This document shows positions 1-54,561 of a DNA stretch of 54,561 nucleotides, piece after piece (the first letter of the stretch is position 1; every line of letters starts with the position of its first letter). The notes under the pieces were generated by a model, which had not been told where the DNA came from, did not search any database, and was given only the letters and a program-made list of their open reading frames with translations. The position numbers and the translations under genes were made by a program. Location: positions 1-54,561 of IMG/VR virus record IMGVR_UViG_3300009103_000042. One strand, written 5' to 3'. Source of the stretch: a virus.

Positions 1-797
1 AATTTCCAGTAGATACTGAGAAATATCCAAATGTATTTGGACATCATTGTACATCTAAATTTAAACCTACTGATGAAGAGATTAAAGACTTTGAGCAGAT
101 ATTTGGACATAAATTTCAACAATTTCCTCTTAAAGTTATAGCCAGGTTGCAAACAGATAAAGTAGATGTTCTTATAATAAATAACAAAATAGAGTATGGT
201 GATATAGGAGATTATTTAGATAATAATCCAATATCTTACAACAATCATGCTCACATAACTCTGGCTACAGCAGAAGGAATAAAGCCTTTTGAATCTAATA
301 AAGAAATTTTAGCAAATGTTTCAACTTTAGCATTAGAATATATAGACAGTTTAGATTCATATCCAGGATTATATACCTCTAATAATAAAGCTAAGAAGTT
401 AGGACAAGCAGTTATAGTAGATATAGATAGGACTCTTTGTAATATTACTGAGAATGGTAGAAGTCCTTATGATTGGGATAGAGTAGCTGAAGATGAGCCT
501 ATAGAAGCTATGTGCCAATTAGTTAGAAATATACATAAGAAATATCATATTGTTTTATTAACTGGGAGGAGTGAAGATGCAAGAGAAGGAACAGAGGACT
601 GGTTAAGAGATAACTTCATAGATTATGATAAACTTCTAATGAAAGCTTCTGGTAGTTATGAGAAAAGCACACTTACCAAGTATGAGTCTTATGTCAATGA
701 CATTAAAGATGAGTATGATGTAGCATTTGCTATAGATGATGACCAGAGAGTAGTAGACATGTGGTCAGAGAATGGCATACTGTGCTTAAAAGTTTAA
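1..797 (+). CDS. RNA end-healing enzyme: 2H phosphoesterase (CPDase) + Pnkp-like 3'-phosphatase, 5'-truncated
   Basis: The reading frame is open from base 3, so the N-terminus lies outside the window; the TTG at 147 is internal and not a start. The N-terminal part has two His motifs of 2H/LigT-type cyclic phosphodiesterases, HCTSKF (about nt 45-62) and HITLA (about nt 258-272), as in the CPD domain of fungal tRNA ligase. The C-terminal half is a HAD phosphatase of the T4 polynucleotide-kinase 3'-phosphatase type: DIDRTL near nt 420, then SPYDWDRV, LLTGRSEDAREGTEDWL and IDDDQRVVDMW. Together these would open 2',3'-cyclic phosphates and remove 3'-phosphates on broken RNA, probably tRNA cut by host anticodon nucleases (inference). 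A kinase or ligase domain could sit upstream. The stop is followed by a structured non-coding stretch. Confidence 0.8.
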   Translation, partial: FPVDTEKYPNVFGHHCTSKFKPTDEEIKDFEQIFGHKFQQFPLKVIARLQTDKVDVLIINNKIEYGDIGDYLDNNPISYNNHAHITLATAEGIKPFESNKEILANVSTLALEYIDSLDSYPGLYTSNNKAKKLGQAVIVDIDRTLCNITENGRSPYDWDRVAEDEPIEAMCQLVRNIHKKYHIVLLTGRSEDAREGTEDWLRDNFIDYDKLLMKASGSYEKSTLTKYESYVNDIKDEYDVAFAIDDDQRVVDMWSENGILCLKV

Positions 798-826
798 ATC
801 AAGATTTTCTTTTCATTAAATTATTT

Positions 827-894
827 ATCCATACCTAAACTGGGAATAGGTTGAGTCATCTGAAATAACGATGAGACAAAACAATATTATGGAT
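827..894 (+). ncRNA. Potential three-way-junction RNA
   Basis: Between two genes, ATCCATA (827-833) can pair with TATGGAT (888-894). This encloses two small hairpins, CCTA/TAGG (834-837 with 847-850) and TCATC/GATGA (856-860 with 870-874). Downstream, ACACTG (910-915) can pair with CAGTGT (931-936) just before a terminator hairpin, so the layout resembles a leader or cis-regulatory RNA. No known riboswitch family was recognised. The pairings were found by eye and no energy was calculated. Confidence 0.35.
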
Positions 895-932
895 TTAAAA
901 ATGATGTGCACACTGCAGTGAAAAGTATTCCA

Positions 933-976
933 GTGTCCAAGGGTGATCTCTAGTCTCTCACACCCTTGGCACTTTT
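933..976 (+). terminator. Rho-independent terminator
   Basis: CCAAGGGTG (937-945) and CACCCTTGG (961-969) form a perfect 9-bp stem. GTG (933-935) and CAC (970-972 region) can extend it across a bulged T. A short T-rich run follows. It would end transcription from the RNA-repair gene, or attenuate the zinc-ribbon gene that starts at 1021. Confidence 0.6.
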
Positions 977-1020
977 ATAATATAGCTAAATCAATTAATA
1001 ACATTTAAAACTGGGAAATT

Positions 1021-1245
1021 ATGTCTTATGAAAGCCAAAATTGTCTTTACTGTAGTAAAGAATTAGAAGTAAAGGATGCTGAAGATGTCTCATTAGGTAT
1101 ATGCTATTGTGAAGACTGTGATAAAACTTATGAACTTGAATGGGATATTGCTTGGAATGGTACTGATGAATACCATTATTGGTGGTTGACAGAGGTAAAA
1201 CATCAAGTTTTTAAGAAAGATGGAAAAATTATTAACTCAAAATAA
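1021..1245 (+). CDS. Small zinc-ribbon protein (74 aa)
   Basis: This short acidic protein carries two CxxC pairs, CLYC (residues 8-11) and CEDC (30-33), spaced as a four-cysteine zinc ribbon. A Trp-rich second half contains WDIAWNG and YHYWWL. No enzymatic domain is visible. The ATG follows an A/T-rich region after the terminator at 933-976, and the next gene starts 6 nt after the stop, so the two are probably co-transcribed. Such phage zinc ribbons often bind nucleic acid or host polymerase, but nothing here shows which. Confidence 0.7.
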   Translation: MSYESQNCLYCSKELEVKDAEDVSLGICYCEDCDKTYELEWDIAWNGTDEYHYWWLTEVKHQVFKKDGKIINSK

Positions 1246-1251
1246 GAAATC

Positions 1252-2574
1252 ATGACGGGAAAATTAAAAATAAATGAAATTATATTAAATAAATGTGGTT
1301 TTGAAAAATATGAGGAACTATTAAAGCTACCTTATGAAGATCAGGTATTTAGATATTATTCTGAAAATTTTGGGAGAGGATTAAATATTTCTAAAATAGT
1401 AGAATCAGATGATAAAGTATATTTATCTAATTGTTATTATACTATATACTTAGGTAGTAAATCTTTATATATTAAAAAGACTTCTTTTGATGGAATAACT
1501 TATAATAAAAAGGGATCTTCTACTAAAAGAGCTAAAATATGGAAAGGAGCCAAGTTAGGAGAAGTAAATAATTATCATGACTTCTTCGAACATATGAAAT
1601 GCGAATGGTTTACTCAAATGCCTGTAATATGTCTTGATTATATAACAACAGGTATGTTAGGTAATATTTTATCCAAAAATATTTCAAATCCAAGAGAGTT
1701 CTTTCGTTATTACATAAAGAGATGTATTAGACTAGATATATCTCCTGAATTATTATATCAAGCTATTAAATGTATTGCGGATTCTCCTGAATGGGTTGAT
1801 GATTCAGACTTTTATGAGAAGATAATTAGAAAATATGACAGTAAAAGACTGATTGAGAATGATGGATTTACTGCAAGTTACCTTTATAATTCTTTTAAAA
1901 GTAAAGGTACCTTTTTATGGTGGTTAAGAGTGGCTAAAAATCCTAATATTTTCTTAAGTCAAATTATAAATGGAGCAGAGTTTCTACATTATAAGGATAT
2001 AGATGATATAGTAAGACAGGCAAATGTGTTATGTAAGAAAATTGATTATGATTGGTCTCCTGCTAGATTTAAGGAAGTTCATAAAGAATGGACTGATATA
2101 ATTATTATGAAAAATAAGGATACTATTCCTGATGTTGATTATAATTATAAAGGACTCCCTGATCTTCCTAAAAATTGGAAATTGATAAAGAATGATAAAG
2201 AATTATATGAAGAAGGAGCTATTATGCGTCATTGTGTTTATCAAAGATCCCCTCTTGTAGTTACAGGGTTCTCTTTTATTATTCATGTTTGTTATGAAGG
2301 TGAAAAAAGTGTATTTCCTATGTCTAATAATATTAAGGCTGCTGAATACACTGTAGAAGTAGGACACAAAGATCTTTACGGAATAGAATTTAAAGTGGTA
2401 GATATAAGAGGGAAGTATAATGAAACTGCATCTAATGATGTGTATGAACATGTTTCAAGTATTATTGATAAAGAAACTAACAAGAACTTTTTCATAAATA
2501 ATTATAGAGAATTGTCTATTAAAGATAAGGATAAAGAGGTTGATACATACGTAAATTATAATGATTATGCATAA
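1252..2574 (+). CDS. PcfJ-like protein
   Basis: This 440-aa protein has a C-terminal third that fits the PcfJ-like family, known from conjugative plasmids and many phages of Firmicutes and Bacteroidetes. The match includes GAIMRHCVYQ (about residues 322-331), a following strand-rich stretch with EYTVEV, and VDIRGKYNETAS near residue 383. The N-terminal two thirds are helical and lack a recognised domain. The biochemical role of the family is not known. The stop overlaps the start of the next gene by 14 nt, which indicates translational coupling. The family call rests on remembered consensus, not on a search. Confidence 0.65.
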   Translation: MTGKLKINEIILNKCGFEKYEELLKLPYEDQVFRYYSENFGRGLNISKIVESDDKVYLSNCYYTIYLGSKSLYIKKTSFDGITYNKKGSSTKRAKIWKGAKLGEVNNYHDFFEHMKCEWFTQMPVICLDYITTGMLGNILSKNISNPREFFRYYIKRCIRLDISPELLYQAIKCIADSPEWVDDSDFYEKIIRKYDSKRLIENDGFTASYLYNSFKSKGTFLWWLRVAKNPNIFLSQIINGAEFLHYKDIDDIVRQANVLCKKIDYDWSPARFKEVHKEWTDIIIMKNKDTIPDVDYNYKGLPDLPKNWKLIKNDKELYEEGAIMRHCVYQRSPLVVTGFSFIIHVCYEGEKSVFPMSNNIKAAEYTVEVGHKDLYGIEFKVVDIRGKYNETASNDVYEHVSSIIDKETNKNFFINNYRELSIKDKDKEVDTYVNYNDYA

Positions 2575-2815
2575 TACTTTAAAATGTCATTTTCCTATAT
2601 TAATCACTATAGACACTTTACAAAAAGTAAAGAATTCAAGAAGAGTGATTGCAAAAGTCCATAAAGATCTATATGAAGAATGGAAGCTATCCCCATGTAA
2701 AAATGCGGATGCTTCTTACTTCTTCAGAGAGATGTCTCATTTACAAGAAGAATTAAACTATTTAAAAGAAGTTGAGGAAGACGCTAAATTATTACTAATA
2801 ACACAATTAAATTAA
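2561..2815 (+). CDS. Small helical protein
   Basis: This 84-aa product was not recognised. An alternative ATG lies two codons in, at 2567. The C-terminal half has a heptad-like helix with repeated Glu and Leu (residues 58-82), suggesting a coiled coil or helical bundle. It overlaps the end of the PcfJ-like gene and is followed 26 nt later by a membrane micropeptide. Confidence 0.6.
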   Translation: MIMHNTLKCHFPILITIDTLQKVKNSRRVIAKVHKDLYEEWKLSPCKNADASYFFREMSHLQEELNYLKEVEEDAKLLLITQLN

Positions 2816-2841
2816 TTTACTCATTAAAAAAGGAAGAGAAA

Positions 2842-2955
2842 ATGAAAAAATTATTAGAAAATATAGCGGATTATTTATTACAATTTATTATGTTAGGGCT
2901 TCTTATTATTTCAGTAATGACAATAGTGATGGCCTTTCATGTAAATATATATTAG
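2842..2955 (+). CDS. 37-aa single-pass membrane peptide
   Basis: ATG at 2842 opens a 38-codon frame ending in TAG at 2953-2955, preceded by a purine-rich AGGAAGAG. After the basic start MKKLLENIADYLLQF, a hydrophobic stretch (about residues 15-33, with IMLGLLIISVM) is long enough to span a membrane. It sits between a coding gene and a hairpin terminator, in line with the upstream operon. The function is unknown; small phage membrane peptides can be holin-like or host-directed inhibitors. Confidence 0.5.
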   Translation: MKKLLENIADYLLQFIMLGLLIISVMTIVMAFHVNIY

Positions 2956-2978
2956 GGAAAAGTCGACTATCCCTATTG

Positions 2979-3020
2979 GTAACCTCCCAAGCTCCAAAGG
3001 GGAGGGGGGTTACTTATTTT
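2979..3020 (+). terminator. Rho-independent terminator
   Basis: GTAACCTCCC (2979-2988) pairs with GGGGGGTTAC (3004-3013) with one G-T pair, followed by TTATTTTAT. It closes the 1021-2955 gene group. A smaller hairpin, AGGGA/TCCCT (2954-2974), lies just before it with the palindrome AGTCGACT in its loop. Confidence 0.65.
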
Positions 3021-3033
3021 ATAATATAAATTG

Positions 3034-3234
3034 AGTGGAACTGGCGAAAAGTTCACTTGTAAGTACATTCAAGGAAATGTACCTCTTCAATGTAAGAGAT
3101 AGTGTGAGGACACTCACTTATGCGATGGTATAAGCTATACACTCAGACGCCTGTAGAAGCACCAATTAAGAAAGGAGTAGGCAGAGAATTAATTTAACCG
3201 ATAGGTTTCATTTTTAGGGCCTCTGCTGAAACTT
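3034..3234 (+). ncRNA. Structured non-coding RNA region with H-type pseudoknot
   Basis: No gene occupies 2956-3412. Reading left to right, the stretch holds AGTG(g)AAC/GTTCACT (3034-3041 with 3051-3057), a perfect 7-bp hairpin GTACATT/AATGTAC (3063-3069 with 3076-3082), GTGAG/CTCAC near 3103-3118, and GTATA/TATAC (3128-3140). It then has interlocked stems: GCAGAG (3181-3186) with CTCTGC (3221-3226), and AGGTTTCA (3203-3210) with TGAAACTT (3227-3234). The last pair crosses the first and stacks directly on it, the geometry of an H-type pseudoknot. No known RNA family was recognised; a group I intron core was looked for and not found. Confidence 0.5.
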
Positions 3235-3280
3235 TCTTTTACAATTGTTTAAAGACATTAAGAGCATTAAAGACATTTTC

Positions 3281-3374
3281 ACACCTTTCAGTTAAACTAT
3301 GTTTATCCAATAAGGTAATTAATTAGATTATTATAGCTAGATTCCCGTCCTATGGTTACATCTAAGAAAGGTGT
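3281..3374 (+). ncRNA. Second structured RNA, closed by 9-bp long-range stem
   Basis: ACACCTTTC (3281-3289) is perfectly complementary to GAAAGGTGT (3366-3374), closing a 94-nt element. Inside it, TAGAT near 3339-3343 can pair with ATCTA near 3360-3364. It lies just upstream of the 54-aa gene at 3413 and could be its leader, or a separate RNA from the pseudoknot region. The remaining bases (3235-3280) show only a short direct repeat, AAAGACATT, at about 3250 and 3268. Confidence 0.4.
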
Positions 3375-3412
3375 TATAGACATTAATTATAATTTTAATT
3401 AAACTTAATAAA

Positions 3413-3577
3413 ATGAAAATTGATCTTACAAAAAAGGGACCAATAAAGGCTATTGGTGATCCTACACAACAAGAATTTAATGAAAAAGAATTATTTAAAA
3501 ATTATGAAGAATTTTTACAAATATCATTATATCCTAGTATAATGGAAATGATAAATAAAAGCAAATTAGAGAATTAG
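3413..3577 (+). CDS. 54-aa hypothetical protein
   Basis: ATG at 3413, after AATAAA, opens a frame ending in TAG at 3575-3577. The product starts MKIDLTKKGPIKAIGDPTQQ and continues as a charged helix rich in Glu, Phe and Lys. No domain was recognised. Reality is supported by clean start context, coding-like codon use, and its placement between two structured non-coding stretches. It is transcribed toward the acidic protein at 3778. Confidence 0.5.
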   Translation: MKIDLTKKGPIKAIGDPTQQEFNEKELFKNYEEFLQISLYPSIMEMINKSKLEN

Positions 3578-3590
3578 TTTATTGGTTTTA

Positions 3591-3656
3591 GTATGGTTCA
3601 CAATAAACTTAAGGGCAAGGTATGGTTAATCCTTGCCCTGCTTAATGCTACCATGT
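3591..3656 (+). ncRNA. Two-stem hairpin in intergenic leader
   Basis: AGGGCAAGG (3612-3620) and CCTTGCCCT (3631-3639) form a perfect 9-bp stem with a 10-nt loop. An outer ATGGT/ACCAT stem (3593-3597 with 3650-3654), plus two wobble pairs, encloses it. No T-run follows, so it is not an ordinary terminator. It could be a leader of the 3778 gene or an mRNA 3' end. Confidence 0.4.
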
Positions 3657-3777
3657 TCAAGTTGTACAGCTAAAAATATAATCTGTAGCTGGTTAACTAT
3701 TAACATGCAGGTCACAAGTCCTGATAAATGCAGAGTGGGCAAATTAACATTAATTATTAAAAATAATTTAAAATAAC

Positions 3778-4329
3778 ATGAAAACTACAGTAAAAACATT
3801 GGTTAAAGGAGATACTCTACTTGTTTCCGCTAAAGGAGTGAAAGGTGGAAAAGTTCAATTAGAGTTCGCTGAGCATGTAACAAATCCTTATGCTTCAGCA
3901 AGTAATTCATTAGTATCTGCATTAAACAGATCTGATGATAGATTTTCTTCTAGACCAAGGAGAGCATGGATTTCAGGAGAAAAAGTAGATATAGAAGATC
4001 TACTAGGAATTAAGCTTTCTTCAATGGAAGAAGGAGATATAAAAGAACTTAATATATTAAACCCTAAAATTAAGGGACAAAAAGTTCGAGTTCAGATTAA
4101 TGAGACTACTGAACCAGATTCATATCAACAAGATAACATTGAAGATACTGCTAAAAGAGCAGGTGCAGAAGGAGATTTCATTTTCTATAAGGGTGATCAT
4201 ATTTTCAGCAATCCAAGTGCTGTAATAGGTGAGCCTAATCATGTATTTCTACCAGGAGATACTGATGAGACAGAAAGTGCAAGCTCTAGTGAAGCTGCAT
4301 ATGAAGCTCCAGAAGAGCTAACTGCGTAA
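3778..4329 (+). CDS. Acidic-tailed hypothetical protein (183 aa)
   Basis: The N-terminal half is strand-rich (residues 1-110, with TLLVSAKGVKGGKVQLEF and KVRVQINE). The last 30 residues are a Ser/Glu/Asp-rich disordered tail. This OB-like or beta-barrel plus acidic-tail layout is seen in phage ssDNA-binding proteins, but no signature was found and another SSB-like protein exists at 14202. A strong terminator follows directly and structured RNA precedes it, so the gene may be its own, highly expressed unit (inference). The stop codon lies in a perfect inverted repeat, GCGTAAT/ATTACGC (4324-4338). Confidence 0.6.
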   Translation: MKTTVKTLVKGDTLLVSAKGVKGGKVQLEFAEHVTNPYASASNSLVSALNRSDDRFSSRPRRAWISGEKVDIEDLLGIKLSSMEEGDIKELNILNPKIKGQKVRVQINETTEPDSYQQDNIEDTAKRAGAEGDFIFYKGDHIFSNPSAVIGEPNHVFLPGDTDETESASSSEAAYEAPEELTA

Positions 4330-4349
4330 TTATTACGCGTATAATTAAT

Positions 4350-4391
4350 AAGAATAAGGGTAATCGAGAGGTTACCTTTATTCTTTTTTTT
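4350..4391 (+). terminator. Strong rho-independent terminator
   Basis: A 14-bp stem, 4350-4363 (AAGAATAAGGGTAA) with 4372-4385, has one G-T pair and is followed by eight T (4384-4391). It ends the transcript of the 183-aa acidic-tailed gene. Confidence 0.85.
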
Positions 4392-4413
4392 AGAATCACT
4401 TAAAAGAAATAAG

Positions 4414-4596
4414 ATGGGAATACCAAAATTAAAAATAAAGAGAGAAAGATTAAATAATTATATATTTCACTATAATCCATATAGTAAAATGTGGAATATG
4501 ATACCAAGAGATAGTCAAGTGGATTACTGGAATGGTAAATGTACTGATTGTAAAAAAGACGAAAGTTTGACAGCATTACTTAAGAAATTGTTATGA
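4414..4596 (+). CDS. 60-aa hypothetical protein with CxxC
   Basis: This small basic protein carries a single CTDC motif (about residues 44-47) and a C-terminal Leu-rich end. No family was recognised. The ATG follows AAAGAAATAAG, 23 nt after the terminator, so it starts a new gene group. Its end overlaps the start of the next gene by 4 nt. Confidence 0.55.
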   Translation: MGIPKLKIKRERLNNYIFHYNPYSKMWNMIPRDSQVDYWNGKCTDCKKDESLTALLKKLL

Positions 4597-4805
4597 AAAA
4601 TCAAATAAATCTTAATCCATTAGGAGCATTATTAATTTATATGATCCTATTAGCAACTTATTCTTTCTGTATATGGCAAACTGCCATTACTTTCTATCCA
4701 GTGCAACAAGAGATGGAAATAAATGATTGGAAGAAGAGATGTGAAAAATGCCATTGGCAATTATTAAAAGCAAATGGAGAATTAGAAAAACAAAATAGAA
4801 AATGA
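4593..4805 (+). CDS. Inner-membrane protein, possible i-spanin-like
   Basis: This 70-aa protein has one N-terminal hydrophobic segment (about residues 9-30, ALLIYMILLATYSFCIW). A short polar helix follows, rich in Glu, Lys and Gln, with CEKC near residues 51-54. The N-in topology and helical periplasmic tail resemble an inner-membrane spanin (Rz), although the tail is short. Its last 4 nt overlap a gene for a lipoprotein, the arrangement of Rz/Rz1 pairs. No endolysin gene is adjacent, so the lysis role is only a suggestion. Confidence 0.5.
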   Translation: MKNQINLNPLGALLIYMILLATYSFCIWQTAITFYPVQQEMEINDWKKRCEKCHWQLLKANGELEKQNRK

Positions 4806-5026
4806 GTAAATATATTATAATACTCTCAATATTATTTATGTCTTGCGGAAATGATAATCCTCGTAAGCAAATGGAATACAAAAAGAGAGGAAAATTAATT
4901 GAAGGAACCATGTATACTACCAACAGTGGTGCAGTTATAGAAGTAATAGATAGTTTAGAAGGACATAAAATTATACTATGGCACCGTGGTTATGGTAGTG
5001 ATATGGAAATTATAAAAATTAAATAA
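4802..5026 (+). CDS. Small lipoprotein, possible o-spanin-like
   Basis: This 74-aa product begins MSKYIIILSILFMSCGNDN. The short basic start, hydrophobic core and lipobox LFMSC (Cys15) make a signal peptidase II signal. The Gly-Asn-Asp after the Cys resembles the polar/acidic stretch that Bacteroidetes use to route lipoproteins outward. The mature part is about 60 residues of predicted beta strands. It is translationally coupled to the membrane protein upstream (ATGA overlap), suggesting a two-component envelope complex. Confidence 0.6.
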   Translation: MSKYIIILSILFMSCGNDNPRKQMEYKKRGKLIEGTMYTTNSGAVIEVIDSLEGHKIILWHRGYGSDMEIIKIK

Positions 5027-5030
5027 AATT

Positions 5031-5402
5031 ATGACTACAGAAACATTTACAAATTATTATAAAGATGATGGGTTTCATATTGAATTATGGAATGAGAATT
5101 GTTATGTAACCAGAGAAAATACTGCTAGTGTTGAAGCTTATGAATGCAGTGTAGAATGGGATTTTACAATAGAGATGAGGTCTTGGGGGGTAAAAGATAT
5201 AAGTGCTTACGCTACTAAAGTTCATTTATCAATTATGGTAGAATATTATGACAAAGATGAGAATATTCACGATGAAGAGATTGAGGTGGATTTAAAGGAC
5301 TGGAAAATAGATAGTGAAAGAGATACAGACAATGAAGGACTGTATACCTGTATAAATGTAGCTTTTGATTTTAAAGAGAAATTAATAACAGTTTATTTTT
5401 AA
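5031..5402 (+). CDS. Acidic hypothetical protein (123 aa)
   Basis: The product is Glu/Asp-rich with alternating hydrophobic and polar residues, as in an all-beta protein (for example VHLSIMVEYYD and LITVYF). No domain, signal peptide or membrane segment was recognised. It begins 5 nt after the lipoprotein gene and ends 12 nt before the DNA polymerase gene, so it probably belongs to the same transcript. Confidence 0.6.
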   Translation: MTTETFTNYYKDDGFHIELWNENCYVTRENTASVEAYECSVEWDFTIEMRSWGVKDISAYATKVHLSIMVEYYDKDENIHDEEIEVDLKDWKIDSERDTDNEGLYTCINVAFDFKEKLITVYF

Positions 5403-5413
5403 TAATTAAAAAG

Positions 5414-7423
5414 ATGATATACCTAGTAACAAATCAAAAGAATCTGTTTGGACATATAACGGCAGATATATCATTTGCAAGTTGTCAGGAATTAAGAGAT
5501 TACTTCAAGGATAAAGATGAAGTTGAGTTTGATACAGAGACTGGTGGATTTGATCCTTGGGTATGTAAGTTAATTTCTGCACAATTTGGAGATGCAAATA
5601 ATCAATTTGTAGTAGATACTGCAAGTGTAGATATAAGAGAATTCAAAGAGCTTCTTGAAACCAAGCTAATACTTATGCAAAATGCAAAGTTTGATTTGAA
5701 ATTCTTATATCACCATAGAATAATCCCTACAAAAGTTTATGATACTTTCTTAGCAGAAAGTGTCTTAAACATGGGAAAAAGACAAGTAAGAAAGTCATTA
5801 GATAAACTAGTGGCTAGATATTGTAAAGAAACAATGAGTAAGGAAGTGAGAGGTCTTATTCATAAAGAAGGTTTAAGTGTACAAGTAATTAGATATGCCG
5901 CAGGAGATGTTAAGTATTTAGGTAGAATTAAAGAACTTCAGGTTATTAAGCTAAAAGAACTAGACCTGATGCCTTCCCTTGCTCTTGACAACAAGTTTGT
6001 AAGGGTTCTGGCTTATATAGAATATTGTGGATTTAAATTAGATGCAAATAAATGGGCAACAAAAATGAAAGAAGATAGTCAACTTGTCATTAGTTGTGAA
6101 GAGAGATTAAATGAATGGGTAGTTAGCAATAATAAGAGAAAGTATATAAATTCTCAATTAGATTTGTTTAACGATAAGATAACTTGTAAAATAAACTGGA
6201 ATAGTGAAAAACAAGTTATTCCTCTATTCAAAGATCTTGGCGTTAATACCAAGACTAAAGATAAGGACACTGGAAAAATGAAAGACAGTGTGGATGCAAG
6301 AGTGTTACAAACAGAAGTAAAGAAACATGAGATGGTTCCATTATATATGGAGTATAAGAAAGTCGGTAAATTAGTTTCTTCTTTTGGTGGAAGTGTTTTA
6401 AAGCAGGTTCATAGTGTGACAGGTAGAATCCACACTACATATAAGCAAATATTAGATACTGGTAGAATGTCCTGTGGGGGTAAAAATAGAAGTACTAGTC
6501 CTCCAACAGAATATGTAAATCTGCAACAGATTCCCAGGGATTCAAGGCATAGAGAATGTTTCATTGCTGAGGATGACTGTGTTTTAATTGTAGCAGATTA
6601 TGCAGGACAGGAATCAGTAGTATTTGCTAACAAATGTAAGGATAAAGATATCCTTAAATTTTATCAGGAAGGATTAGGAGATATGCATTCATTTGTAGCT
6701 TCTAAGATATATCCTGAATTAGAGGGATTGGAATTAGATAGAATTAAGAAAGAGTTTAAAAGAGAAAGACAAAACGCTAAAGCTGCTGGATTTGCAATTC
6801 AGTATGGTGGTGTAGGAGCTACAATAGCAAATAACTTAGGGTTGCCTATAGAAGAAGGTGATAAGATATATGATGCTTACTTTAAAGCATTCCCAGGAGT
6901 TAAGAGCTATTTTGTAACCTGTAAAGCAGATGCACTAGCAAAGGGGTATATATTATTAAATAATATATCTAACAGAAAGTCTTTTATTGAGTTCTTTGAT
7001 GACTATCTAAAGCTTAAAGAAAGAATGGATGCTCCCGGATTCTGGGATGAGTATAAAGCTCATAAGAGAGCTAACTCCGCAAAGTTCATTACTGAGTATA
7101 AACCATTAGTTAGAGATTATTTTAAGAAGAAGGGTATGATAGAGAGAAAGTCTCTTAATTATCCTGTTCAAGGTACTTCTGCAGAGATAACTAAATTTGG
7201 AGGAGTCCTCTTTTTTAATTATCTTGAAGCTAACAATCTCCTTTTTAAAGATGTAAGAATTTGTAATATCATTCACGATGAAATAGTCGTAGAATGTAAG
7301 AAAGATATTGCAAGAAAAATGGCAAGTAAACTAAAGGAGTGCATGGAAAAGGCAGGAGAACCTTTCTGTCCAACTATTCCTCTTAAAGCAGAGCCTTGTA
7401 TAACTGAATTTTGGAATCATTAA
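5414..7423 (+). CDS. Family A DNA polymerase with 3'-5' exonuclease
   Basis: This 669-aa replicative polymerase is of the Pol I type found in crAss-like phages. The exonuclease domain shows FDTETGG (Exo I, D40/E42), NAKFDLKFL (Exo II, residues 90-98) and YAAGDVKYL (Exo III, near 157-165). The polymerase domain shows TGRMSCGGKN, motif A DYAGQE (about 394-399, where the usual form is DYSQIE), motif B RQNAKAAGFAIQYGG (about 452-466) and motif C IIHDEIV (about 619-625). There is no 5' nuclease domain. All metal-binding acids are present, so it should be active. It heads the replication module. Confidence 0.95.
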   Translation: MIYLVTNQKNLFGHITADISFASCQELRDYFKDKDEVEFDTETGGFDPWVCKLISAQFGDANNQFVVDTASVDIREFKELLETKLILMQNAKFDLKFLYHHRIIPTKVYDTFLAESVLNMGKRQVRKSLDKLVARYCKETMSKEVRGLIHKEGLSVQVIRYAAGDVKYLGRIKELQVIKLKELDLMPSLALDNKFVRVLAYIEYCGFKLDANKWATKMKEDSQLVISCEERLNEWVVSNNKRKYINSQLDLFNDKITCKINWNSEKQVIPLFKDLGVNTKTKDKDTGKMKDSVDARVLQTEVKKHEMVPLYMEYKKVGKLVSSFGGSVLKQVHSVTGRIHTTYKQILDTGRMSCGGKNRSTSPPTEYVNLQQIPRDSRHRECFIAEDDCVLIVADYAGQESVVFANKCKDKDILKFYQEGLGDMHSFVASKIYPELEGLELDRIKKEFKRERQNAKAAGFAIQYGGVGATIANNLGLPIEEGDKIYDAYFKAFPGVKSYFVTCKADALAKGYILLNNISNRKSFIEFFDDYLKLKERMDAPGFWDEYKAHKRANSAKFITEYKPLVRDYFKKKGMIERKSLNYPVQGTSAEITKFGGVLFFNYLEANNLLFKDVRICNIIHDEIVVECKKDIARKMASKLKECMEKAGEPFCPTIPLKAEPCITEFWNH

Positions 7424-7432
7424 ATAATAAAT

Positions 7433-7678
7433 ATGAGTAAAGAAATATACGTAATAGCACATACTTATGAAGACATTGATTTAACTATTAGTGTATTTTA
7501 TAGTAATCATAAGGCTGTTAAATATGCTTCAGAGTGGTTTGAAGGTGATGGTTTTAGAAAACCTCATGATATAGATGAACCTATAGAAGAATATTTTTCT
7601 GATTATTGGGAATTTATTCAAGAGGAGCAGGATAATCAATCTAATTTAGCAATAACATTTGAAATCATTAAATTATAA
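7433..7678 (+). CDS. 81-aa hypothetical acidic protein
   Basis: This small acidic protein starts MSKEIYVIAHTYEDIDL and has a Trp/Asp/Glu-rich C-terminal half. No family was recognised. It lies 9 nt after the polymerase gene and 2 nt before the next gene, in the same run. Confidence 0.55.
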   Translation: MSKEIYVIAHTYEDIDLTISVFYSNHKAVKYASEWFEGDGFRKPHDIDEPIEEYFSDYWEFIQEEQDNQSNLAITFEIIKL

Positions 7679-7680
7679 TT

Positions 7681-8019
7681 ATGGAAGAAAATAAACTAAT
7701 AGCAGAATTTATGGGAAGAGAGTATGTAGATGAGAATTTAATTGAGTTTAAAAACTTCTCTGCATATAAAACTATAACATTAGACGAAAATGGGCATCCT
7801 GATGATATAGTTTACACTGATTGCTTTGACCCAGACAATGAATTAGAATATCATACATCTTGGGATTGGCTTATGCCTGTAATAACAAATATTTTAGAAA
7901 AATGTAGTGAGTTAGATGATATGGAAAGATATCATTGTATTATAGACCAAATTCCTCAAATAGACCATACTTACAAAGCAGTAGTAGAATTTATAAAATG
8001 GTATAATAAAAATAAATAA
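7681..8019 (+). CDS. 112-aa hypothetical acidic protein
   Basis: No domain was recognised. The product is acidic with several Trp and a helical C-terminal half (about residues 60-110) containing CSELDDMERYHCIIDQIPQ. It is packed between two other small genes with 2-nt spacing on both sides. Confidence 0.55.
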   Translation: MEENKLIAEFMGREYVDENLIEFKNFSAYKTITLDENGHPDDIVYTDCFDPDNELEYHTSWDWLMPVITNILEKCSELDDMERYHCIIDQIPQIDHTYKAVVEFIKWYNKNK

Positions 8020-8021
8020 TT

Positions 8022-8174
8022 ATGGAAAATTGTCGGTTTTGTAGTAAACCTACTCCAAATACAAGAATATGGAAATTAGGGAGCCGTAAGTTTATTTCTC
8101 CATTTTGTGATGATGAATGCAAGAGTGAGTATGAAAAAATTAAACAAGAGATAGGTAAACAAAAAAAAAAATAG
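8022..8174 (+). CDS. 50-aa zinc-finger protein
   Basis: ATG at 8022, 2 nt after the preceding stop, opens a 50-codon frame ending in TAG (8172-8174). CRFC (residues 4-7) and CDDEC (29-33) give a four-Cys treble-clef or zinc-ribbon pattern. A Lys-rich helix follows, encoded partly by a run of A. It is short, but the cysteine pattern and operon-like spacing support it. A nucleic-acid-binding role is likely but unproven. Confidence 0.6.
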   Translation: MENCRFCSKPTPNTRIWKLGSRKFISPFCDDECKSEYEKIKQEIGKQKKK

Positions 8175-8177
8175 AAA

Positions 8178-8516
8178 ATGGCAAATAATGAAGAAGCTAA
8201 AACATATAATGAATTTTATGGTGTTTACTATGATACCATTGTAAATAAACAACCTAATGATAATAAGGTTTGGACTAAAGAACATTTAGAAATGCTTGAT
8301 GTATGTACAAAAAGCAACGAAGGAATACGCAATATGGTTAAGTATTTCGAAAGAAAAGGTAAATCTATTAAAGCCATGCAAAGAAAAAGAGCATATGAGA
8401 GATTAGAGTTTTTAAATAAATTACTCCTGGAATTTGAATATCAGGACAAGTATGAGTTGCTAAAAAGCACCATATCTGAAATAAAGTTTCTTAAAAAGTT
8501 TCTAAATATAAATTAA
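8178..8516 (+). CDS. 112-aa protein, possible Myb/SANT-like helix-turn-helix
   Basis: From about residue 34 the sequence runs WTKEHLEMLDVC, then SNEGIRNMVKYFERKGKSIKA, then RKRAYERL. This is the pattern of a Trp-starting three-helix Myb/SANT or related DNA-binding fold. A Leu/Lys-rich helix completes the C-terminus. The fold is inferred by eye only. Its stop overlaps the next start (TAATGA). Confidence 0.5.
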   Translation: MANNEEAKTYNEFYGVYYDTIVNKQPNDNKVWTKEHLEMLDVCTKSNEGIRNMVKYFERKGKSIKAMQRKRAYERLEFLNKLLLEFEYQDKYELLKSTISEIKFLKKFLNIN

Positions 8517-8767
8517 TGAAACAGAATAAATATTACATATTTGGTAAAAGTGCAGTTGATATAGTGGAAGAAAATGAATTAAATTTTTCAGAGATACAGA
8601 TTGCTAATAAGATTCAAAGAGAAGATATTTTTTATGAGATATTGGAGTTTAATATGTCAAATCCAAATCCTGATTTATTATTAGCTGCCTATGATGGGTG
8701 GATGGCTCATTATCCTATTACTAAATCTCTTTATAATTTATTAAAAAAACACGAAGGTGGAAACTAA
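8516..8767 (+). CDS. 83-aa hypothetical protein
   Basis: This small acidic helical protein was not recognised. It overlaps the preceding gene by 1 nt and the following zinc-finger gene by 11 nt, so all three are probably translated in a coupled way. Confidence 0.5.
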   Translation: MKQNKYYIFGKSAVDIVEENELNFSEIQIANKIQREDIFYEILEFNMSNPNPDLLLAAYDGWMAHYPITKSLYNLLKKHEGGN

Positions 8768-9146
8768 AACTTGTTCAACATGTGGAGAAACAAAAAGTTT
8801 GGATAACTATTATAAAGATAAAAAAGCTAGTGATGGCTTAGTATTTCAATGCAAGAAGTGTTACGGAATAAGAATGAAAAAACATAATTCTAAACCTTCT
8901 TCGATGGAAAAAAGAAGAATATTTCAGAGAAAAAGGAGCAAAACTCCTAAAGCTAAGAAATATTTTGCTAAATACCATAGAAAATGGAGAAAAGAGAGGT
9001 CTTTTGATAACGATGCTTATATATCTAGATTAATAACCCATAAATCTCCTGAATTAGAGAAGAAAGATATTACAAAAGAGATGTTGGAACTTAAAAGGAA
9101 GCATCTTAAGATGTGTAGAGCTCTTAGGGAAATGAAAGGTAAATAA
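8757..9146 (+). CDS. Basic zinc-ribbon protein, paralogue of the next gene
   Basis: GTG start at 8757 inside the previous gene. CSTCGETKSLDNYY (from residue 6) and CKKC (about 33-36) form the zinc ribbon seen at the N-terminus of many phage HNH or endonuclease VII-like proteins, but no HNH or nuclease motif follows. The middle is strongly basic (Arg/Lys-rich). The C-terminal 40 residues (AYISRLIT... ELKRKHLKMCRAL) resemble the end of the neighbouring 146-aa protein, so the two appear to be paralogues. Likely DNA or RNA binding (inference). Confidence 0.6.
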   Translation: METKTCSTCGETKSLDNYYKDKKASDGLVFQCKKCYGIRMKKHNSKPSSMEKRRIFQRKRSKTPKAKKYFAKYHRKWRKERSFDNDAYISRLITHKSPELEKKDITKEMLELKRKHLKMCRALREMKGK

Positions 9147-9163
9147 ATTAATAGTAGACAATT

Positions 9164-9604
9164 ATGAAAACTAGAGAATGTATGGACTGTAGTGTCAGTA
9201 TTGCAGAGAGGCATCATAGTTCTGTTAGATGTGAAAGTTGTCAAAAAGAAAATCATAAAAAATTAAAAAAGAAGAATAGGATAAAACATAGAGAGACAAT
9301 AAAAGCCGCAGCTAGGGAGTATCGTAAAAAAAATAATGCCAAGAGGACAGCTTATAACAAAGAAAGATATACATCTAGTTATAGAAGAAAGCGTTATTTG
9401 AAAGACAAAGAGATTGAAGCAGCTAGATGGCGAGAGCATAAAAAAAATATAACAGATGTATATATAAAAGACCTATTGACATCTAATAGGGCGAAGAAGG
9501 GATGTCCTTTAAAAAGGGCGGATCTTCCTCCTGAGTTAATAGCTCTTAAAAGAAAGGAGGTACAAATAAAGAGAGAGTTAGATAAAATAAAAGAGAGAAA
9601 GTAA
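9164..9604 (+). CDS. Basic zinc-ribbon protein, paralogue of the previous gene
   Basis: The 146-aa product has CMDC (residues 6-9) and CESC (about 23-26), then a long Lys/Arg-rich helical stretch with RKKN, KERY and RRKRYLK. The C-terminal segment VYIKDLLT... ELIALKRKEVQIKREL parallels that of the protein encoded upstream. No catalytic motif is visible. The high charge suggests binding to nucleic acid. Confidence 0.6.
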   Translation: MKTRECMDCSVSIAERHHSSVRCESCQKENHKKLKKKNRIKHRETIKAAAREYRKKNNAKRTAYNKERYTSSYRRKRYLKDKEIEAARWREHKKNITDVYIKDLLTSNRAKKGCPLKRADLPPELIALKRKEVQIKRELDKIKERK

Positions 9605-9639
9605 ATTAAATTAACCATTAACCATTAATAACTAACAAC

Positions 9640-9939
9640 ATGGCTAGAAAAGCAAAAAGTGCAGCAGTTACAAAAACAAAAACTGCTACAGTACGTAAAA
9701 AAGCAAATGTAAAGGCTGTTCCTATGACAAAATCCATAGCACAAATTAGAAGTGCATGTATTACTTATGGGGACCATAATCATTCTGAATTTCTAACTAC
9801 CAGTGATCCAGAAGTTAAGGAAAAAGCAGGTAAGAATGCAATGACTGGTTATAAACAAGCTATTGACGCTTTCAAGGTTCAGTTAATCTATAAGAAGATG
9901 ACTGGGTGTACTAAGAAAGTATCATTTGGCGAAGAATAG
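9640..9939 (+). CDS. 99-aa protein with basic histone-like N-terminus
   Basis: The first 30 residues are Lys/Ala/Thr-rich (MARKAKSAAVTKTKTATVRK), like the tails of small DNA-binding proteins. The remainder (residues 31-99) is a compact alpha/beta-looking domain that was not recognised. It lies 6 nt before the SF2 helicase gene and is probably translated with it. Confidence 0.6.
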   Translation: MARKAKSAAVTKTKTATVRKKANVKAVPMTKSIAQIRSACITYGDHNHSEFLTTSDPEVKEKAGKNAMTGYKQAIDAFKVQLIYKKMTGCTKKVSFGEE

Positions 9940-9945
9940 GAAATC

Positions 9946-11157
9946 ATGGAGACATTAACTGTAGCTAGAGATAGAATTCAATCAGAAGCTCTTGAAGCCT
10001 GGATAAAATCAGGCCAGAGAGGTACTATTGAAATGATTACTGGTTTGGGTAAAACCAAGATAGCTATGGAAGCTGTCAAAATGTTACCTAAAGAATCTAA
10101 GATTTTATTCTTAGCGGAAGTTAAGGATAGAGAATTAGAGGTTCGTAAGGAACAAGAGAAATGGGATACCCAGAAATGGGATATCTCATTCTCTTGCTAC
10201 CAATCTGCTTATAAGTGGAAAGGTACTGAATGGGATCTTGTCATAGCTGATGAGATTCACGATTCTTTAACTCCTGAGTATTTTAAGTTTTATCGTAATA
10301 ATAAGTATAATCAGATTATGGGACTTTCTGCTACTATAGATGAGAGAGCAGTAGTATCAGAAGATGATGAGTTTAAAATAACAAAAGGAATTCTTTTAAA
10401 AGAAGTAGCTCCTGTTTGTTATACTTACGATATTAATGATGGTCAGGTAGATGGAACATCTAGACCTTTGGATATTTACGTTATTAATCACAGATTAGAT
10501 ATTTATAACAAAAATGTTCCAGCAGGTAATGATAAGAAGAGGTGGTATCAAACTGAGTTTGGAGCTTACTCTTATAAAGATATGATATTCAAAAAAGCAA
10601 CTAGATCTCCTGATGATGTTAGACAAAGGAGAATACATGTTGCTTCTGCTGCCAGAGCCAAGTTATTGTATGAACTTCCAAGTAAGATAACTGTAATTAA
10701 GAAATTACTTAATAATATTATTGGAAGAACTATACTATTTGGCAATTCTTTAGAATCATTAGAAAAGATAACTTCCAATGTTATAAGTTCTCATAGGACA
10801 GATAAAGAGAATAAACAAACTAGAGAAGACTTTGATAATGGTAAATTAAATCTTATAGCTGCGTTTAAGAAATTAAAGCAAGGAGCTAACCTTAACAACC
10901 TAGACAATTGTGTGATCATGTCTTATTATTCAAAGGAAAAGGATTTAATTCAAAGAATTGGCAGACTCCGTAATAATGGAGAAATAGGAAGGATATTCAT
11001 ATTAGTAACTGCCAATACTCAAGAAGTAGTATGGTTTAAAAGAATGACTGAGAGCATGAATGAAAGTAATCTTAATATAATACAATGTAAAGATGTTGAT
11101 GATTGTATCTCTAAAATTGATTATTATGGAAATAAGAGAAAAGATACCCTTTCATAG
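9946..11157 (+). CDS. SF2 DNA/RNA helicase
   Basis: This 403-aa DEAD/DEAH-type helicase shows Walker A TGLGKTK (residues 32-38), motif II DEIH (102-105), motif III SAT (128-130), and in the second RecA lobe motif VI QRIGRLRNNG (about 336-345). It is the compact size of phage replication helicases such as T4 UvsW-like proteins. It could remodel forks or recombination intermediates. The ATG follows GGAAATC closely behind the previous stop. TAG stop; the next gene begins inside its 3' end. Confidence 0.9.
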   Translation: METLTVARDRIQSEALEAWIKSGQRGTIEMITGLGKTKIAMEAVKMLPKESKILFLAEVKDRELEVRKEQEKWDTQKWDISFSCYQSAYKWKGTEWDLVIADEIHDSLTPEYFKFYRNNKYNQIMGLSATIDERAVVSEDDEFKITKGILLKEVAPVCYTYDINDGQVDGTSRPLDIYVINHRLDIYNKNVPAGNDKKRWYQTEFGAYSYKDMIFKKATRSPDDVRQRRIHVASAARAKLLYELPSKITVIKKLLNNIIGRTILFGNSLESLEKITSNVISSHRTDKENKQTREDFDNGKLNLIAAFKKLKQGANLNNLDNCVIMSYYSKEKDLIQRIGRLRNNGEIGRIFILVTANTQEVVWFKRMTESMNESNLNIIQCKDVDDCISKIDYYGNKRKDTLS

Positions 11158-11641
11158 TTATGGAGTTAAGCCAAATTCTTTAATAATAAAAGATCTTAAT
11201 AAGATTAGGTTCTCTGTAGAAAAAGAATTTAAAACCTCTGTAAGAACAAAAGGACATTCAAGGAAAGAAGTAGATACCAAAAAGGTATTTATATCCTTAG
11301 TTCTAAATGTTTACAATAAGATTCAGAAAAAACTAGGGTTGCGTAAAGTGACTCTAGTTTCTCTTGCTAGATATATGAGATATAGCAGCCATTCATCTAT
11401 TTCTTTACATTATATTAATAGTGTTAAAGGACATATGGCAGTGGAAGAATATATTATGGAAAATAAAGACTTGAAAGAGAGGTACCTTGTGCTAAAAGAA
11501 GAAGTAGAAAAGGGAAAGTTTATAACTTTCAAGAGTTTTTTAATAGCAAAAAGAAATGAATTACTTTCAGAAATAGAGGCTATTAATGATTATCTTAAAA
11601 AAGAACATCATGACGAAGAAGTTAAAGAAGGATCAGAATAA
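11126..11641 (+). CDS. Replication-module protein with possible DnaA domain IV-like HTH
   Basis: The ATG at 11126 (product starting MEIREKIPFHSYG) is preferred over the in-frame ATG at 11093, which would overlap the helicase gene more deeply. Near residues 70-105 the sequence runs KVTLVSLARYMRYSSHSSISLHYI. This loosely resembles the DnaA C-terminal DNA-binding signature, where a D-H-T/S-T/S segment precedes a helix. A Glu/Lys-rich helical tail follows. An initiator or origin-binding role fits its position between two helicases but is not shown. It overlaps the next gene. Confidence 0.5.
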   Translation: MEIREKIPFHSYGVKPNSLIIKDLNKIRFSVEKEFKTSVRTKGHSRKEVDTKKVFISLVLNVYNKIQKKLGLRKVTLVSLARYMRYSSHSSISLHYINSVKGHMAVEEYIMENKDLKERYLVLKEEVEKGKFITFKSFLIAKRNELLSEIEAINDYLKKEHHDEEVKEGSE

Positions 11642-11768
11642 AAAAGCTGTTATAAAAATCCAAATTAAAGACGAGCAAGATATAATTATAAATAAAATAA
11701 TAAAAAGATATGAAGAAGAGAAAATTGGTAATGAAGAAATTGCCATGCTACAAGATAAATATTTTTGA
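11610..11768 (+). CDS. 52-aa charged helical protein
   Basis: The start was placed at ATG 11610, inside the end of the preceding gene; an upstream ATG at 11586 is possible. The product is Lys/Glu/Ile-rich and probably one long helix. No function was recognised. Overlap with both neighbours is typical of the compact gene packing here. Confidence 0.4.
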   Translation: MTKKLKKDQNKKAVIKIQIKDEQDIIINKIIKRYEEEKIGNEEIAMLQDKYF

Positions 11769-11817
11769 TTTTATTCCTATTTTAGTTATATTTGCTATGA
11801 GCTATAGAGTTTGGTAA
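11731..11817 (+). CDS. Possible 28-aa membrane micropeptide
   Basis: ATG at 11731, in a different frame from the 52-aa gene, gives MKKLPCYKINIFDFIPILVI and then FAMSYRVW, ending in TAA. A basic start followed by a hydrophobic stretch looks like a tiny single-pass membrane peptide, and it fills the gap before 11851. It could be chance in AT-rich DNA. Confidence 0.25.
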   Translation: MKKLPCYKINIFDFIPILVIFAMSYRVW

Positions 11818-11850
11818 AAATCAATTTTTAACCCTAATAAATCTGTAAGA

Positions 11851-12414
11851 ATGGAAGTAGATATTAATCTGCTGGTGGAGACTAATCTCACACCAGATGA
11901 GTATGTATTCCTCTATTATTTGGCAAAAGGTCAGATATATAGTGTGAATTTAAGAGCAGATTATGACAAACTTGAAAAAGCAGGGTTTATTAAACAAGGA
12001 GAACGTATTCATATAAGGAAAAGAGGAATTGATCTCATAAATAATAAAATACCTATTGCAAAAAAGGATGTCAAATTTGTTGACACTGTTTCTCATTGGA
12101 TAGACGATTGGAGAAATTTATTCCCTAAAGGAATAAAGACTGCGGGATATGCTATTAAAGGAACAAGAGGAGGGTGTTTAAAGAAGATGAAGAAATTCGT
12201 CAAAGAACACAAAGAAGTAACTAAAGAGCAAATTTTTAATGCTACTGAACTCTACGTAGAGGAAAAAAGAAGAGTTAGATATGCATATATGAGAATTGCA
12301 GATTATTTTATTGAGAAAGATGGGGGATCTCTGTTGGAAAGTTATATAGAACAACTAGAAAACAACGAAACAGTATCTGATCAAAGAGTTAATACTTTGA
12401 CAGATGATATATAA
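11851..12414 (+). CDS. 187-aa candidate winged-helix replication protein (helicase loader?)
   Basis: Residues 12-65 (NLTPDEYVFLYYLAKG... YDKLEKAGFIKQ... GIDLI) follow the helix-helix-turn-recognition helix-wing order of a winged-helix domain. The C-terminal part is helical and basic. It overlaps the DnaB-like helicase gene by 11 nt. Phage replisome organisers and loaders often combine such a domain with a helical helicase-binding part, so a loader role is suggested by context only. Confidence 0.55.
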   Translation: MEVDINLLVETNLTPDEYVFLYYLAKGQIYSVNLRADYDKLEKAGFIKQGERIHIRKRGIDLINNKIPIAKKDVKFVDTVSHWIDDWRNLFPKGIKTAGYAIKGTRGGCLKKMKKFVKEHKEVTKEQIFNATELYVEEKRRVRYAYMRIADYFIEKDGGSLLESYIEQLENNETVSDQRVNTLTDDI

Positions 12415-13486
12415 TGATGTAATAGAGAAAATAAGGAGAGGCCGTGAGGGTCTTAATACTGGATTATCTATGGGATTTGAGAGGCTTGTAGATCATATTC
12501 CAGGAATACAACAAGGTACTTATTACTTAATAGGAGGAGAGACCGGAAGTGGTAAGACAGCCTTTACAGATTCATGCTTTTTGTATAATCCCTATGATTG
12601 GATGAAGGCTAATTCTAAAGACGGTATTGATTTAAAAATATTTTACTGGTCCTTAGAGATAGACAAAACAATTAAGGTAACTAAAGCAATCTGTAGAAAA
12701 TTATATTTGGACTATGGTATATTAACAGATATTAATTTTGTTTTATCCAGAGGCAAAAATAGAATCAGTAAGGAAGTATATGAAGCAGTTAAATTTACAA
12801 AAGATTACTTCTATCAATTAGAAGATTGTCTTACTATTATAGATGCTGCAGAGAATCCTACTGGAATTTATAAGTTTATGAATAATTATGCTAATGAAAA
12901 TGGGGATATTATTTATAAAAAGATAAGGTCAGGAGAAGATACTATTAATGTTTTTGATAAATATATTCCATATAATCCAGATAGATATGTCCTAATAATT
13001 ATAGATCACATCGCACTAATGAAAAGAGAGCGAGGATTTAACCAGAAGGATAATATAGATAAAATGAGTGAATATTTAATTCCACTTAGAAATAACTTCA
13101 ATTTTATTCCAGTAGTTGTTCAGCAATTGGGAAGAGGATTATCTCAAACTGATAGATTTAAATTGGATAGAGTAGAACCACAACTATCAGATTTTAAAGA
13201 TAGTGGAAATACTCAACAAGATGCTAATGTTGTATTATCATTATTTTCACCACGGAAATATGAAATAGAAAATTTTAGAGGATATGACATTATAAAACTT
13301 AAGGATAGATTTAGAAGTTTATCTATTCTTAAAAACAGAGATGGGGCTGCAGACATTAGAATAGGTTTGCAATTTGTAGGTGAAGTAGGACATTTTCAAG
13401 AGATACCTCCTTCTAAACAATTTAAAGATGATCCATCTTTGTATAATAAAGTAATTGACGTTAATAATAAAAATAACAATAAATGA
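12404..13486 (+). CDS. DnaB-like replicative helicase (RecA fold)
   Basis: This 360-aa SF4 helicase ATPase core carries Walker A GGETGSGKT (residues 44-52), a Walker B strand RYVLIIIDHIALM (about 194-206), and VVVQQLGRG (about 236-244) as the H3-like sensor. The DnaB N-terminal domain is missing, as in several phage helicases. It overlaps the upstream gene by 11 nt and the following RecA-fold ATPase by 4 nt, so these proteins are made together. It should unwind DNA for the family A polymerase. Confidence 0.85.
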   Translation: MIYNDVIEKIRRGREGLNTGLSMGFERLVDHIPGIQQGTYYLIGGETGSGKTAFTDSCFLYNPYDWMKANSKDGIDLKIFYWSLEIDKTIKVTKAICRKLYLDYGILTDINFVLSRGKNRISKEVYEAVKFTKDYFYQLEDCLTIIDAAENPTGIYKFMNNYANENGDIIYKKIRSGEDTINVFDKYIPYNPDRYVLIIIDHIALMKRERGFNQKDNIDKMSEYLIPLRNNFNFIPVVVQQLGRGLSQTDRFKLDRVEPQLSDFKDSGNTQQDANVVLSLFSPRKYEIENFRGYDIIKLKDRFRSLSILKNRDGAADIRIGLQFVGEVGHFQEIPPSKQFKDDPSLYNKVIDVNNKNNNK

Positions 13487-14163
13487 GTGAATTAATAGGC
13501 ATAGTAGGAGAAAGTGGAACTGGCAAATCTACTGCTGTTAGAACATTATCTCCTAAAGAAACAGTAATAATCAGTTGTATAGGAAAACCTTTACCAATCA
13601 AGGGATGGAAGAAAAATTATACTCCATTTAAAGGAAAAGAAGGTAATTTCTTTGAGTCTGATATTTCTGCTGAGATCATTAAATGCATGAGTCATATATC
13701 TGAAAATAGAAAGGATATTAAAAACATTGTAATTGATGACTGGCAATATGTTATGAGTAATGAATATATGAGAAGGTCTGCGGAAAAGGGCTTTGATAAA
13801 TTCACTGAGATAGGTAAGAATGCTTGGTCTACTTTAAATAAGGCTAAATCAATGAGAGATGATATTAAAGTATTTATACTAACTCACAGCGATACTCAAC
13901 CAGGAGAATTTGGTGCTGCTCCTGTAATTAAAATTAAAACAATAGGTAAATTGTTAGATGATAAGATTAATCCAGCAGGTCTATTTTCTATTCTGTTATA
14001 TACAGATGTAAATAAAAAGGAAGATGGAGAAATGGAGTACAGATTCATCACTAACAATAACGGACATTATCCTGCTAAATCACCAATGGGTATGTTTACA
14101 GACCTTTATATTCCTAATGATCTAGGTTTTGTAAGTAAAACCATAGAGGAATATTATGGATAA
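13483..14163 (+). CDS. RecA-fold ATPase, Sak4-like
   Basis: This 226-aa protein starts with a P-loop (GIVGESGTGKST, residues 6-17). It has Walker B NIVIDDWQYV (about 83-92) and the strand KVFILTHSD (about 132-140), as in the AAA_24/Sak4 group of phage single-strand annealing or RecA-like ATPases. Sak4 relatives work with a phage SSB, and an SSB-like gene follows directly at 14202. A terminase or general AAA role is less likely given its size and context. Confidence 0.75.
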   Translation: MSELIGIVGESGTGKSTAVRTLSPKETVIISCIGKPLPIKGWKKNYTPFKGKEGNFFESDISAEIIKCMSHISENRKDIKNIVIDDWQYVMSNEYMRRSAEKGFDKFTEIGKNAWSTLNKAKSMRDDIKVFILTHSDTQPGEFGAAPVIKIKTIGKLLDDKINPAGLFSILLYTDVNKKEDGEMEYRFITNNNGHYPAKSPMGMFTDLYIPNDLGFVSKTIEEYYG

Positions 14164-14201
14164 TAAATCAATCAATTAATTAATTTCAAAACAAAACAAT
14201 T

Positions 14202-14798
14202 ATGAGTTTTAAAACTAAAGGACACACTGTAGAAGAAACAAGCTTTGTATCCAACTTTCTGTCTCCTGGTATCCATGAGGCTAAAATCCAAAAAATAGAG
14301 TTCTTTGAAGCAGCTTCGGGAACTCCTGGTATGAAAATTACACATGAAGGTCGTCCTATGGAAGATCTAGGAGGTGCAGGACAAGTAGCAGAGACTACTT
14401 GGTGGTTAAGCGATAATGCTTGGAATTATACTATAGATAGGTTAGTTATTATGGCCGATAAATTAGGAGTAAGGTCAGCTTTAGATGCAGTAGATGAAGA
14501 GTCTCCTGAACAATATGCTAAGGCACTAGATGGAATATTTAAAAATAAGGCAGCTAGATGGAAATTTGCTGGAGAAGAGATTGCAGGTAAAGAGGGTAAA
14601 CAAAACTGGTTTAAAGCTAGCTTAGCTGGTTATGGTTTTGTAGAAGCTTTAAGTACTGAACCTAGTAAGCTTTCTTTCGATGAGTCCAATAAATATGACA
14701 TGAAGAAATTACCTGTAGCAGATTCTGAGACTGCTTCAAGTAATGGTACTACTGCAACTGCAGCAGTATCTAGCGAAGATGACGACCCCTGGGTTTAG
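14202..14798 (+). CDS. Probable single-stranded DNA-binding protein
   Basis: The 198-aa product has a beta-rich body (residues 1-150) with GIHEAKIQKIEFFEA and TWWLSDNAW. A Ser/Thr/Ala-rich linker follows, and the protein ends in SSEDDDPWV. The acidic tip ending in Pro plus a hydrophobic residue mirrors the DDDIPF tail with which bacterial SSB recruits partners. Its place between the Sak4-like ATPase and the primase supports the call. The OB fold itself was not proven. TAG is the stop, followed by a terminator. Confidence 0.7.
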   Translation: MSFKTKGHTVEETSFVSNFLSPGIHEAKIQKIEFFEAASGTPGMKITHEGRPMEDLGGAGQVAETTWWLSDNAWNYTIDRLVIMADKLGVRSALDAVDEESPEQYAKALDGIFKNKAARWKFAGEEIAGKEGKQNWFKASLAGYGFVEALSTEPSKLSFDESNKYDMKKLPVADSETASSNGTTATAAVSSEDDDPWV

Positions 14799-14830
14799 TC
14801 ATCTGAGGCAAATGGTGAAAAGGTAAATTA

Positions 14831-14852
14831 GGGAGAGTAATCTCCCTTTTTT
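14831..14852 (+). terminator. Rho-independent terminator
   Basis: GGGAGA (14831-14836), loop GTAA, TCTCCC (14841-14846), then six T. It lies between the SSB-like and primase genes and may limit primase expression relative to SSB. Confidence 0.8.
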
Positions 14853-14876
14853 ATCCTTCTAATATTTGGTATTAAT

Positions 14877-15866
14877 ATGTATAACACTAAAGGACATCAA
14901 ATACTAAGTGTTGATAATATTCTGGAAAAAATAACTGAATATGATATTTTCAAGTATTATATAGAATCATTTGAAAAACCTGGTAAAAAATTCTGTTCTG
15001 AACTAAGAGCAGATAAAAATCCTTCTTGCAGTATAAAGGTAATGGCATCTGGTAAAGCAGTTTATAGAGACTGGGCTACTGGAGAGGTTTATGATTGTTT
15101 TAAATATGTACAGCAAAAATATAGTCTTAAGTACCATGAGTGTCTAAGAGTAGTGTCTAATGATTTTAATTTAGGACTCAGTTCTGGAGACATAGAACTT
15201 AAGAAAACTAAGGCTATTATAGGTGAGCATTTTAAGAAACAACCTAAATACTCAGATACTTCTATTAAGATAGTATCTATTCCTTTTACTAGTATTGGAA
15301 AATCTTACTGGGAATGCTATGGTATAAGTGAAAATGTTTTAAATAAATATCAAGTTAAACAAATTTCTCATTATTACATTAATACTTCTCTTATTACAAT
15401 TCCTAAAAAAGAAATAGCTTTTGCATATTCTTTTGGTAATTATAAGTATAAGATATTAAGACCTTCTGGGAATAAGTGGAAATGGATAAGTAATGTTAGT
15501 TCGAGTATAGTACAAGGACTTAAACAACTAGAAGAGTGTGGTGATACATTATTTATTACAAAGTCATTGAAAGATGTAATGGTACTTCATTCTTTGGGAT
15601 TTGATGCTATTGCTCCTCAGTCTGAGAATACAATTATACCTTTAAAAATAATTGTTTATCTTAAGAGCTGCTGGAGAAGAATTATTATCTATTATGATAA
15701 TGATGATCCTGGTATTACAGCCTCTAAAGAACATTCTGAACTATATAAAGTAGGATATGTTCATAATAACCTAGATGATCCTAAGGATGCATCTGATTAT
15801 TTTGTTAGGTATGGAGGAGATAATCTCAAAAAAATGATAATGCATTTAATTAAAAAACATGACTAA
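14877..15866 (+). CDS. DnaG-type primase (Toprim)
   Basis: This 329-aa protein has an N-terminal domain (residues 34-90) that follows the DnaG zinc-domain order, CSELRADKNPSCSI... YRDWATGEVYDCFKYV. The full CHC2 zinc ligand set is not present, as in many phage primases with a zinc-less domain. The Toprim part shows FITKSLKDVMVL (about 224-235) and IIIYYDNDDPG (about 274-284). At the place of the usual Toprim Glu (EG.kD) there is Lys-Ser, a variation worth noting. It overlaps the RusA-like gene by 8 nt. It should make primers for the phage fork. Confidence 0.8.
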   Translation: MYNTKGHQILSVDNILEKITEYDIFKYYIESFEKPGKKFCSELRADKNPSCSIKVMASGKAVYRDWATGEVYDCFKYVQQKYSLKYHECLRVVSNDFNLGLSSGDIELKKTKAIIGEHFKKQPKYSDTSIKIVSIPFTSIGKSYWECYGISENVLNKYQVKQISHYYINTSLITIPKKEIAFAYSFGNYKYKILRPSGNKWKWISNVSSSIVQGLKQLEECGDTLFITKSLKDVMVLHSLGFDAIAPQSENTIIPLKIIVYLKSCWRRIIIYYDNDDPGITASKEHSELYKVGYVHNNLDDPKDASDYFVRYGGDNLKKMIMHLIKKHD

Positions 15867-16242
15867 ATCAATATTTATACCTGGAAATGTACCATCTTCT
15901 AAAAATAGTAAGCAGATGGTTATAAATAATGGAAGGACCTTTTTTGTATGGTCTAAAACAGCTCAAAAATATGTGAAAAATACTAAGAAAGATTTTGTGG
16001 ACAATGCTCCTGTGTTTAAAAGCTATGTTAAGGGACTTAAAAAACCTTATAAAATATCATTTAAATTCATAAGAGGGTCCAAACATAAATTTGATTATCC
16101 TAATCCATTACAGACAATATTAGACCTTATGGTTAAATATGAATGGATAGAAGATGACAATGCAGATGAAGTTATTCCTGTATTTGAGCCCTATAATTAT
16201 TCTAAGGAAAAACCTGGAGTAATAGTAGGAATTTTAGATTAA
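15859..16242 (+). CDS. RusA-like Holliday junction resolvase
   Basis: This 127-aa protein has the size and order of RusA: N-terminal IPGNVPSSKNSKQ, then an acidic cluster FDYPNPLQTILDLM (D79, D89) and EWIEDDNADEV (D99/D100). These fit the family's metal-binding aspartates, although the usual D-x-D-N appears as D-Y-P-N. It would cut four-way junctions formed during replication and recombination. It is coupled by overlap to the primase gene. Confidence 0.8.
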   Translation: MTKSIFIPGNVPSSKNSKQMVINNGRTFFVWSKTAQKYVKNTKKDFVDNAPVFKSYVKGLKKPYKISFKFIRGSKHKFDYPNPLQTILDLMVKYEWIEDDNADEVIPVFEPYNYSKEKPGVIVGILD

Positions 16243-16269
16243 AATTTGTAACTTATAATCTGAAAAAAC

Positions 16270-16542
16270 ATGGAATATGATCAAAAATTAGTAGAACTTT
16301 TAACTGAAATGTCTATATCTCCTTTACTTATTGGAGATCCTAATAGTCTTAGGATTTTATTAGAGGACAAATTAGATGAAGCAAAATATAATACCTTAGA
16401 TATACAAGTAGTAGGTTTATCTGAAGATATAATGATAACCAGAGGAGAGCTGGGATATCTTCAAAAAGTAAGAGATGCTTATAATCTATTTATGGAGTTA
16501 TATCAAGATTACTTAGATAATCAATTAATTATTAATAAATAA
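16270..16542 (+). CDS. 90-aa hypothetical helical protein
   Basis: This acidic, Leu-rich and mostly helical product was not recognised. It is directly upstream (11 nt) of the Ubl gene and could be part of that cassette or the last gene of the replication run. Confidence 0.55.
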   Translation: MEYDQKLVELLTEMSISPLLIGDPNSLRILLEDKLDEAKYNTLDIQVVGLSEDIMITRGELGYLQKVRDAYNLFMELYQDYLDNQLIINK

Positions 16543-16553
16543 AAATTAAAAAA

Positions 16554-17081
16554 ATGAGTGTAAAAACAGAAAAAGAGACTACAACATCAACCAATCAAGA
16601 AGTAGAAACTCGTAGTGTAACTATATATTCTACTCAATCAAAAAGTAGTCAAACTATTGAAACCAGTGCTTCTACATGGGGAGAGTTAAGATCCGAATTA
16701 TCTGGTACAAAAAATGTAAGGGCAGTAGTTAGAGAAACTAGAAATTCTCTAGAAGGAGCTTCTTCTAAGCTACCTAATAATGATTTTACTTTATTTCTTT
16801 ATCCTGAAAGAGTAAAATCTGGAAATGAAGAATTACTTCAAAAAAAAAGTAAAAGAATTTCTAAGATTCCTAAAATTGCATCAACTGCTTTAGAAGCGTC
16901 AGAATGGGAGAATTTGAAACTACAAGAAGCTATAGCAGATACTTTATCAGAACTTAAAGTAGAATATAATAGCGCACTTGATGAGTTAAAGTTAAAAGAT
17001 GTAGATCTTTCTTCTATATCTAAAGAAGATCAAGAAATGGCAAAGGAAGCAGCTGCTATCGCAGCAGAATTGAGAATGTAA
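16554..17081 (+). CDS. Prokaryotic ubiquitin-like protein (PRTRC C / Prok_Ub type) with C-terminal extension
   Basis: Residues 20-90 look like a beta-grasp Ubl: two N-terminal strands (RSVTIYSTQ, QTIETSAS), a helix (TWGELRSEL), strand VRAVVRETRN, then LPNNDFTLFLYPERVKSG. The last segment matches the DFTLFLxPxxVKSG end of PRTRC protein C-like ubiquitins. Unlike those (about 70-90 aa), this protein continues for 85 residues as a charged helix ending AAELRM, with no terminal Gly-Gly. Processing after Ser-Gly (89-90) by the JAB protease nearby is conceivable (inference). A strong terminator follows, and the E2-like gene comes next. Confidence 0.7.
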   Translation: MSVKTEKETTTSTNQEVETRSVTIYSTQSKSSQTIETSASTWGELRSELSGTKNVRAVVRETRNSLEGASSKLPNNDFTLFLYPERVKSGNEELLQKKSKRISKIPKIASTALEASEWENLKLQEAIADTLSELKVEYNSALDELKLKDVDLSSISKEDQEMAKEAAAIAAELRM

Positions 17082-17105
17082 TACCATTATTAATCTAAAT
17101 ATAAG

Positions 17106-17148
17106 CTTTTAGAGAAGAGTAACTCTCTTCTCTAAAGGTTTTATATTT
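17106..17148 (+). terminator. Strong rho-independent terminator between Ubl and E2-like genes
   Basis: CTTTTAGAGAAGAG (17106-17119) pairs with CTCTTCTCTAAAGG (17125-17138) around a TAACT loop, with one G-T pair, followed by TTTTATATTT. It would make the Ubl more abundant than the enzymes downstream, as expected for a modifier. Confidence 0.85.
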
Positions 17149-17162
17149 AAAATTTTATACAT

Positions 17163-18434
17163 ATGGGAGTATCAAATAAACATGGACACATGATAGAATG
17201 TGAAGAGGGGGACTTCTTTAAAGTAAAGTTGGAACCTACAGAAAATGGACTGGTTGATACTGTATTTAGAGCAGACCGTCCTTGGAAATATAATCCTGAT
17301 TCTAAGTATAATGGATTAGCTGGAACTAATATTTATAGTAATAAGTCTGAGGTTATAATAGTAGAAAGAAATTATTGTATTTTATTATCTAAAGAAGAAC
17401 AAGAATTACTAGAAAAGAAAATGGAAGAGTCTTCTCAAGAAATTATTAGACAAGATGAAAAGATTATACAACAAGTAGTTGAATCTTTAGAATGTATTTA
17501 TAAAGATAATTGGGACTTACAGGTTAATCCTAATAATCCTCTTAGTCTTTATACTGTGATTATAAAATTCCCTTCTTTTTATATAGTAAATGGAAGAAAT
17601 GAAAGGCATGAGATTAAAGATTTATATGTAAGATTTAAATTTAAAAAGGGATTTGTTTTATCCTGTCCTATTGAAGGAACAAGAGGAACTCTTAGCTTTG
17701 TTGAATATGAGTCTAGATATTTACATTCTCATTTACCCAGACTAAATATAAGATCAAAAGAAGATCTGAAAGATACTATTGTACAGGCAACTTCCTTTAA
17801 TACTTTTTGTTTAGGTGTTGGAGATTTTGCTGATATAAATTCAGAATGGAAATGCGAAGATAAAGTATTTAACCAAGAAGAGTTTGAGTTATTATTATAT
17901 CAATTACAGGCTTACGTACAATGGGAATCTCTTGGAGGAGGTCCTTACATAAGTATAAGAGATATCTCTGTAAGAGATTGTAATTGGAGAGGGCATATAC
18001 ATGGATCAGGGAGGAAAGAAGCTTTTGAATCAATAATAGCTAATATTAAGAATTTTCCATTAAAATTTAATCACTTGAGAAGTAAGTTTGAAATAGATTT
18101 TTCAGAGTTAGAATCTTTTATATCTCCTTTAGAAAGCCCACATCTACCAAAGATAAAAAAGACAAGTGAAGGAGAATATATTTATGGACAATTAACTCCT
18201 TTAACTATCAATAGAAGAGTAGATGATGCTAACGAAATCTACAAGAGTGTTTCTCTTTTTAAATTTCAAGGAGAAGATATTTCATTAAAGATTACAGGAA
18301 TAAATACTGAAGATGAAGATGATCATTTAGAAGAAGTAATACATCCTGATATAACAAGACATATAGCAACTGAATTAGAAAAAAAAGTAAATAATAATGT
18401 CATTAAAAAACAACTAAGAAATGAATTACAATAA
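17163..18434 (+). CDS. E2-like conjugating protein (PRTRC B / Prok-E2_D type)
   Basis: The middle of this 423-aa protein follows an E2/RWD order: strands TVIIKFPSFYIVNG and LYVRFKFKKG (about 131-163), LSFVEYESRYLHSHLP (177-192), then a helix and FCLGVGD with Cys216. Prokaryotic E2-like proteins carry a His motif followed by a Cys in V/F-C-L-G, so H188/H190 and C216 are candidate active-site residues. About 130 N-terminal residues and 150 C-terminal residues are extra. The 14-nt overlap with the JAB gene supports joint function. Family assignment is by motif and neighbours. Confidence 0.65.
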   Translation: MGVSNKHGHMIECEEGDFFKVKLEPTENGLVDTVFRADRPWKYNPDSKYNGLAGTNIYSNKSEVIIVERNYCILLSKEEQELLEKKMEESSQEIIRQDEKIIQQVVESLECIYKDNWDLQVNPNNPLSLYTVIIKFPSFYIVNGRNERHEIKDLYVRFKFKKGFVLSCPIEGTRGTLSFVEYESRYLHSHLPRLNIRSKEDLKDTIVQATSFNTFCLGVGDFADINSEWKCEDKVFNQEEFELLLYQLQAYVQWESLGGGPYISIRDISVRDCNWRGHIHGSGRKEAFESIIANIKNFPLKFNHLRSKFEIDFSELESFISPLESPHLPKIKKTSEGEYIYGQLTPLTINRRVDDANEIYKSVSLFKFQGEDISLKITGINTEDEDDHLEEVIHPDITRHIATELEKKVNNNVIKKQLRNELQ

Positions 18435-19578
18435 ATTTAATAATATAACTGTACAAAAAACTAAAAAACCTGAGATAAATTATCCCATAGTAACTTCTGA
18501 AAAAAAGGGGAAATTAATTATATCTTCAGAATTAAAAAGCCAAATAGATTTATTTCATCTTATAGCTGGAAGTACAGAATGGTCCGGTATTCTTCTATAT
18601 AACGTAACAAAGGGAGATATTGAAAATCCAAAAGATCTGTTAATAGAAACTAAAGCGATGTTTCCTATGGATATAGGAACTCCAGGATATACAGAATATG
18701 ACTATGATGAGAGAGTATTAGATATGTATGATTTATATCCTAATGCTTTAACAGAAGAATGGAGATTAGGACATATTCATACTCATCACAACATGGGTGC
18801 CTATTTTTCAGGGACTGATCTTCAAGAATTAAAAGATAACATAGATAACCATGCGTACTATTTGTCATTGATAGTCAATTTTGAGGGAAAATATTGTGCT
18901 AAATTGTGTGTCAAAGCCGAAAGGAATATGACTCAGAAAAGTACTTTAAAATACTCAGGGCTATTTTCAGATAAAGAGAATGATTTAACTTTAAATTCTG
19001 AGAAGAAAGAATCTATAGTCTATAGTGTGGATCTTGATATTGAATTACCTCAAGAAGAAGAAAATTCTATTTCTTTTATAGGAGAAATTATAAAACTAAA
19101 GAATACTTCTAAAAAAGGTAATTATAGTTGGGGGAATTCTAGTAGTGATTATAGAAGAAATTCTACTATTAATCTAGATACAGGAAAACAAGTAAGTCTA
19201 TGGGATGATGTAATGACGGATGGTGAAGCATATGTTAATGAAGTTGATACTATTACTTCATTTCTATGTAAAGTAATAACCGTAGATCCTGAATCTAAAC
19301 TAGACAAAGGAGAGACTTTTAAAGAATTCCTATCTAAATATAATAAGAAGTACCTTAATATGACTTCTGGTGATAAAGTTTCTTATCATAGTTATATGAA
19401 TGATAATATATGGAATATAGCTCAAAATACCGCAAGAGATGAAAGTTATTATGCTGAAGAAAATCTTCTAGAAGATTCTATTAAGTATCTAAAAATCTTT
19501 AAAGGAGTTTCAGTTTTGGCAAGTACTTTAGACGAGGTAATAAAAGACTGTTTAAATGAATTTGGTTCAACCTTTTAA
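18421..19578 (+). CDS. JAB/JAMM metalloprotease (deubiquitinase-like)
   Basis: This 385-aa protein has a complete JAMM zinc site: E53 (TEWSGILLY), H120 and H122 (GHIHTHHN), S130 and D133 (FSGTD), with the spacing HxHx7SxxD. The JAB domain fills about residues 35-165. The C-terminal 200 residues are an acidic, helical unknown. Prok-JAB proteins of PRTRC and similar cassettes process the Ubl or remove it from targets. It sits between the E2-like and E1 genes with tight spacing, in the order of known Ub-like operons. Confidence 0.88.
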   Translation: MNYNKFNNITVQKTKKPEINYPIVTSEKKGKLIISSELKSQIDLFHLIAGSTEWSGILLYNVTKGDIENPKDLLIETKAMFPMDIGTPGYTEYDYDERVLDMYDLYPNALTEEWRLGHIHTHHNMGAYFSGTDLQELKDNIDNHAYYLSLIVNFEGKYCAKLCVKAERNMTQKSTLKYSGLFSDKENDLTLNSEKKESIVYSVDLDIELPQEEENSISFIGEIIKLKNTSKKGNYSWGNSSSDYRRNSTINLDTGKQVSLWDDVMTDGEAYVNEVDTITSFLCKVITVDPESKLDKGETFKEFLSKYNKKYLNMTSGDKVSYHSYMNDNIWNIAQNTARDESYYAEENLLEDSIKYLKIFKGVSVLASTLDEVIKDCLNEFGSTF

Positions 19579-19588
19579 ATAAATAAAA

Positions 19589-20266
19589 ATGACAGAAAGG
19601 ACTATAAATCCAAGGAGTGTTAGATTTTCTGATGCTCCTTGGTATCGTCCTGATATAGATGTAATAATAGGAGGAGCTGGGGGAATTGGTTCCTGGCTTT
19701 CCCTATTCTTGGGGAGACAAGAATGTAATATTTATCTATATGATGACGATGTAATAGACGAAACTAATCTAGGAGGTCAATTATATTCTACTAATATGAT
19801 TGGTAAGACTAAAGCAGATGCTACTGCAGATCTTGTAAGTCAATTTGCAAGCAATTCAATAGAGAAAATGGGAAAATACACTAATACGTCAATGACATGT
19901 CCTGCAGTATTTGCTTGTTTTGATAATATGGAAGCTAGAAAAATTATGTTTAATAATTGGGCTAGTTCTCCTAAAAAGCAAATTTTTATAGATGGCAGAA
20001 TGTTAGCTGAAAATTTTCAAATTATTGCAGTCACCTCTAAAGATATAGATAGATACCAAAAAGAAGAACTTTTTGATGATGCTGAGGTAGAGGAAGAAAG
20101 ATGTTCTATGAAAGCTACTTCTCACTGCGGAGCTTTAGTAGCAGGGTATATGGTATCTGTATTTAATAATTATGTATCAAATTACTTAGAAAAAGGAAAT
20201 TTTAGAGAGATTCCTTTTAAAATGTATTATGATCTTCCAACATTAACTAATACTATTAAGATATGA
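19589..20266 (+). CDS. ThiF/E1-like adenylyltransferase
   Basis: This 225-aa protein has the ThiF Rossmann core: VIIGGAGGIGSWLS (residues 25-38), then LYDDDVIDETNLGGQ (50-64), matching the E1 DxDxVxxxNLxRQ segment. It also has K73, FACFDNMEAR (108-117) and FIDGRM (133-138). C172 and C180 (ERCSMKATSHCG) lie in the crossover-loop region and are candidate thioester cysteines. It would adenylate the Ubl C-terminus. It overlaps the next gene by 4 nt. The size is that of single-domain ThiF members in PRTRC cassettes. Confidence 0.88.
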   Translation: MTERTINPRSVRFSDAPWYRPDIDVIIGGAGGIGSWLSLFLGRQECNIYLYDDDVIDETNLGGQLYSTNMIGKTKADATADLVSQFASNSIEKMGKYTNTSMTCPAVFACFDNMEARKIMFNNWASSPKKQIFIDGRMLAENFQIIAVTSKDIDRYQKEELFDDAEVEEERCSMKATSHCGALVAGYMVSVFNNYVSNYLEKGNFREIPFKMYYDLPTLTNTIKI

Positions 20267-21330
20267 ATACAGTTGCTAGAAAGAAATTAGATTTAGAAAG
20301 AGTAGACTTAGGTGTAGGTACTCCTTGGAATTTAGAGGGAAGTAATAGACACACAAGGAGTATTAATATCCAGGAGAGCAGTATGATGGGGAATAAACAA
20401 AATAATATAGTTCCTTTTTTCATATTAGAGAGACCGATATACCGTAATACTTTTGCAAGTCGCAATATAGTAGATTACAATGGCTATTATTCTAGTGGTG
20501 GGTATACCTGTACACTTTCTGAAATAGTATCTACAGAGAAATTATCTAAATACCCTATTTTAGAAGATAAATATCATGATATTTTGGTACAAAATATTAG
20601 ACTTATGATTCGAGAAAATGGTGGTAGTGAAGATATAAAATCAATTGAAAATATTTTAGATCTAAAAACTGAGATAATTGATATAATAGAAGACCTTAAA
20701 ACAGTTTTTAAGTTATCTAGTATAAATAAAGAATCTTTAGTAAAATCTTTTGATTATTATGCTGTGCCTGAGGATACTACTTTATCAGCAGTATATAGGT
20801 ATAGGACGTATAAAGATGGTCTCCTTCATTTTCTACAAAGTAATGGATGGTATAGTTTAACAACAAAAACAGTAATAGATGGAAATCTTTTACGATACCT
20901 AATAGGTCCTTATTTTCTAGGAGATGTTACTAGAAAAGGAATTGATCCCTTAGTTGTTTTAGTTACTAGGCCAGAATATCTTAGTTATATAGATTATTCC
21001 CTTAGTCTCTCTAAAGAGATAGATCCTAGAATTTTTCAAATATGGGTTAATCCTAAATTTGATGTTCCTAGAAGTAAATGGAAAGGAATTAGACCTTTAA
21101 TTAGAAAAGAATTCTTAATTCCATTTCACAAGGCAGGAGTTCCCATAATTGAAAAAGAAGACTTTAGTGAATTATTTTCTAAAATAGAAGTTCCTGTAAT
21201 GGAAAATATAGGGGATTATAAAAAATGGATAAAAAATTGTTCAAAAGATACTATGTCTTTATTGAGAGAAGACAACTGTATTATTCCTGCTAATGAAGTG
21301 GTAGGAGGAGGCCAAATGTTAGAAATATAA
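20263..21330 (+). CDS. Unknown 355-aa protein coupled to the E1 gene
   Basis: Not recognised. The start overlaps the ThiF stop by 4 nt, so it is almost certainly part of the Ub-like cassette. Visible features are NIVPFFILERPIYRNTF (about 46-62), a Gly/Tyr-rich YNGYYSSGGYT, a helical middle, and a strand-rich second half (PLVVLVTRPEYLSYI, FQIWVNPKFDV). It ends VVGGGQMLEI. PRTRC cassettes carry additional partners (proteins E and F) and this could be a divergent one or a substrate or adaptor. No active-site motif was found. Confidence 0.6.
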   Translation: MNTVARKKLDLERVDLGVGTPWNLEGSNRHTRSINIQESSMMGNKQNNIVPFFILERPIYRNTFASRNIVDYNGYYSSGGYTCTLSEIVSTEKLSKYPILEDKYHDILVQNIRLMIRENGGSEDIKSIENILDLKTEIIDIIEDLKTVFKLSSINKESLVKSFDYYAVPEDTTLSAVYRYRTYKDGLLHFLQSNGWYSLTTKTVIDGNLLRYLIGPYFLGDVTRKGIDPLVVLVTRPEYLSYIDYSLSLSKEIDPRIFQIWVNPKFDVPRSKWKGIRPLIRKEFLIPFHKAGVPIIEKEDFSELFSKIEVPVMENIGDYKKWIKNCSKDTMSLLREDNCIIPANEVVGGGQMLEI

Positions 21331-21364
21331 ATAAATTAAAAATTAATCAATTATTATTTTAAAA

Positions 21365-21778
21365 ATGAGTAAAACAATTGAAATTAAGCTTTCTGGAGTC
21401 CTTCAGGATTTAAAAGATGGCTACACTAGACTTAAAACAGATAAAAACTATGACCCTAAAATAGGGAGTATTCAAGAAAAATATGGACTTAATGGAATCC
21501 AGGTGTTTGAGTTATTTAAGCATGAAAAATTAAAAGGTAAAAAGACCATAATAAAGAAAGAACCTGCATTTCTATTAATAGATGATATAGACTCTCCAGT
21601 AGAGGAAGTATCAGTAGAAGTTGTAGAGGAAGTAGAAGAAACGACATCTCAGGAAAATAATGATATTAACGAGGTATCCACTCCTGATACACAGACATCA
21701 ACAGACATAGATGATGCAGCTGAAGAAGCGGAAGCAGAACCAGTTGAGACTATTAACGAAGAGGATTCTTGGTTATAG
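21365..21778 (+). CDS. 137-aa protein with long acidic tail and SSB-like tip
   Basis: The first 70 residues form a small basic domain (KLSGVLQDLKDGYTRLKTD, EKYGLNGIQVFELFKH). The remaining 65 are a Glu/Val/Asp/Thr-rich disordered tail ending NEEDSWL. The tip resembles the acidic-aromatic tip of the SSB-like protein at 14202 (DDDPWV), so both may bind the same partner. TAG stop, then a strong terminator. The function was not recognised. Confidence 0.6.
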   Translation: MSKTIEIKLSGVLQDLKDGYTRLKTDKNYDPKIGSIQEKYGLNGIQVFELFKHEKLKGKKTIIKKEPAFLLIDDIDSPVEEVSVEVVEEVEETTSQENNDINEVSTPDTQTSTDIDDAAEEAEAEPVETINEEDSWL

Positions 21779-21788
21779 GTCAGGAGAT

Positions 21789-21824
21789 GAGGGGAGAGGC
21801 AATTTCGTTCCTCCCCTCTTTTTT
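21789..21824 (+). terminator. Rho-independent terminator
   Basis: GAGGGGAG (21789-21796) pairs perfectly with CTCCCCTC (21811-21818), followed by a run of T. It ends the Ub-like cassette transcript. Confidence 0.85.
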
Positions 21825-21849
21825 ATTAATGTTTAAATTTAAAATTAAA

Positions 21850-22836
21850 ATGGATATAGAAAGTAAAAGTATAAATATAGTTAAAGAATATAGAGCAACA
21901 GATGCTATTAATTATTCATCACTATCAGCATTAGCTACAAGTCCTCAAGCATATCAGACAAAAGATCAAATTGAAGGAATTCCAGCATTTAGAAAAGGAT
22001 CTGCAGTAGATTGTTTATTAACTACTCCAGATGATTTTCATTCGGAGTTTTATGTTATGAATAAAAATAAAATGCCTTCAGATGCAATGGTAAGATATAT
22101 TGATGAGTATTTTAAAACAAATGACCATAATAAAGCCTATATAGAATCTGGATATAAAACAAAAGCAGAGTCTATCAAAGAGAGGTTTGAGACAGAAGGA
22201 ATGGAATATTATAATGCTCTGAAAGATTCTAGAGGGAAAACATTACTGTCATTTGATGAATATGAACAAGTACAAAGAGCTGTAAATCAAATACTAAATG
22301 GAGAATTTACTAAAAAATATTTTTCTAAGCAGAGAGAAGGTGTAGAAATATTTTATCAGTATCCTATTTATTGGGAAATAATGGGACAAAAATGTAAGTC
22401 TCTTTTGGATATCTTAGTAGTAGATCATAATAGAAAAGAAATTTCTCCAATAGATTTGAAAACGACAGGAAAAAGTGCTTATTATTTCAGAGGAGCTTTT
22501 ATAAAATGGAAATATTATTTACAGGCTGCTTTTTATACAGAAGCAGTTAATTGTTGGAAAAATAAGAATCCCAAATTAGAAAATTATAAAATTAATAATT
22601 TTAAATTTTTAGTAGTAGAAACTTCTGGGTTTAATCCTCCTATGATATATCAAGCCAATACTAATGATCTAGATATAGGGACAAATGGAGGATTTGATAA
22701 ACAAGGATATAGAGTTAAGGGATTTGTACAATTAATAGATGATCTTTGTTACCATGAAGAGACTGGAAATTGGGATTTTCCTAGAGAAATGTATGAAAAT
22801 AACGGAGTAGCAATTTTAGATACTATGGAAAGATGA
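21850..22836 (+). CDS. RecE/PD-(D/E)XK-type exonuclease
   Basis: The start was put at ATG 21850, after the terminator; the longer frame from 21769 would run through the hairpin. The 328-aa product begins with a small helical part (NYSSLSALATSPQAY), typical of phage exonuclease VIII-like proteins. It then has the nuclease core: GSAVDCLLT, CKSLLDILVVD, ISPIDLKTT (D and K of the PD-(D/E)XK site), and a helix with YYLQAAFYTEA. It would resect DNA ends for recombination with the Sak4-like ATPase and SSB. It overlaps the next gene by 4 nt. Confidence 0.8.
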   Translation: MDIESKSINIVKEYRATDAINYSSLSALATSPQAYQTKDQIEGIPAFRKGSAVDCLLTTPDDFHSEFYVMNKNKMPSDAMVRYIDEYFKTNDHNKAYIESGYKTKAESIKERFETEGMEYYNALKDSRGKTLLSFDEYEQVQRAVNQILNGEFTKKYFSKQREGVEIFYQYPIYWEIMGQKCKSLLDILVVDHNRKEISPIDLKTTGKSAYYFRGAFIKWKYYLQAAFYTEAVNCWKNKNPKLENYKINNFKFLVVETSGFNPPMIYQANTNDLDIGTNGGFDKQGYRVKGFVQLIDDLCYHEETGNWDFPREMYENNGVAILDTMER

Positions 22837-23390
22837 AAATAAAAAAGACAAAAAGTTATTCGTATATATTACCCATGCTTATGCATGAAATACCTGGTAT
22901 TAAAAGTAGTTTATCCCAGTTAAAAAATGTATTTATTGCAGACGAGAATTATCCTTTCTTAGATAAACATATATTTCTTCTTTATGAATTTACAGGAGAA
23001 ACATGGTTTTTAGAATATGAAGAAATGGCTAAAAATTCTTCAATACATGAATTAACAGAGGATAAAGATAAATTCCATGTTATGATGGTATTTGAAGTCC
23101 CTGAAGAATATTTAAATGATTATAAATTATTTAAGGCTTCTAAGTACTCAAAAATGAAAGATGAGTATAAAGAGATTATAAAGAAATTTCATAATCTTCA
23201 CTCAGATCATCCTATATTGGATGTTTTATATAAAAGAGAAAGAGCATATTCTTCCCTAGAAGAAAAATTAAATGTAAAAATTCCTAGGGATCAAGAGGCT
23301 TCATCTGTCTTAAATATAAAGAATGAAACTTATTTTAATACTATGAAAAAAGAAGATCCTATGAAAACTGCATGGGAACTTAAGGTTTAA
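22833..23390 (+). CDS. 185-aa hypothetical protein
   Basis: The ATGA overlap with the exonuclease gene indicates coupled translation. The product is charged with alternating short strands and helices (KNVFIADENYPFLDKHIFLL, FHVMMVFEVPEEYL). No motif was recognised. A recombination-accessory role is suggested only by position. Confidence 0.55.
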   Translation: MKIKKTKSYSYILPMLMHEIPGIKSSLSQLKNVFIADENYPFLDKHIFLLYEFTGETWFLEYEEMAKNSSIHELTEDKDKFHVMMVFEVPEEYLNDYKLFKASKYSKMKDEYKEIIKKFHNLHSDHPILDVLYKRERAYSSLEEKLNVKIPRDQEASSVLNIKNETYFNTMKKEDPMKTAWELKV

Positions 23391-23475
23391 TATATCTGCT
23401 GAAGACAAACAGACGCTCTAATTAGGCTTAGCCATAGAGGAGTAAGTTAATCATGCCAAGATGATGTTGTTTGTT

Positions 23476-23611
23476 GTAAGATAGCTAAATAGTATCCATT
23501 ATCGGAACTAACTATTTCACTTGGAAATGGACAGATATATTATATAACAAGAGGAGGAGAAAGCTGCTATGGACCCATAGCTTATCTTACGAGGATCAGG
23601 TTAGTATCCTC
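23476..23611 (+). ncRNA. Multi-branched structured RNA with 3' hairpin
   Basis: The 248 nt at 23391-23638 hold no gene. GTAAGATA (23476-23483) pairs perfectly with TATCTTAC (23583-23590). This encloses hairpin AAATAGT/ACTATTT (23487-23493 with 23511-23517) and hairpin GCTATG/CATAGC (23566-23571 with 23576-23581). A terminator-like stem GAGGAT/ATCCTC (23591-23611), with a T-rich tail, abuts the outer stem. The layout is that of a junction plus terminator, as in riboswitches or small regulatory RNAs. No known family was recognised. Confidence 0.5.
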
Positions 23612-23638
23612 CTTATTGTTTAATTTAAATTTGAAATT

Positions 23639-23785
23639 ATGATAAATGAAATCTTACAGTGGGTAGTATTACTATATTTAGTATATATTGCAGTTAAATT
23701 AAGTGGTAATATGGTTAATGTTAGAAGATCTTTTAAGATGGTTTATCATATGCTACGAGATGAAAATAAATCTAAAAAAAAATGA
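23639..23785 (+). CDS. 48-aa single-pass membrane protein
   Basis: The ATG at 23639 follows the structured RNA; the frame ends in TGA at 23783-23785, overlapping the next ATG. A hydrophobic segment (residues 6-22, LQWVVLLYLVYIAV) is followed by a basic tail ending KSKKK. The function is unknown. Coupling to the two downstream genes, the last of which is Ung, argues that it is real. Confidence 0.5.
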   Translation: MINEILQWVVLLYLVYIAVKLSGNMVNVRRSFKMVYHMLRDENKSKKK

Positions 23786-23937
23786 GTCTAAAAATAAATC
23801 ATAAATTATTAGCAAGAATTAGAGAAGCAAAAAACAGAGATATTGAGAGAATAGGATATAGTATAAATTATGAGCACTTGGGGAGAGTTCTAGAAGCAAA
23901 AGAAAAAGAACTACAGTGTAAAACTATATTAAAATGA
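23782..23937 (+). CDS. 51-aa basic helical protein
   Basis: ATG at 23782, stop TGA at 23935-23937. The product is Lys/Arg/Glu-rich and helical (KINHKLLARIREAKNRDI). It overlaps both the membrane protein before it and the Ung gene after it by 4 nt. No function was recognised. Confidence 0.5.
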   Translation: MSLKINHKLLARIREAKNRDIERIGYSINYEHLGRVLEAKEKELQCKTILK

Positions 23938-24626
23938 ATAAATTAAGAGAAACATTTGGCGAAGGATGGTATGACTTATTAGAAGATATCTTAATCTCTG
24001 AGAAATTTAGAGAAATAGGATTCTTCCTTAAAAATAATAAGAAACAATATTATCCTGAAAGAAGTAAAATCTTTAGAGCATTTGAATTATGTCCTTTAGA
24101 TAATCTAAAAGTAGTGATTCTTGGACAAGATCCTTATCACGATGGGAGTGCTACAGGCCTCGCATTTAGCAATGAGGATGAATATAAGAGCATTTCTCCG
24201 TCTTTGAGGAATATCTTCAAGGAAGTGGAAGAAGATGTCTATGAAGGCTTTAAATTAGAGCAAGACAGTAATTTAGATAGATGGGCTGAACAAGGAGTAT
24301 TACTTCTTAATACAGCTCTTACAGTGGAAAAAGGTAAACCGGGTTCTCATGCTGAGGTATGGAATGAGTTTACTAGAACTGTATTAAAAAGAATATCTGA
24401 TACCGTCCCTGCAGTAGTTTATATGCTATGGGGAAAACATGCTAAAGGTTATCTAGATTGTATAAGTAGAGATACAAATTTTATCTTAGCTTCTGCACAT
24501 CCCTCCCCCTTTTCAGCAGGTAGGGGATTTTTTGGCAACAAACATTTTAGCAAATGTAACTTAGCTTTAAAAGAAGTAGCAATTGCTAAAGAAGAGGATG
24601 CCGTTTCTTATGAAATACAATGGTAA
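23934..24626 (+). CDS. ung: Uracil-DNA glycosylase, family 1
   Basis: The 230-aa product matches Ung throughout: GQDPYHDG (residues 64-71, catalytic D66), LLLNTALTVEKGKPGSH (123-139, with the uracil-reading Asn126), MLWGKHAKGY (164-173), and HPSPFSAGRGFFG (189-201, catalytic H189). It removes uracil from DNA. In a phage this protects replicating DNA, and it implies the genome itself is not uracil-substituted. It is the last + strand gene before the two arms converge, and a perfect hairpin terminator follows. Confidence 0.95.
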   Translation: MNKLRETFGEGWYDLLEDILISEKFREIGFFLKNNKKQYYPERSKIFRAFELCPLDNLKVVILGQDPYHDGSATGLAFSNEDEYKSISPSLRNIFKEVEEDVYEGFKLEQDSNLDRWAEQGVLLLNTALTVEKGKPGSHAEVWNEFTRTVLKRISDTVPAVVYMLWGKHAKGYLDCISRDTNFILASAHPSPFSAGRGFFGNKHFSKCNLALKEVAIAKEEDAVSYEIQW

Positions 24627-24630
24627 ATAT

Positions 24631-24660
24631 AGAGTCCTTTCTTTTGAGAGGACTCTTTTT
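24631..24660 (+). terminator. Terminator at the convergence of the two arms
   Basis: AGAGTCCT (24631-24638) pairs perfectly with AGGACTCT (24649-24656), then T-run. It stops the + strand transcript just before the 3' end of the - strand operon (stop at 24686). For leftward transcription the same stem is followed by only a weak T-rich stretch, so it may slow rather than stop it. Confidence 0.85.
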
Positions 24661-24685
24661 ACATTTTTTTTCTCGTTGTCTTTTC

Positions 24686-27600
24686 TTAGTAAGGACTTTT
24701 CTTATCCTGTTCAAACATTTCTACTAATCTTCTTAATTGACTCATTCCAATAATCCACTGGCTAGAGTAATAAAAGAAGGGGGTTTTATCGTATGGATCA
24801 GGAGTTCCTGTTACAAAATGATATCCTTCATCCACAGTATTCTTAAGTGTTTTGTACACATCTGTTAATAAACCTGCCATTGGTAGAGGACTTTTTACTA
24901 GTCTAATTAACTCTGAAGGGGTGAGAGCAAAAGTTATTTCAGAATGTGCTCTATTTAATGTTTTATATAAAGTTCTTCCCAACCAAGTTTTCATATATCT
25001 AGGTTCATCATCATCTCCCTCAGCTCCTAAGAATGCTATTAGAGCTAAAAATCCAATTACTACTCTTGCTTCTACCAAAGCTGCTCTTACTTGTGCTTGT
25101 TTTACTTCTAAAAAAGCTTCAAAAGTTAGATTTTTAGCTTCTTCTGGATTTTCTAGTTTCCATTTATTATAAAACAATTTTGCTCTTTTTTCATCTACTC
25201 TTCCTAAAAGTCCCTGTGCATATCCAAAAGTTCCTAAATCAATAGTTAAACGAACAAGGTTAGGTACAACTACATTTCCTATAAACTTCATTAGTCCCAT
25301 TCCATCTTCATATTGAAATTCAGAAAAAACAGCCTGATATCTTCCATATCTAGCAGCATCTATTCTTTCATCAAAGTAAAGAGTACCAAATCTTTCTTTA
25401 AGTAATCCCGGCATCCATGTTTTAAACTGCATTACTAGATTTGCCCATAGATTTAAATTGGCATAGTTAGTATCCTCCTCTGATATTGCACCTTTTATAC
25501 TAACAGAAGTTGCTTTTGCTGCATTTCTAAAAGCCATATATCCATTTTGAGTAATACCATCTACAGATATCTCTCCTGTCTCTTTATTAACTTTGAAACT
25601 TTCTGCTATAGATTTAGCACCTTCTGGTAAATTAGTTAGTCTTTTTAAGTTACCTTCTTTGTCGAACCCATAATTATGAGACATAGCTACTAGAACATGA
25701 TTATCTATATTTTCATCTGCTTTTCTTAAAGGAGAAAATAATGTTCTGGAATTTAACCATTCTACACTCTTCTTGGAGGTAAGTTCCATGGCTTTTCTAT
25801 AAGACATTTCTTCTACATGTATGTCAAAGAAATTAGAAATAGCCATATATTTCTCTCTTTCAGTGGCCCACATTTTCATAGTATCTGCCATTTGCTCTTC
25901 AGTGTAAGTAATTCCTTTTTTAGCCTCAAGATAAGCTGCTGTTCTACCTGCTATCCAAGCAGCAGTACCAGGAATTACTGCAAATCCTAATATCTTCATC
26001 CCAAAGAAATTCTTAGCTGCCAGCAAAGCTTTAGTAGAATTTACTTCTTTTCCCAGAATATTAGCCGTTGTTCCTCTTTGTGTGTATTTTATTCCATATA
26101 AATAAAAATCAGTAAATGCCTCAAATAATTTATACATATTAGAAGCTTTTCCTTGAGATAATTCTGCCTTTTCTCCTAATACATCTTTTAAAATATTTCC
26201 TCTAGTTCCTTTTGCCATATGTTTTGTCTTTTCCATGGCAAGTTTTAATCCTAAAGTTTGAGCTTCTATTTCCTGCATATACTTATAGTTATATGCCATT
26301 TCTCCAAATAAATAAAGAGTTCTTCCTAAATCAAAAGATTTTTCGCTTAAGTTTACCTTACCATCTGCATTTAGAAACTTATTCAAATATAACTTAGGTA
26401 TCTTTTTTTCTATCTCCCCTGTTTGAGGATCTCTATATCCCATGAATTCATCTTCTTCTCTTACATTTAATGAATTTACAAATTCTCTCCCTGCTCCTGC
26501 TATATCAAATCCTCCATCTATCATTCTTTCCATCATTTCTCTCCTTATATTAGGTAAAAAATTTGGAGGAAGGTCTCTATAATTTACACCTAATATTTCT
26601 CTAAATATTAAATTATTTTTTTCAAACATCTCGTAGAAATCTAAGAGAGGCTTGTTATCTTTTATAAGTTTATATTGGGAAGAATAATTATTTTCTACTA
26701 CTTCTTCTTTAAGTTCTAGATGGTATCTATTTCTTTGATTTAACCAAGCATTATCGTACCTTTCTAAGTTCCATTCTTTTTCCCAATTTTTTAAGTCTCT
26801 TGCATATGCCTTTGACAGCTGCTGTTTACTTTTAAGTACATTTCCTGCCTTGTCTTTCCATACTTTTAGATTATTATGTTTGGCTTTTAAATATGCTTTT
26901 TGTTGATTTAACCTCTCATTATATTCCTCTTTCCATTCTTTTTTATTTTTAAATAAGTAAACAGATTTTAACCATTTAATATCTCTTGATTTTATAGCAT
27001 TATTATAAGTATCCCAAAACTCTTTAGACAGATGGCTATATAGATTCCCTGTTTCTTTATTTATTAATAGATCAAAAGTTTGTGTTTTATTATATCCTCT
27101 AGTTTTTCCCCAATTAAATAATGCATTTTGTTTATCTTCAATCTCTTGGCCTAGCATTTTTAATGCCTCTCTCTTTTTATATATAGCATTGTCTTTTAAT
27201 TCAGAGAATTTTTTAAAGATGGGATGAGAAAATTCAGATAATCTGCCAAACATTCTCTTCATAAAACCTTCTTCAGCTTGCGCTTTTAATTTTCCACTAG
27301 AATCTTTGTATTCTTCATTTATATCTGCAACACTTTCTTCTAATATTCTACTTTTTATCCTGGCTAAAGTTCTTTGTATTGCAGGCACATTATCATCTAT
27401 TATATCTTGTATTTCTTCTTTCTTATCTTTATCTGAAAGATCTTGGATCCATTCATCAGTACTTTCTATAATACCTCCATAGACATTAAGTTCTTTTTCT
27501 AATTCTTCTAATTCTTCTAAGGACATGTTTTCAGAATTTTCTTCAAAGTCCGTTATTAAGAAATCTATAACAGAATATAATTCTACAAAATTCTGTTCTA

Positions 27601-28738
27601 GTATAATATCTGTTGTAGCATTTTTTATTCTTTGTATTTTATTTTGCAAGGTTTGCCATCTATTCCTATCTCCTTTAAGTTGACTTTGTTTGCTCCTTAA
27701 CTCTTCAACAAGACTTAATTGCTTTTTTACAAAATCATCTAATTCATTATACCCTGTTTTTTCAACTCCTACTGGCAACTGCTTAAGAAATTCTGAAGAT
27801 TTTTCTCCGGTTTGTAGTAGAGCTATTTCTCCAGTATAAAAGTTTCCTGGTTCTATCCCTACTCTGGCTTTTTTAGATTTAAGTTTATATTGTACATGTA
27901 CAGGAATAACTCTAGTTTGCCTTACATCAGATACCCCATAAGATTCTTTTAGTATTCTTTTATATTCCTGTATTTGAATTCTAAAAGCCTCCTCTTTTCC
28001 AAAAGGAATAAATTCTTTAATTATCTTTGTTTTGGAACCATACCCAGTTACATATTCTGCAAAAGGAGACATTGATTTCCAATCATATATACTTGCAGTA
28101 TTATCACTAAATACTGCCAATAGATCTATAGTTCCTCCAATATCAAATACTGGATCTATAACAGTCTGTTCAGTGATGATTTTAACTTTTCCTTTTTCTC
28201 CTGTTCTCCTGTTTATTGCTCTTTGCTGTTCATATATTTGCTTAACTACATCTCCTACCTCTTTGTAAAAATTATTAAACTGTGTTGTGCTTATCTTATA
28301 AGAACTAGTTCTAGCTAATTCTCTTAGTCTTGATTTTGATTTTTGTTTTCCATATACTATGTCTTCAACTATCTCTTGTGCTAAAGCATGTATAAAAACT
28401 CCCCCTTCTCTTTTTAATTTATTGTCTGGTAATTGAGACATTCTTTCTATCTCTTCCTCTGTTTTATATCTTTTAAAAGTTCTTTTAGCTAATTCACTGA
28501 CTCTTCTTCTAGCAGCAATGGCTCCAGTTTCTAATATGGTGTATAATGGTTTTATTATTTCCTTCCCCTTTTCAAATACTTTGTGCTCTTCTATTCCTAT
28601 TAGATCTGAAGTATGTTCCAGCCTTTTAACAGTCTCTTCTGCAGTTTGATCAGGAAGTACATTGAAAAAAGTTTCTCTGTCTTTTATCATATTACTAGCC
28701 TCCTGGGGGGAGGGAGTAATGGTTACACATTCTGCCAT
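24686..28738 (-). CDS. Giant virion protein with PD-(D/E)XK nuclease domain and membrane segments (1,350 aa)
   Basis: Residues 110-262 form a RecB/Cas4-like nuclease: GGVFIHALAQE (H117), TEQTVIDPVFDIGGTIDLL (E190, D205), SIYDWKS (D219, K221), and RIQIQEYKRIL (Q255 to Y259). A long coiled-coil-rich middle follows. Near residue 900 there is a hydrophobic segment (FFGMKILGFAVIPGTAAWIAG), and near 1230-1260 another (VVIGFLALIAFLG) followed by an acidic EGDDDEP. This fits a large polyvalent protein packaged in the capsid and injected, with a nuclease to attack host or competing DNA and segments to enter the membrane (inference). It lies 3 nt after the 4,999-aa gene. Confidence 0.75.
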   Translation of the reverse strand: MAECVTITPSPQEASNMIKDRETFFNVLPDQTAEETVKRLEHTSDLIGIEEHKVFEKGKEIIKPLYTILETGAIAARRRVSELAKRTFKRYKTEEEIERMSQLPDNKLKREGGVFIHALAQEIVEDIVYGKQKSKSRLRELARTSSYKISTTQFNNFYKEVGDVVKQIYEQQRAINRRTGEKGKVKIITEQTVIDPVFDIGGTIDLLAVFSDNTASIYDWKSMSPFAEYVTGYGSKTKIIKEFIPFGKEEAFRIQIQEYKRILKESYGVSDVRQTRVIPVHVQYKLKSKKARVGIEPGNFYTGEIALLQTGEKSSEFLKQLPVGVEKTGYNELDDFVKKQLSLVEELRSKQSQLKGDRNRWQTLQNKIQRIKNATTDIILEQNFVELYSVIDFLITDFEENSENMSLEELEELEKELNVYGGIIESTDEWIQDLSDKDKKEEIQDIIDDNVPAIQRTLARIKSRILEESVADINEEYKDSSGKLKAQAEEGFMKRMFGRLSEFSHPIFKKFSELKDNAIYKKREALKMLGQEIEDKQNALFNWGKTRGYNKTQTFDLLINKETGNLYSHLSKEFWDTYNNAIKSRDIKWLKSVYLFKNKKEWKEEYNERLNQQKAYLKAKHNNLKVWKDKAGNVLKSKQQLSKAYARDLKNWEKEWNLERYDNAWLNQRNRYHLELKEEVVENNYSSQYKLIKDNKPLLDFYEMFEKNNLIFREILGVNYRDLPPNFLPNIRREMMERMIDGGFDIAGAGREFVNSLNVREEDEFMGYRDPQTGEIEKKIPKLYLNKFLNADGKVNLSEKSFDLGRTLYLFGEMAYNYKYMQEIEAQTLGLKLAMEKTKHMAKGTRGNILKDVLGEKAELSQGKASNMYKLFEAFTDFYLYGIKYTQRGTTANILGKEVNSTKALLAAKNFFGMKILGFAVIPGTAAWIAGRTAAYLEAKKGITYTEEQMADTMKMWATEREKYMAISNFFDIHVEEMSYRKAMELTSKKSVEWLNSRTLFSPLRKADENIDNHVLVAMSHNYGFDKEGNLKRLTNLPEGAKSIAESFKVNKETGEISVDGITQNGYMAFRNAAKATSVSIKGAISEEDTNYANLNLWANLVMQFKTWMPGLLKERFGTLYFDERIDAARYGRYQAVFSEFQYEDGMGLMKFIGNVVVPNLVRLTIDLGTFGYAQGLLGRVDEKRAKLFYNKWKLENPEEAKNLTFEAFLEVKQAQVRAALVEARVVIGFLALIAFLGAEGDDDEPRYMKTWLGRTLYKTLNRAHSEITFALTPSELIRLVKSPLPMAGLLTDVYKTLKNTVDEGYHFVTGTPDPYDKTPFFYYSSQWIIGMSQLRRLVEMFEQDKKSPY

Positions 28739-28741
28739 TTT

Positions 28742-31700
28742 TTATCTTTTACATTTAATTTCTATATGCCCACTAGCCATGTATTCTATGATAGCTTCCC
28801 TTTCTTCTTTTGAGTAGTGTGCAAACTGAGGGAAGTATTCTTCAAAGTTAACCATTAATTCATTCATAGCCTCTGACGATGATGAAACTGGAGAAGAACT
28901 TACTCCACTGATTTGTTTTACATTAGTTATAGTGTTATTTCTTCTCTTGTTATTATTCTCTGCCTCTTTTAATTCTATTTCTTCAATACCAGGTACATTT
29001 TTTCTGGAAGGGTATAAGTTAATTCTAGCCTTCCCTTCCTCTATATTTACTATTTTCGCTTCAATAGAAGGATAGTTTTGACTTATAGTATTTGCTATTC
29101 TTTCTGCTGTTGCATTTGAGAATATTTTGTCTTCGCTGTATTGTTTTCCATCAAACCAGTAAGGATCTTTTTTAAGATATTTTTCACTTGCTTCTTTCTT
29201 TTCTTTTTCAAAAGTCTTATCTGCCTCTAAGGAAGGCATTTCTTCCTCAGCTACTTCCTTACTTACCTCTGGGACTAGATTTGATACATCTGCTTGAAGC
29301 ATTTTATATGCAGATTTTACATAAGGATCAGTTTTTATCTTGGAGAACCAATTTTTAATTAATCTTAGCAGTTGTCCAAACCAAGTATTTAGCTGTGACT
29401 GTTGTCTAGAGCTAAGTGTACTTGAGAATCCTTCATTATCAATATTACCATTCTGGATATCTATTATCTTCTTAGCTATTAATTTACCAACAGCTTCTTC
29501 CTTTATTGCATCTATATCTCCTCCATAATAATCCCCGTATTTTTCTACAGTATCCTGATAAATATCGTAGTTGGTTATATTATCAAACATTGCTTTTTTA
29601 AGGGAACTTTCTTTAGGCAGCATTGCTACAAAAAAGTGGGCAGCTTCTTCAGGTAGTTGATTTAGTCCCTTTTCTCCTTTTGTAATTTGTACTACCTTTT
29701 TAGATAACTTAGCTAAACCATGTGCATTAAGTACTTTTCCTCTTCTATCATATATTCTTGACACTTCCTTAATATCCACTCCTATTGCCTTTAAAAAAGT
29801 CCTCATTCTTTCTTCAACTGCCTGTCCTGCAGGAGACTGAGAAACTTCTGAACCAAATAAAGAAGGCATATCTCTTTTAATATCTCCTTTAGTAGAAGGT
29901 CCTCCTAATAGCCCTGCCTCAGTTAGCATTTCTTTTATTTTAGGTATATTCTTTCTAGTATAGTCTTTTCTTACTGTACCCTGTCTTCCTAAATTAACTC
30001 CAGTTCCTGGAAGTACTAATTTAATATTTGGACTACTTTTTATTGTTTTGATTAATAAAGGCAAAATTTCAGATACACTTCCTTCTCCATGTCCTAGTCC
30101 TGCTAAAGGCAGTAGGTAAGTCTTACTAGGATTTGATCTGGCAGTATTAACTAAACTTTCTAGACCACTTTTAAGTAGATTTATATTATCGTTATCTTTC
30201 ATTGAATCTCTCCAATGTTTTTTAACCGGTAACTGTACTACATTATTAGTTGCTTTAAAGTCACCATCTCCTCTCTTAATTAGGCCCTTAGATGCAGCAA
30301 TTTGGGCTAGTCCTGCACCATGTACTCCCCCTAGGTTGGTAGTAACAACAGGAATTCCTTTTAAATTAAAAATATCTCCTTCTATTACTCTAGTTTTAGT
30401 AATAGATTTTGTTTTTTTCTGTTGTTTTATTTTATCTAATTCTATTGGAGGATCTTTATCTCTTTCTGTTTCTGCTTTCTTAAGATCTTTAGGAGTAGGA
30501 ACTTTCTTTTTCTTTTTAGGAGACTTAACAAAGGATACTTTATTGTAGGATAATATAGAGCTAGGATCAGAATTGTTATAGAATTCGGTAAAATACATTC
30601 CATCTCCTAATTTGCTTACTCTATCGTATACATAAGATCTTCTATTATTAGATAGCAATGGAGTCCCATCTACATTGTAAACTTTCTTAAAAAGATATAT
30701 TTCAGTAGGTATAGTAGCATAGGGTCTTCCTGCCTCTCTTGCTTCTTTTTGTAATTCTCTTACTCTTTGGTAAGATACACTATATCCTTCTACAGATAAG
30801 TAATCCATCCCAGCATCCTTGTCTTTTCTATATATATGTATTCTTGTCTTATTAGGATCATATTTATCAATCTGCTCTCCAGTGTATAAAGTAATTCTAT
30901 TACTCATTACTTTTTTAGCATTTTTTCTTGGTACTACTACAGGATTATTCCAAGATCCTCTGTAGAAGTTAGTTTTGAAATTTTCTAAAAAGTCTTCTAC
31001 GCCATAACTTCTCTTTTTAATATGGGAGTCTATCCATTGATCTATTACTACTTTTGAAGTAGGTTGAAAATATTCTTCTGGGACTATTTTTCCAAACGAT
31101 ATTACAGAAGGAGACACTCCAGACTGTACTAATTGTAATTTCATAAGATCCTTTGCAAATTCTTCCATTTTAGGATTACCAGATTCAAATAATTCTAAGA
31201 AATTAGTAGTCATGCTATTAAGCTCCTCTGTAGTGTATTTTAAATTAAGAAGCTTTATATTATTTAAAGATCTTTTCCTACCTCTTCTTCCAACATATTC
31301 TTCTATAAGAGGAATTAGCTTAGAAAATAACATATTTGATTCTTCCCCTTTAGGAGTTTTTTCCTTTTTTCTTACTTCCTTATCTATCTTTTTAATGTTT
31401 TTAGCAGGAGATTTAGTAGTAAGTAGTAGATCTTCATAGAATTCATTTAAAGATCTTGGTATATCCTTACTATCCTTTTTCCAAATAGAAGAGGTTTGAG
31501 TATGTAGTATAAAGGTAATTAATGCATTTTCTATATTCTGAGCTACTTTATATAAGTCTCTTTCAGACATGTTCGCCTTTTTACTAAGATAAGGAGACAT
31601 CATTTTTGTTAAAAAATCTCCTAAAGTATCTCCTTTTCTATTTATAAGAATATCCCCATACTTATCTGTGAAAAAGAATTCACTATATATAGGAATTACT

Positions 31701-34700
31701 TCTTCTTGAGTTCTATTGTATTCTCTAAGATAAGTTAGGTTTAAGTGGTTTTCTATATCTTTTGGAGATAAGAATTTCTCTTCTTTTAATTTTTCTATTT
31801 TATCTTCTCTTATTTTTAAAGAACTCCTTCTTGCTCCTAAGGCAGCATCAGGTCTCGCTATTTGCTGAAAAGATTTTAAAGATTTAGAAGCTTCTTCGTA
31901 GAATAAAAAATTATCTAATACTTGTAATTGAACTTTTAAATATTCAGGTAATCTATTTCCTTTTTCTATACCATCTTTTACTTTTTTTAGTTTATTCTTT
32001 GAAAGATGAGAATACCTACCCGGTAAAGAATTAAGATATTTTGCCTTTGTTACTAATTTTTCTGCAGTAGATTTTTCAAGTTCAGTTTCCCCTTCTCTCA
32101 TATCTTTATAATGAGTAGACTCAAAGTTTTCTGTATTCCCCCCATAGCTAAATGCAAGATCTTCTATAATATCATTAAAAGATCTATTTCTTCCTGATGC
32201 CTTTAGAAAGATAGAAGAATTAATTTCCCTCTGATGGATTAAATCTTGTATAATAGGCTGTGTGAAAAAATACATCAATGTTTCCAAAGATGCAGGAGTA
32301 GAATTTGAAAATCTTTGAAGCATATTATAAACTGGAAATACATTCTGTCCCATATTTAAAAATCTAATAAAGGGATCTGCAGCTACATCTACATATGCTG
32401 TTAAGAATTCTCCTAGATTATTAGAAATTATTTGGCCATCCATATCTTTAACATGACCCATTAAGTATTTTCCATTTTTACGTTCTTGACCTTCTAGGTA
32501 TATTTCAAAATGGTTGTCTTCTATAGTAATAGGTACTATCTGAGTTAAAGAGTGAGAGGCGGTAGCTATAGCTGCCATTGCTCTTCCTCTAATACCTTCC
32601 CAGTTATTTCTAGCTACCTCCATATTGAAGGACCATTCCATCAAATCTGAATATTTTAGTTCTTTATTTTCAGTTCTAACTTCAGAAGAAAGTCTTTTAA
32701 GAGTTTCAGCGGCTACTGGGTTTAAAAGCTGATCATAGTTTTCAGAGATAAGAATAGTATCTAATGCTATCTCTATCATTCTATTTTCTATAGATTTTTT
32801 AGTATTTAATACTACAGGATTTTTACCCTCATATTTTTCTACAAACTCTGCTTTGGTAGGTATTTTTCCTATTTTTTCTTTCAAATCCTCATAATCCTGA
32901 TACCTATATCCTATTAAGTTTAATTTAGACTTAAATAATTCTATAGTAGTTTCTAGGACCTCTTCTTCTAAAATGTCTAGATCTGTTTCAAATATAGCAG
33001 AAAGTAGTTTGGTAACTTCTGCATTATCTTGACCTGCGACTATTTCAGCATTAGCTCTTAACTCTTCTAATTTCTCAAATCTTCTATTTAAAGCTCCATA
33101 TCTTCTATCATATACTTCTTCTACTCTTTCTTTAGTAAGAGGATCAGTTTGATATTTTACATATTTAGGACCTTTATTAGTCATTTTTGCATTAGGTAGA
33201 TATATTGAAAGTTTATCAATGTCAAAATCAGACCCTGCTTTTATAACTATACCAGTAGGAAGAACTATTTTTTGTCCAAAGTGTGTAGGTAAAAAGTTTT
33301 TTACCTTCATTGCATCTAAACTATGAAGACCATCTGCTGGGATACGATTTCCAGTAATAAGCAGTAATTTTTTATCTATACGAGGATCTCCCTCTTCTAT
33401 CATTTTATTTAAGGCCTCTAGACCCTTATAGGTAGTTTCTCCTGTCTCATACTTCAGGGTGGAGACCCAAGTATTCCATTCTTTAGGTAAGGGAATCTCT
33501 ACTTCCATAGGAGAAATAGTACCATCTTCATTTTTAGTATAGGACTTTAAATAGTTATTAGTGAGAACTTTTTGAGTAGTTCCATCTTTTTTCTTAATAG
33601 TAGTCCATACTCTATCTCCCTTTTCATGCCCTGTAGATGCTTCTTGAACTGCTTGATATCCATTTACTTTAGTAGAAATTACCTTGTTTCTAACTAGTCC
33701 CATTAGAATACTTTCTATATTATCTTTGGTAATAAGAGTATCCATTAATTTATTCTCACTAGTAGTTGCAAGATTCATTCCTTCCATGATATTATAAGGC
33801 ATTTGTCTTCTAGTAAGCTCCTCTAATAATAGTTCTCTAAATTTTGTTGGATCATTATTTACTAGTTTAAATTTTCCAGTTTTAGTCTCCTCTAATCCTA
33901 ATTTAGATATTAGTCTTTCTCTTTCTCTTTTAACATACTCATTAGTTAATCCTTTTCTTTCTTCTCTTAAGTTCTCTATTTTTGATTTTGAATCCTTAGA
34001 TTTCAAATCTATTTTTCCTACATTAAAAAGATCTACAAATAATAGTCTTTCTTGCTGAGTAGCTTTTTTAGTTTTTTCTTTTCCTTTAGGATCTATCTCT
34101 AGCTGTATCCCAAAATCTTGAAAACTCTGTGATTGAATTAAGTTTTCATTAATGGGAGCAGGACTGCCATTTTCATCATAGTAATCTTGTAGTTCTCCTT
34201 TATTATTAACATAAGCTGCAGCTTTCTCTCCAGATATGAATACTCCAATATCTATCTGATTCTCCATCATGTTTAATACTCTCTCAAACATAGGATCTCC
34301 AGACTTAAGTGTAGATAACATTATAGGAGCCAAAGATAGCTTAGTAAAATCAGTAGCTTGAAGATTAGATAAGCCAGTAATATGCCCAAATCCTTGAGGT
34401 TTTATTGGAGGTAATGCAGGAAGATCTCCTAGATTATCTATTATTTCACCTTTATACATAGGAGAAGATGGCATTTTTCCATTAGTATGTTCCCCAAACA
34501 TATTAATAAACATCTCCTTAGTGACAAGATTACGATTAAAATTTCTTTTATTTCTCCACATATTTAAGAAGAAACTTTGCATTTCATATTGGTAAGTTTT
34601 CTCTTCTTCTCTCCAGGTTCCTTGTCTTAGTAATATTTCCCTATGTCCGTCCAAGGTAGTTCTTCCTTGAGCATCTCCTTCTGTAGCTATTTCTCCAGGA

Positions 34701-37700
34701 TATTCTTCTGGTATTGCATCTGCATCAGTATATACTATTTTTCTAGCATTTCCATCATAAATTTTTCCATCAGCTCTGGTGTATTCTTTATTTAAAGCTA
34801 TTTCAAATGACCCTCCATTTCTGGAAGATTGACGAGTAGAAGCAGCTCCTGTAGTTCTTTTATGGAAAGCTTCTATACTTGCAAACATAGCAGGATCTCC
34901 AGTGAATATTTTAGTTTGTTCTATGTTAGCTTTTAAAGAAGCATAACTAAAAATATCCGTTATAATATTTAATTGTTCTTCAGTAATTTCTTTTGGATCT
35001 AGTCCTAAGTTAGATATGATATCGGTATCTATACCATTTGATCTATAGACATCTCCAAGGTTATCAATAACTCTATTATTTAATAGTTTCTCTTTTATTC
35101 TTGTTTTAGAATCATTAAAATAAATAGATAATCTTCTTTCTATTAATCTTTCTTTATTTCTTACAAACTTTTCAGTTATTTTTTGAAGATCATTTAAGTC
35201 TTGTATCTCTTCAGTAGTTATTCTAGATTTGAAATCTTCTATAAATCCATCAGGTAATATGCTCTTAAAGAATCTTAAATCTTGCCCATTCTCCCTATAG
35301 TTCTTTACATTTTCTCCTATACCAAACTTCACTAATCCTCCTACAGTTAATAATTCATCTATAAGATACTTCTTAAAGTCATATAGAAAGTCTCCTAAAT
35401 CCGCAGAGTAATCTACTTCTTCCCCTTCTATTTTAAAAGCATATTCTAATTTTCTATCTGCAGCTCTGAGAAAAGGAAACATTCCTTTCATTGTAGTATT
35501 AAAAGACATTGCCACAAAATCTGCATGTGTAAGGTTAGAAGTATCTATACCAGTATCTGTCATTTCCTTCATCCCTCTTAGCAATACTAATTGGATTTCT
35601 TTTCCTTCTTTTATTTTAGATATCCAATCAGAATTAGTACTATATAGATTTCCATTAGGATTATTTTCACTAAAAGGCAGTAAAATGTCTTCTACAGATT
35701 CTAAGTACTGATCTATGAGTAATTGAGAATCTGGTTTTCCTTTAAGTTCTTTTACTTTCCTGGCAATTCTGTTTAGTCGATGTATAATATTAGAAAGAGA
35801 AGAATTTAAAGTAACAGAATATTCAGTCTTCCCTTCCTGATTAACATATTGTAGGTCCACAATTTCTCCACTTAAAGAGGATAAATACTCTACCATTTCC
35901 CCTATCCTGCCTGTAACATCCAGTCCTTCCTTTGTAAATATGTCATCTATAGATACTTTCTCTCCTTTTCCTAATTTTTCTTGTATTGTAGTTATAATCC
36001 AATCTACTCCATTTAATTTTCCTACATCTGTTAATTCAGAAAAAGCTACTGGTATATCTAGTCCCATGGCTAGAAGTAAAGAGTACTGATCTTCTGGAGT
36101 AATCTTAGCGGTGTCTAATTCTTCTATAGTTCCAGACTGCCTGGATAAAGTTATCTTCTTATTTTTATCTATGATAATTCCTCCGTAATATCCTTTTTTA
36201 AATAACGTATTTTTTAAATCTTGCGCTTTTATATTGTTTCTCCATTCATCTAATAATTTAGTTGAGCTGGAAGAATTAACTGCATCTTTTAAAATTAAAC
36301 TACCATCCCTTGTAACTAAAGTTATGTAAGGGTTATTCTTATTCATATTAAAATGATTAAAGAACTGGGTCTGGAGTATTATATCATCTTTAGATAAGTT
36401 TCTCTGAGGAACATTTAATTTTAACCAGTCTATAAGGGCAGAAAATTCTGGATTTTTATAAGACATTTCTAATATCTTAGCTATAACCTCTTCTTCGTTT
36501 AATCCTATTAATTCATTTTGCAATTTATTAATAGTATTTCCATATCTAACAGTGGCATTTGCTAAATATTTACCTATTTTTTTCTCTTTAAATTTTCTTT
36601 TAGGGGTAACTACATCATATCTTTTCTCAATTCGTGCTCTTTCTTCTTTAGTTTTTGCTTTCTTTAATTTCTCTATATATAAACTATAGTAAGTTTCTTT
36701 TCCTGTTTCAGTATCAATTACTTTACCTTTTACTTCCTCTAGTTTCTTTTGTAGTAGTTCTATTTCTTTTTGAACATTTTTTGGAGATTTAGCTCTCTTT
36801 AATTTTTGCTCTAGGAGTGCTATTTCTTCCTCCAAAGAATCTGAGGTTAGTTCTTCTTTAAGAGATAAACCTGCAATTATAAGTTTAATGGCAGGAGGCA
36901 TTATAGCTTTAGCAGAAGTAGTATTACTTTCTGTCCACCCTCTATTATCTCTTGTTTCTCTTTCAGCTGCAGTTTCAGGATCTTCTCTTAGATCTTCTAG
37001 TAAATCACCTTGTATTCCAACTCCATACTGTTTTAAGAAGTTAATATGTTCTTCTCTTATATTTCTAAAATTATCCACTATATCAGAAACAAGCTGCTTT
37101 CTTCCTAAATCTTTAGGTTCTTTTCTTTTATTTAAAGTGTCTAGTTCTTTCATATAGGATAAAAGAGTATTTATCCATATATTTTTTAATGTACTTTCAT
37201 TGAAATCTAGAAGCTGTGTAGAAGCATTTTCTCCTTTATTATTTAATAGCTGGTCAAAAAATTTATAATTAAAATCCTTGATCAGTGTCAAAGAGTAAGT
37301 TTCATTAAAAGGTTCTTGTTCTGATACAACTGATTCTCCTTTACTATTTGTAGTAACTATTTTTTCTCTAGGTATTCTATCAAGTTCTTTTATAAGCTCA
37401 CCTTTTCTATTTGATAATTCATAACTTGGAGTATCTGCAATATCTTTAAATATCTGTTCTAATGTATAAGGAGCTTCATTCTTTTTTCCTCTTAGAGTAT
37501 TAAAAAAATCTTTTATAAAGTTCCATATTGTTTGGAATAAGCTTTTTTCTTCTTTTGCAGATTCAGGAAAAGTATAATTTCCTTCTGCTAACATGAAAGA
37601 TCTAAACTCTTCTGCTAAAAATTCCTCTGCTTGATCATCTGTAAGGTTTTCTCCTTCTACTTCTATATATTCAGTACCTTCTTCATTGTATGTTCTTACT

Positions 37701-40700
37701 TTTTGTCCTTTTAGTCTTTCTCTGACTTCCTGATACATAGCTTCTCTTTCTGCAGGATCCATAAATATTTGAGTAACTATATGGAAAGCTTCATGAAATA
37801 AAGTACCTTCAGTAGCAATATCAGATAATAATACTTGTAAACTAGTCGTTAATCTTCCATAGCTTCTTCCTCCTATTAATCCTGCAATATTAATTATAGG
37901 AACTTCAGGATATTTTTGTCTGAACCACTCTATTTCTTTAGAGTTCATTACCTTTTCTAGTCTATTAAGATCCGCAAGTCTGTCTCTATCTTCTACATCA
38001 TCTTCCTCATCTTTATTATTCTCGTATTTTTCTTCTGCTTCCTTTCTAGATAATCCCCCCATCTCCATCATTAATTTGATAGCTTTTTCTTTACTTTCGT
38101 CTACTTGTCTCTTCTTTTGATTCCCCATTCTTTCTTCTAGACTCCATTTTCTATCCCAAGCTTTTTTAGCCTCTTCTTCAGTATACTTACCAGTTCTCAT
38201 TATATTAGTTAAGAATATATCATAGTATTCTTCAGTATTTTCTGTTGCTAATCTTAACTCTTCTCTTAAAGGATTTTTATGGTAATTTTGACTTACAGCA
38301 ACAGTACTAGCAAATCCACTTTCTACAGCATCATCCATTGAAGAAGGCACAAAAATATCTGTTGCTGATGATATAGCATCTGATGAAATTTCTCCTTCCC
38401 CTTCAATAGTTAATTTTGTATCTCCCCTCTCTACGATAACTCTATTCTTCCTTGATCCTGTTCCCCGTCTTCCTGTCCCTCTTCTTCCTCTTCCTCTTCC
38501 TTTATATTTTGTATTTTTAGCTATTGATGCTGCTTTAGTTTTTTCGTTTTTCTTATACTCAGGACTCGTTACTCTAGCTGATTTTACCTCTACATTTTCA
38601 CTTAGTTCTAGAGAACTATTTAAATACTGAGGCATTGAAGGATCTCCTAAGGGGGGTACATTAGTAGTAAATTTAGCAGTTCCTGCAGAGGTACCATCGT
38701 CTTCCTCTGCTAGTAAGTATCCTAAATATCCTCCTTCTTTTTTAGTATACTCCCTCTCATTTAAGCCCTTACTTAAGTCATTAGGATCAACAACTTCAAA
38801 TACTGAGTATTTAGATTTATTTTTTCCTAATGCTCTAACTTCAGCGTGATGATATTTTGAATTTAAAAATTCTCTTAGCTCTTCTACTTTAGCTCCTTCT
38901 CTATTATTTACTAACTCTGATACACTTATCTTATTAGCTCCAAAGTACAAAGTACTAGGAGTCATATAAATTTTATAAGGAAAGTCTTGAGGCTTTTTAT
39001 CAGATTTAGGATAGTTAAAATACATTACTGATCCTAAATTTTCCCTCAGCATTTCTACTAATTGTTTAGTAGAAGAGTCTTCAGAGGTCCTATCTAAGCG
39101 AGCATAATACCTTAAAAGGTCCAAAACTCTTTCTGTTTCTCCACTTTCCTCTAATGTTTTAGGCTTTAGATATTCTACTCTTCCTTGATTTATTACATAG
39201 AAGGCACCCTTCTTAAGGGGATATACTCTTCCCCCAATAGTTTCTGAAGTTTTAGTAGCTACAAATACATTTCCTTCTGATTGTAATTTCTCTAAATCTT
39301 CTTGGGTTTCTACTATTCTTGTTTCTACAGGTCCCCATGGTACTTCGGCATCTATTTGTTTAGCTCCAGGATTTTTATAAGCTATTCCCATTTCCAGAGG
39401 CTTTACAGTCCTTCCAGATTCTTCTGGGAAAAATTGCTGTCTCCATTCTAGCCATAGAATTCCTTCTTCTTTCTTTCTTTTTGCTAACCTAGACTCTACT
39501 TTCTTTTCAATATCATTATCTACTACAGCTTTTTCTTCTTCGTCTAGTTTATCATAATTTTCTATATTCTTTTTTATCCTATTTCTTTCTGTTTCTTTAT
39601 ACTTCTCATAACTAAATCTTTCATATCCAGATTCTTTAGTGTAAAGAGTTTCTACTACTCCAGAAGGTAAACTAGTGAATACTGCTCTGGTATCTCCTTC
39701 TTCTCCTACTTCAAATACAGGATCTTTGCTTTTCTTATTTACTACTACTACTTTCAGTTCTTTTTCTTCTCTAATAGCATTTAAAGCTTCTATCCTTTCT
39801 TCTCCTGTTAATTCTTTTATCTGTGATTTTGTAAGCTGTGCTCCCTCTCCCCTAAATCCTCTTACAAAGAAGGTTACATAATCCTCTAATTTGGGGTCTA
39901 ATATATCATAGGAATATATCATAGTTGATCTTGTCCCAGAAGCAGGATCATACTCTTCTAACCATTTAAACCATGCTCCTACATTAGGATCATAGTTAGG
40001 ACTATCAGGATCTGCCAATTCTTGATTGGAAGCAGTTCTGAAAAAAGATTTCCAGTCATAAAATGGAGGAAGAGCACTCTTATTTACAGGAATTTCAGGA
40101 TTATAAAATTCTTCTTCAGCTTTCTCCATAGCTTTATCATAGCTACTTTCAGGAGAAGAAGCATCCTCTTTCCCTAATATTACATCTTCTGGATCTATCT
40201 TAGGCTGTTCAATTACTCCTTTTGCAAGATTTAAATATTCTTGATAGAATCTTTTTAAAGCAGCTTTTTTATGTCTTAATGCTTTTTCTAAACTACCTTC
40301 TATTAATACCCCTGTAGCAGGATTTACTCTGTTTAATTTAGATTTATATTCTAATAATTTTTTATTAAGTTCCTCCAGCTGTGCCTCTTTTACTTGTATC
40401 TTATCTTCAATTTTCTCTATTCCTCTTTTTCTTCCTTCCATGGAAGCTCCTAAAATAGCATCTACCTGTTCTCTTAATCCCTCATTAGCTGCTATTTCAT
40501 CAATACTTTCTATATTTAAAATAGGAACTCCTGTAGGAAAGAAAGTTTCTAACGCTTTCTTATATAAAGTATAGGCCCCTTTTAGAAGAGCTTTTAGCTT
40601 ACCTAATGCTCCTTCTACTGTTTTTATCTTTGCTTCTGTAGCTTTAATGATCTCTGACCATTCTTCTATCTCTTGAGTAATTTCTTCTAGTAGTTTTTCA

Positions 40701-43700
40701 CTGGTTACAGCGAAATCTACAGTTACTGAAGGGTCTTTAGCTCGGAATCCCTTTTTGAGTTTCCTATATTCTTGCTTGGAGACCTCCATCTCTTCCTCTT
40801 TAACTGATCTTTTTGCGCTAAGTTGATCAATACCCTCTGTTACAATAATAATTTCTCCTGTAGCAGGGTCTATTGTCTTTTCTCCTTCTCTAATTTCAAG
40901 TATTCTATCTTCTATTGCTTTAACAGTTAAAGCTATTTTAGTTCCTTGAACATTGATATAAGCTCTTCCAGATTTATTAGCAAGAGCTCTTTCTGCAGCT
41001 TTCATTAAAATATCTATCTCTTCAAACTTCCTTCCTATACCTTTTTCTATTCTTTCTATCTGATCTCTTAGAGATTGAATTACTCCTTTGGTTCCTCTCT
41101 TTACTGTAAAAGTGCCGTCTTTATTTTCAGTCCTTTCTCCTTCACTATAAAGTGATTTTAGTCTAGCTTCCACTTTAAGCTCTTTCCTCATTTCTTTTGC
41201 TTCCCTTACTACATTTATTTGAGGGGAATCTATCCTATATTGATTATCGGCAGTTCCAAATACAAAACTTCCATCTTGGTTTAGAAAAGCTTTCTGGGTT
41301 ATCTCTGGATTAGTACTAGTTAATTCTATATTACCAGTTCTCGTAACCTTAGTCATTGTAAAGTTAGGAGGCATTTTTACTCCCGCATCTTTTAAAGAAG
41401 TATCTGCTAAATAGTCTTCTAAGTTGACATCTTCAGGAAGCCCTATATTTAATTCAGAAGAGTGAAGTACAGTACCTTCTAGATCTTCAAACTTAACCTC
41501 TTCTGCAAATGTATTTTTGTCCCATAATTCTTTTAAGTATCCTGAAAGTCTAGCACTTTGTTCTTTCTTATCAGGATTTTGTTTCTCTGCTTCTGCTTTT
41601 TTAGCCTCTTGTAATTGTACTTCTGCAGCAAAAGCTTGTTGCTGTAGTTTTTTATTGAGAAGATCTTTTACCTCCTGGATTCTTTGATCTCTTATTTTTT
41701 CATGCTCCCCTATTAGTTTATTGTTCTGATCTATCTTCTGTTTATCTAGTTCAGTAACCGACTCTTGGGATTCTATAGTTTCATTTTCTGCAGTATGCTC
41801 ATCCATTTTATCTTGATGAAATCTTTGCTCTGCTGATTTATAGGTCACAGCTTTTTTAATTTTCTCTATAAACTCATCCCTCTGCTTAGCATATCCTTTA
41901 TTAGGTATTTTTATATCAAAATATGTATTATCATATATATCCATAAAGTTAACGTCTTTAGCTATTTTTTCAGCTTTTTCCATTAACTCTGATTTTATCT
42001 CAGATGATCTTTCTGATATATTAATCCCTTCAGTTTCTGCCATACTCTTTGCCATACTTTCTGAAATAGCTTCTAGTTGTCCTTCTAACAGTTCCATTCC
42101 TCCTTCTATAGAAGCATAGGGAACTACTAATCTAGTCATCATATCGTTAAAAGCAGTATCATAAAGATCTTTATTATCTGCCATAGCTGCTACTTGCATA
42201 TAAAGATCTGTTAAAGTACCATCTGCGACATTTTTAAAGTATTGTTCTACTTTTAAAGGATCTATTACAGGCTGTTTAGTATCTTCATCTAGAATATATC
42301 TTAGTTTCTGCTCCCCTTCTTCATCTGTAAAAAGTTCTGTCTTATATAAATTAGTAAGATTAGCCGCAAAATCAGAATTAGTCTTTTGTAACATTTTAAA
42401 GACATTATTGGCATTCTTTTTAAATGCAGCATCTTCTCGTAGAGTTTGTATTGAACCCATTCCTCCCCCTAATAATGCTCCTATAAACATAGCTTTTTGT
42501 CCTTCTAAAGTATCCCAAGCTTCTTTATAAGAGTCTACAATACCTTCAAAGTAATCTTTATCGGTTTCTCCCAGGGCTTTGTCATTATAATAATCTTCAA
42601 TTGCAAATTGACCTCCCTCTTCAATAGCACCTTCACTAACTATTCCTGCTCCTACTGCACCTAAAAATCTTCCTAATCTAGACTTACCACTTAACTTGGG
42701 AGCTTCTTTTACTAGTTGTCCTGTTGAAGTTTTAAGTCTATTTGCCATACTTCTGAAAGGTGCAAAATTCCCCATTACTGCTTTATAAGAAAGAACATTG
42801 GGACCTATGAGTAAAGCTATATTATTAAGGAATACACTAGTTCCTGCCTCTTCTATTTTCCGGTCTGCCTCTTCTTGAGTCATTTCTCCATTTTTGACCT
42901 TCTGTGCAAATTGCATTTTAAGATTATCTACAGTTCCTGCAGATTCTGCTGCAGCTTCTAGAATTGTGTTAGCTGCCACACCTGTTATCTCATCTATTTT
43001 ATCTGCTCCTACTAATCCTGCTTTTCCTAATAATTTTAAATCTGCTGTTCCTAAAGGAGCTCCTTTGCTTACCTTATCTACTAAAGAAGCAGGTTTTCCT
43101 AACTTCATTAATTTAGCAGTATTTACTCCTCTAGCTATTTTAGCTCCAGTTCCCATTGCTTTTAGTGCAATACCTGGTGTAAACATAGATACAAGAAATC
43201 CTAGTCCATCTGCAAAATCTGTTGCCCAAAAAGAACCAGAAGTTATGGTATCCCATAAACTCCCTTTTTCTAGCAAAGGACTAGCATATACAGGTAAGTT
43301 TTCTTTTGCAGACTCGTCTATATCTTCTATGAAGTTAATCCATGAATTATCTACCATCGTTTTAATATCTCCTGTAGCTATTGCTCCTACTCCTCCTGCA
43401 GCATACCCTGGAATTTTTGCTACTTCTGTCAGAGCTTTTGATGCAAATCTTCCAAGTCCTCTTACTGCTAAATCATCCCAAGGCTGTAATCTTGATTGCA
43501 TTTCTCTCAATGCTTCTGTTCCTCCAGTAGGTTTAAAAACATCTCCTATATATTCACTATATTTTGCAGGATCATATCCGGGAAAAGTATCTATATCTCT
43601 TCTTATTCCTCCTGTTCTAGTGTGGAACTTCCTTCCTTTAGGGGGATTTATTGAAATAGGTATATCTAAATTTACTTCTTTAGAAGGTAAATTATCTTCA

Positions 43701-43741
43701 GGATCTAAAGGAGTAGGATTTAATAAGTCTTCTTTTGCCAT
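28742..43741 (-). CDS. 4,999-aa polyvalent protein: virion RNA polymerase with zincin and macro domains
   Basis: This 15-kb uninterrupted gene has, in order: hydrophobic/Gly-Ala-rich N-terminus (residues about 60-240); charged coiled coils (600-1200); an RG/KR-rich patch near 1750; a zincin site FHEAFHIVTQ near 1980; and an RNA polymerase core. In the core, TEGDAQGRTTLDGHRE (about 3027) and KPQGFGH (about 3115) suit the first double-psi barrel. NRIPADG (about 3465) and GSDFDIDKL (about 3505) give the second barrel, with metal-binding DFDID as in crAss-like gp66/gp50 polymerases. A macro domain (VVTTNLGGVHGAGLAQ, about 4470; PLAGLGHGEG) and EEAAHF (about 4697) follow. It would be packaged and injected to transcribe early genes. 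Self-cleavage by the zincin is possible. Confidence 0.88.
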   Translation of the reverse strand: MAKEDLLNPTPLDPEDNLPSKEVNLDIPISINPPKGRKFHTRTGGIRRDIDTFPGYDPAKYSEYIGDVFKPTGGTEALREMQSRLQPWDDLAVRGLGRFASKALTEVAKIPGYAAGGVGAIATGDIKTMVDNSWINFIEDIDESAKENLPVYASPLLEKGSLWDTITSGSFWATDFADGLGFLVSMFTPGIALKAMGTGAKIARGVNTAKLMKLGKPASLVDKVSKGAPLGTADLKLLGKAGLVGADKIDEITGVAANTILEAAAESAGTVDNLKMQFAQKVKNGEMTQEEADRKIEEAGTSVFLNNIALLIGPNVLSYKAVMGNFAPFRSMANRLKTSTGQLVKEAPKLSGKSRLGRFLGAVGAGIVSEGAIEEGGQFAIEDYYNDKALGETDKDYFEGIVDSYKEAWDTLEGQKAMFIGALLGGGMGSIQTLREDAAFKKNANNVFKMLQKTNSDFAANLTNLYKTELFTDEEGEQKLRYILDEDTKQPVIDPLKVEQYFKNVADGTLTDLYMQVAAMADNKDLYDTAFNDMMTRLVVPYASIEGGMELLEGQLEAISESMAKSMAETEGINISERSSEIKSELMEKAEKIAKDVNFMDIYDNTYFDIKIPNKGYAKQRDEFIEKIKKAVTYKSAEQRFHQDKMDEHTAENETIESQESVTELDKQKIDQNNKLIGEHEKIRDQRIQEVKDLLNKKLQQQAFAAEVQLQEAKKAEAEKQNPDKKEQSARLSGYLKELWDKNTFAEEVKFEDLEGTVLHSSELNIGLPEDVNLEDYLADTSLKDAGVKMPPNFTMTKVTRTGNIELTSTNPEITQKAFLNQDGSFVFGTADNQYRIDSPQINVVREAKEMRKELKVEARLKSLYSEGERTENKDGTFTVKRGTKGVIQSLRDQIERIEKGIGRKFEEIDILMKAAERALANKSGRAYINVQGTKIALTVKAIEDRILEIREGEKTIDPATGEIIIVTEGIDQLSAKRSVKEEEMEVSKQEYRKLKKGFRAKDPSVTVDFAVTSEKLLEEITQEIEEWSEIIKATEAKIKTVEGALGKLKALLKGAYTLYKKALETFFPTGVPILNIESIDEIAANEGLREQVDAILGASMEGRKRGIEKIEDKIQVKEAQLEELNKKLLEYKSKLNRVNPATGVLIEGSLEKALRHKKAALKRFYQEYLNLAKGVIEQPKIDPEDVILGKEDASSPESSYDKAMEKAEEEFYNPEIPVNKSALPPFYDWKSFFRTASNQELADPDSPNYDPNVGAWFKWLEEYDPASGTRSTMIYSYDILDPKLEDYVTFFVRGFRGEGAQLTKSQIKELTGEERIEALNAIREEKELKVVVVNKKSKDPVFEVGEEGDTRAVFTSLPSGVVETLYTKESGYERFSYEKYKETERNRIKKNIENYDKLDEEEKAVVDNDIEKKVESRLAKRKKEEGILWLEWRQQFFPEESGRTVKPLEMGIAYKNPGAKQIDAEVPWGPVETRIVETQEDLEKLQSEGNVFVATKTSETIGGRVYPLKKGAFYVINQGRVEYLKPKTLEESGETERVLDLLRYYARLDRTSEDSSTKQLVEMLRENLGSVMYFNYPKSDKKPQDFPYKIYMTPSTLYFGANKISVSELVNNREGAKVEELREFLNSKYHHAEVRALGKNKSKYSVFEVVDPNDLSKGLNEREYTKKEGGYLGYLLAEEDDGTSAGTAKFTTNVPPLGDPSMPQYLNSSLELSENVEVKSARVTSPEYKKNEKTKAASIAKNTKYKGRGRGRRGTGRRGTGSRKNRVIVERGDTKLTIEGEGEISSDAISSATDIFVPSSMDDAVESGFASTVAVSQNYHKNPLREELRLATENTEEYYDIFLTNIMRTGKYTEEEAKKAWDRKWSLEERMGNQKKRQVDESKEKAIKLMMEMGGLSRKEAEEKYENNKDEEDDVEDRDRLADLNRLEKVMNSKEIEWFRQKYPEVPIINIAGLIGGRSYGRLTTSLQVLLSDIATEGTLFHEAFHIVTQIFMDPAEREAMYQEVRERLKGQKVRTYNEEGTEYIEVEGENLTDDQAEEFLAEEFRSFMLAEGNYTFPESAKEEKSLFQTIWNFIKDFFNTLRGKKNEAPYTLEQIFKDIADTPSYELSNRKGELIKELDRIPREKIVTTNSKGESVVSEQEPFNETYSLTLIKDFNYKFFDQLLNNKGENASTQLLDFNESTLKNIWINTLLSYMKELDTLNKRKEPKDLGRKQLVSDIVDNFRNIREEHINFLKQYGVGIQGDLLEDLREDPETAAERETRDNRGWTESNTTSAKAIMPPAIKLIIAGLSLKEELTSDSLEEEIALLEQKLKRAKSPKNVQKEIELLQKKLEEVKGKVIDTETGKETYYSLYIEKLKKAKTKEERARIEKRYDVVTPKRKFKEKKIGKYLANATVRYGNTINKLQNELIGLNEEEVIAKILEMSYKNPEFSALIDWLKLNVPQRNLSKDDIILQTQFFNHFNMNKNNPYITLVTRDGSLILKDAVNSSSSTKLLDEWRNNIKAQDLKNTLFKKGYYGGIIIDKNKKITLSRQSGTIEELDTAKITPEDQYSLLLAMGLDIPVAFSELTDVGKLNGVDWIITTIQEKLGKGEKVSIDDIFTKEGLDVTGRIGEMVEYLSSLSGEIVDLQYVNQEGKTEYSVTLNSSLSNIIHRLNRIARKVKELKGKPDSQLLIDQYLESVEDILLPFSENNPNGNLYSTNSDWISKIKEGKEIQLVLLRGMKEMTDTGIDTSNLTHADFVAMSFNTTMKGMFPFLRAADRKLEYAFKIEGEEVDYSADLGDFLYDFKKYLIDELLTVGGLVKFGIGENVKNYRENGQDLRFFKSILPDGFIEDFKSRITTEEIQDLNDLQKITEKFVRNKERLIERRLSIYFNDSKTRIKEKLLNNRVIDNLGDVYRSNGIDTDIISNLGLDPKEITEEQLNIITDIFSYASLKANIEQTKIFTGDPAMFASIEAFHKRTTGAASTRQSSRNGGSFEIALNKEYTRADGKIYDGNARKIVYTDADAIPEEYPGEIATEGDAQGRTTLDGHREILLRQGTWREEEKTYQYEMQSFFLNMWRNKRNFNRNLVTKEMFINMFGEHTNGKMPSSPMYKGEIIDNLGDLPALPPIKPQGFGHITGLSNLQATDFTKLSLAPIMLSTLKSGDPMFERVLNMMENQIDIGVFISGEKAAAYVNNKGELQDYYDENGSPAPINENLIQSQSFQDFGIQLEIDPKGKEKTKKATQQERLLFVDLFNVGKIDLKSKDSKSKIENLREERKGLTNEYVKRERERLISKLGLEETKTGKFKLVNNDPTKFRELLLEELTRRQMPYNIMEGMNLATTSENKLMDTLITKDNIESILMGLVRNKVISTKVNGYQAVQEASTGHEKGDRVWTTIKKKDGTTQKVLTNNYLKSYTKNEDGTISPMEVEIPLPKEWNTWVSTLKYETGETTYKGLEALNKMIEEGDPRIDKKLLLITGNRIPADGLHSLDAMKVKNFLPTHFGQKIVLPTGIVIKAGSDFDIDKLSIYLPNAKMTNKGPKYVKYQTDPLTKERVEEVYDRRYGALNRRFEKLEELRANAEIVAGQDNAEVTKLLSAIFETDLDILEEEVLETTIELFKSKLNLIGYRYQDYEDLKEKIGKIPTKAEFVEKYEGKNPVVLNTKKSIENRMIEIALDTILISENYDQLLNPVAAETLKRLSSEVRTENKELKYSDLMEWSFNMEVARNNWEGIRGRAMAAIATASHSLTQIVPITIEDNHFEIYLEGQERKNGKYLMGHVKDMDGQIISNNLGEFLTAYVDVAADPFIRFLNMGQNVFPVYNMLQRFSNSTPASLETLMYFFTQPIIQDLIHQREINSSIFLKASGRNRSFNDIIEDLAFSYGGNTENFESTHYKDMREGETELEKSTAEKLVTKAKYLNSLPGRYSHLSKNKLKKVKDGIEKGNRLPEYLKVQLQVLDNFLFYEEASKSLKSFQQIARPDAALGARRSSLKIREDKIEKLKEEKFLSPKDIENHLNLTYLREYNRTQEEVIPIYSEFFFTDKYGDILINRKGDTLGDFLTKMMSPYLSKKANMSERDLYKVAQNIENALITFILHTQTSSIWKKDSKDIPRSLNEFYEDLLLTTKSPAKNIKKIDKEVRKKEKTPKGEESNMLFSKLIPLIEEYVGRRGRKRSLNNIKLLNLKYTTEELNSMTTNFLELFESGNPKMEEFAKDLMKLQLVQSGVSPSVISFGKIVPEEYFQPTSKVVIDQWIDSHIKKRSYGVEDFLENFKTNFYRGSWNNPVVVPRKNAKKVMSNRITLYTGEQIDKYDPNKTRIHIYRKDKDAGMDYLSVEGYSVSYQRVRELQKEAREAGRPYATIPTEIYLFKKVYNVDGTPLLSNNRRSYVYDRVSKLGDGMYFTEFYNNSDPSSILSYNKVSFVKSPKKKKKVPTPKDLKKAETERDKDPPIELDKIKQQKKTKSITKTRVIEGDIFNLKGIPVVTTNLGGVHGAGLAQIAASKGLIKRGDGDFKATNNVVQLPVKKHWRDSMKDNDNINLLKSGLESLVNTARSNPSKTYLLPLAGLGHGEGSVSEILPLLIKTIKSSPNIKLVLPGTGVNLGRQGTVRKDYTRKNIPKIKEMLTEAGLLGGPSTKGDIKRDMPSLFGSEVSQSPAGQAVEERMRTFLKAIGVDIKEVSRIYDRRGKVLNAHGLAKLSKKVVQITKGEKGLNQLPEEAAHFFVAMLPKESSLKKAMFDNITNYDIYQDTVEKYGDYYGGDIDAIKEEAVGKLIAKKIIDIQNGNIDNEGFSSTLSSRQQSQLNTWFGQLLRLIKNWFSKIKTDPYVKSAYKMLQADVSNLVPEVSKEVAEEEMPSLEADKTFEKEKKEASEKYLKKDPYWFDGKQYSEDKIFSNATAERIANTISQNYPSIEAKIVNIEEGKARINLYPSRKNVPGIEEIELKEAENNNKRRNNTITNVKQISGVSSSPVSSSSEAMNELMVNFEEYFPQFAHYSKEEREAIIEYMASGHIEIKCKR

Positions 43742-43746
43742 TATAT

Positions 43747-46647
43747 TTATTTTGAAGGAACTAGCTCTATATGTAAATGTCCTTGATGGTAAGCGTGCTT
43801 TATTTTGTATTTTCTATCTTTCCTCTTCATTAAAGAGTTTTTATTATTTATATATTCTATTATAGTCTTATATTCTGAAGAATCTTTTTTGACTGAGAAA
43901 TCTGCTCCAAGTCCTACAGTATGTAAACTATTTTTAGCACTGTATTTTAAACTATCGTTATAAGCTTTAGTTCTAAATAGTCCCCCTAATTCAACTTCTT
44001 TATTCTTCCCTTTAAATACTCTATCTAGTTCTTTTAAGAAATCTATCATTACAGGCTGTGCTGCAGGACCATATAAACTATCTGATAAATTAATATTTTC
44101 AAAAGTTTCCTCTAATACTGGTTCTACTTTTTCAGGAGCAATTTCTTTTGGTAATGATAGAGCTTCTATAGCTACTCTTTCTCTATATCCCTCCTTATCT
44201 TGACTAGGAAGAACACTAACACTAGTATCAATCTCTTCTTGAGGATTCCAGAAATTTGAACTAAGTTCTGCTTTTAAATTATCTCTAGATAATTCTTGCT
44301 CTGTTCCTTGAAGCTCATCATATAGCTTTATATATAAATCTTCTTCTCCTCCTGCTTTAGGAGTAAATGCACTATAAGTAGCTTCTTTTTCATCATGCTG
44401 AATTTTTATATCTCCTTCAGGATCATCGTATACTATTGCATACTCTGTACCATCTTTTAAGACTTTTAATTCTTTTTGAGTTACAGGATCTTTTAAACCT
44501 GGGATTGCTCTTACCTCTTTGGTCCCCATTGTATGTAAATTAATATTACGAAGATGAGGAGCTAGCCTCATATCAGCTAGCATTTGATGCCCTAGTTGTT
44601 GGTACTTAGGAACATTACTTTGAGCTAAAGATACTGCTATATTTCTAAATTCTGGAGTTTTAATAGCTCCATTTGTAACTTGGAAAGATTTTATTATTTT
44701 AGTGTTACCATCTTTCTCCCCTTCAACACCCAATTGATATACAGGATGTCCTGCATTATCTACTTGATTGGTAGCATAAATAAAGGTCTCTCCTGTAGGC
44801 TTATACCCGTCTATGCCATCACTGAATGCTCCAGAATTCTCGTTTATAAAGTCTTCTACTACTCCACTTGCAGCCAAGCCTGCATCACTACTACCATTAA
44901 GAACTAAACTCCATCCTGAACCGTTAGTATTTTTATATAGCAGACTATTCTGAGCATTTAGAGTTCCTATAGGACTATATCCTTTTCCAGCATCTGCTCC
45001 TGTAAATAAGTAAGGAGTTTTAGTTACTTTAAAGTTAGGATCTTCCATTGCTTTTTCCAAAGCTTCTTTTCTTTCTGCTTCTATTTGGTTCCTAATAGAA
45101 ATTTTTTGAAAATTAGCATTAGTTTCTATTTGGTTGAAAACAATAGGATCTAGATAATATATTTCTCCGGTTTCAGGATCTTCCCATGTCTTTTGATTTG
45201 ACTCATCTATAGCTGTAAGAGGACTATCCATTCTTTGACCCTGGTTATTTTTTTTCATTTGATCCGCCCTATAAATATTAATCCTATCCTCTATTATATT
45301 ATCAATATCTTCTGTAGAAATACCAGCTTGTTGATATAGTTGATTTATATTATTTTTTATAGCTTCATTTTGAGCACTTAGAGCTTGTTTTTGTATCTCT
45401 AATTCTTCTATCTTATTCCGAGTATCAGGATTATCGTTTAATTTTAAAATCTCTTTTTGCTTATTTATATCTTCTTCTAACTTCTCTATACTCTCATCGG
45501 TATCTTTTATTACTTCTTCTTGCATTTTTAATCCCTCAGGAGATTGACTTACTAAGTCATTTCCTTGAGATAAAATCATTCCTTGAACATAGTCTAAACT
45601 GCTTCCCCCACTACCACTAGACTCAGAAGGAACCCTAGTTTCTCTACTTTCTATCCTATCATCTTTAGCAAATACTCCACTTGCTATAAGTGCTTGGTCT
45701 GATACTATGCTGTCTTTAAGAGCTTCTTTATATTTATACTCTAGATAATTTTCTCTGTCAGTAGCACTGTAAGGATCATATCCTGCAATTTCCATACCTT
45801 CTATTATATCATCTTCACTTAATTTTAATGCTGAAGAGGCTAGTTCTTCAAATCCACCCGGAGTATTTCTAGCTTCTTCCATTGATTCCCATACTTTTAG
45901 TCCTGCTCTTTCTTCTAAGTAAGGCTGTAATTCTGGATTATTCCTAACAGCAGCATTAGCTAGTTCATATATAGTATTAGGAGATAATTTTGAAACTTTG
46001 AAGTCAGTTCTTTCTAATAGTTCATGACCAGAAGGTAATACTTTAAGAGCCCATTCTCCTATTTGATTGGAATTCATTTCCTCTAATTTATCTGCTACTT
46101 TAAATACTTCTTCTTGTATGTCTTGGTTTAATACTGCATATTCTAATTCTATATCTGCAAGAGCTCCTACATCTCCTACACCATGATAAGATGCTCTTTC
46201 TTTTGCTCTTTGTGTCTTGAAAGAATTCTCATTTATTTTGCCATCTTTTAGTCTTTTCTTTTCTTCTTCATAGTTTTCCCAGTATCTTTGATAATTATCT
46301 GCAGCTTTTCCTAACTGACCAGTAGCCATTTCATTCTGGTATTTTCTTCTTTCTGCTTTTATAAAAGGAAGAATTTTACCATAATCCCCTCCTACTTCTT
46401 CTATCTTGTTATTTATCCTATTGGTAAATTCTTCTTGTTTTTCTTTAACCATTGCAGCATCTTCTGCGGACCATTTTAAATATTTAGACTGCATTAATTG
46501 GTCATCTAAATCTTCTCTTAATTCTTCAGAAAGATCATATCTTTCTTGTTTCATAGCCCCTGCCTGTAGAATTTCCTGATAGGGCATAGGTACATAAGTA
46601 TTCATGTACTGTGCTTGAAAGGGCTGATCATATATATTTACTGCCAT
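43747..46647 (-). CDS. 966-aa virion protein ending in M15 DD-peptidase domain
   Basis: The N-terminus starts MAVNIYDQPFQAQYMNTYVP, a segment remembered from crAss-like structural proteins. The first 500 residues are charged and mostly coiled coil, the middle is strand-rich. The last 90 residues are a peptidase M15/hedgehog-type domain: LGGLFRTKAYND, SLHTVGLGADFS (about 905-916; His and Asp ligands in SxHxxGxxxD) and HLHIEL (about 957-962). M15 enzymes cut peptidoglycan cross-links, so this protein could open the wall during DNA entry, or act in lysis. It is 5 nt upstream of the giant polymerase gene. Confidence 0.8.
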   Translation of the reverse strand: MAVNIYDQPFQAQYMNTYVPMPYQEILQAGAMKQERYDLSEELREDLDDQLMQSKYLKWSAEDAAMVKEKQEEFTNRINNKIEEVGGDYGKILPFIKAERRKYQNEMATGQLGKAADNYQRYWENYEEEKKRLKDGKINENSFKTQRAKERASYHGVGDVGALADIELEYAVLNQDIQEEVFKVADKLEEMNSNQIGEWALKVLPSGHELLERTDFKVSKLSPNTIYELANAAVRNNPELQPYLEERAGLKVWESMEEARNTPGGFEELASSALKLSEDDIIEGMEIAGYDPYSATDRENYLEYKYKEALKDSIVSDQALIASGVFAKDDRIESRETRVPSESSGSGGSSLDYVQGMILSQGNDLVSQSPEGLKMQEEVIKDTDESIEKLEEDINKQKEILKLNDNPDTRNKIEELEIQKQALSAQNEAIKNNINQLYQQAGISTEDIDNIIEDRINIYRADQMKKNNQGQRMDSPLTAIDESNQKTWEDPETGEIYYLDPIVFNQIETNANFQKISIRNQIEAERKEALEKAMEDPNFKVTKTPYLFTGADAGKGYSPIGTLNAQNSLLYKNTNGSGWSLVLNGSSDAGLAASGVVEDFINENSGAFSDGIDGYKPTGETFIYATNQVDNAGHPVYQLGVEGEKDGNTKIIKSFQVTNGAIKTPEFRNIAVSLAQSNVPKYQQLGHQMLADMRLAPHLRNINLHTMGTKEVRAIPGLKDPVTQKELKVLKDGTEYAIVYDDPEGDIKIQHDEKEATYSAFTPKAGGEEDLYIKLYDELQGTEQELSRDNLKAELSSNFWNPQEEIDTSVSVLPSQDKEGYRERVAIEALSLPKEIAPEKVEPVLEETFENINLSDSLYGPAAQPVMIDFLKELDRVFKGKNKEVELGGLFRTKAYNDSLKYSAKNSLHTVGLGADFSVKKDSSEYKTIIEYINNKNSLMKRKDRKYKIKHAYHQGHLHIELVPSK

Positions 46648-46661
46648 GTCTTTGTTTTTTA

Positions 46662-48566
46662 CTATCCTTTTGTTCTTGGATTATATTTCCACCCCCAAGG
46701 AGTGTATCCATAATCAAACATATCTTTTAATAAATTACTTCTCTCAGAATCAATATCATATTGATTCTCCATTTGTTGCTGTAATTGAGCCCATTGTCCT
46801 AACTGAGAAAGCCCTGCTCCTGTGAAGGCCCTAGCAGTAGCATCTGTTCTTTTATCTATATCCCACTTTTTAGCTCTTTCTGACATTACATCTCTTCCAG
46901 CTCCATACCCTAATTGTCCTATTTGTCCATAAGCTCCTGCTAGTCCTGCTAGTGCTTGGGCCTTTTGCCTAGGATCATTCCATTGAGCATTTATGTTTTG
47001 AGCTTTAGTAAGAATTTGATCTGTTTCTTTAGCTAATTGGGCATTAGCTCTATTTTGTAAAGCAAATCTTGCAGCTCCTCCAGAAGCAGATGCTGCATTT
47101 TCCATACCAGCATCTCTTCTGCTTTTTGCAGCTACTAATTCAGGTCTTGGATTATAGAACCTTGGAGTATCTAGCCCTTCTTCAGCTTCTCCTAATAATC
47201 CTCTCATATCTCCTAAATCTCTTGCAAATTGGTCTGCATATGGGTTTGTAAATCCTGGGTAGTAATCTCTGGGCATTTGTCCCATTACAAGATTTCCAAC
47301 TGTTGGAGCTAATCCTAATGCAGCAAGTGCAGGATTTCTTTGTCTATCTCTTTCCTCAGGAGTTACAGGGGGAGGAGGAGGAGAAGTATTAGTTGTATAC
47401 TCTTCTTCATTAAAAGCAACCATAGGGACATCCTTAATATCTAATAACTCTGGAATAGGAGTATTCATATAAATATTGTTTGCAGTAGTACTAGCTGTCC
47501 CTGTTCCTCCTATACCTGCACCTGTTCCTGGAGTTGTACCTGCAGTAGAAACTCTACTATCTATCTCTGCTTGTATTTGTGCTATAGCATCTTCAGCTCC
47601 TATATCCTGTGCATCTAGTAAAGACTGTTGAAGTTCTTCATCACTTGCTGCTCCTAATCCTTCTATTTTATTAGTTCCCCCCTTATTTGGAAGTACTGTT
47701 GTCTTCTTACCTGTCTTCGGATCAGTTATTATTCTGGATATTTCTCTAAAGGTAGTATTAGAAGGAATTGTAATTGTAGGAGAAGTATGTTTTGCGGTAG
47801 AAGTTTTCTTTTTGAAAGGATCTTTTTTAGATCCTCTTCTACTCCATAGTTCATCTTTTAGTTCTTTTATTCTAGAGGAATCACTAGCAATTCCTATATC
47901 TTCTAATCCTTTTATTGTTTCTATTAGAATTTCATTATCCAAAGATTTTAAATCGTATCCTGCATCTTCAAAAGACATGGACAATTCTCCTCCTTGCTGA
48001 TAAAAGGGAGTCCCGTAATTAGGGGTCCCTTGTGTTTGACTAAACATAGGAGTCTCCATTCCTGCCCAACTTCCACCATAATCAATACCTTGATTTGCTG
48101 TAGGATTGGTATTTACAAACTGATTCAATGCCATATATTCATTCCTATCTTTTTCTAACTGGGCAGCCTCTTCTTCAGCAGCAGCCTCAGCTTCTTCTTG
48201 TGCTTTAAATTGATTACTTTGTCCTAATAAGCTAGTTCCTAGTCCTATTACCCCTCCTATTGCAGTACCTAATCCTGGCATTACTGCAGTTCCTGCACCT
48301 GCATATGTTGCAGCATTTCCTAAGGCCTGTCCCCAGTTAACATCTCCTCCACTAAAGTACATAGGCATCTCTTGTTCTCCTGCAGGTTGAGACTCAGGAT
48401 TATTTTGTTGAGATGCTTTTAATAACTCCATCCCCTGTTGTATTCTTGCTATACTTCTTTTTGCACTTTCTATATCAACAGGTTCTGTGCTTTCCTCTAA
48501 TATTTTTTCATAGTCTCCTAATTTCTTAGAAAGTTTATTTGCTAATTTACCGTATGTTGTTGCCAT
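46662..48566 (-). CDS. 634-aa virion protein with Gly/Ala-rich hydrophobic segment
   Basis: The N-terminal 60 residues form a coiled coil. At about 88-120 there is a Gly/Ala-rich hydrophobic stretch (TAVMPGLGTAIGGVIGLGTSLL) like those of phage pore or ejection proteins, followed by an Ala/Glu coil. Two motifs (MPMYFSGGD near 70, PFYQQGGEL near 190) echo the repeat found many times in the upstream protein. The C-terminal 150 residues are Ala/Gln-rich and helical. Its ATG overlaps the upstream stop by one base (TAATG), so translation is coupled. It is probably a capsid-internal cargo or ejection protein. Confidence 0.7.
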   Translation of the reverse strand: MATTYGKLANKLSKKLGDYEKILEESTEPVDIESAKRSIARIQQGMELLKASQQNNPESQPAGEQEMPMYFSGGDVNWGQALGNAATYAGAGTAVMPGLGTAIGGVIGLGTSLLGQSNQFKAQEEAEAAAEEEAAQLEKDRNEYMALNQFVNTNPTANQGIDYGGSWAGMETPMFSQTQGTPNYGTPFYQQGGELSMSFEDAGYDLKSLDNEILIETIKGLEDIGIASDSSRIKELKDELWSRRGSKKDPFKKKTSTAKHTSPTITIPSNTTFREISRIITDPKTGKKTTVLPNKGGTNKIEGLGAASDEELQQSLLDAQDIGAEDAIAQIQAEIDSRVSTAGTTPGTGAGIGGTGTASTTANNIYMNTPIPELLDIKDVPMVAFNEEEYTTNTSPPPPPVTPEERDRQRNPALAALGLAPTVGNLVMGQMPRDYYPGFTNPYADQFARDLGDMRGLLGEAEEGLDTPRFYNPRPELVAAKSRRDAGMENAASASGGAARFALQNRANAQLAKETDQILTKAQNINAQWNDPRQKAQALAGLAGAYGQIGQLGYGAGRDVMSERAKKWDIDKRTDATARAFTGAGLSQLGQWAQLQQQMENQYDIDSERSNLLKDMFDYGYTPWGWKYNPRTKG

Positions 48567-51500
48567 TATATTAAGTATTTAAGTTTTTCTACTATATCTT
48601 TAGGAACATTTATAAAATCTGAATATACAAATCCTCCTTCAGCTCCTTTCATTTGAGGACCTCCTTCTGGATCACTGTGTTTATTTCCTGTAACATACTG
48701 ATAGTTATTTGAATTCCTAACAGTCCCTCCATGTTCTAATGCTATTGCAGGATTACCTATAGGCTCTTCTATCACTTCTCCTCTTTCTACTTCATATCCT
48801 GCATCAGGATGTACTTTTCCTCCCTTTTTCATTTTTTTAGCATCTACTGCTTTTTCCAACTTTTTAATAGATTTTAGTGAAGAAGGTTGTAAAGTATTTG
48901 TACTATTCCATCCTTTCTGTTTTTCTATCCATTGTTGAAAAGGATCATCACTTAACCATTCTGGTATATACATTTGAAAATCAGGACCTCCTTGATAAAC
49001 ATAATCACTAGGAGAAACTTCAATATTCTTAGGATCTGCTATCTCCCCAGCATCTGGGTAATATATACCTGGGATTTTACCTCCATACTGTTTCTTCTTT
49101 AATCCGGGATACTTTTTATAGACTTTAGATTTTACATCAGATCTTCCATGCATTCCTGCTAGTCTTAAAGCATCTACAGCATCAGCTCTTGTAGGGATAG
49201 GATAACTTCTTCCTCCTCCTGCAAAGTTTCCTGCACTTACTGAGGGGTAAGGCTTCTTCTTACTTCCGTAATCTTTGGCTCTTGAAAGACCTCCTCCTTT
49301 CCTGTAAGTAGGAACTTGTCCATAACCCATAAACATATTAGGAACTGTAGAAGTATTAGCATCTGGATTAGGAGTATTTTGAGCAGCAGGATTATACATA
49401 GGCAAGTTAGCTAAAGAAGGCTGATTAGTCTGAGGCATGTTTCCTGCTACAGTACCATATTCTAATAGTCCAAATCCTGGTCCTGTTTTTGCACCTCCTG
49501 TAGCTGCCATATTTCTAGAACCTGGTCTTATTCTGTCACTTAACCTTTGATACATAGGAAGGTCTCCTCCTTTTTGGTTAAATCTTATAGGTTGTAATGG
49601 AGCATCAGATAGCCCATAAGTAATATCACTAGTTCCATATTTACTGCCTCCTGGTGTCTTATGTAATAAAACATCAGGGTGCTGTACATGCTTAGCTTCT
49701 TTCATAATAGGAACTTTAGAATATGCTTCTGCATGTACTGAAGGAGTTTTAACTACATTAGGATTACGAATAGCACCAGAAGGAACTCTATCATGTGCTA
49801 TGTTTTTAAATACTTGCTGCCACGGTCCTGATTTCATATGTGAGACATGCCCCAAGGCTGATTTCTGAGCTGATGTACTAGGATGGTGGTAAACTTTTTC
49901 AGTATACTTACCAAGAGTAGCTTTTCCTGTAGGTTTTAGTTTAGAAACTGCTTTTGATGACTTGCCTAATAAAGAAGCTGCGTTAATTGGAGCTCTGAAT
50001 GTTCCTGCTCCTATAAAATCAATAGGACTTATGCTTTCTTCTACTCTTCCACTTGCAATTGGAGTTTCTGGATAAGAAGTAATTCCTGTTACTGAAGGAT
50101 GCAAAGACCCTGGTTGTATTCCGTAGCTTGCATTTTCTAATAATTGCTCTTGAGATATAGGAGTTGCTGCTCTTTGGAAAATAGGCAAATTATTATTTGA
50201 TGAGGGTTTTTTTTCCTTCCATTTTTTTATATACTCAGAATTAGGATCTAATTGCCAAGGTAAAGGATGCATGCGAGGAGATACTTGGGGATCATTTATA
50301 AGTAGTTTACGATTAGTATTAAGAGAGTCTATAAGAAATCCAGGATCTATATTTCTTCCGTCTTCACTTTCAATTAGAAATCCCGGATCTTTATTAGTAG
50401 TATCAATAAGCCCTTCAGGTATTCTTCCCCAGCTTTTTTGATACATAGGTAAATTACCTCCTTTTTTAGCATATAAAGAAGGATAAGATTGTGTAAATCC
50501 TAATGACTGGGCTGTAGGAATATCCATTCCTGGTCCTCTTCTTCTTCTATTTCCTTGAGATTGTGCTGCCCACATTTGAGCATAAGGATTAACTCTTTCA
50601 GGAGTAGGTTTGTTTTTATTCTTTCCTATTTGACTAGCTCCCCATAATGCTGCCCCTGCTCCTAATATTGCTGGAGCTGCTTTTCCTAGTCCTTTTCCTA
50701 TTCCTTTCCAATCTACTCCTTTTCCTAAATTAGTTCCTGCAGATTCTCCTAATCCTGGATACATTTCTTCTTGGGTAGGAGGGCCTACCATTCCACTAGT
50801 ATTAGTAGTATAATTCTGAGTAGGTACTGTCTGAGGAGTAGGGCGAATTGGGGTACCTGTTGTTTGAGGTACTCCTTGTAAAGGTATGGTAGGCATTGCC
50901 TGAGGTCTTTTGTATAATTCTTCTTCTGTAGTAGTAAGATTTAAACCTGAAGCTCCAGGACTAGTAGGAGATTGAAAAGATTTTTTAAAAGGTGCTCCTA
51001 GCAAAGAAGCATTTGAAGCTACATCTGTAGGGCCAGGAGCAAGTGCAGATCCTTGAAAAGGCATATTGAGAACTGACTGGGGAGGCATATTGGCATCCTG
51101 CATAGTTTGGTAATTATTTGGCCCTGGAACCATAGGAACTTGATGATAATATTCAAACCCTGGAGCAGGAGTATTCATATAAGGGAGTGTCCCGTAGGGT
51201 TGCTGCTGCTGCTGTTCCCAAATATCTATTTTATTCATTGTATTATCTACTCCAGAAGAGCCTCCAAATTGATACTTAGGTAATTTCTTTTTTCGTGCCA
51301 TAGTGTTTGAGTTTAATGATCCTCCATATCTAAATTCTGTAGGATCTAGTACTTTCATTTTTCCTAATTTCTGTAGTCTTTCATACTCATGTTTAGGTAT
51401 AAAGGTTTTATTACCTAAACTATCATATTTAATATGCTGTGCTTGACCTGGTGTTCCTTTTATATACTGAATAGAATCTTTAATAGTAGGTTCTTTCTTC

Positions 51501-54500
51501 TTTCTTTTATCTACAATTGGTATAGGAGGCCTCTTAAGTTGACTTATTTCTGCATGAAAAGCTGGTACTTTTCCTATATCTTCTTCTTTTATATTTGAAT
51601 AAGGTACCATTTCTTTATCAGGATGTCTTTTGATAAAGGTACTCACAGGTGCTTTAGGTTTTTCATATATAGGTACACCAACAGGAATCATACTTCCGTT
51701 ATCATCATACATTAACCAAACATTTCCTGTTTTTCCTATATCACGTCTAGTATCAGGAGGATAGTCATTTTTTTCATATTCAGGACTAAATTTCAAATCG
51801 TCATAAGATAAGTCACTTTCAAATTTACCCTGATGCCTCTCTAATTGCCATAGAGCTTTAGCTCTATTATAATTAGCTAAACTATCTGGATATAGTTTTC
51901 CTCCTACTTGATATTTAGGAAGACATCCTCCTTTTTTCATCAATGGAGTTTCATATACTGAACTTCCTGGGGGGAATTTATAATTTTTTCCTGGTTTCAT
52001 AAATTGAGTTTTACCTATTTTGTTTCCTTTATTATCAATAGGAGTTCCTGCTAGAGGAAATCTTACTCCCTCCATTGTGATATTATTATCAGGGATGATG
52101 TAAGGACCACTATTAGGTCCCTTTCCTTGGTATCCTGTTATTGATGTAGAAGCTCTTTGATAAGAAGGTAATGGGCCTCCTTGTTTTTTTACTATCCTAT
52201 TACCCCAAAACCAATGAGGATCTCCTTCATAAATATCATAGTTCTTAGGATTATTTGTTACTTTACTAGGCATAGGAACACGCCTTGTATCTGCTAATTT
52301 ATTTAATGCTTCAGATGATAGTTTTTCTGCATTTATAATACGGTTACTTTCAGTTGCATGATTAAACGCCATATTCTTTCCTGCATTAAATTCATCTGAA
52401 TTTTTAGCAACCATTCCTTTTTTAGGAATTATAACATGTTCTTTACCTATATTTTTCATTGGATGTGGAACATCTCCAATCTTTGCAGGGTACCATCTGC
52501 TTCCTTGAGAAAAATAAGGCTCTGTAAATGAACCTGTATACTTTCCCGTAGTAGGGACTACTTTAGCTTTTTCAGTTCCTTTTCCTGTTTTTAATACTAC
52601 TGTGCTAGGGCGTAAATCTTGTACTATACGTCTTCTAAAAGCTTCATTAGCATCATCCCAGAAACCACTTTGTTTAAAGTTTTGTAAGGCTTCATCACCA
52701 TATATTTGACGGGCTAACAAATTTTCATCTGCAATTTTTTTATTTAAGTTAACAGCTTTTGGATTAATCTTATATATATTTTTAGCACCTTTAGTAATTA
52801 AAGAAGGAATTCTTACTGCGCCAGGGCCTATAAAATCAAAAGGACTAATAGAGGGATCTACTTTCCCAGTACCAGTAAGTTCTCCTCTACTAAGCTTATC
52901 AGCTTCTACCATTCCTTTATACTGAGGAGATTGTTCTATTAAAGATTGTCCAGGTTCTTGAGAAATTACAGGGGCATCTCCAGATACAGAAGCTCCTGTA
53001 TCCCATCCATAGTTATAAGGACTTCCTATAGTTACAGGAGAAGCTTGATAAAAAGGAAGAGGGCCTCCATACTTTTTTTCTTCTATTACTCCTAATTCTT
53101 TAAGTCTTTTATATTCAGCAGGTCTTACAAAGTGTTTTTTACCATAAGCATCTATATACCAATTTTCTGATTGTTGTAATCCTTGTCCTCTATCTTTATG
53201 CCCTACAGACTCACTAATAGTATCCTTTTTAGTAGGAATGCTAGATACTTTATTTACTTCTTTTTCAATAGTTACTGGAGGTTTTTTAACATTTACTTCT
53301 TTTTTAATTTCAGGTTTTACTTTTTCTTTTTCTTTCATTTCCGTATATAACTCTCTTTCCTTTCTTCCCCTTTCAAATGCTGAATTATCAATGTATTTAA
53401 CTGGCTGAACTGGTTTTTCAAAGTCATAATTCCATCCTTGACCTTGCCAACCTCCTATAGACTCTATAGTCCTATGTTCAATGTCAGGACTTCCAGTACT
53501 ACTAAAGAATGAATCATCTGGCACCATAATCATCTTCCCTTCTTTCCTAAGATTTTGTTTTATAGGTAAATTATTCTTATAGCGAACTATATCTTCCAGA
53601 TCATAGTCTTTGTCCCATAATGTTCCTTTTTTTAAATCTGGATTGGCTTTTTTAAATTCATCCGTGAACCATTTTTCATCTCCTTTAATTTTATATGCAA
53701 ATGCCGGTCCTGCATATCTACCCGTTGCCTGTGGATTAGGTTCCCTAAACCAACTTCCTTCTCTACCCTCCTTTACTCCAAGCCAATCTATATTAGGATT
53801 ATTTTCAACCAATTCATTTGCTTTTTTTGATAATATAAATTGATTCTGTTTTATTTCTTCATCAGTTAGCCCAATATTTAGGAAAGGTTCTAATTTTCGT
53901 TGCAACTTAGAATATTCATATAAATCTGAACTATCTTTATATGCTTTTAATCTAGGATCATTGGGATCTGTTACATATATTGGTTTCTTTTGATTTGTTG
54001 TCTGAGTTTTGGATTTAGGAGTTCCTGCAGTTCCATATTTTTCTACTCTTTCTTTTTTCTGTTCTGTAGATAACATATTCCAAGGAGTTACTGATATGGG
54101 ATCATAGGTATAACTGCTTACAATATCTCCCATTCCTCTTGTAAATGGTACTATATTAGTACCACTCAATTTACCGGTAGGAGTTATTCTAGTATCAAAC
54201 AATTGCATAGGAGCATTTAAATCTAATTCTCCAGTATTAGATTCTCTTTGCTCATAAGTATAAGGTCCTTTCTTTTTATAATAATCTGACATTTTTAAAA
54301 GCCTATCTTCAACTGTGTTAAATTCAGCATAATTATCTGATACTCCATATCCTACTTTTTTATCTATCATTTGTTTTACAAAATCTCTAGCTTCTTTATT
54401 TTCCTTAAATGCTCCTTTTTGTATACCGGGAGTCATACTAGAAAGATAAGGAGCACCGTAATAATCTTGTACAGCTAAACTATTTTCAAGGAGATTTATA

Positions 54501-54561
54501 CTATCCTGTCTTGTAGGAATTGATGTAGGAGAAACTTGATACTTAGGCAGTGAGCCTCCTT
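47980..54561 (-). repeat. Protein-level short motif repeat K-G-G-x-L-P-x-Y-Q
   Basis: Copies are spread over two genes. Approximate positions: 54535-54561 GGSLPKYQ, 53045-53075 YGGPLPFYQ, 52155-52190 QGGPLPSYQ, 51900-51940 KGGCLPKYQ, 51265-51300 KKLPKYQFGG, 50430-50470 KGGNLPMYQ, 50170-50195 NNLPIFQ, 49545-49575 KGGDLPMYQ, 49280-49305 KGGGLS, 49055-49090 YGGKIPGIYY. Weaker forms occur in the 634-aa gene (48345-48370, 47985-48010). The spacing is irregular, 250-900 nt, so it is a linear motif between modules and not a tandem DNA repeat. Confidence 0.75.
48566..54561 (-). CDS. Repeat-rich giant virion protein, N-terminus outside window
   Basis: The frame is open to the window edge; the ATG at 54436 is internal, since 41 codons upstream still code and start with another repeat copy (GGSLPKYQ). 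At least 1,997 residues are visible. The protein is Pro/Gly/Tyr/Lys-rich, with few predicted helices. The motif (K)KGGxLPxYQ recurs (see repeat entry), and two larger modules are duplicated. The last 90 residues (GYEVERGEVIEE, EHGGT, GNKHSDPEGGP, GGFVYSDF) resemble a C-terminal domain common in Bacteroidetes phage virion proteins. It is probably a packaged cargo or tail-associated protein at the head of this operon. Confidence 0.75.
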   Translation of the reverse strand, partial: GGSLPKYQVSPTSIPTRQDSINLLENSLAVQDYYGAPYLSSMTPGIQKGAFKENKEARDFVKQMIDKKVGYGVSDNYAEFNTVEDRLLKMSDYYKKKGPYTYEQRESNTGELDLNAPMQLFDTRITPTGKLSGTNIVPFTRGMGDIVSSYTYDPISVTPWNMLSTEQKKERVEKYGTAGTPKSKTQTTNQKKPIYVTDPNDPRLKAYKDSSDLYEYSKLQRKLEPFLNIGLTDEEIKQNQFILSKKANELVENNPNIDWLGVKEGREGSWFREPNPQATGRYAGPAFAYKIKGDEKWFTDEFKKANPDLKKGTLWDKDYDLEDIVRYKNNLPIKQNLRKEGKMIMVPDDSFFSSTGSPDIEHRTIESIGGWQGQGWNYDFEKPVQPVKYIDNSAFERGRKERELYTEMKEKEKVKPEIKKEVNVKKPPVTIEKEVNKVSSIPTKKDTISESVGHKDRGQGLQQSENWYIDAYGKKHFVRPAEYKRLKELGVIEEKKYGGPLPFYQASPVTIGSPYNYGWDTGASVSGDAPVISQEPGQSLIEQSPQYKGMVEADKLSRGELTGTGKVDPSISPFDFIGPGAVRIPSLITKGAKNIYKINPKAVNLNKKIADENLLARQIYGDEALQNFKQSGFWDDANEAFRRRIVQDLRPSTVVLKTGKGTEKAKVVPTTGKYTGSFTEPYFSQGSRWYPAKIGDVPHPMKNIGKEHVIIPKKGMVAKNSDEFNAGKNMAFNHATESNRIINAEKLSSEALNKLADTRRVPMPSKVTNNPKNYDIYEGDPHWFWGNRIVKKQGGPLPSYQRASTSITGYQGKGPNSGPYIIPDNNITMEGVRFPLAGTPIDNKGNKIGKTQFMKPGKNYKFPPGSSVYETPLMKKGGCLPKYQVGGKLYPDSLANYNRAKALWQLERHQGKFESDLSYDDLKFSPEYEKNDYPPDTRRDIGKTGNVWLMYDDNGSMIPVGVPIYEKPKAPVSTFIKRHPDKEMVPYSNIKEEDIGKVPAFHAEISQLKRPPIPIVDKRKKKEPTIKDSIQYIKGTPGQAQHIKYDSLGNKTFIPKHEYERLQKLGKMKVLDPTEFRYGGSLNSNTMARKKKLPKYQFGGSSGVDNTMNKIDIWEQQQQQPYGTLPYMNTPAPGFEYYHQVPMVPGPNNYQTMQDANMPPQSVLNMPFQGSALAPGPTDVASNASLLGAPFKKSFQSPTSPGASGLNLTTTEEELYKRPQAMPTIPLQGVPQTTGTPIRPTPQTVPTQNYTTNTSGMVGPPTQEEMYPGLGESAGTNLGKGVDWKGIGKGLGKAAPAILGAGAALWGASQIGKNKNKPTPERVNPYAQMWAAQSQGNRRRRGPGMDIPTAQSLGFTQSYPSLYAKKGGNLPMYQKSWGRIPEGLIDTTNKDPGFLIESEDGRNIDPGFLIDSLNTNRKLLINDPQVSPRMHPLPWQLDPNSEYIKKWKEKKPSSNNNLPIFQRAATPISQEQLLENASYGIQPGSLHPSVTGITSYPETPIASGRVEESISPIDFIGAGTFRAPINAASLLGKSSKAVSKLKPTGKATLGKYTEKVYHHPSTSAQKSALGHVSHMKSGPWQQVFKNIAHDRVPSGAIRNPNVVKTPSVHAEAYSKVPIMKEAKHVQHPDVLLHKTPGGSKYGTSDITYGLSDAPLQPIRFNQKGGDLPMYQRLSDRIRPGSRNMAATGGAKTGPGFGLLEYGTVAGNMPQTNQPSLANLPMYNPAAQNTPNPDANTSTVPNMFMGYGQVPTYRKGGGLSRAKDYGSKKKPYPSVSAGNFAGGGRSYPIPTRADAVDALRLAGMHGRSDVKSKVYKKYPGLKKKQYGGKIPGIYYPDAGEIADPKNIEVSPSDYVYQGGPDFQMYIPEWLSDDPFQQWIEKQKGWNSTNTLQPSSLKSIKKLEKAVDAKKMKKGGKVHPDAGYEVERGEVIEEPIGNPAIALEHGGTVRNSNNYQYVTGNKHSDPEGGPQMKGAEGGFVYSDFINVPKDIVEKLKYLI

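Follow-up and report, generated by a model that had tools for sequence, protein, structure and literature searches.

Does a crAss-like phage carry a ubiquitin-like conjugation pathway? The question is raised by a group of genes found in the IMG/VR virus record IMGVR_UViG_3300009103_000042, analysed here over the whole stretch of 54,561 nucleotides (the window). The crAss-like affiliation proposed in the preliminary description holds. Matches to a 3000-aa stretch of a giant minus-strand ORF were found in 88 phage records, nearly all named crAss-like, and traits of the Crassvirales type, namely giant crAss-like RNAP ORFs and a replication block, are present. The block spanning positions 16554-21330 is probably, though by no means securely, a phage-encoded ubiquitin-like (Ubl) conjugation module made of a tag, attaching enzymes and a trimming protease.

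Four adjacent plus-strand genes had been described between 16554 and 20266, and ORFs of 175, 423, 385 and 225 aa are located there, all real, intact and strongly constrained. They are co-directional, and spaced by 81 nt (Ubl/423-aa protein), -14 nt (423-aa protein/JAB) and 10 nt (JAB/ThiF). The motifs listed in the same description are all found: FCLG (C216) and YLHSH (186-190) in the 423-aa protein, E53 and H120xH122x7S130xxD133 in the JAB protein, GGAGGIGS and DDDVIDETNL in ThiF. Independent PHROG matches (Ubl 3e-8, 423-aa protein 4e-18, JAB 4e-10, ThiF 2e-49) are beyond chance. The features of the locus are collected in Table 1.

Table 1. Features of the cassette and of its surroundings (positions in the window)
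Feature	Positions	Strand	Evidence or remarks
DnaG-type primase and RusA-like resolvase, upstream context	14877..16242	+	phrog_12622 2e-42, phrog_1682 3e-15
Ubl precursor, 175 aa: predicted beta-grasp core (about 20-90) and helical C-terminal tail (91-175)	16554..17081	+	AF2, Foldseek, phrog_15560 3e-8
Gly90 codon, predicted processing point RVKSG/NEELLQ	16821..16823	+	invariant, 77/77 distinct relatives
Ubl precursor tail, separable module	16824..17078	+	lacking or separately encoded in relatives cr106_1, L030, cr116_1
E2-like candidate, 423 aa, candidate catalytic Cys216 and H188-S-H190	17163..18434	+	phrog_15310 4e-18
H188-S189-H190 motif	17724..17732	+	H190 81/81
Cys216 codon of FCLG	17808..17810	+	81/81
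JAB/JAMM metalloprotease, 385 aa; E53, H120, H122, S130, D133	18421..19578	+	JAMM residues, PF14464 sub-threshold, CSN5
ThiF/E1-like adenylating enzyme, 225 aa; candidate thioester Cys172	19589..20266	+	PF00899 53.6 bits; phrog_15670 2e-49
Cys172 codon of ThiF	20102..20104	+	84/84; aligns with conserved Cys of PRTRC ThiF
Gene X, 355 aa, 4-nt overlap with ThiF; fast-evolving	20263..21330	+	ORF there in nearly all loci
Exonuclease VIII-like gene, downstream context	21769..22836	+	phrog_412 6e-33; PF12684

Judging from homologous loci, the cassette is widespread and not peculiar to the virus studied. It is carried by most sampled Steigviridae, among which DAC15 and the cultivated crAss001 (gp79-gp75), by Flavobacterium FpV phages and by many IMG/VR contigs. 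Relatives were missed when IMG/VR was scanned with a single ThiF sequence, and the family alignment was needed to recover them. The order Ubl, C216 protein, JAB, ThiF is kept on a single strand in 87/87 database loci in which all four families were detected, and the cassette usually lies directly behind the phage primase, found in 91 loci. The ThiF of Xanthomonas phage PhiXhv-12 was rejected as a relative, its 892-aa neighbour having no E2, JAB or Ubl match. By position, the fifth gene, X, is part of the cassette. Its sequence family was recovered by iterative search in 37 of 88 cases; homology between the X gene of the studied virus and those of Steigviridae is unproven, as the HMM contained the studied sequence and the iterative search misses Steigviridae. 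The product could be an adaptor, an E3-like protein or a substrate.

The core of the Ubl is modelled by AF2 with high confidence (pLDDT 92-97), and features strands 20-26 and 31-37, a helix at 42-48 and strands 55-59 and 78-84. The top Foldseek matches are Ub-like domains (prob 1.00; TM by target reaching 0.68; lowest E-value 2.8e-3, none passing 0.001). Model and matches bear out the predicted beta-grasp nature of residues 20-90; a Ub family was not found among the Pfam matches listed for 69 Ubl members. Gly90 is kept in all 77 distinct Ubls, and at least one residue follows it in every one. Some sequences stop immediately after KSGK or KSGF, others continue in a tail of 21-252 aa (85 aa in the studied virus), and in 15 of the 77 the tail is merely 1-5 aa long. 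The dipeptide ending at the glycine is SG in 66 sequences, AG in 10 and GG in one. Since residues follow the glycine in all 77 Ubls, the protein is therefore made as a precursor and would require trimming, presumably by the JAB protease. In cr106_1 the Ubl ORF (METR...KIKSGKF) and the tail ORF are split by an HNH gene; in L030 a 77-aa Ubl has an 82-aa ORF behind it; in cr116_1 the tail alone is retained, and begins at the position just past the glycine. Judged by these split genes, the joint of Ubl and tail is a natural break.

The protease had been credited with the full JAMM site, and both the glutamate and the HxHx7SxxD motif are indeed complete and near-invariant, JAMM residues being 99-100% conserved across JAB relatives (S130 and D133 in 81/81). 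HxHx7SxxD was found in 97 of the 5431 ORFs of the loci, and 90 of the 97 belong to the JAB family. The score against the Pfam Prok-JAB profile (PF14464) is 21.7 bits, the cut-off being 25, and a PDB search matched CSN5. The designation of the 225-aa protein as a ThiF-type E1 is likewise sound: with 53.6 bits it exceeds the PF00899 cut-off of 28.1 bits and has the GxGGxGS nucleotide-binding and DxD motifs, and UBA5, MccB and E1 matches were obtained in the PDB. C172, D54, N60, K75 and D112 are invariant in 84 members, and the candidate catalytic Cys172 is located in the E1 cross-over region. The arginine of the canonical NxxRQ is replaced by Gly63 in 93% of the family, resulting in NxxGQ.

From this gene set we infer the following chemistry, including the E2 role and the nature of the target. 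The JAMM protease would remove the residues past Gly90 (85 aa here, 1 to about 250 in relatives); the ThiF/E1-like enzyme would adenylate the exposed glycine, and then hold the Ubl on Cys172 as a thioester; the 423-aa protein, acting as an E2-like carrier, would accept the Ubl on Cys216 and link it to an amine of the target. The JAMM protease could also reverse conjugates, and gene X may select the target. No degradation machinery or target was identified for the module. Counting against a conjugation module are the E2 fold statistics, a Ser/Ala-Gly rather than Gly-Gly end, Gly63 in place of arginine, and Ubl E-values above 0.001.

The 423-aa protein had been termed E2-like, with a histidine motif and an FCLG cysteine. 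Both are present and invariant, N143, H190, C216, G218, E255, S256, G259 and P261 being fixed in 81 members; statistical support for the E2 fold was not obtained. The AF2 core has the arrangement alpha-beta-beta-beta-beta-Cys-alpha-alpha, matching the UBC/RWD order. The best Foldseek match in the PDB is UBE2S (E 0.44, prob 0.41, TM 0.40), E2s account for nine of the 50 best PDB matches, and two giant-virus E2s are found in BFVD. Topology and best PDB match thus fit an E2, statistics do not, and the assignment is only suggestive. Conjugation might proceed with no true E2: the E1 would charge the Ubl, and the Cys/His protein of 423 aa would be another ligase, an adaptor or a transferase, either E3-like or of new fold. 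This is unlikely, yet not without arguments: the family has no sequence match to any E2 family (nor was an E2 family found among the Pfam matches listed for 72 members), the fold match is weak, the histidine is 26 residues ahead of the cysteine, unlike the classical E2 HPN spacing, and there is a large additional C-terminal region. The order of core elements and the E2s among the top matches argue for a true E2, as does the gene, which occupies the position of the PRTRC E2. The tract FNT-x-CLG...WES resembles the PRTRC-B tract FNTWxxGxICIGS...WES by eye only.

The primase-UDG interval hosting the cassette is occupied differently in three relatives, where it is filled by rIIA/rIIB-like genes or by an ATP-grasp/amidoligase cassette; the latter, found in phi14:2 and cr108_1, is a cluster of ATP-grasp, COOH-NH2 ligase and amidoligase genes. 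The gene contents of the slot suggest a module that can be exchanged and serves host takeover or protein modification, and the swaps make a role in takeover or counter-defence likelier than one that replication strictly requires. Because the module sits in an exchangeable early-gene slot, its most likely purpose would be the modification of host or phage proteins during takeover, counter-defence included. A stronger proposal, to which we give slightly less than an even chance, is that the cassette is a complete, JAMM-matured Ubl pathway of a separate class modifying host or phage proteins, and the slot a dedicated site for covalent protein modification, interchangeable with amidoligases.

The cassette could instead antagonize host Ubl defences such as Bil and type II CBASS, with phage Ubl, JAB and E1 serving as decoys or conjugate strippers. 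The exchange of the slot with rIIA/rIIB-like genes is in line with this; T4 rIIA and rIIB overcome Rex exclusion. Bacteroides moreover hold Bil-like systems (PMC12135933). A decoy would not require intact E1 chemistry, and all catalytic residues are nonetheless invariant. On its distribution, the Ubl family is also phage-specific, a scan covering the genomes of 84,980 bacteria and archaea having returned one stray contig. Antagonism is for us quite unlikely. Bil (BilABCD) and the type II CBASS Cap2/Cap3 proteins share with the cassette the Ubl/E1/E2/JAB logic, and the phage E1 scores weakly against BilD and E1-E2 models. In contrast to these systems, the cassette is phage-borne instead of anti-phage, lacks a CD-NTase, and has unfused E1 and E2; PADLOC gave no match for the Ubl or the 423-aa protein.

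Even less probable is a sulfur carrier of the ThiS/MoaD type, in which ThiF would form a Ubl thiocarboxylate for phage or host sulfur insertion, as in tRNA or nucleotide thiolation. ThiS-adenylyltransferase is the best NCBIfam equivalog for ThiF (45.5 bits vs a cut-off of 159), the GenBank label of the gene is 'thiamine biosynthesis', and sulfur operons containing JAB exist (Iyer 2006). Yet rhodanese, sulfurtransferase or ThiG-like genes are missing from the block, sulfur carriers end in GG whereas only one of the 77 Ubls does, and an additional invariant Cys/His protein always accompanies Ubl, JAB and ThiF.

Kinship to PRTRC systems had also been proposed. The gene order, C-(F)-B-A-ThiF, stands; membership in the PRTRC families does not, as neither the Ubl nor the E2 profile aligns with its PRTRC counterpart. 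Shared features are the order Ubl-(F)-E2-JAB-ThiF, a short E1 without rhodanese and with a conserved Cys-Ser in the cross-over region, a separate E2 gene, and mobile replicons as carriers. The phage ThiF aligns to PRTRC ThiF at profile level with prob 98.6. In contrast, hhalign gave prob 0.3 for the Ubl family against PRTRC C and no significant alignment of the 423-aa family, cropped core included, with PRTRC B. The PRTRC_C model did not match the Ubl of the studied virus, and PRTRC_A (12.1 bits vs 101.8) and PRTRC_ThiF (35 vs 144.75) missed the NCBIfam cut-offs. PF14460 (Prok-E2_D), which matched 6/6 plasmids, recognised not one of five phage genomes at E<=10. Class 6d, comprising Ub-like, E2-like, JAB and E1-like proteins, has its invariant histidine after the cysteine (Iyer 2006), while in the phage it precedes it; moreover, the phage Ubl is always extended past the glycine, the cassette lies in the replication arm, and NxxGQ replaces NxxRQ. 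With PRTRC ParB, E and F unmatched among the five cassette proteins as well, the capture of a PRTRC system by a phage is hardly credible in spite of common order and ThiF similarity.

Other systems resemble the putative conjugation module in part. In the Caldiarchaeum operon (CsUb, CsRpn11) a JAMM protease is likewise found with a Ub precursor, which the archaeal enzyme cuts exactly past Gly-Gly (PMC6043591); the GG end, RING E3 and proteasome context have no counterpart in the phage. Lambda TAPI and TAPK are a phage-encoded Ubl and JAB pair, for which cleavage after glycine has been supposed (Iyer 2006), but they belong to tail assembly, lack E1 or E2, and their position is unrelated. The amidoligase clusters of phiEco32 and phi14:2 are similarly predicted to form amide bonds, with wholly different enzymes, expected to attach amino acids or peptides and no folded tag.

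So far, Ubl conjugation in bacteria has been described chiefly in defences against phages (CBASS, Bil) or in plasmid operons that await characterisation, and a conserved phage-borne pathway, if true, would reverse its direction. No joint treatment of crAss-like phages and ThiF was found in the literature searched (most subscription papers and preprints fell outside its scope), and neither the crAss001 paper nor Yutin 2021 refers to the cassette. As it is carried by cultivable crAss001, whose group ranks among the most abundant viruses of the human gut, 'ubiquitination' by a bacterial virus is directly testable, and the five genes offer a simple model for the interplay of Ub precursors, E1, E2 and JAMM proteases. 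Cassette genes of relatives are annotated as 'thiamine biosynthesis' or 'metalloprotease', labels which are misleading in many genomes and which the cassette reading would correct.

The virus record is linear (54,561 bases), and its right half is taken up by giant ORFs on the minus strand. Within these, a stretch of 3000 aa matches 88 phage records, almost all named as crAss-like phages, in agreement with the affiliation proposed in the preliminary description. The left half is a replication arm encoding DNA polymerase, helicases, Sak4, primase, RusA and exonuclease VIII. The four genes reported as a ubiquitin-like cassette (Ubl, 423-aa E2-like protein, JAB, ThiF), along with a fifth ORF called X, are bounded by RusA and the exonuclease (see table). 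All motifs earlier named in the four proteins were found, at the residues assigned to them.

Features of the window and of related loci
Feature	Record	Positions	Remark
Ubl precursor	window	16554-17081	+ strand
423-aa protein	window	17163-18434	+ strand
JAB	window	18421-19578	+ strand
ThiF	window	19589-20266	+ strand
X	window	20263-21330	+ strand, 355 aa; 4-nt overlap with ThiF
Split Ubl and tail	cr106_1 (L009)	1740-2943
Ubl	cr126_1 (L008)	2320-3246
JAB gene	DAC15 (L003)	7461-8705
Slot	cr116_1 (L112)	9529-14584	rIIA/rIIB-like genes
Tail protein	cr116_1 (L112)	10120-10368	82 aa
Slot	Cellulophaga phi14:2 (L113)	10025-15669	ATP-grasp, COOH-NH2 ligase, glutamine amidotransferase, amidoligase
Slot	cr108_1 (L115)	10277-17333	ATP-grasp, COOH-NH2 ligase, glutamine amidotransferase, amidoligase
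Match of the bacterial/archaeal genome scan	Spirochaetia MAG contig (L111)	115-804
ThiF locus	Xanthomonas phage PhiXhv-12 (L013)	3214-6588

ThiF passes the PF00899 cut-off, as its assignment to this family implied, and a profile search of PDB recovered UBA5, MccB, UBA1 and ThiF structures. In 93% of the ThiF family, Gly63 stands in place of the Arg of the NxxRQ motif, which is a real departure. JAMM spacing is exact in JAB, whose profile finds CSN5 in PDB, weakly. The pattern HxHx7SxxD occurs in 97 of 5431 ORFs, and 90 of the 97 belong to the cassette JAB family. GenBank starts the DAC15 JAB gene at 7608, apparently too far downstream, with loss of the catalytic Glu region; an in-frame start is available upstream, at 7461.

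ThiF matched 78 phage records by tblastn, including Flavobacterium psychrophilum FpV-group phages, Bacteroides phages DAC15 and DAC17, crAss001, the PhiCrAssBcn series, uncultured Asinivirinae and remote jumbo-phage ThiFs. In annotated neighbourhoods, the cassette block was present in every examined crAss-like or FpV phage with a close ThiF match, and a family search of IMG/VR added 80 loci. Loci were chosen by ThiF alone, so that Ubl, the 423-aa protein and JAB provide a fair test of co-occurrence. All four families were found in 87 loci, with the same order and strand in 87/87; primase was detected in 91 loci, mostly immediately upstream of the cassette. The family models contain the window sequence, and independent support for homology comes from PHROG matches and tblastn. 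Since some loci are near-duplicates, residues were counted on distinct sequences. Invariant are Ubl G90 (77/77), N143, H190, C216, G218, E255, S256, G259 and P261 of the 423-aa protein (81/81), and ThiF C172, D54, N60, K75 and D112 (84/84). JAB E53, H122, S130 and D133 are kept in every row spanning them, H120 in 99%.

The AlphaFold2 model of Ubl (beta-beta-alpha-beta-beta, core pLDDT 92-97) bears out the beta-grasp fold earlier ascribed to it. In PDB, Foldseek ranks ubiquitin-like domains highest, among them those of bacterial Ubls, ISG15 and SUMO (probability near 1, E-values 0.003-0.08). In nearly all members the core ends in KVKSG or a close variant, and none of the 77 Ubls terminates at the conserved Gly: 1-5 residues follow it in 15, 21-252 in the rest. 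Natural separations of Ubl and tail fall at the Gly joint. In cr106_1 a 92-aa Ubl terminating in KIKSGKF is followed by an HNH gene and a tail ORF that starts from a separate ATG, and in L030, another relative, a 77-aa Ubl precedes an 82-aa ORF. Phage cr116_1 has lost Ubl and ThiF and retains the tail protein, whose N-terminus, MSR, comes after KSGA in other members; it begins just behind the predicted cut site. In archaeal CsUb/CsRpn11, a JAMM enzyme cleaves precisely after Gly-Gly (PMC6043591); the phage cassette similarly sets a modifier always needing trimming beside an intact JAMM protease. Ubl has the build of a precursor, and we infer that it is cleaved after the Gly. The cr106_1 HNH gene is free-standing and splits Ubl from tail, each half having its own start codon. 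The cr126_1 Ubl tail carries a domain resembling the ribosomal L7/L12 C-terminus (PF00542, 5e-12), and a SAP domain (3e-4) was matched in another relative.

None of 72 members of the 423-aa family matched a Pfam E2 family, among the families listed. The model (mean pLDDT 81) features a long helix, four strands, a loop with the His and Cys, and two helices, a predicted order that is the one of UBC/RWD folds. Its top structural match in PDB is human UBE2S (E 0.44, TM 0.40), E2s make up 9 of the best 50, and two giant-virus E2s are among the weak BFVD matches. The 423-aa protein quite likely acts as an E2, with a possible UBC/RWD fold.

The match to PRTRC-type systems proposed earlier holds for gene order, that of the plasmid operons (C, F, B, A, ThiF) being common to the phage cassette, and fails for family membership. 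ThiF aligns to the PRTRC ThiF profile with 98.6% probability, Cys in register. The cassette would function like a PRTRC-type system, yet is not a member, because PF14460 is matched at E<=10 by 6/6 plasmids and 0/5 phages, Ubl and E2 profiles did not align with their PRTRC counterparts, NCBIfam cut-offs are widely missed, and the His precedes the Cys in the 423-aa protein, whereas it follows it in class 6d E2s (Iyer 2006). Identity with the anti-phage defences Bil or CBASS was rejected. One pattern-based scan of bacterial and archaeal genomes gave a single match, on a stray 3.7-kb contig that is probably a phage fragment within its bin; within the sensitivity of such a scan, the module is all but confined to phages.

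The module's place in Steigviridae is between primase and uracil-DNA glycosylase (UDG). This slot is an exchangeable module site, occupied by other genes in three ThiF-less relatives, cr116_1, phi14:2 (which has also a gamma-glutamyl cyclotransferase) and cr108_1. Exchangeability speaks against an obligate function in replication and favours a role in host takeover, counter-defence or protein modification; that two of three alternatives come from amide-bond-forming families is suggestive, short of proof. The primase-exonuclease interval of cr113_1 (Suoliviridae) contains only RusA and an ATPase.

X sits behind ThiF in nearly all loci, and evolves too fast for homology to be demonstrable across lineages; it is a candidate adaptor or substrate. 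Cassette parts are named in GenBank 'thiamine biosynthesis protein', 'metalloprotease domain' and, once, 'E1 enzyme family protein'. The module is unmentioned in the crAss-like phage papers searched; subscription papers or preprints may hold an earlier description. Related ThiFs are found in Erwinia phage Ep032 and in the jumbo phage PhiXhv-12. In PhiXhv-12 the neighbour of ThiF is an uncharacterized protein of 892 aa, and the locus may be a further Ubl system of phages.
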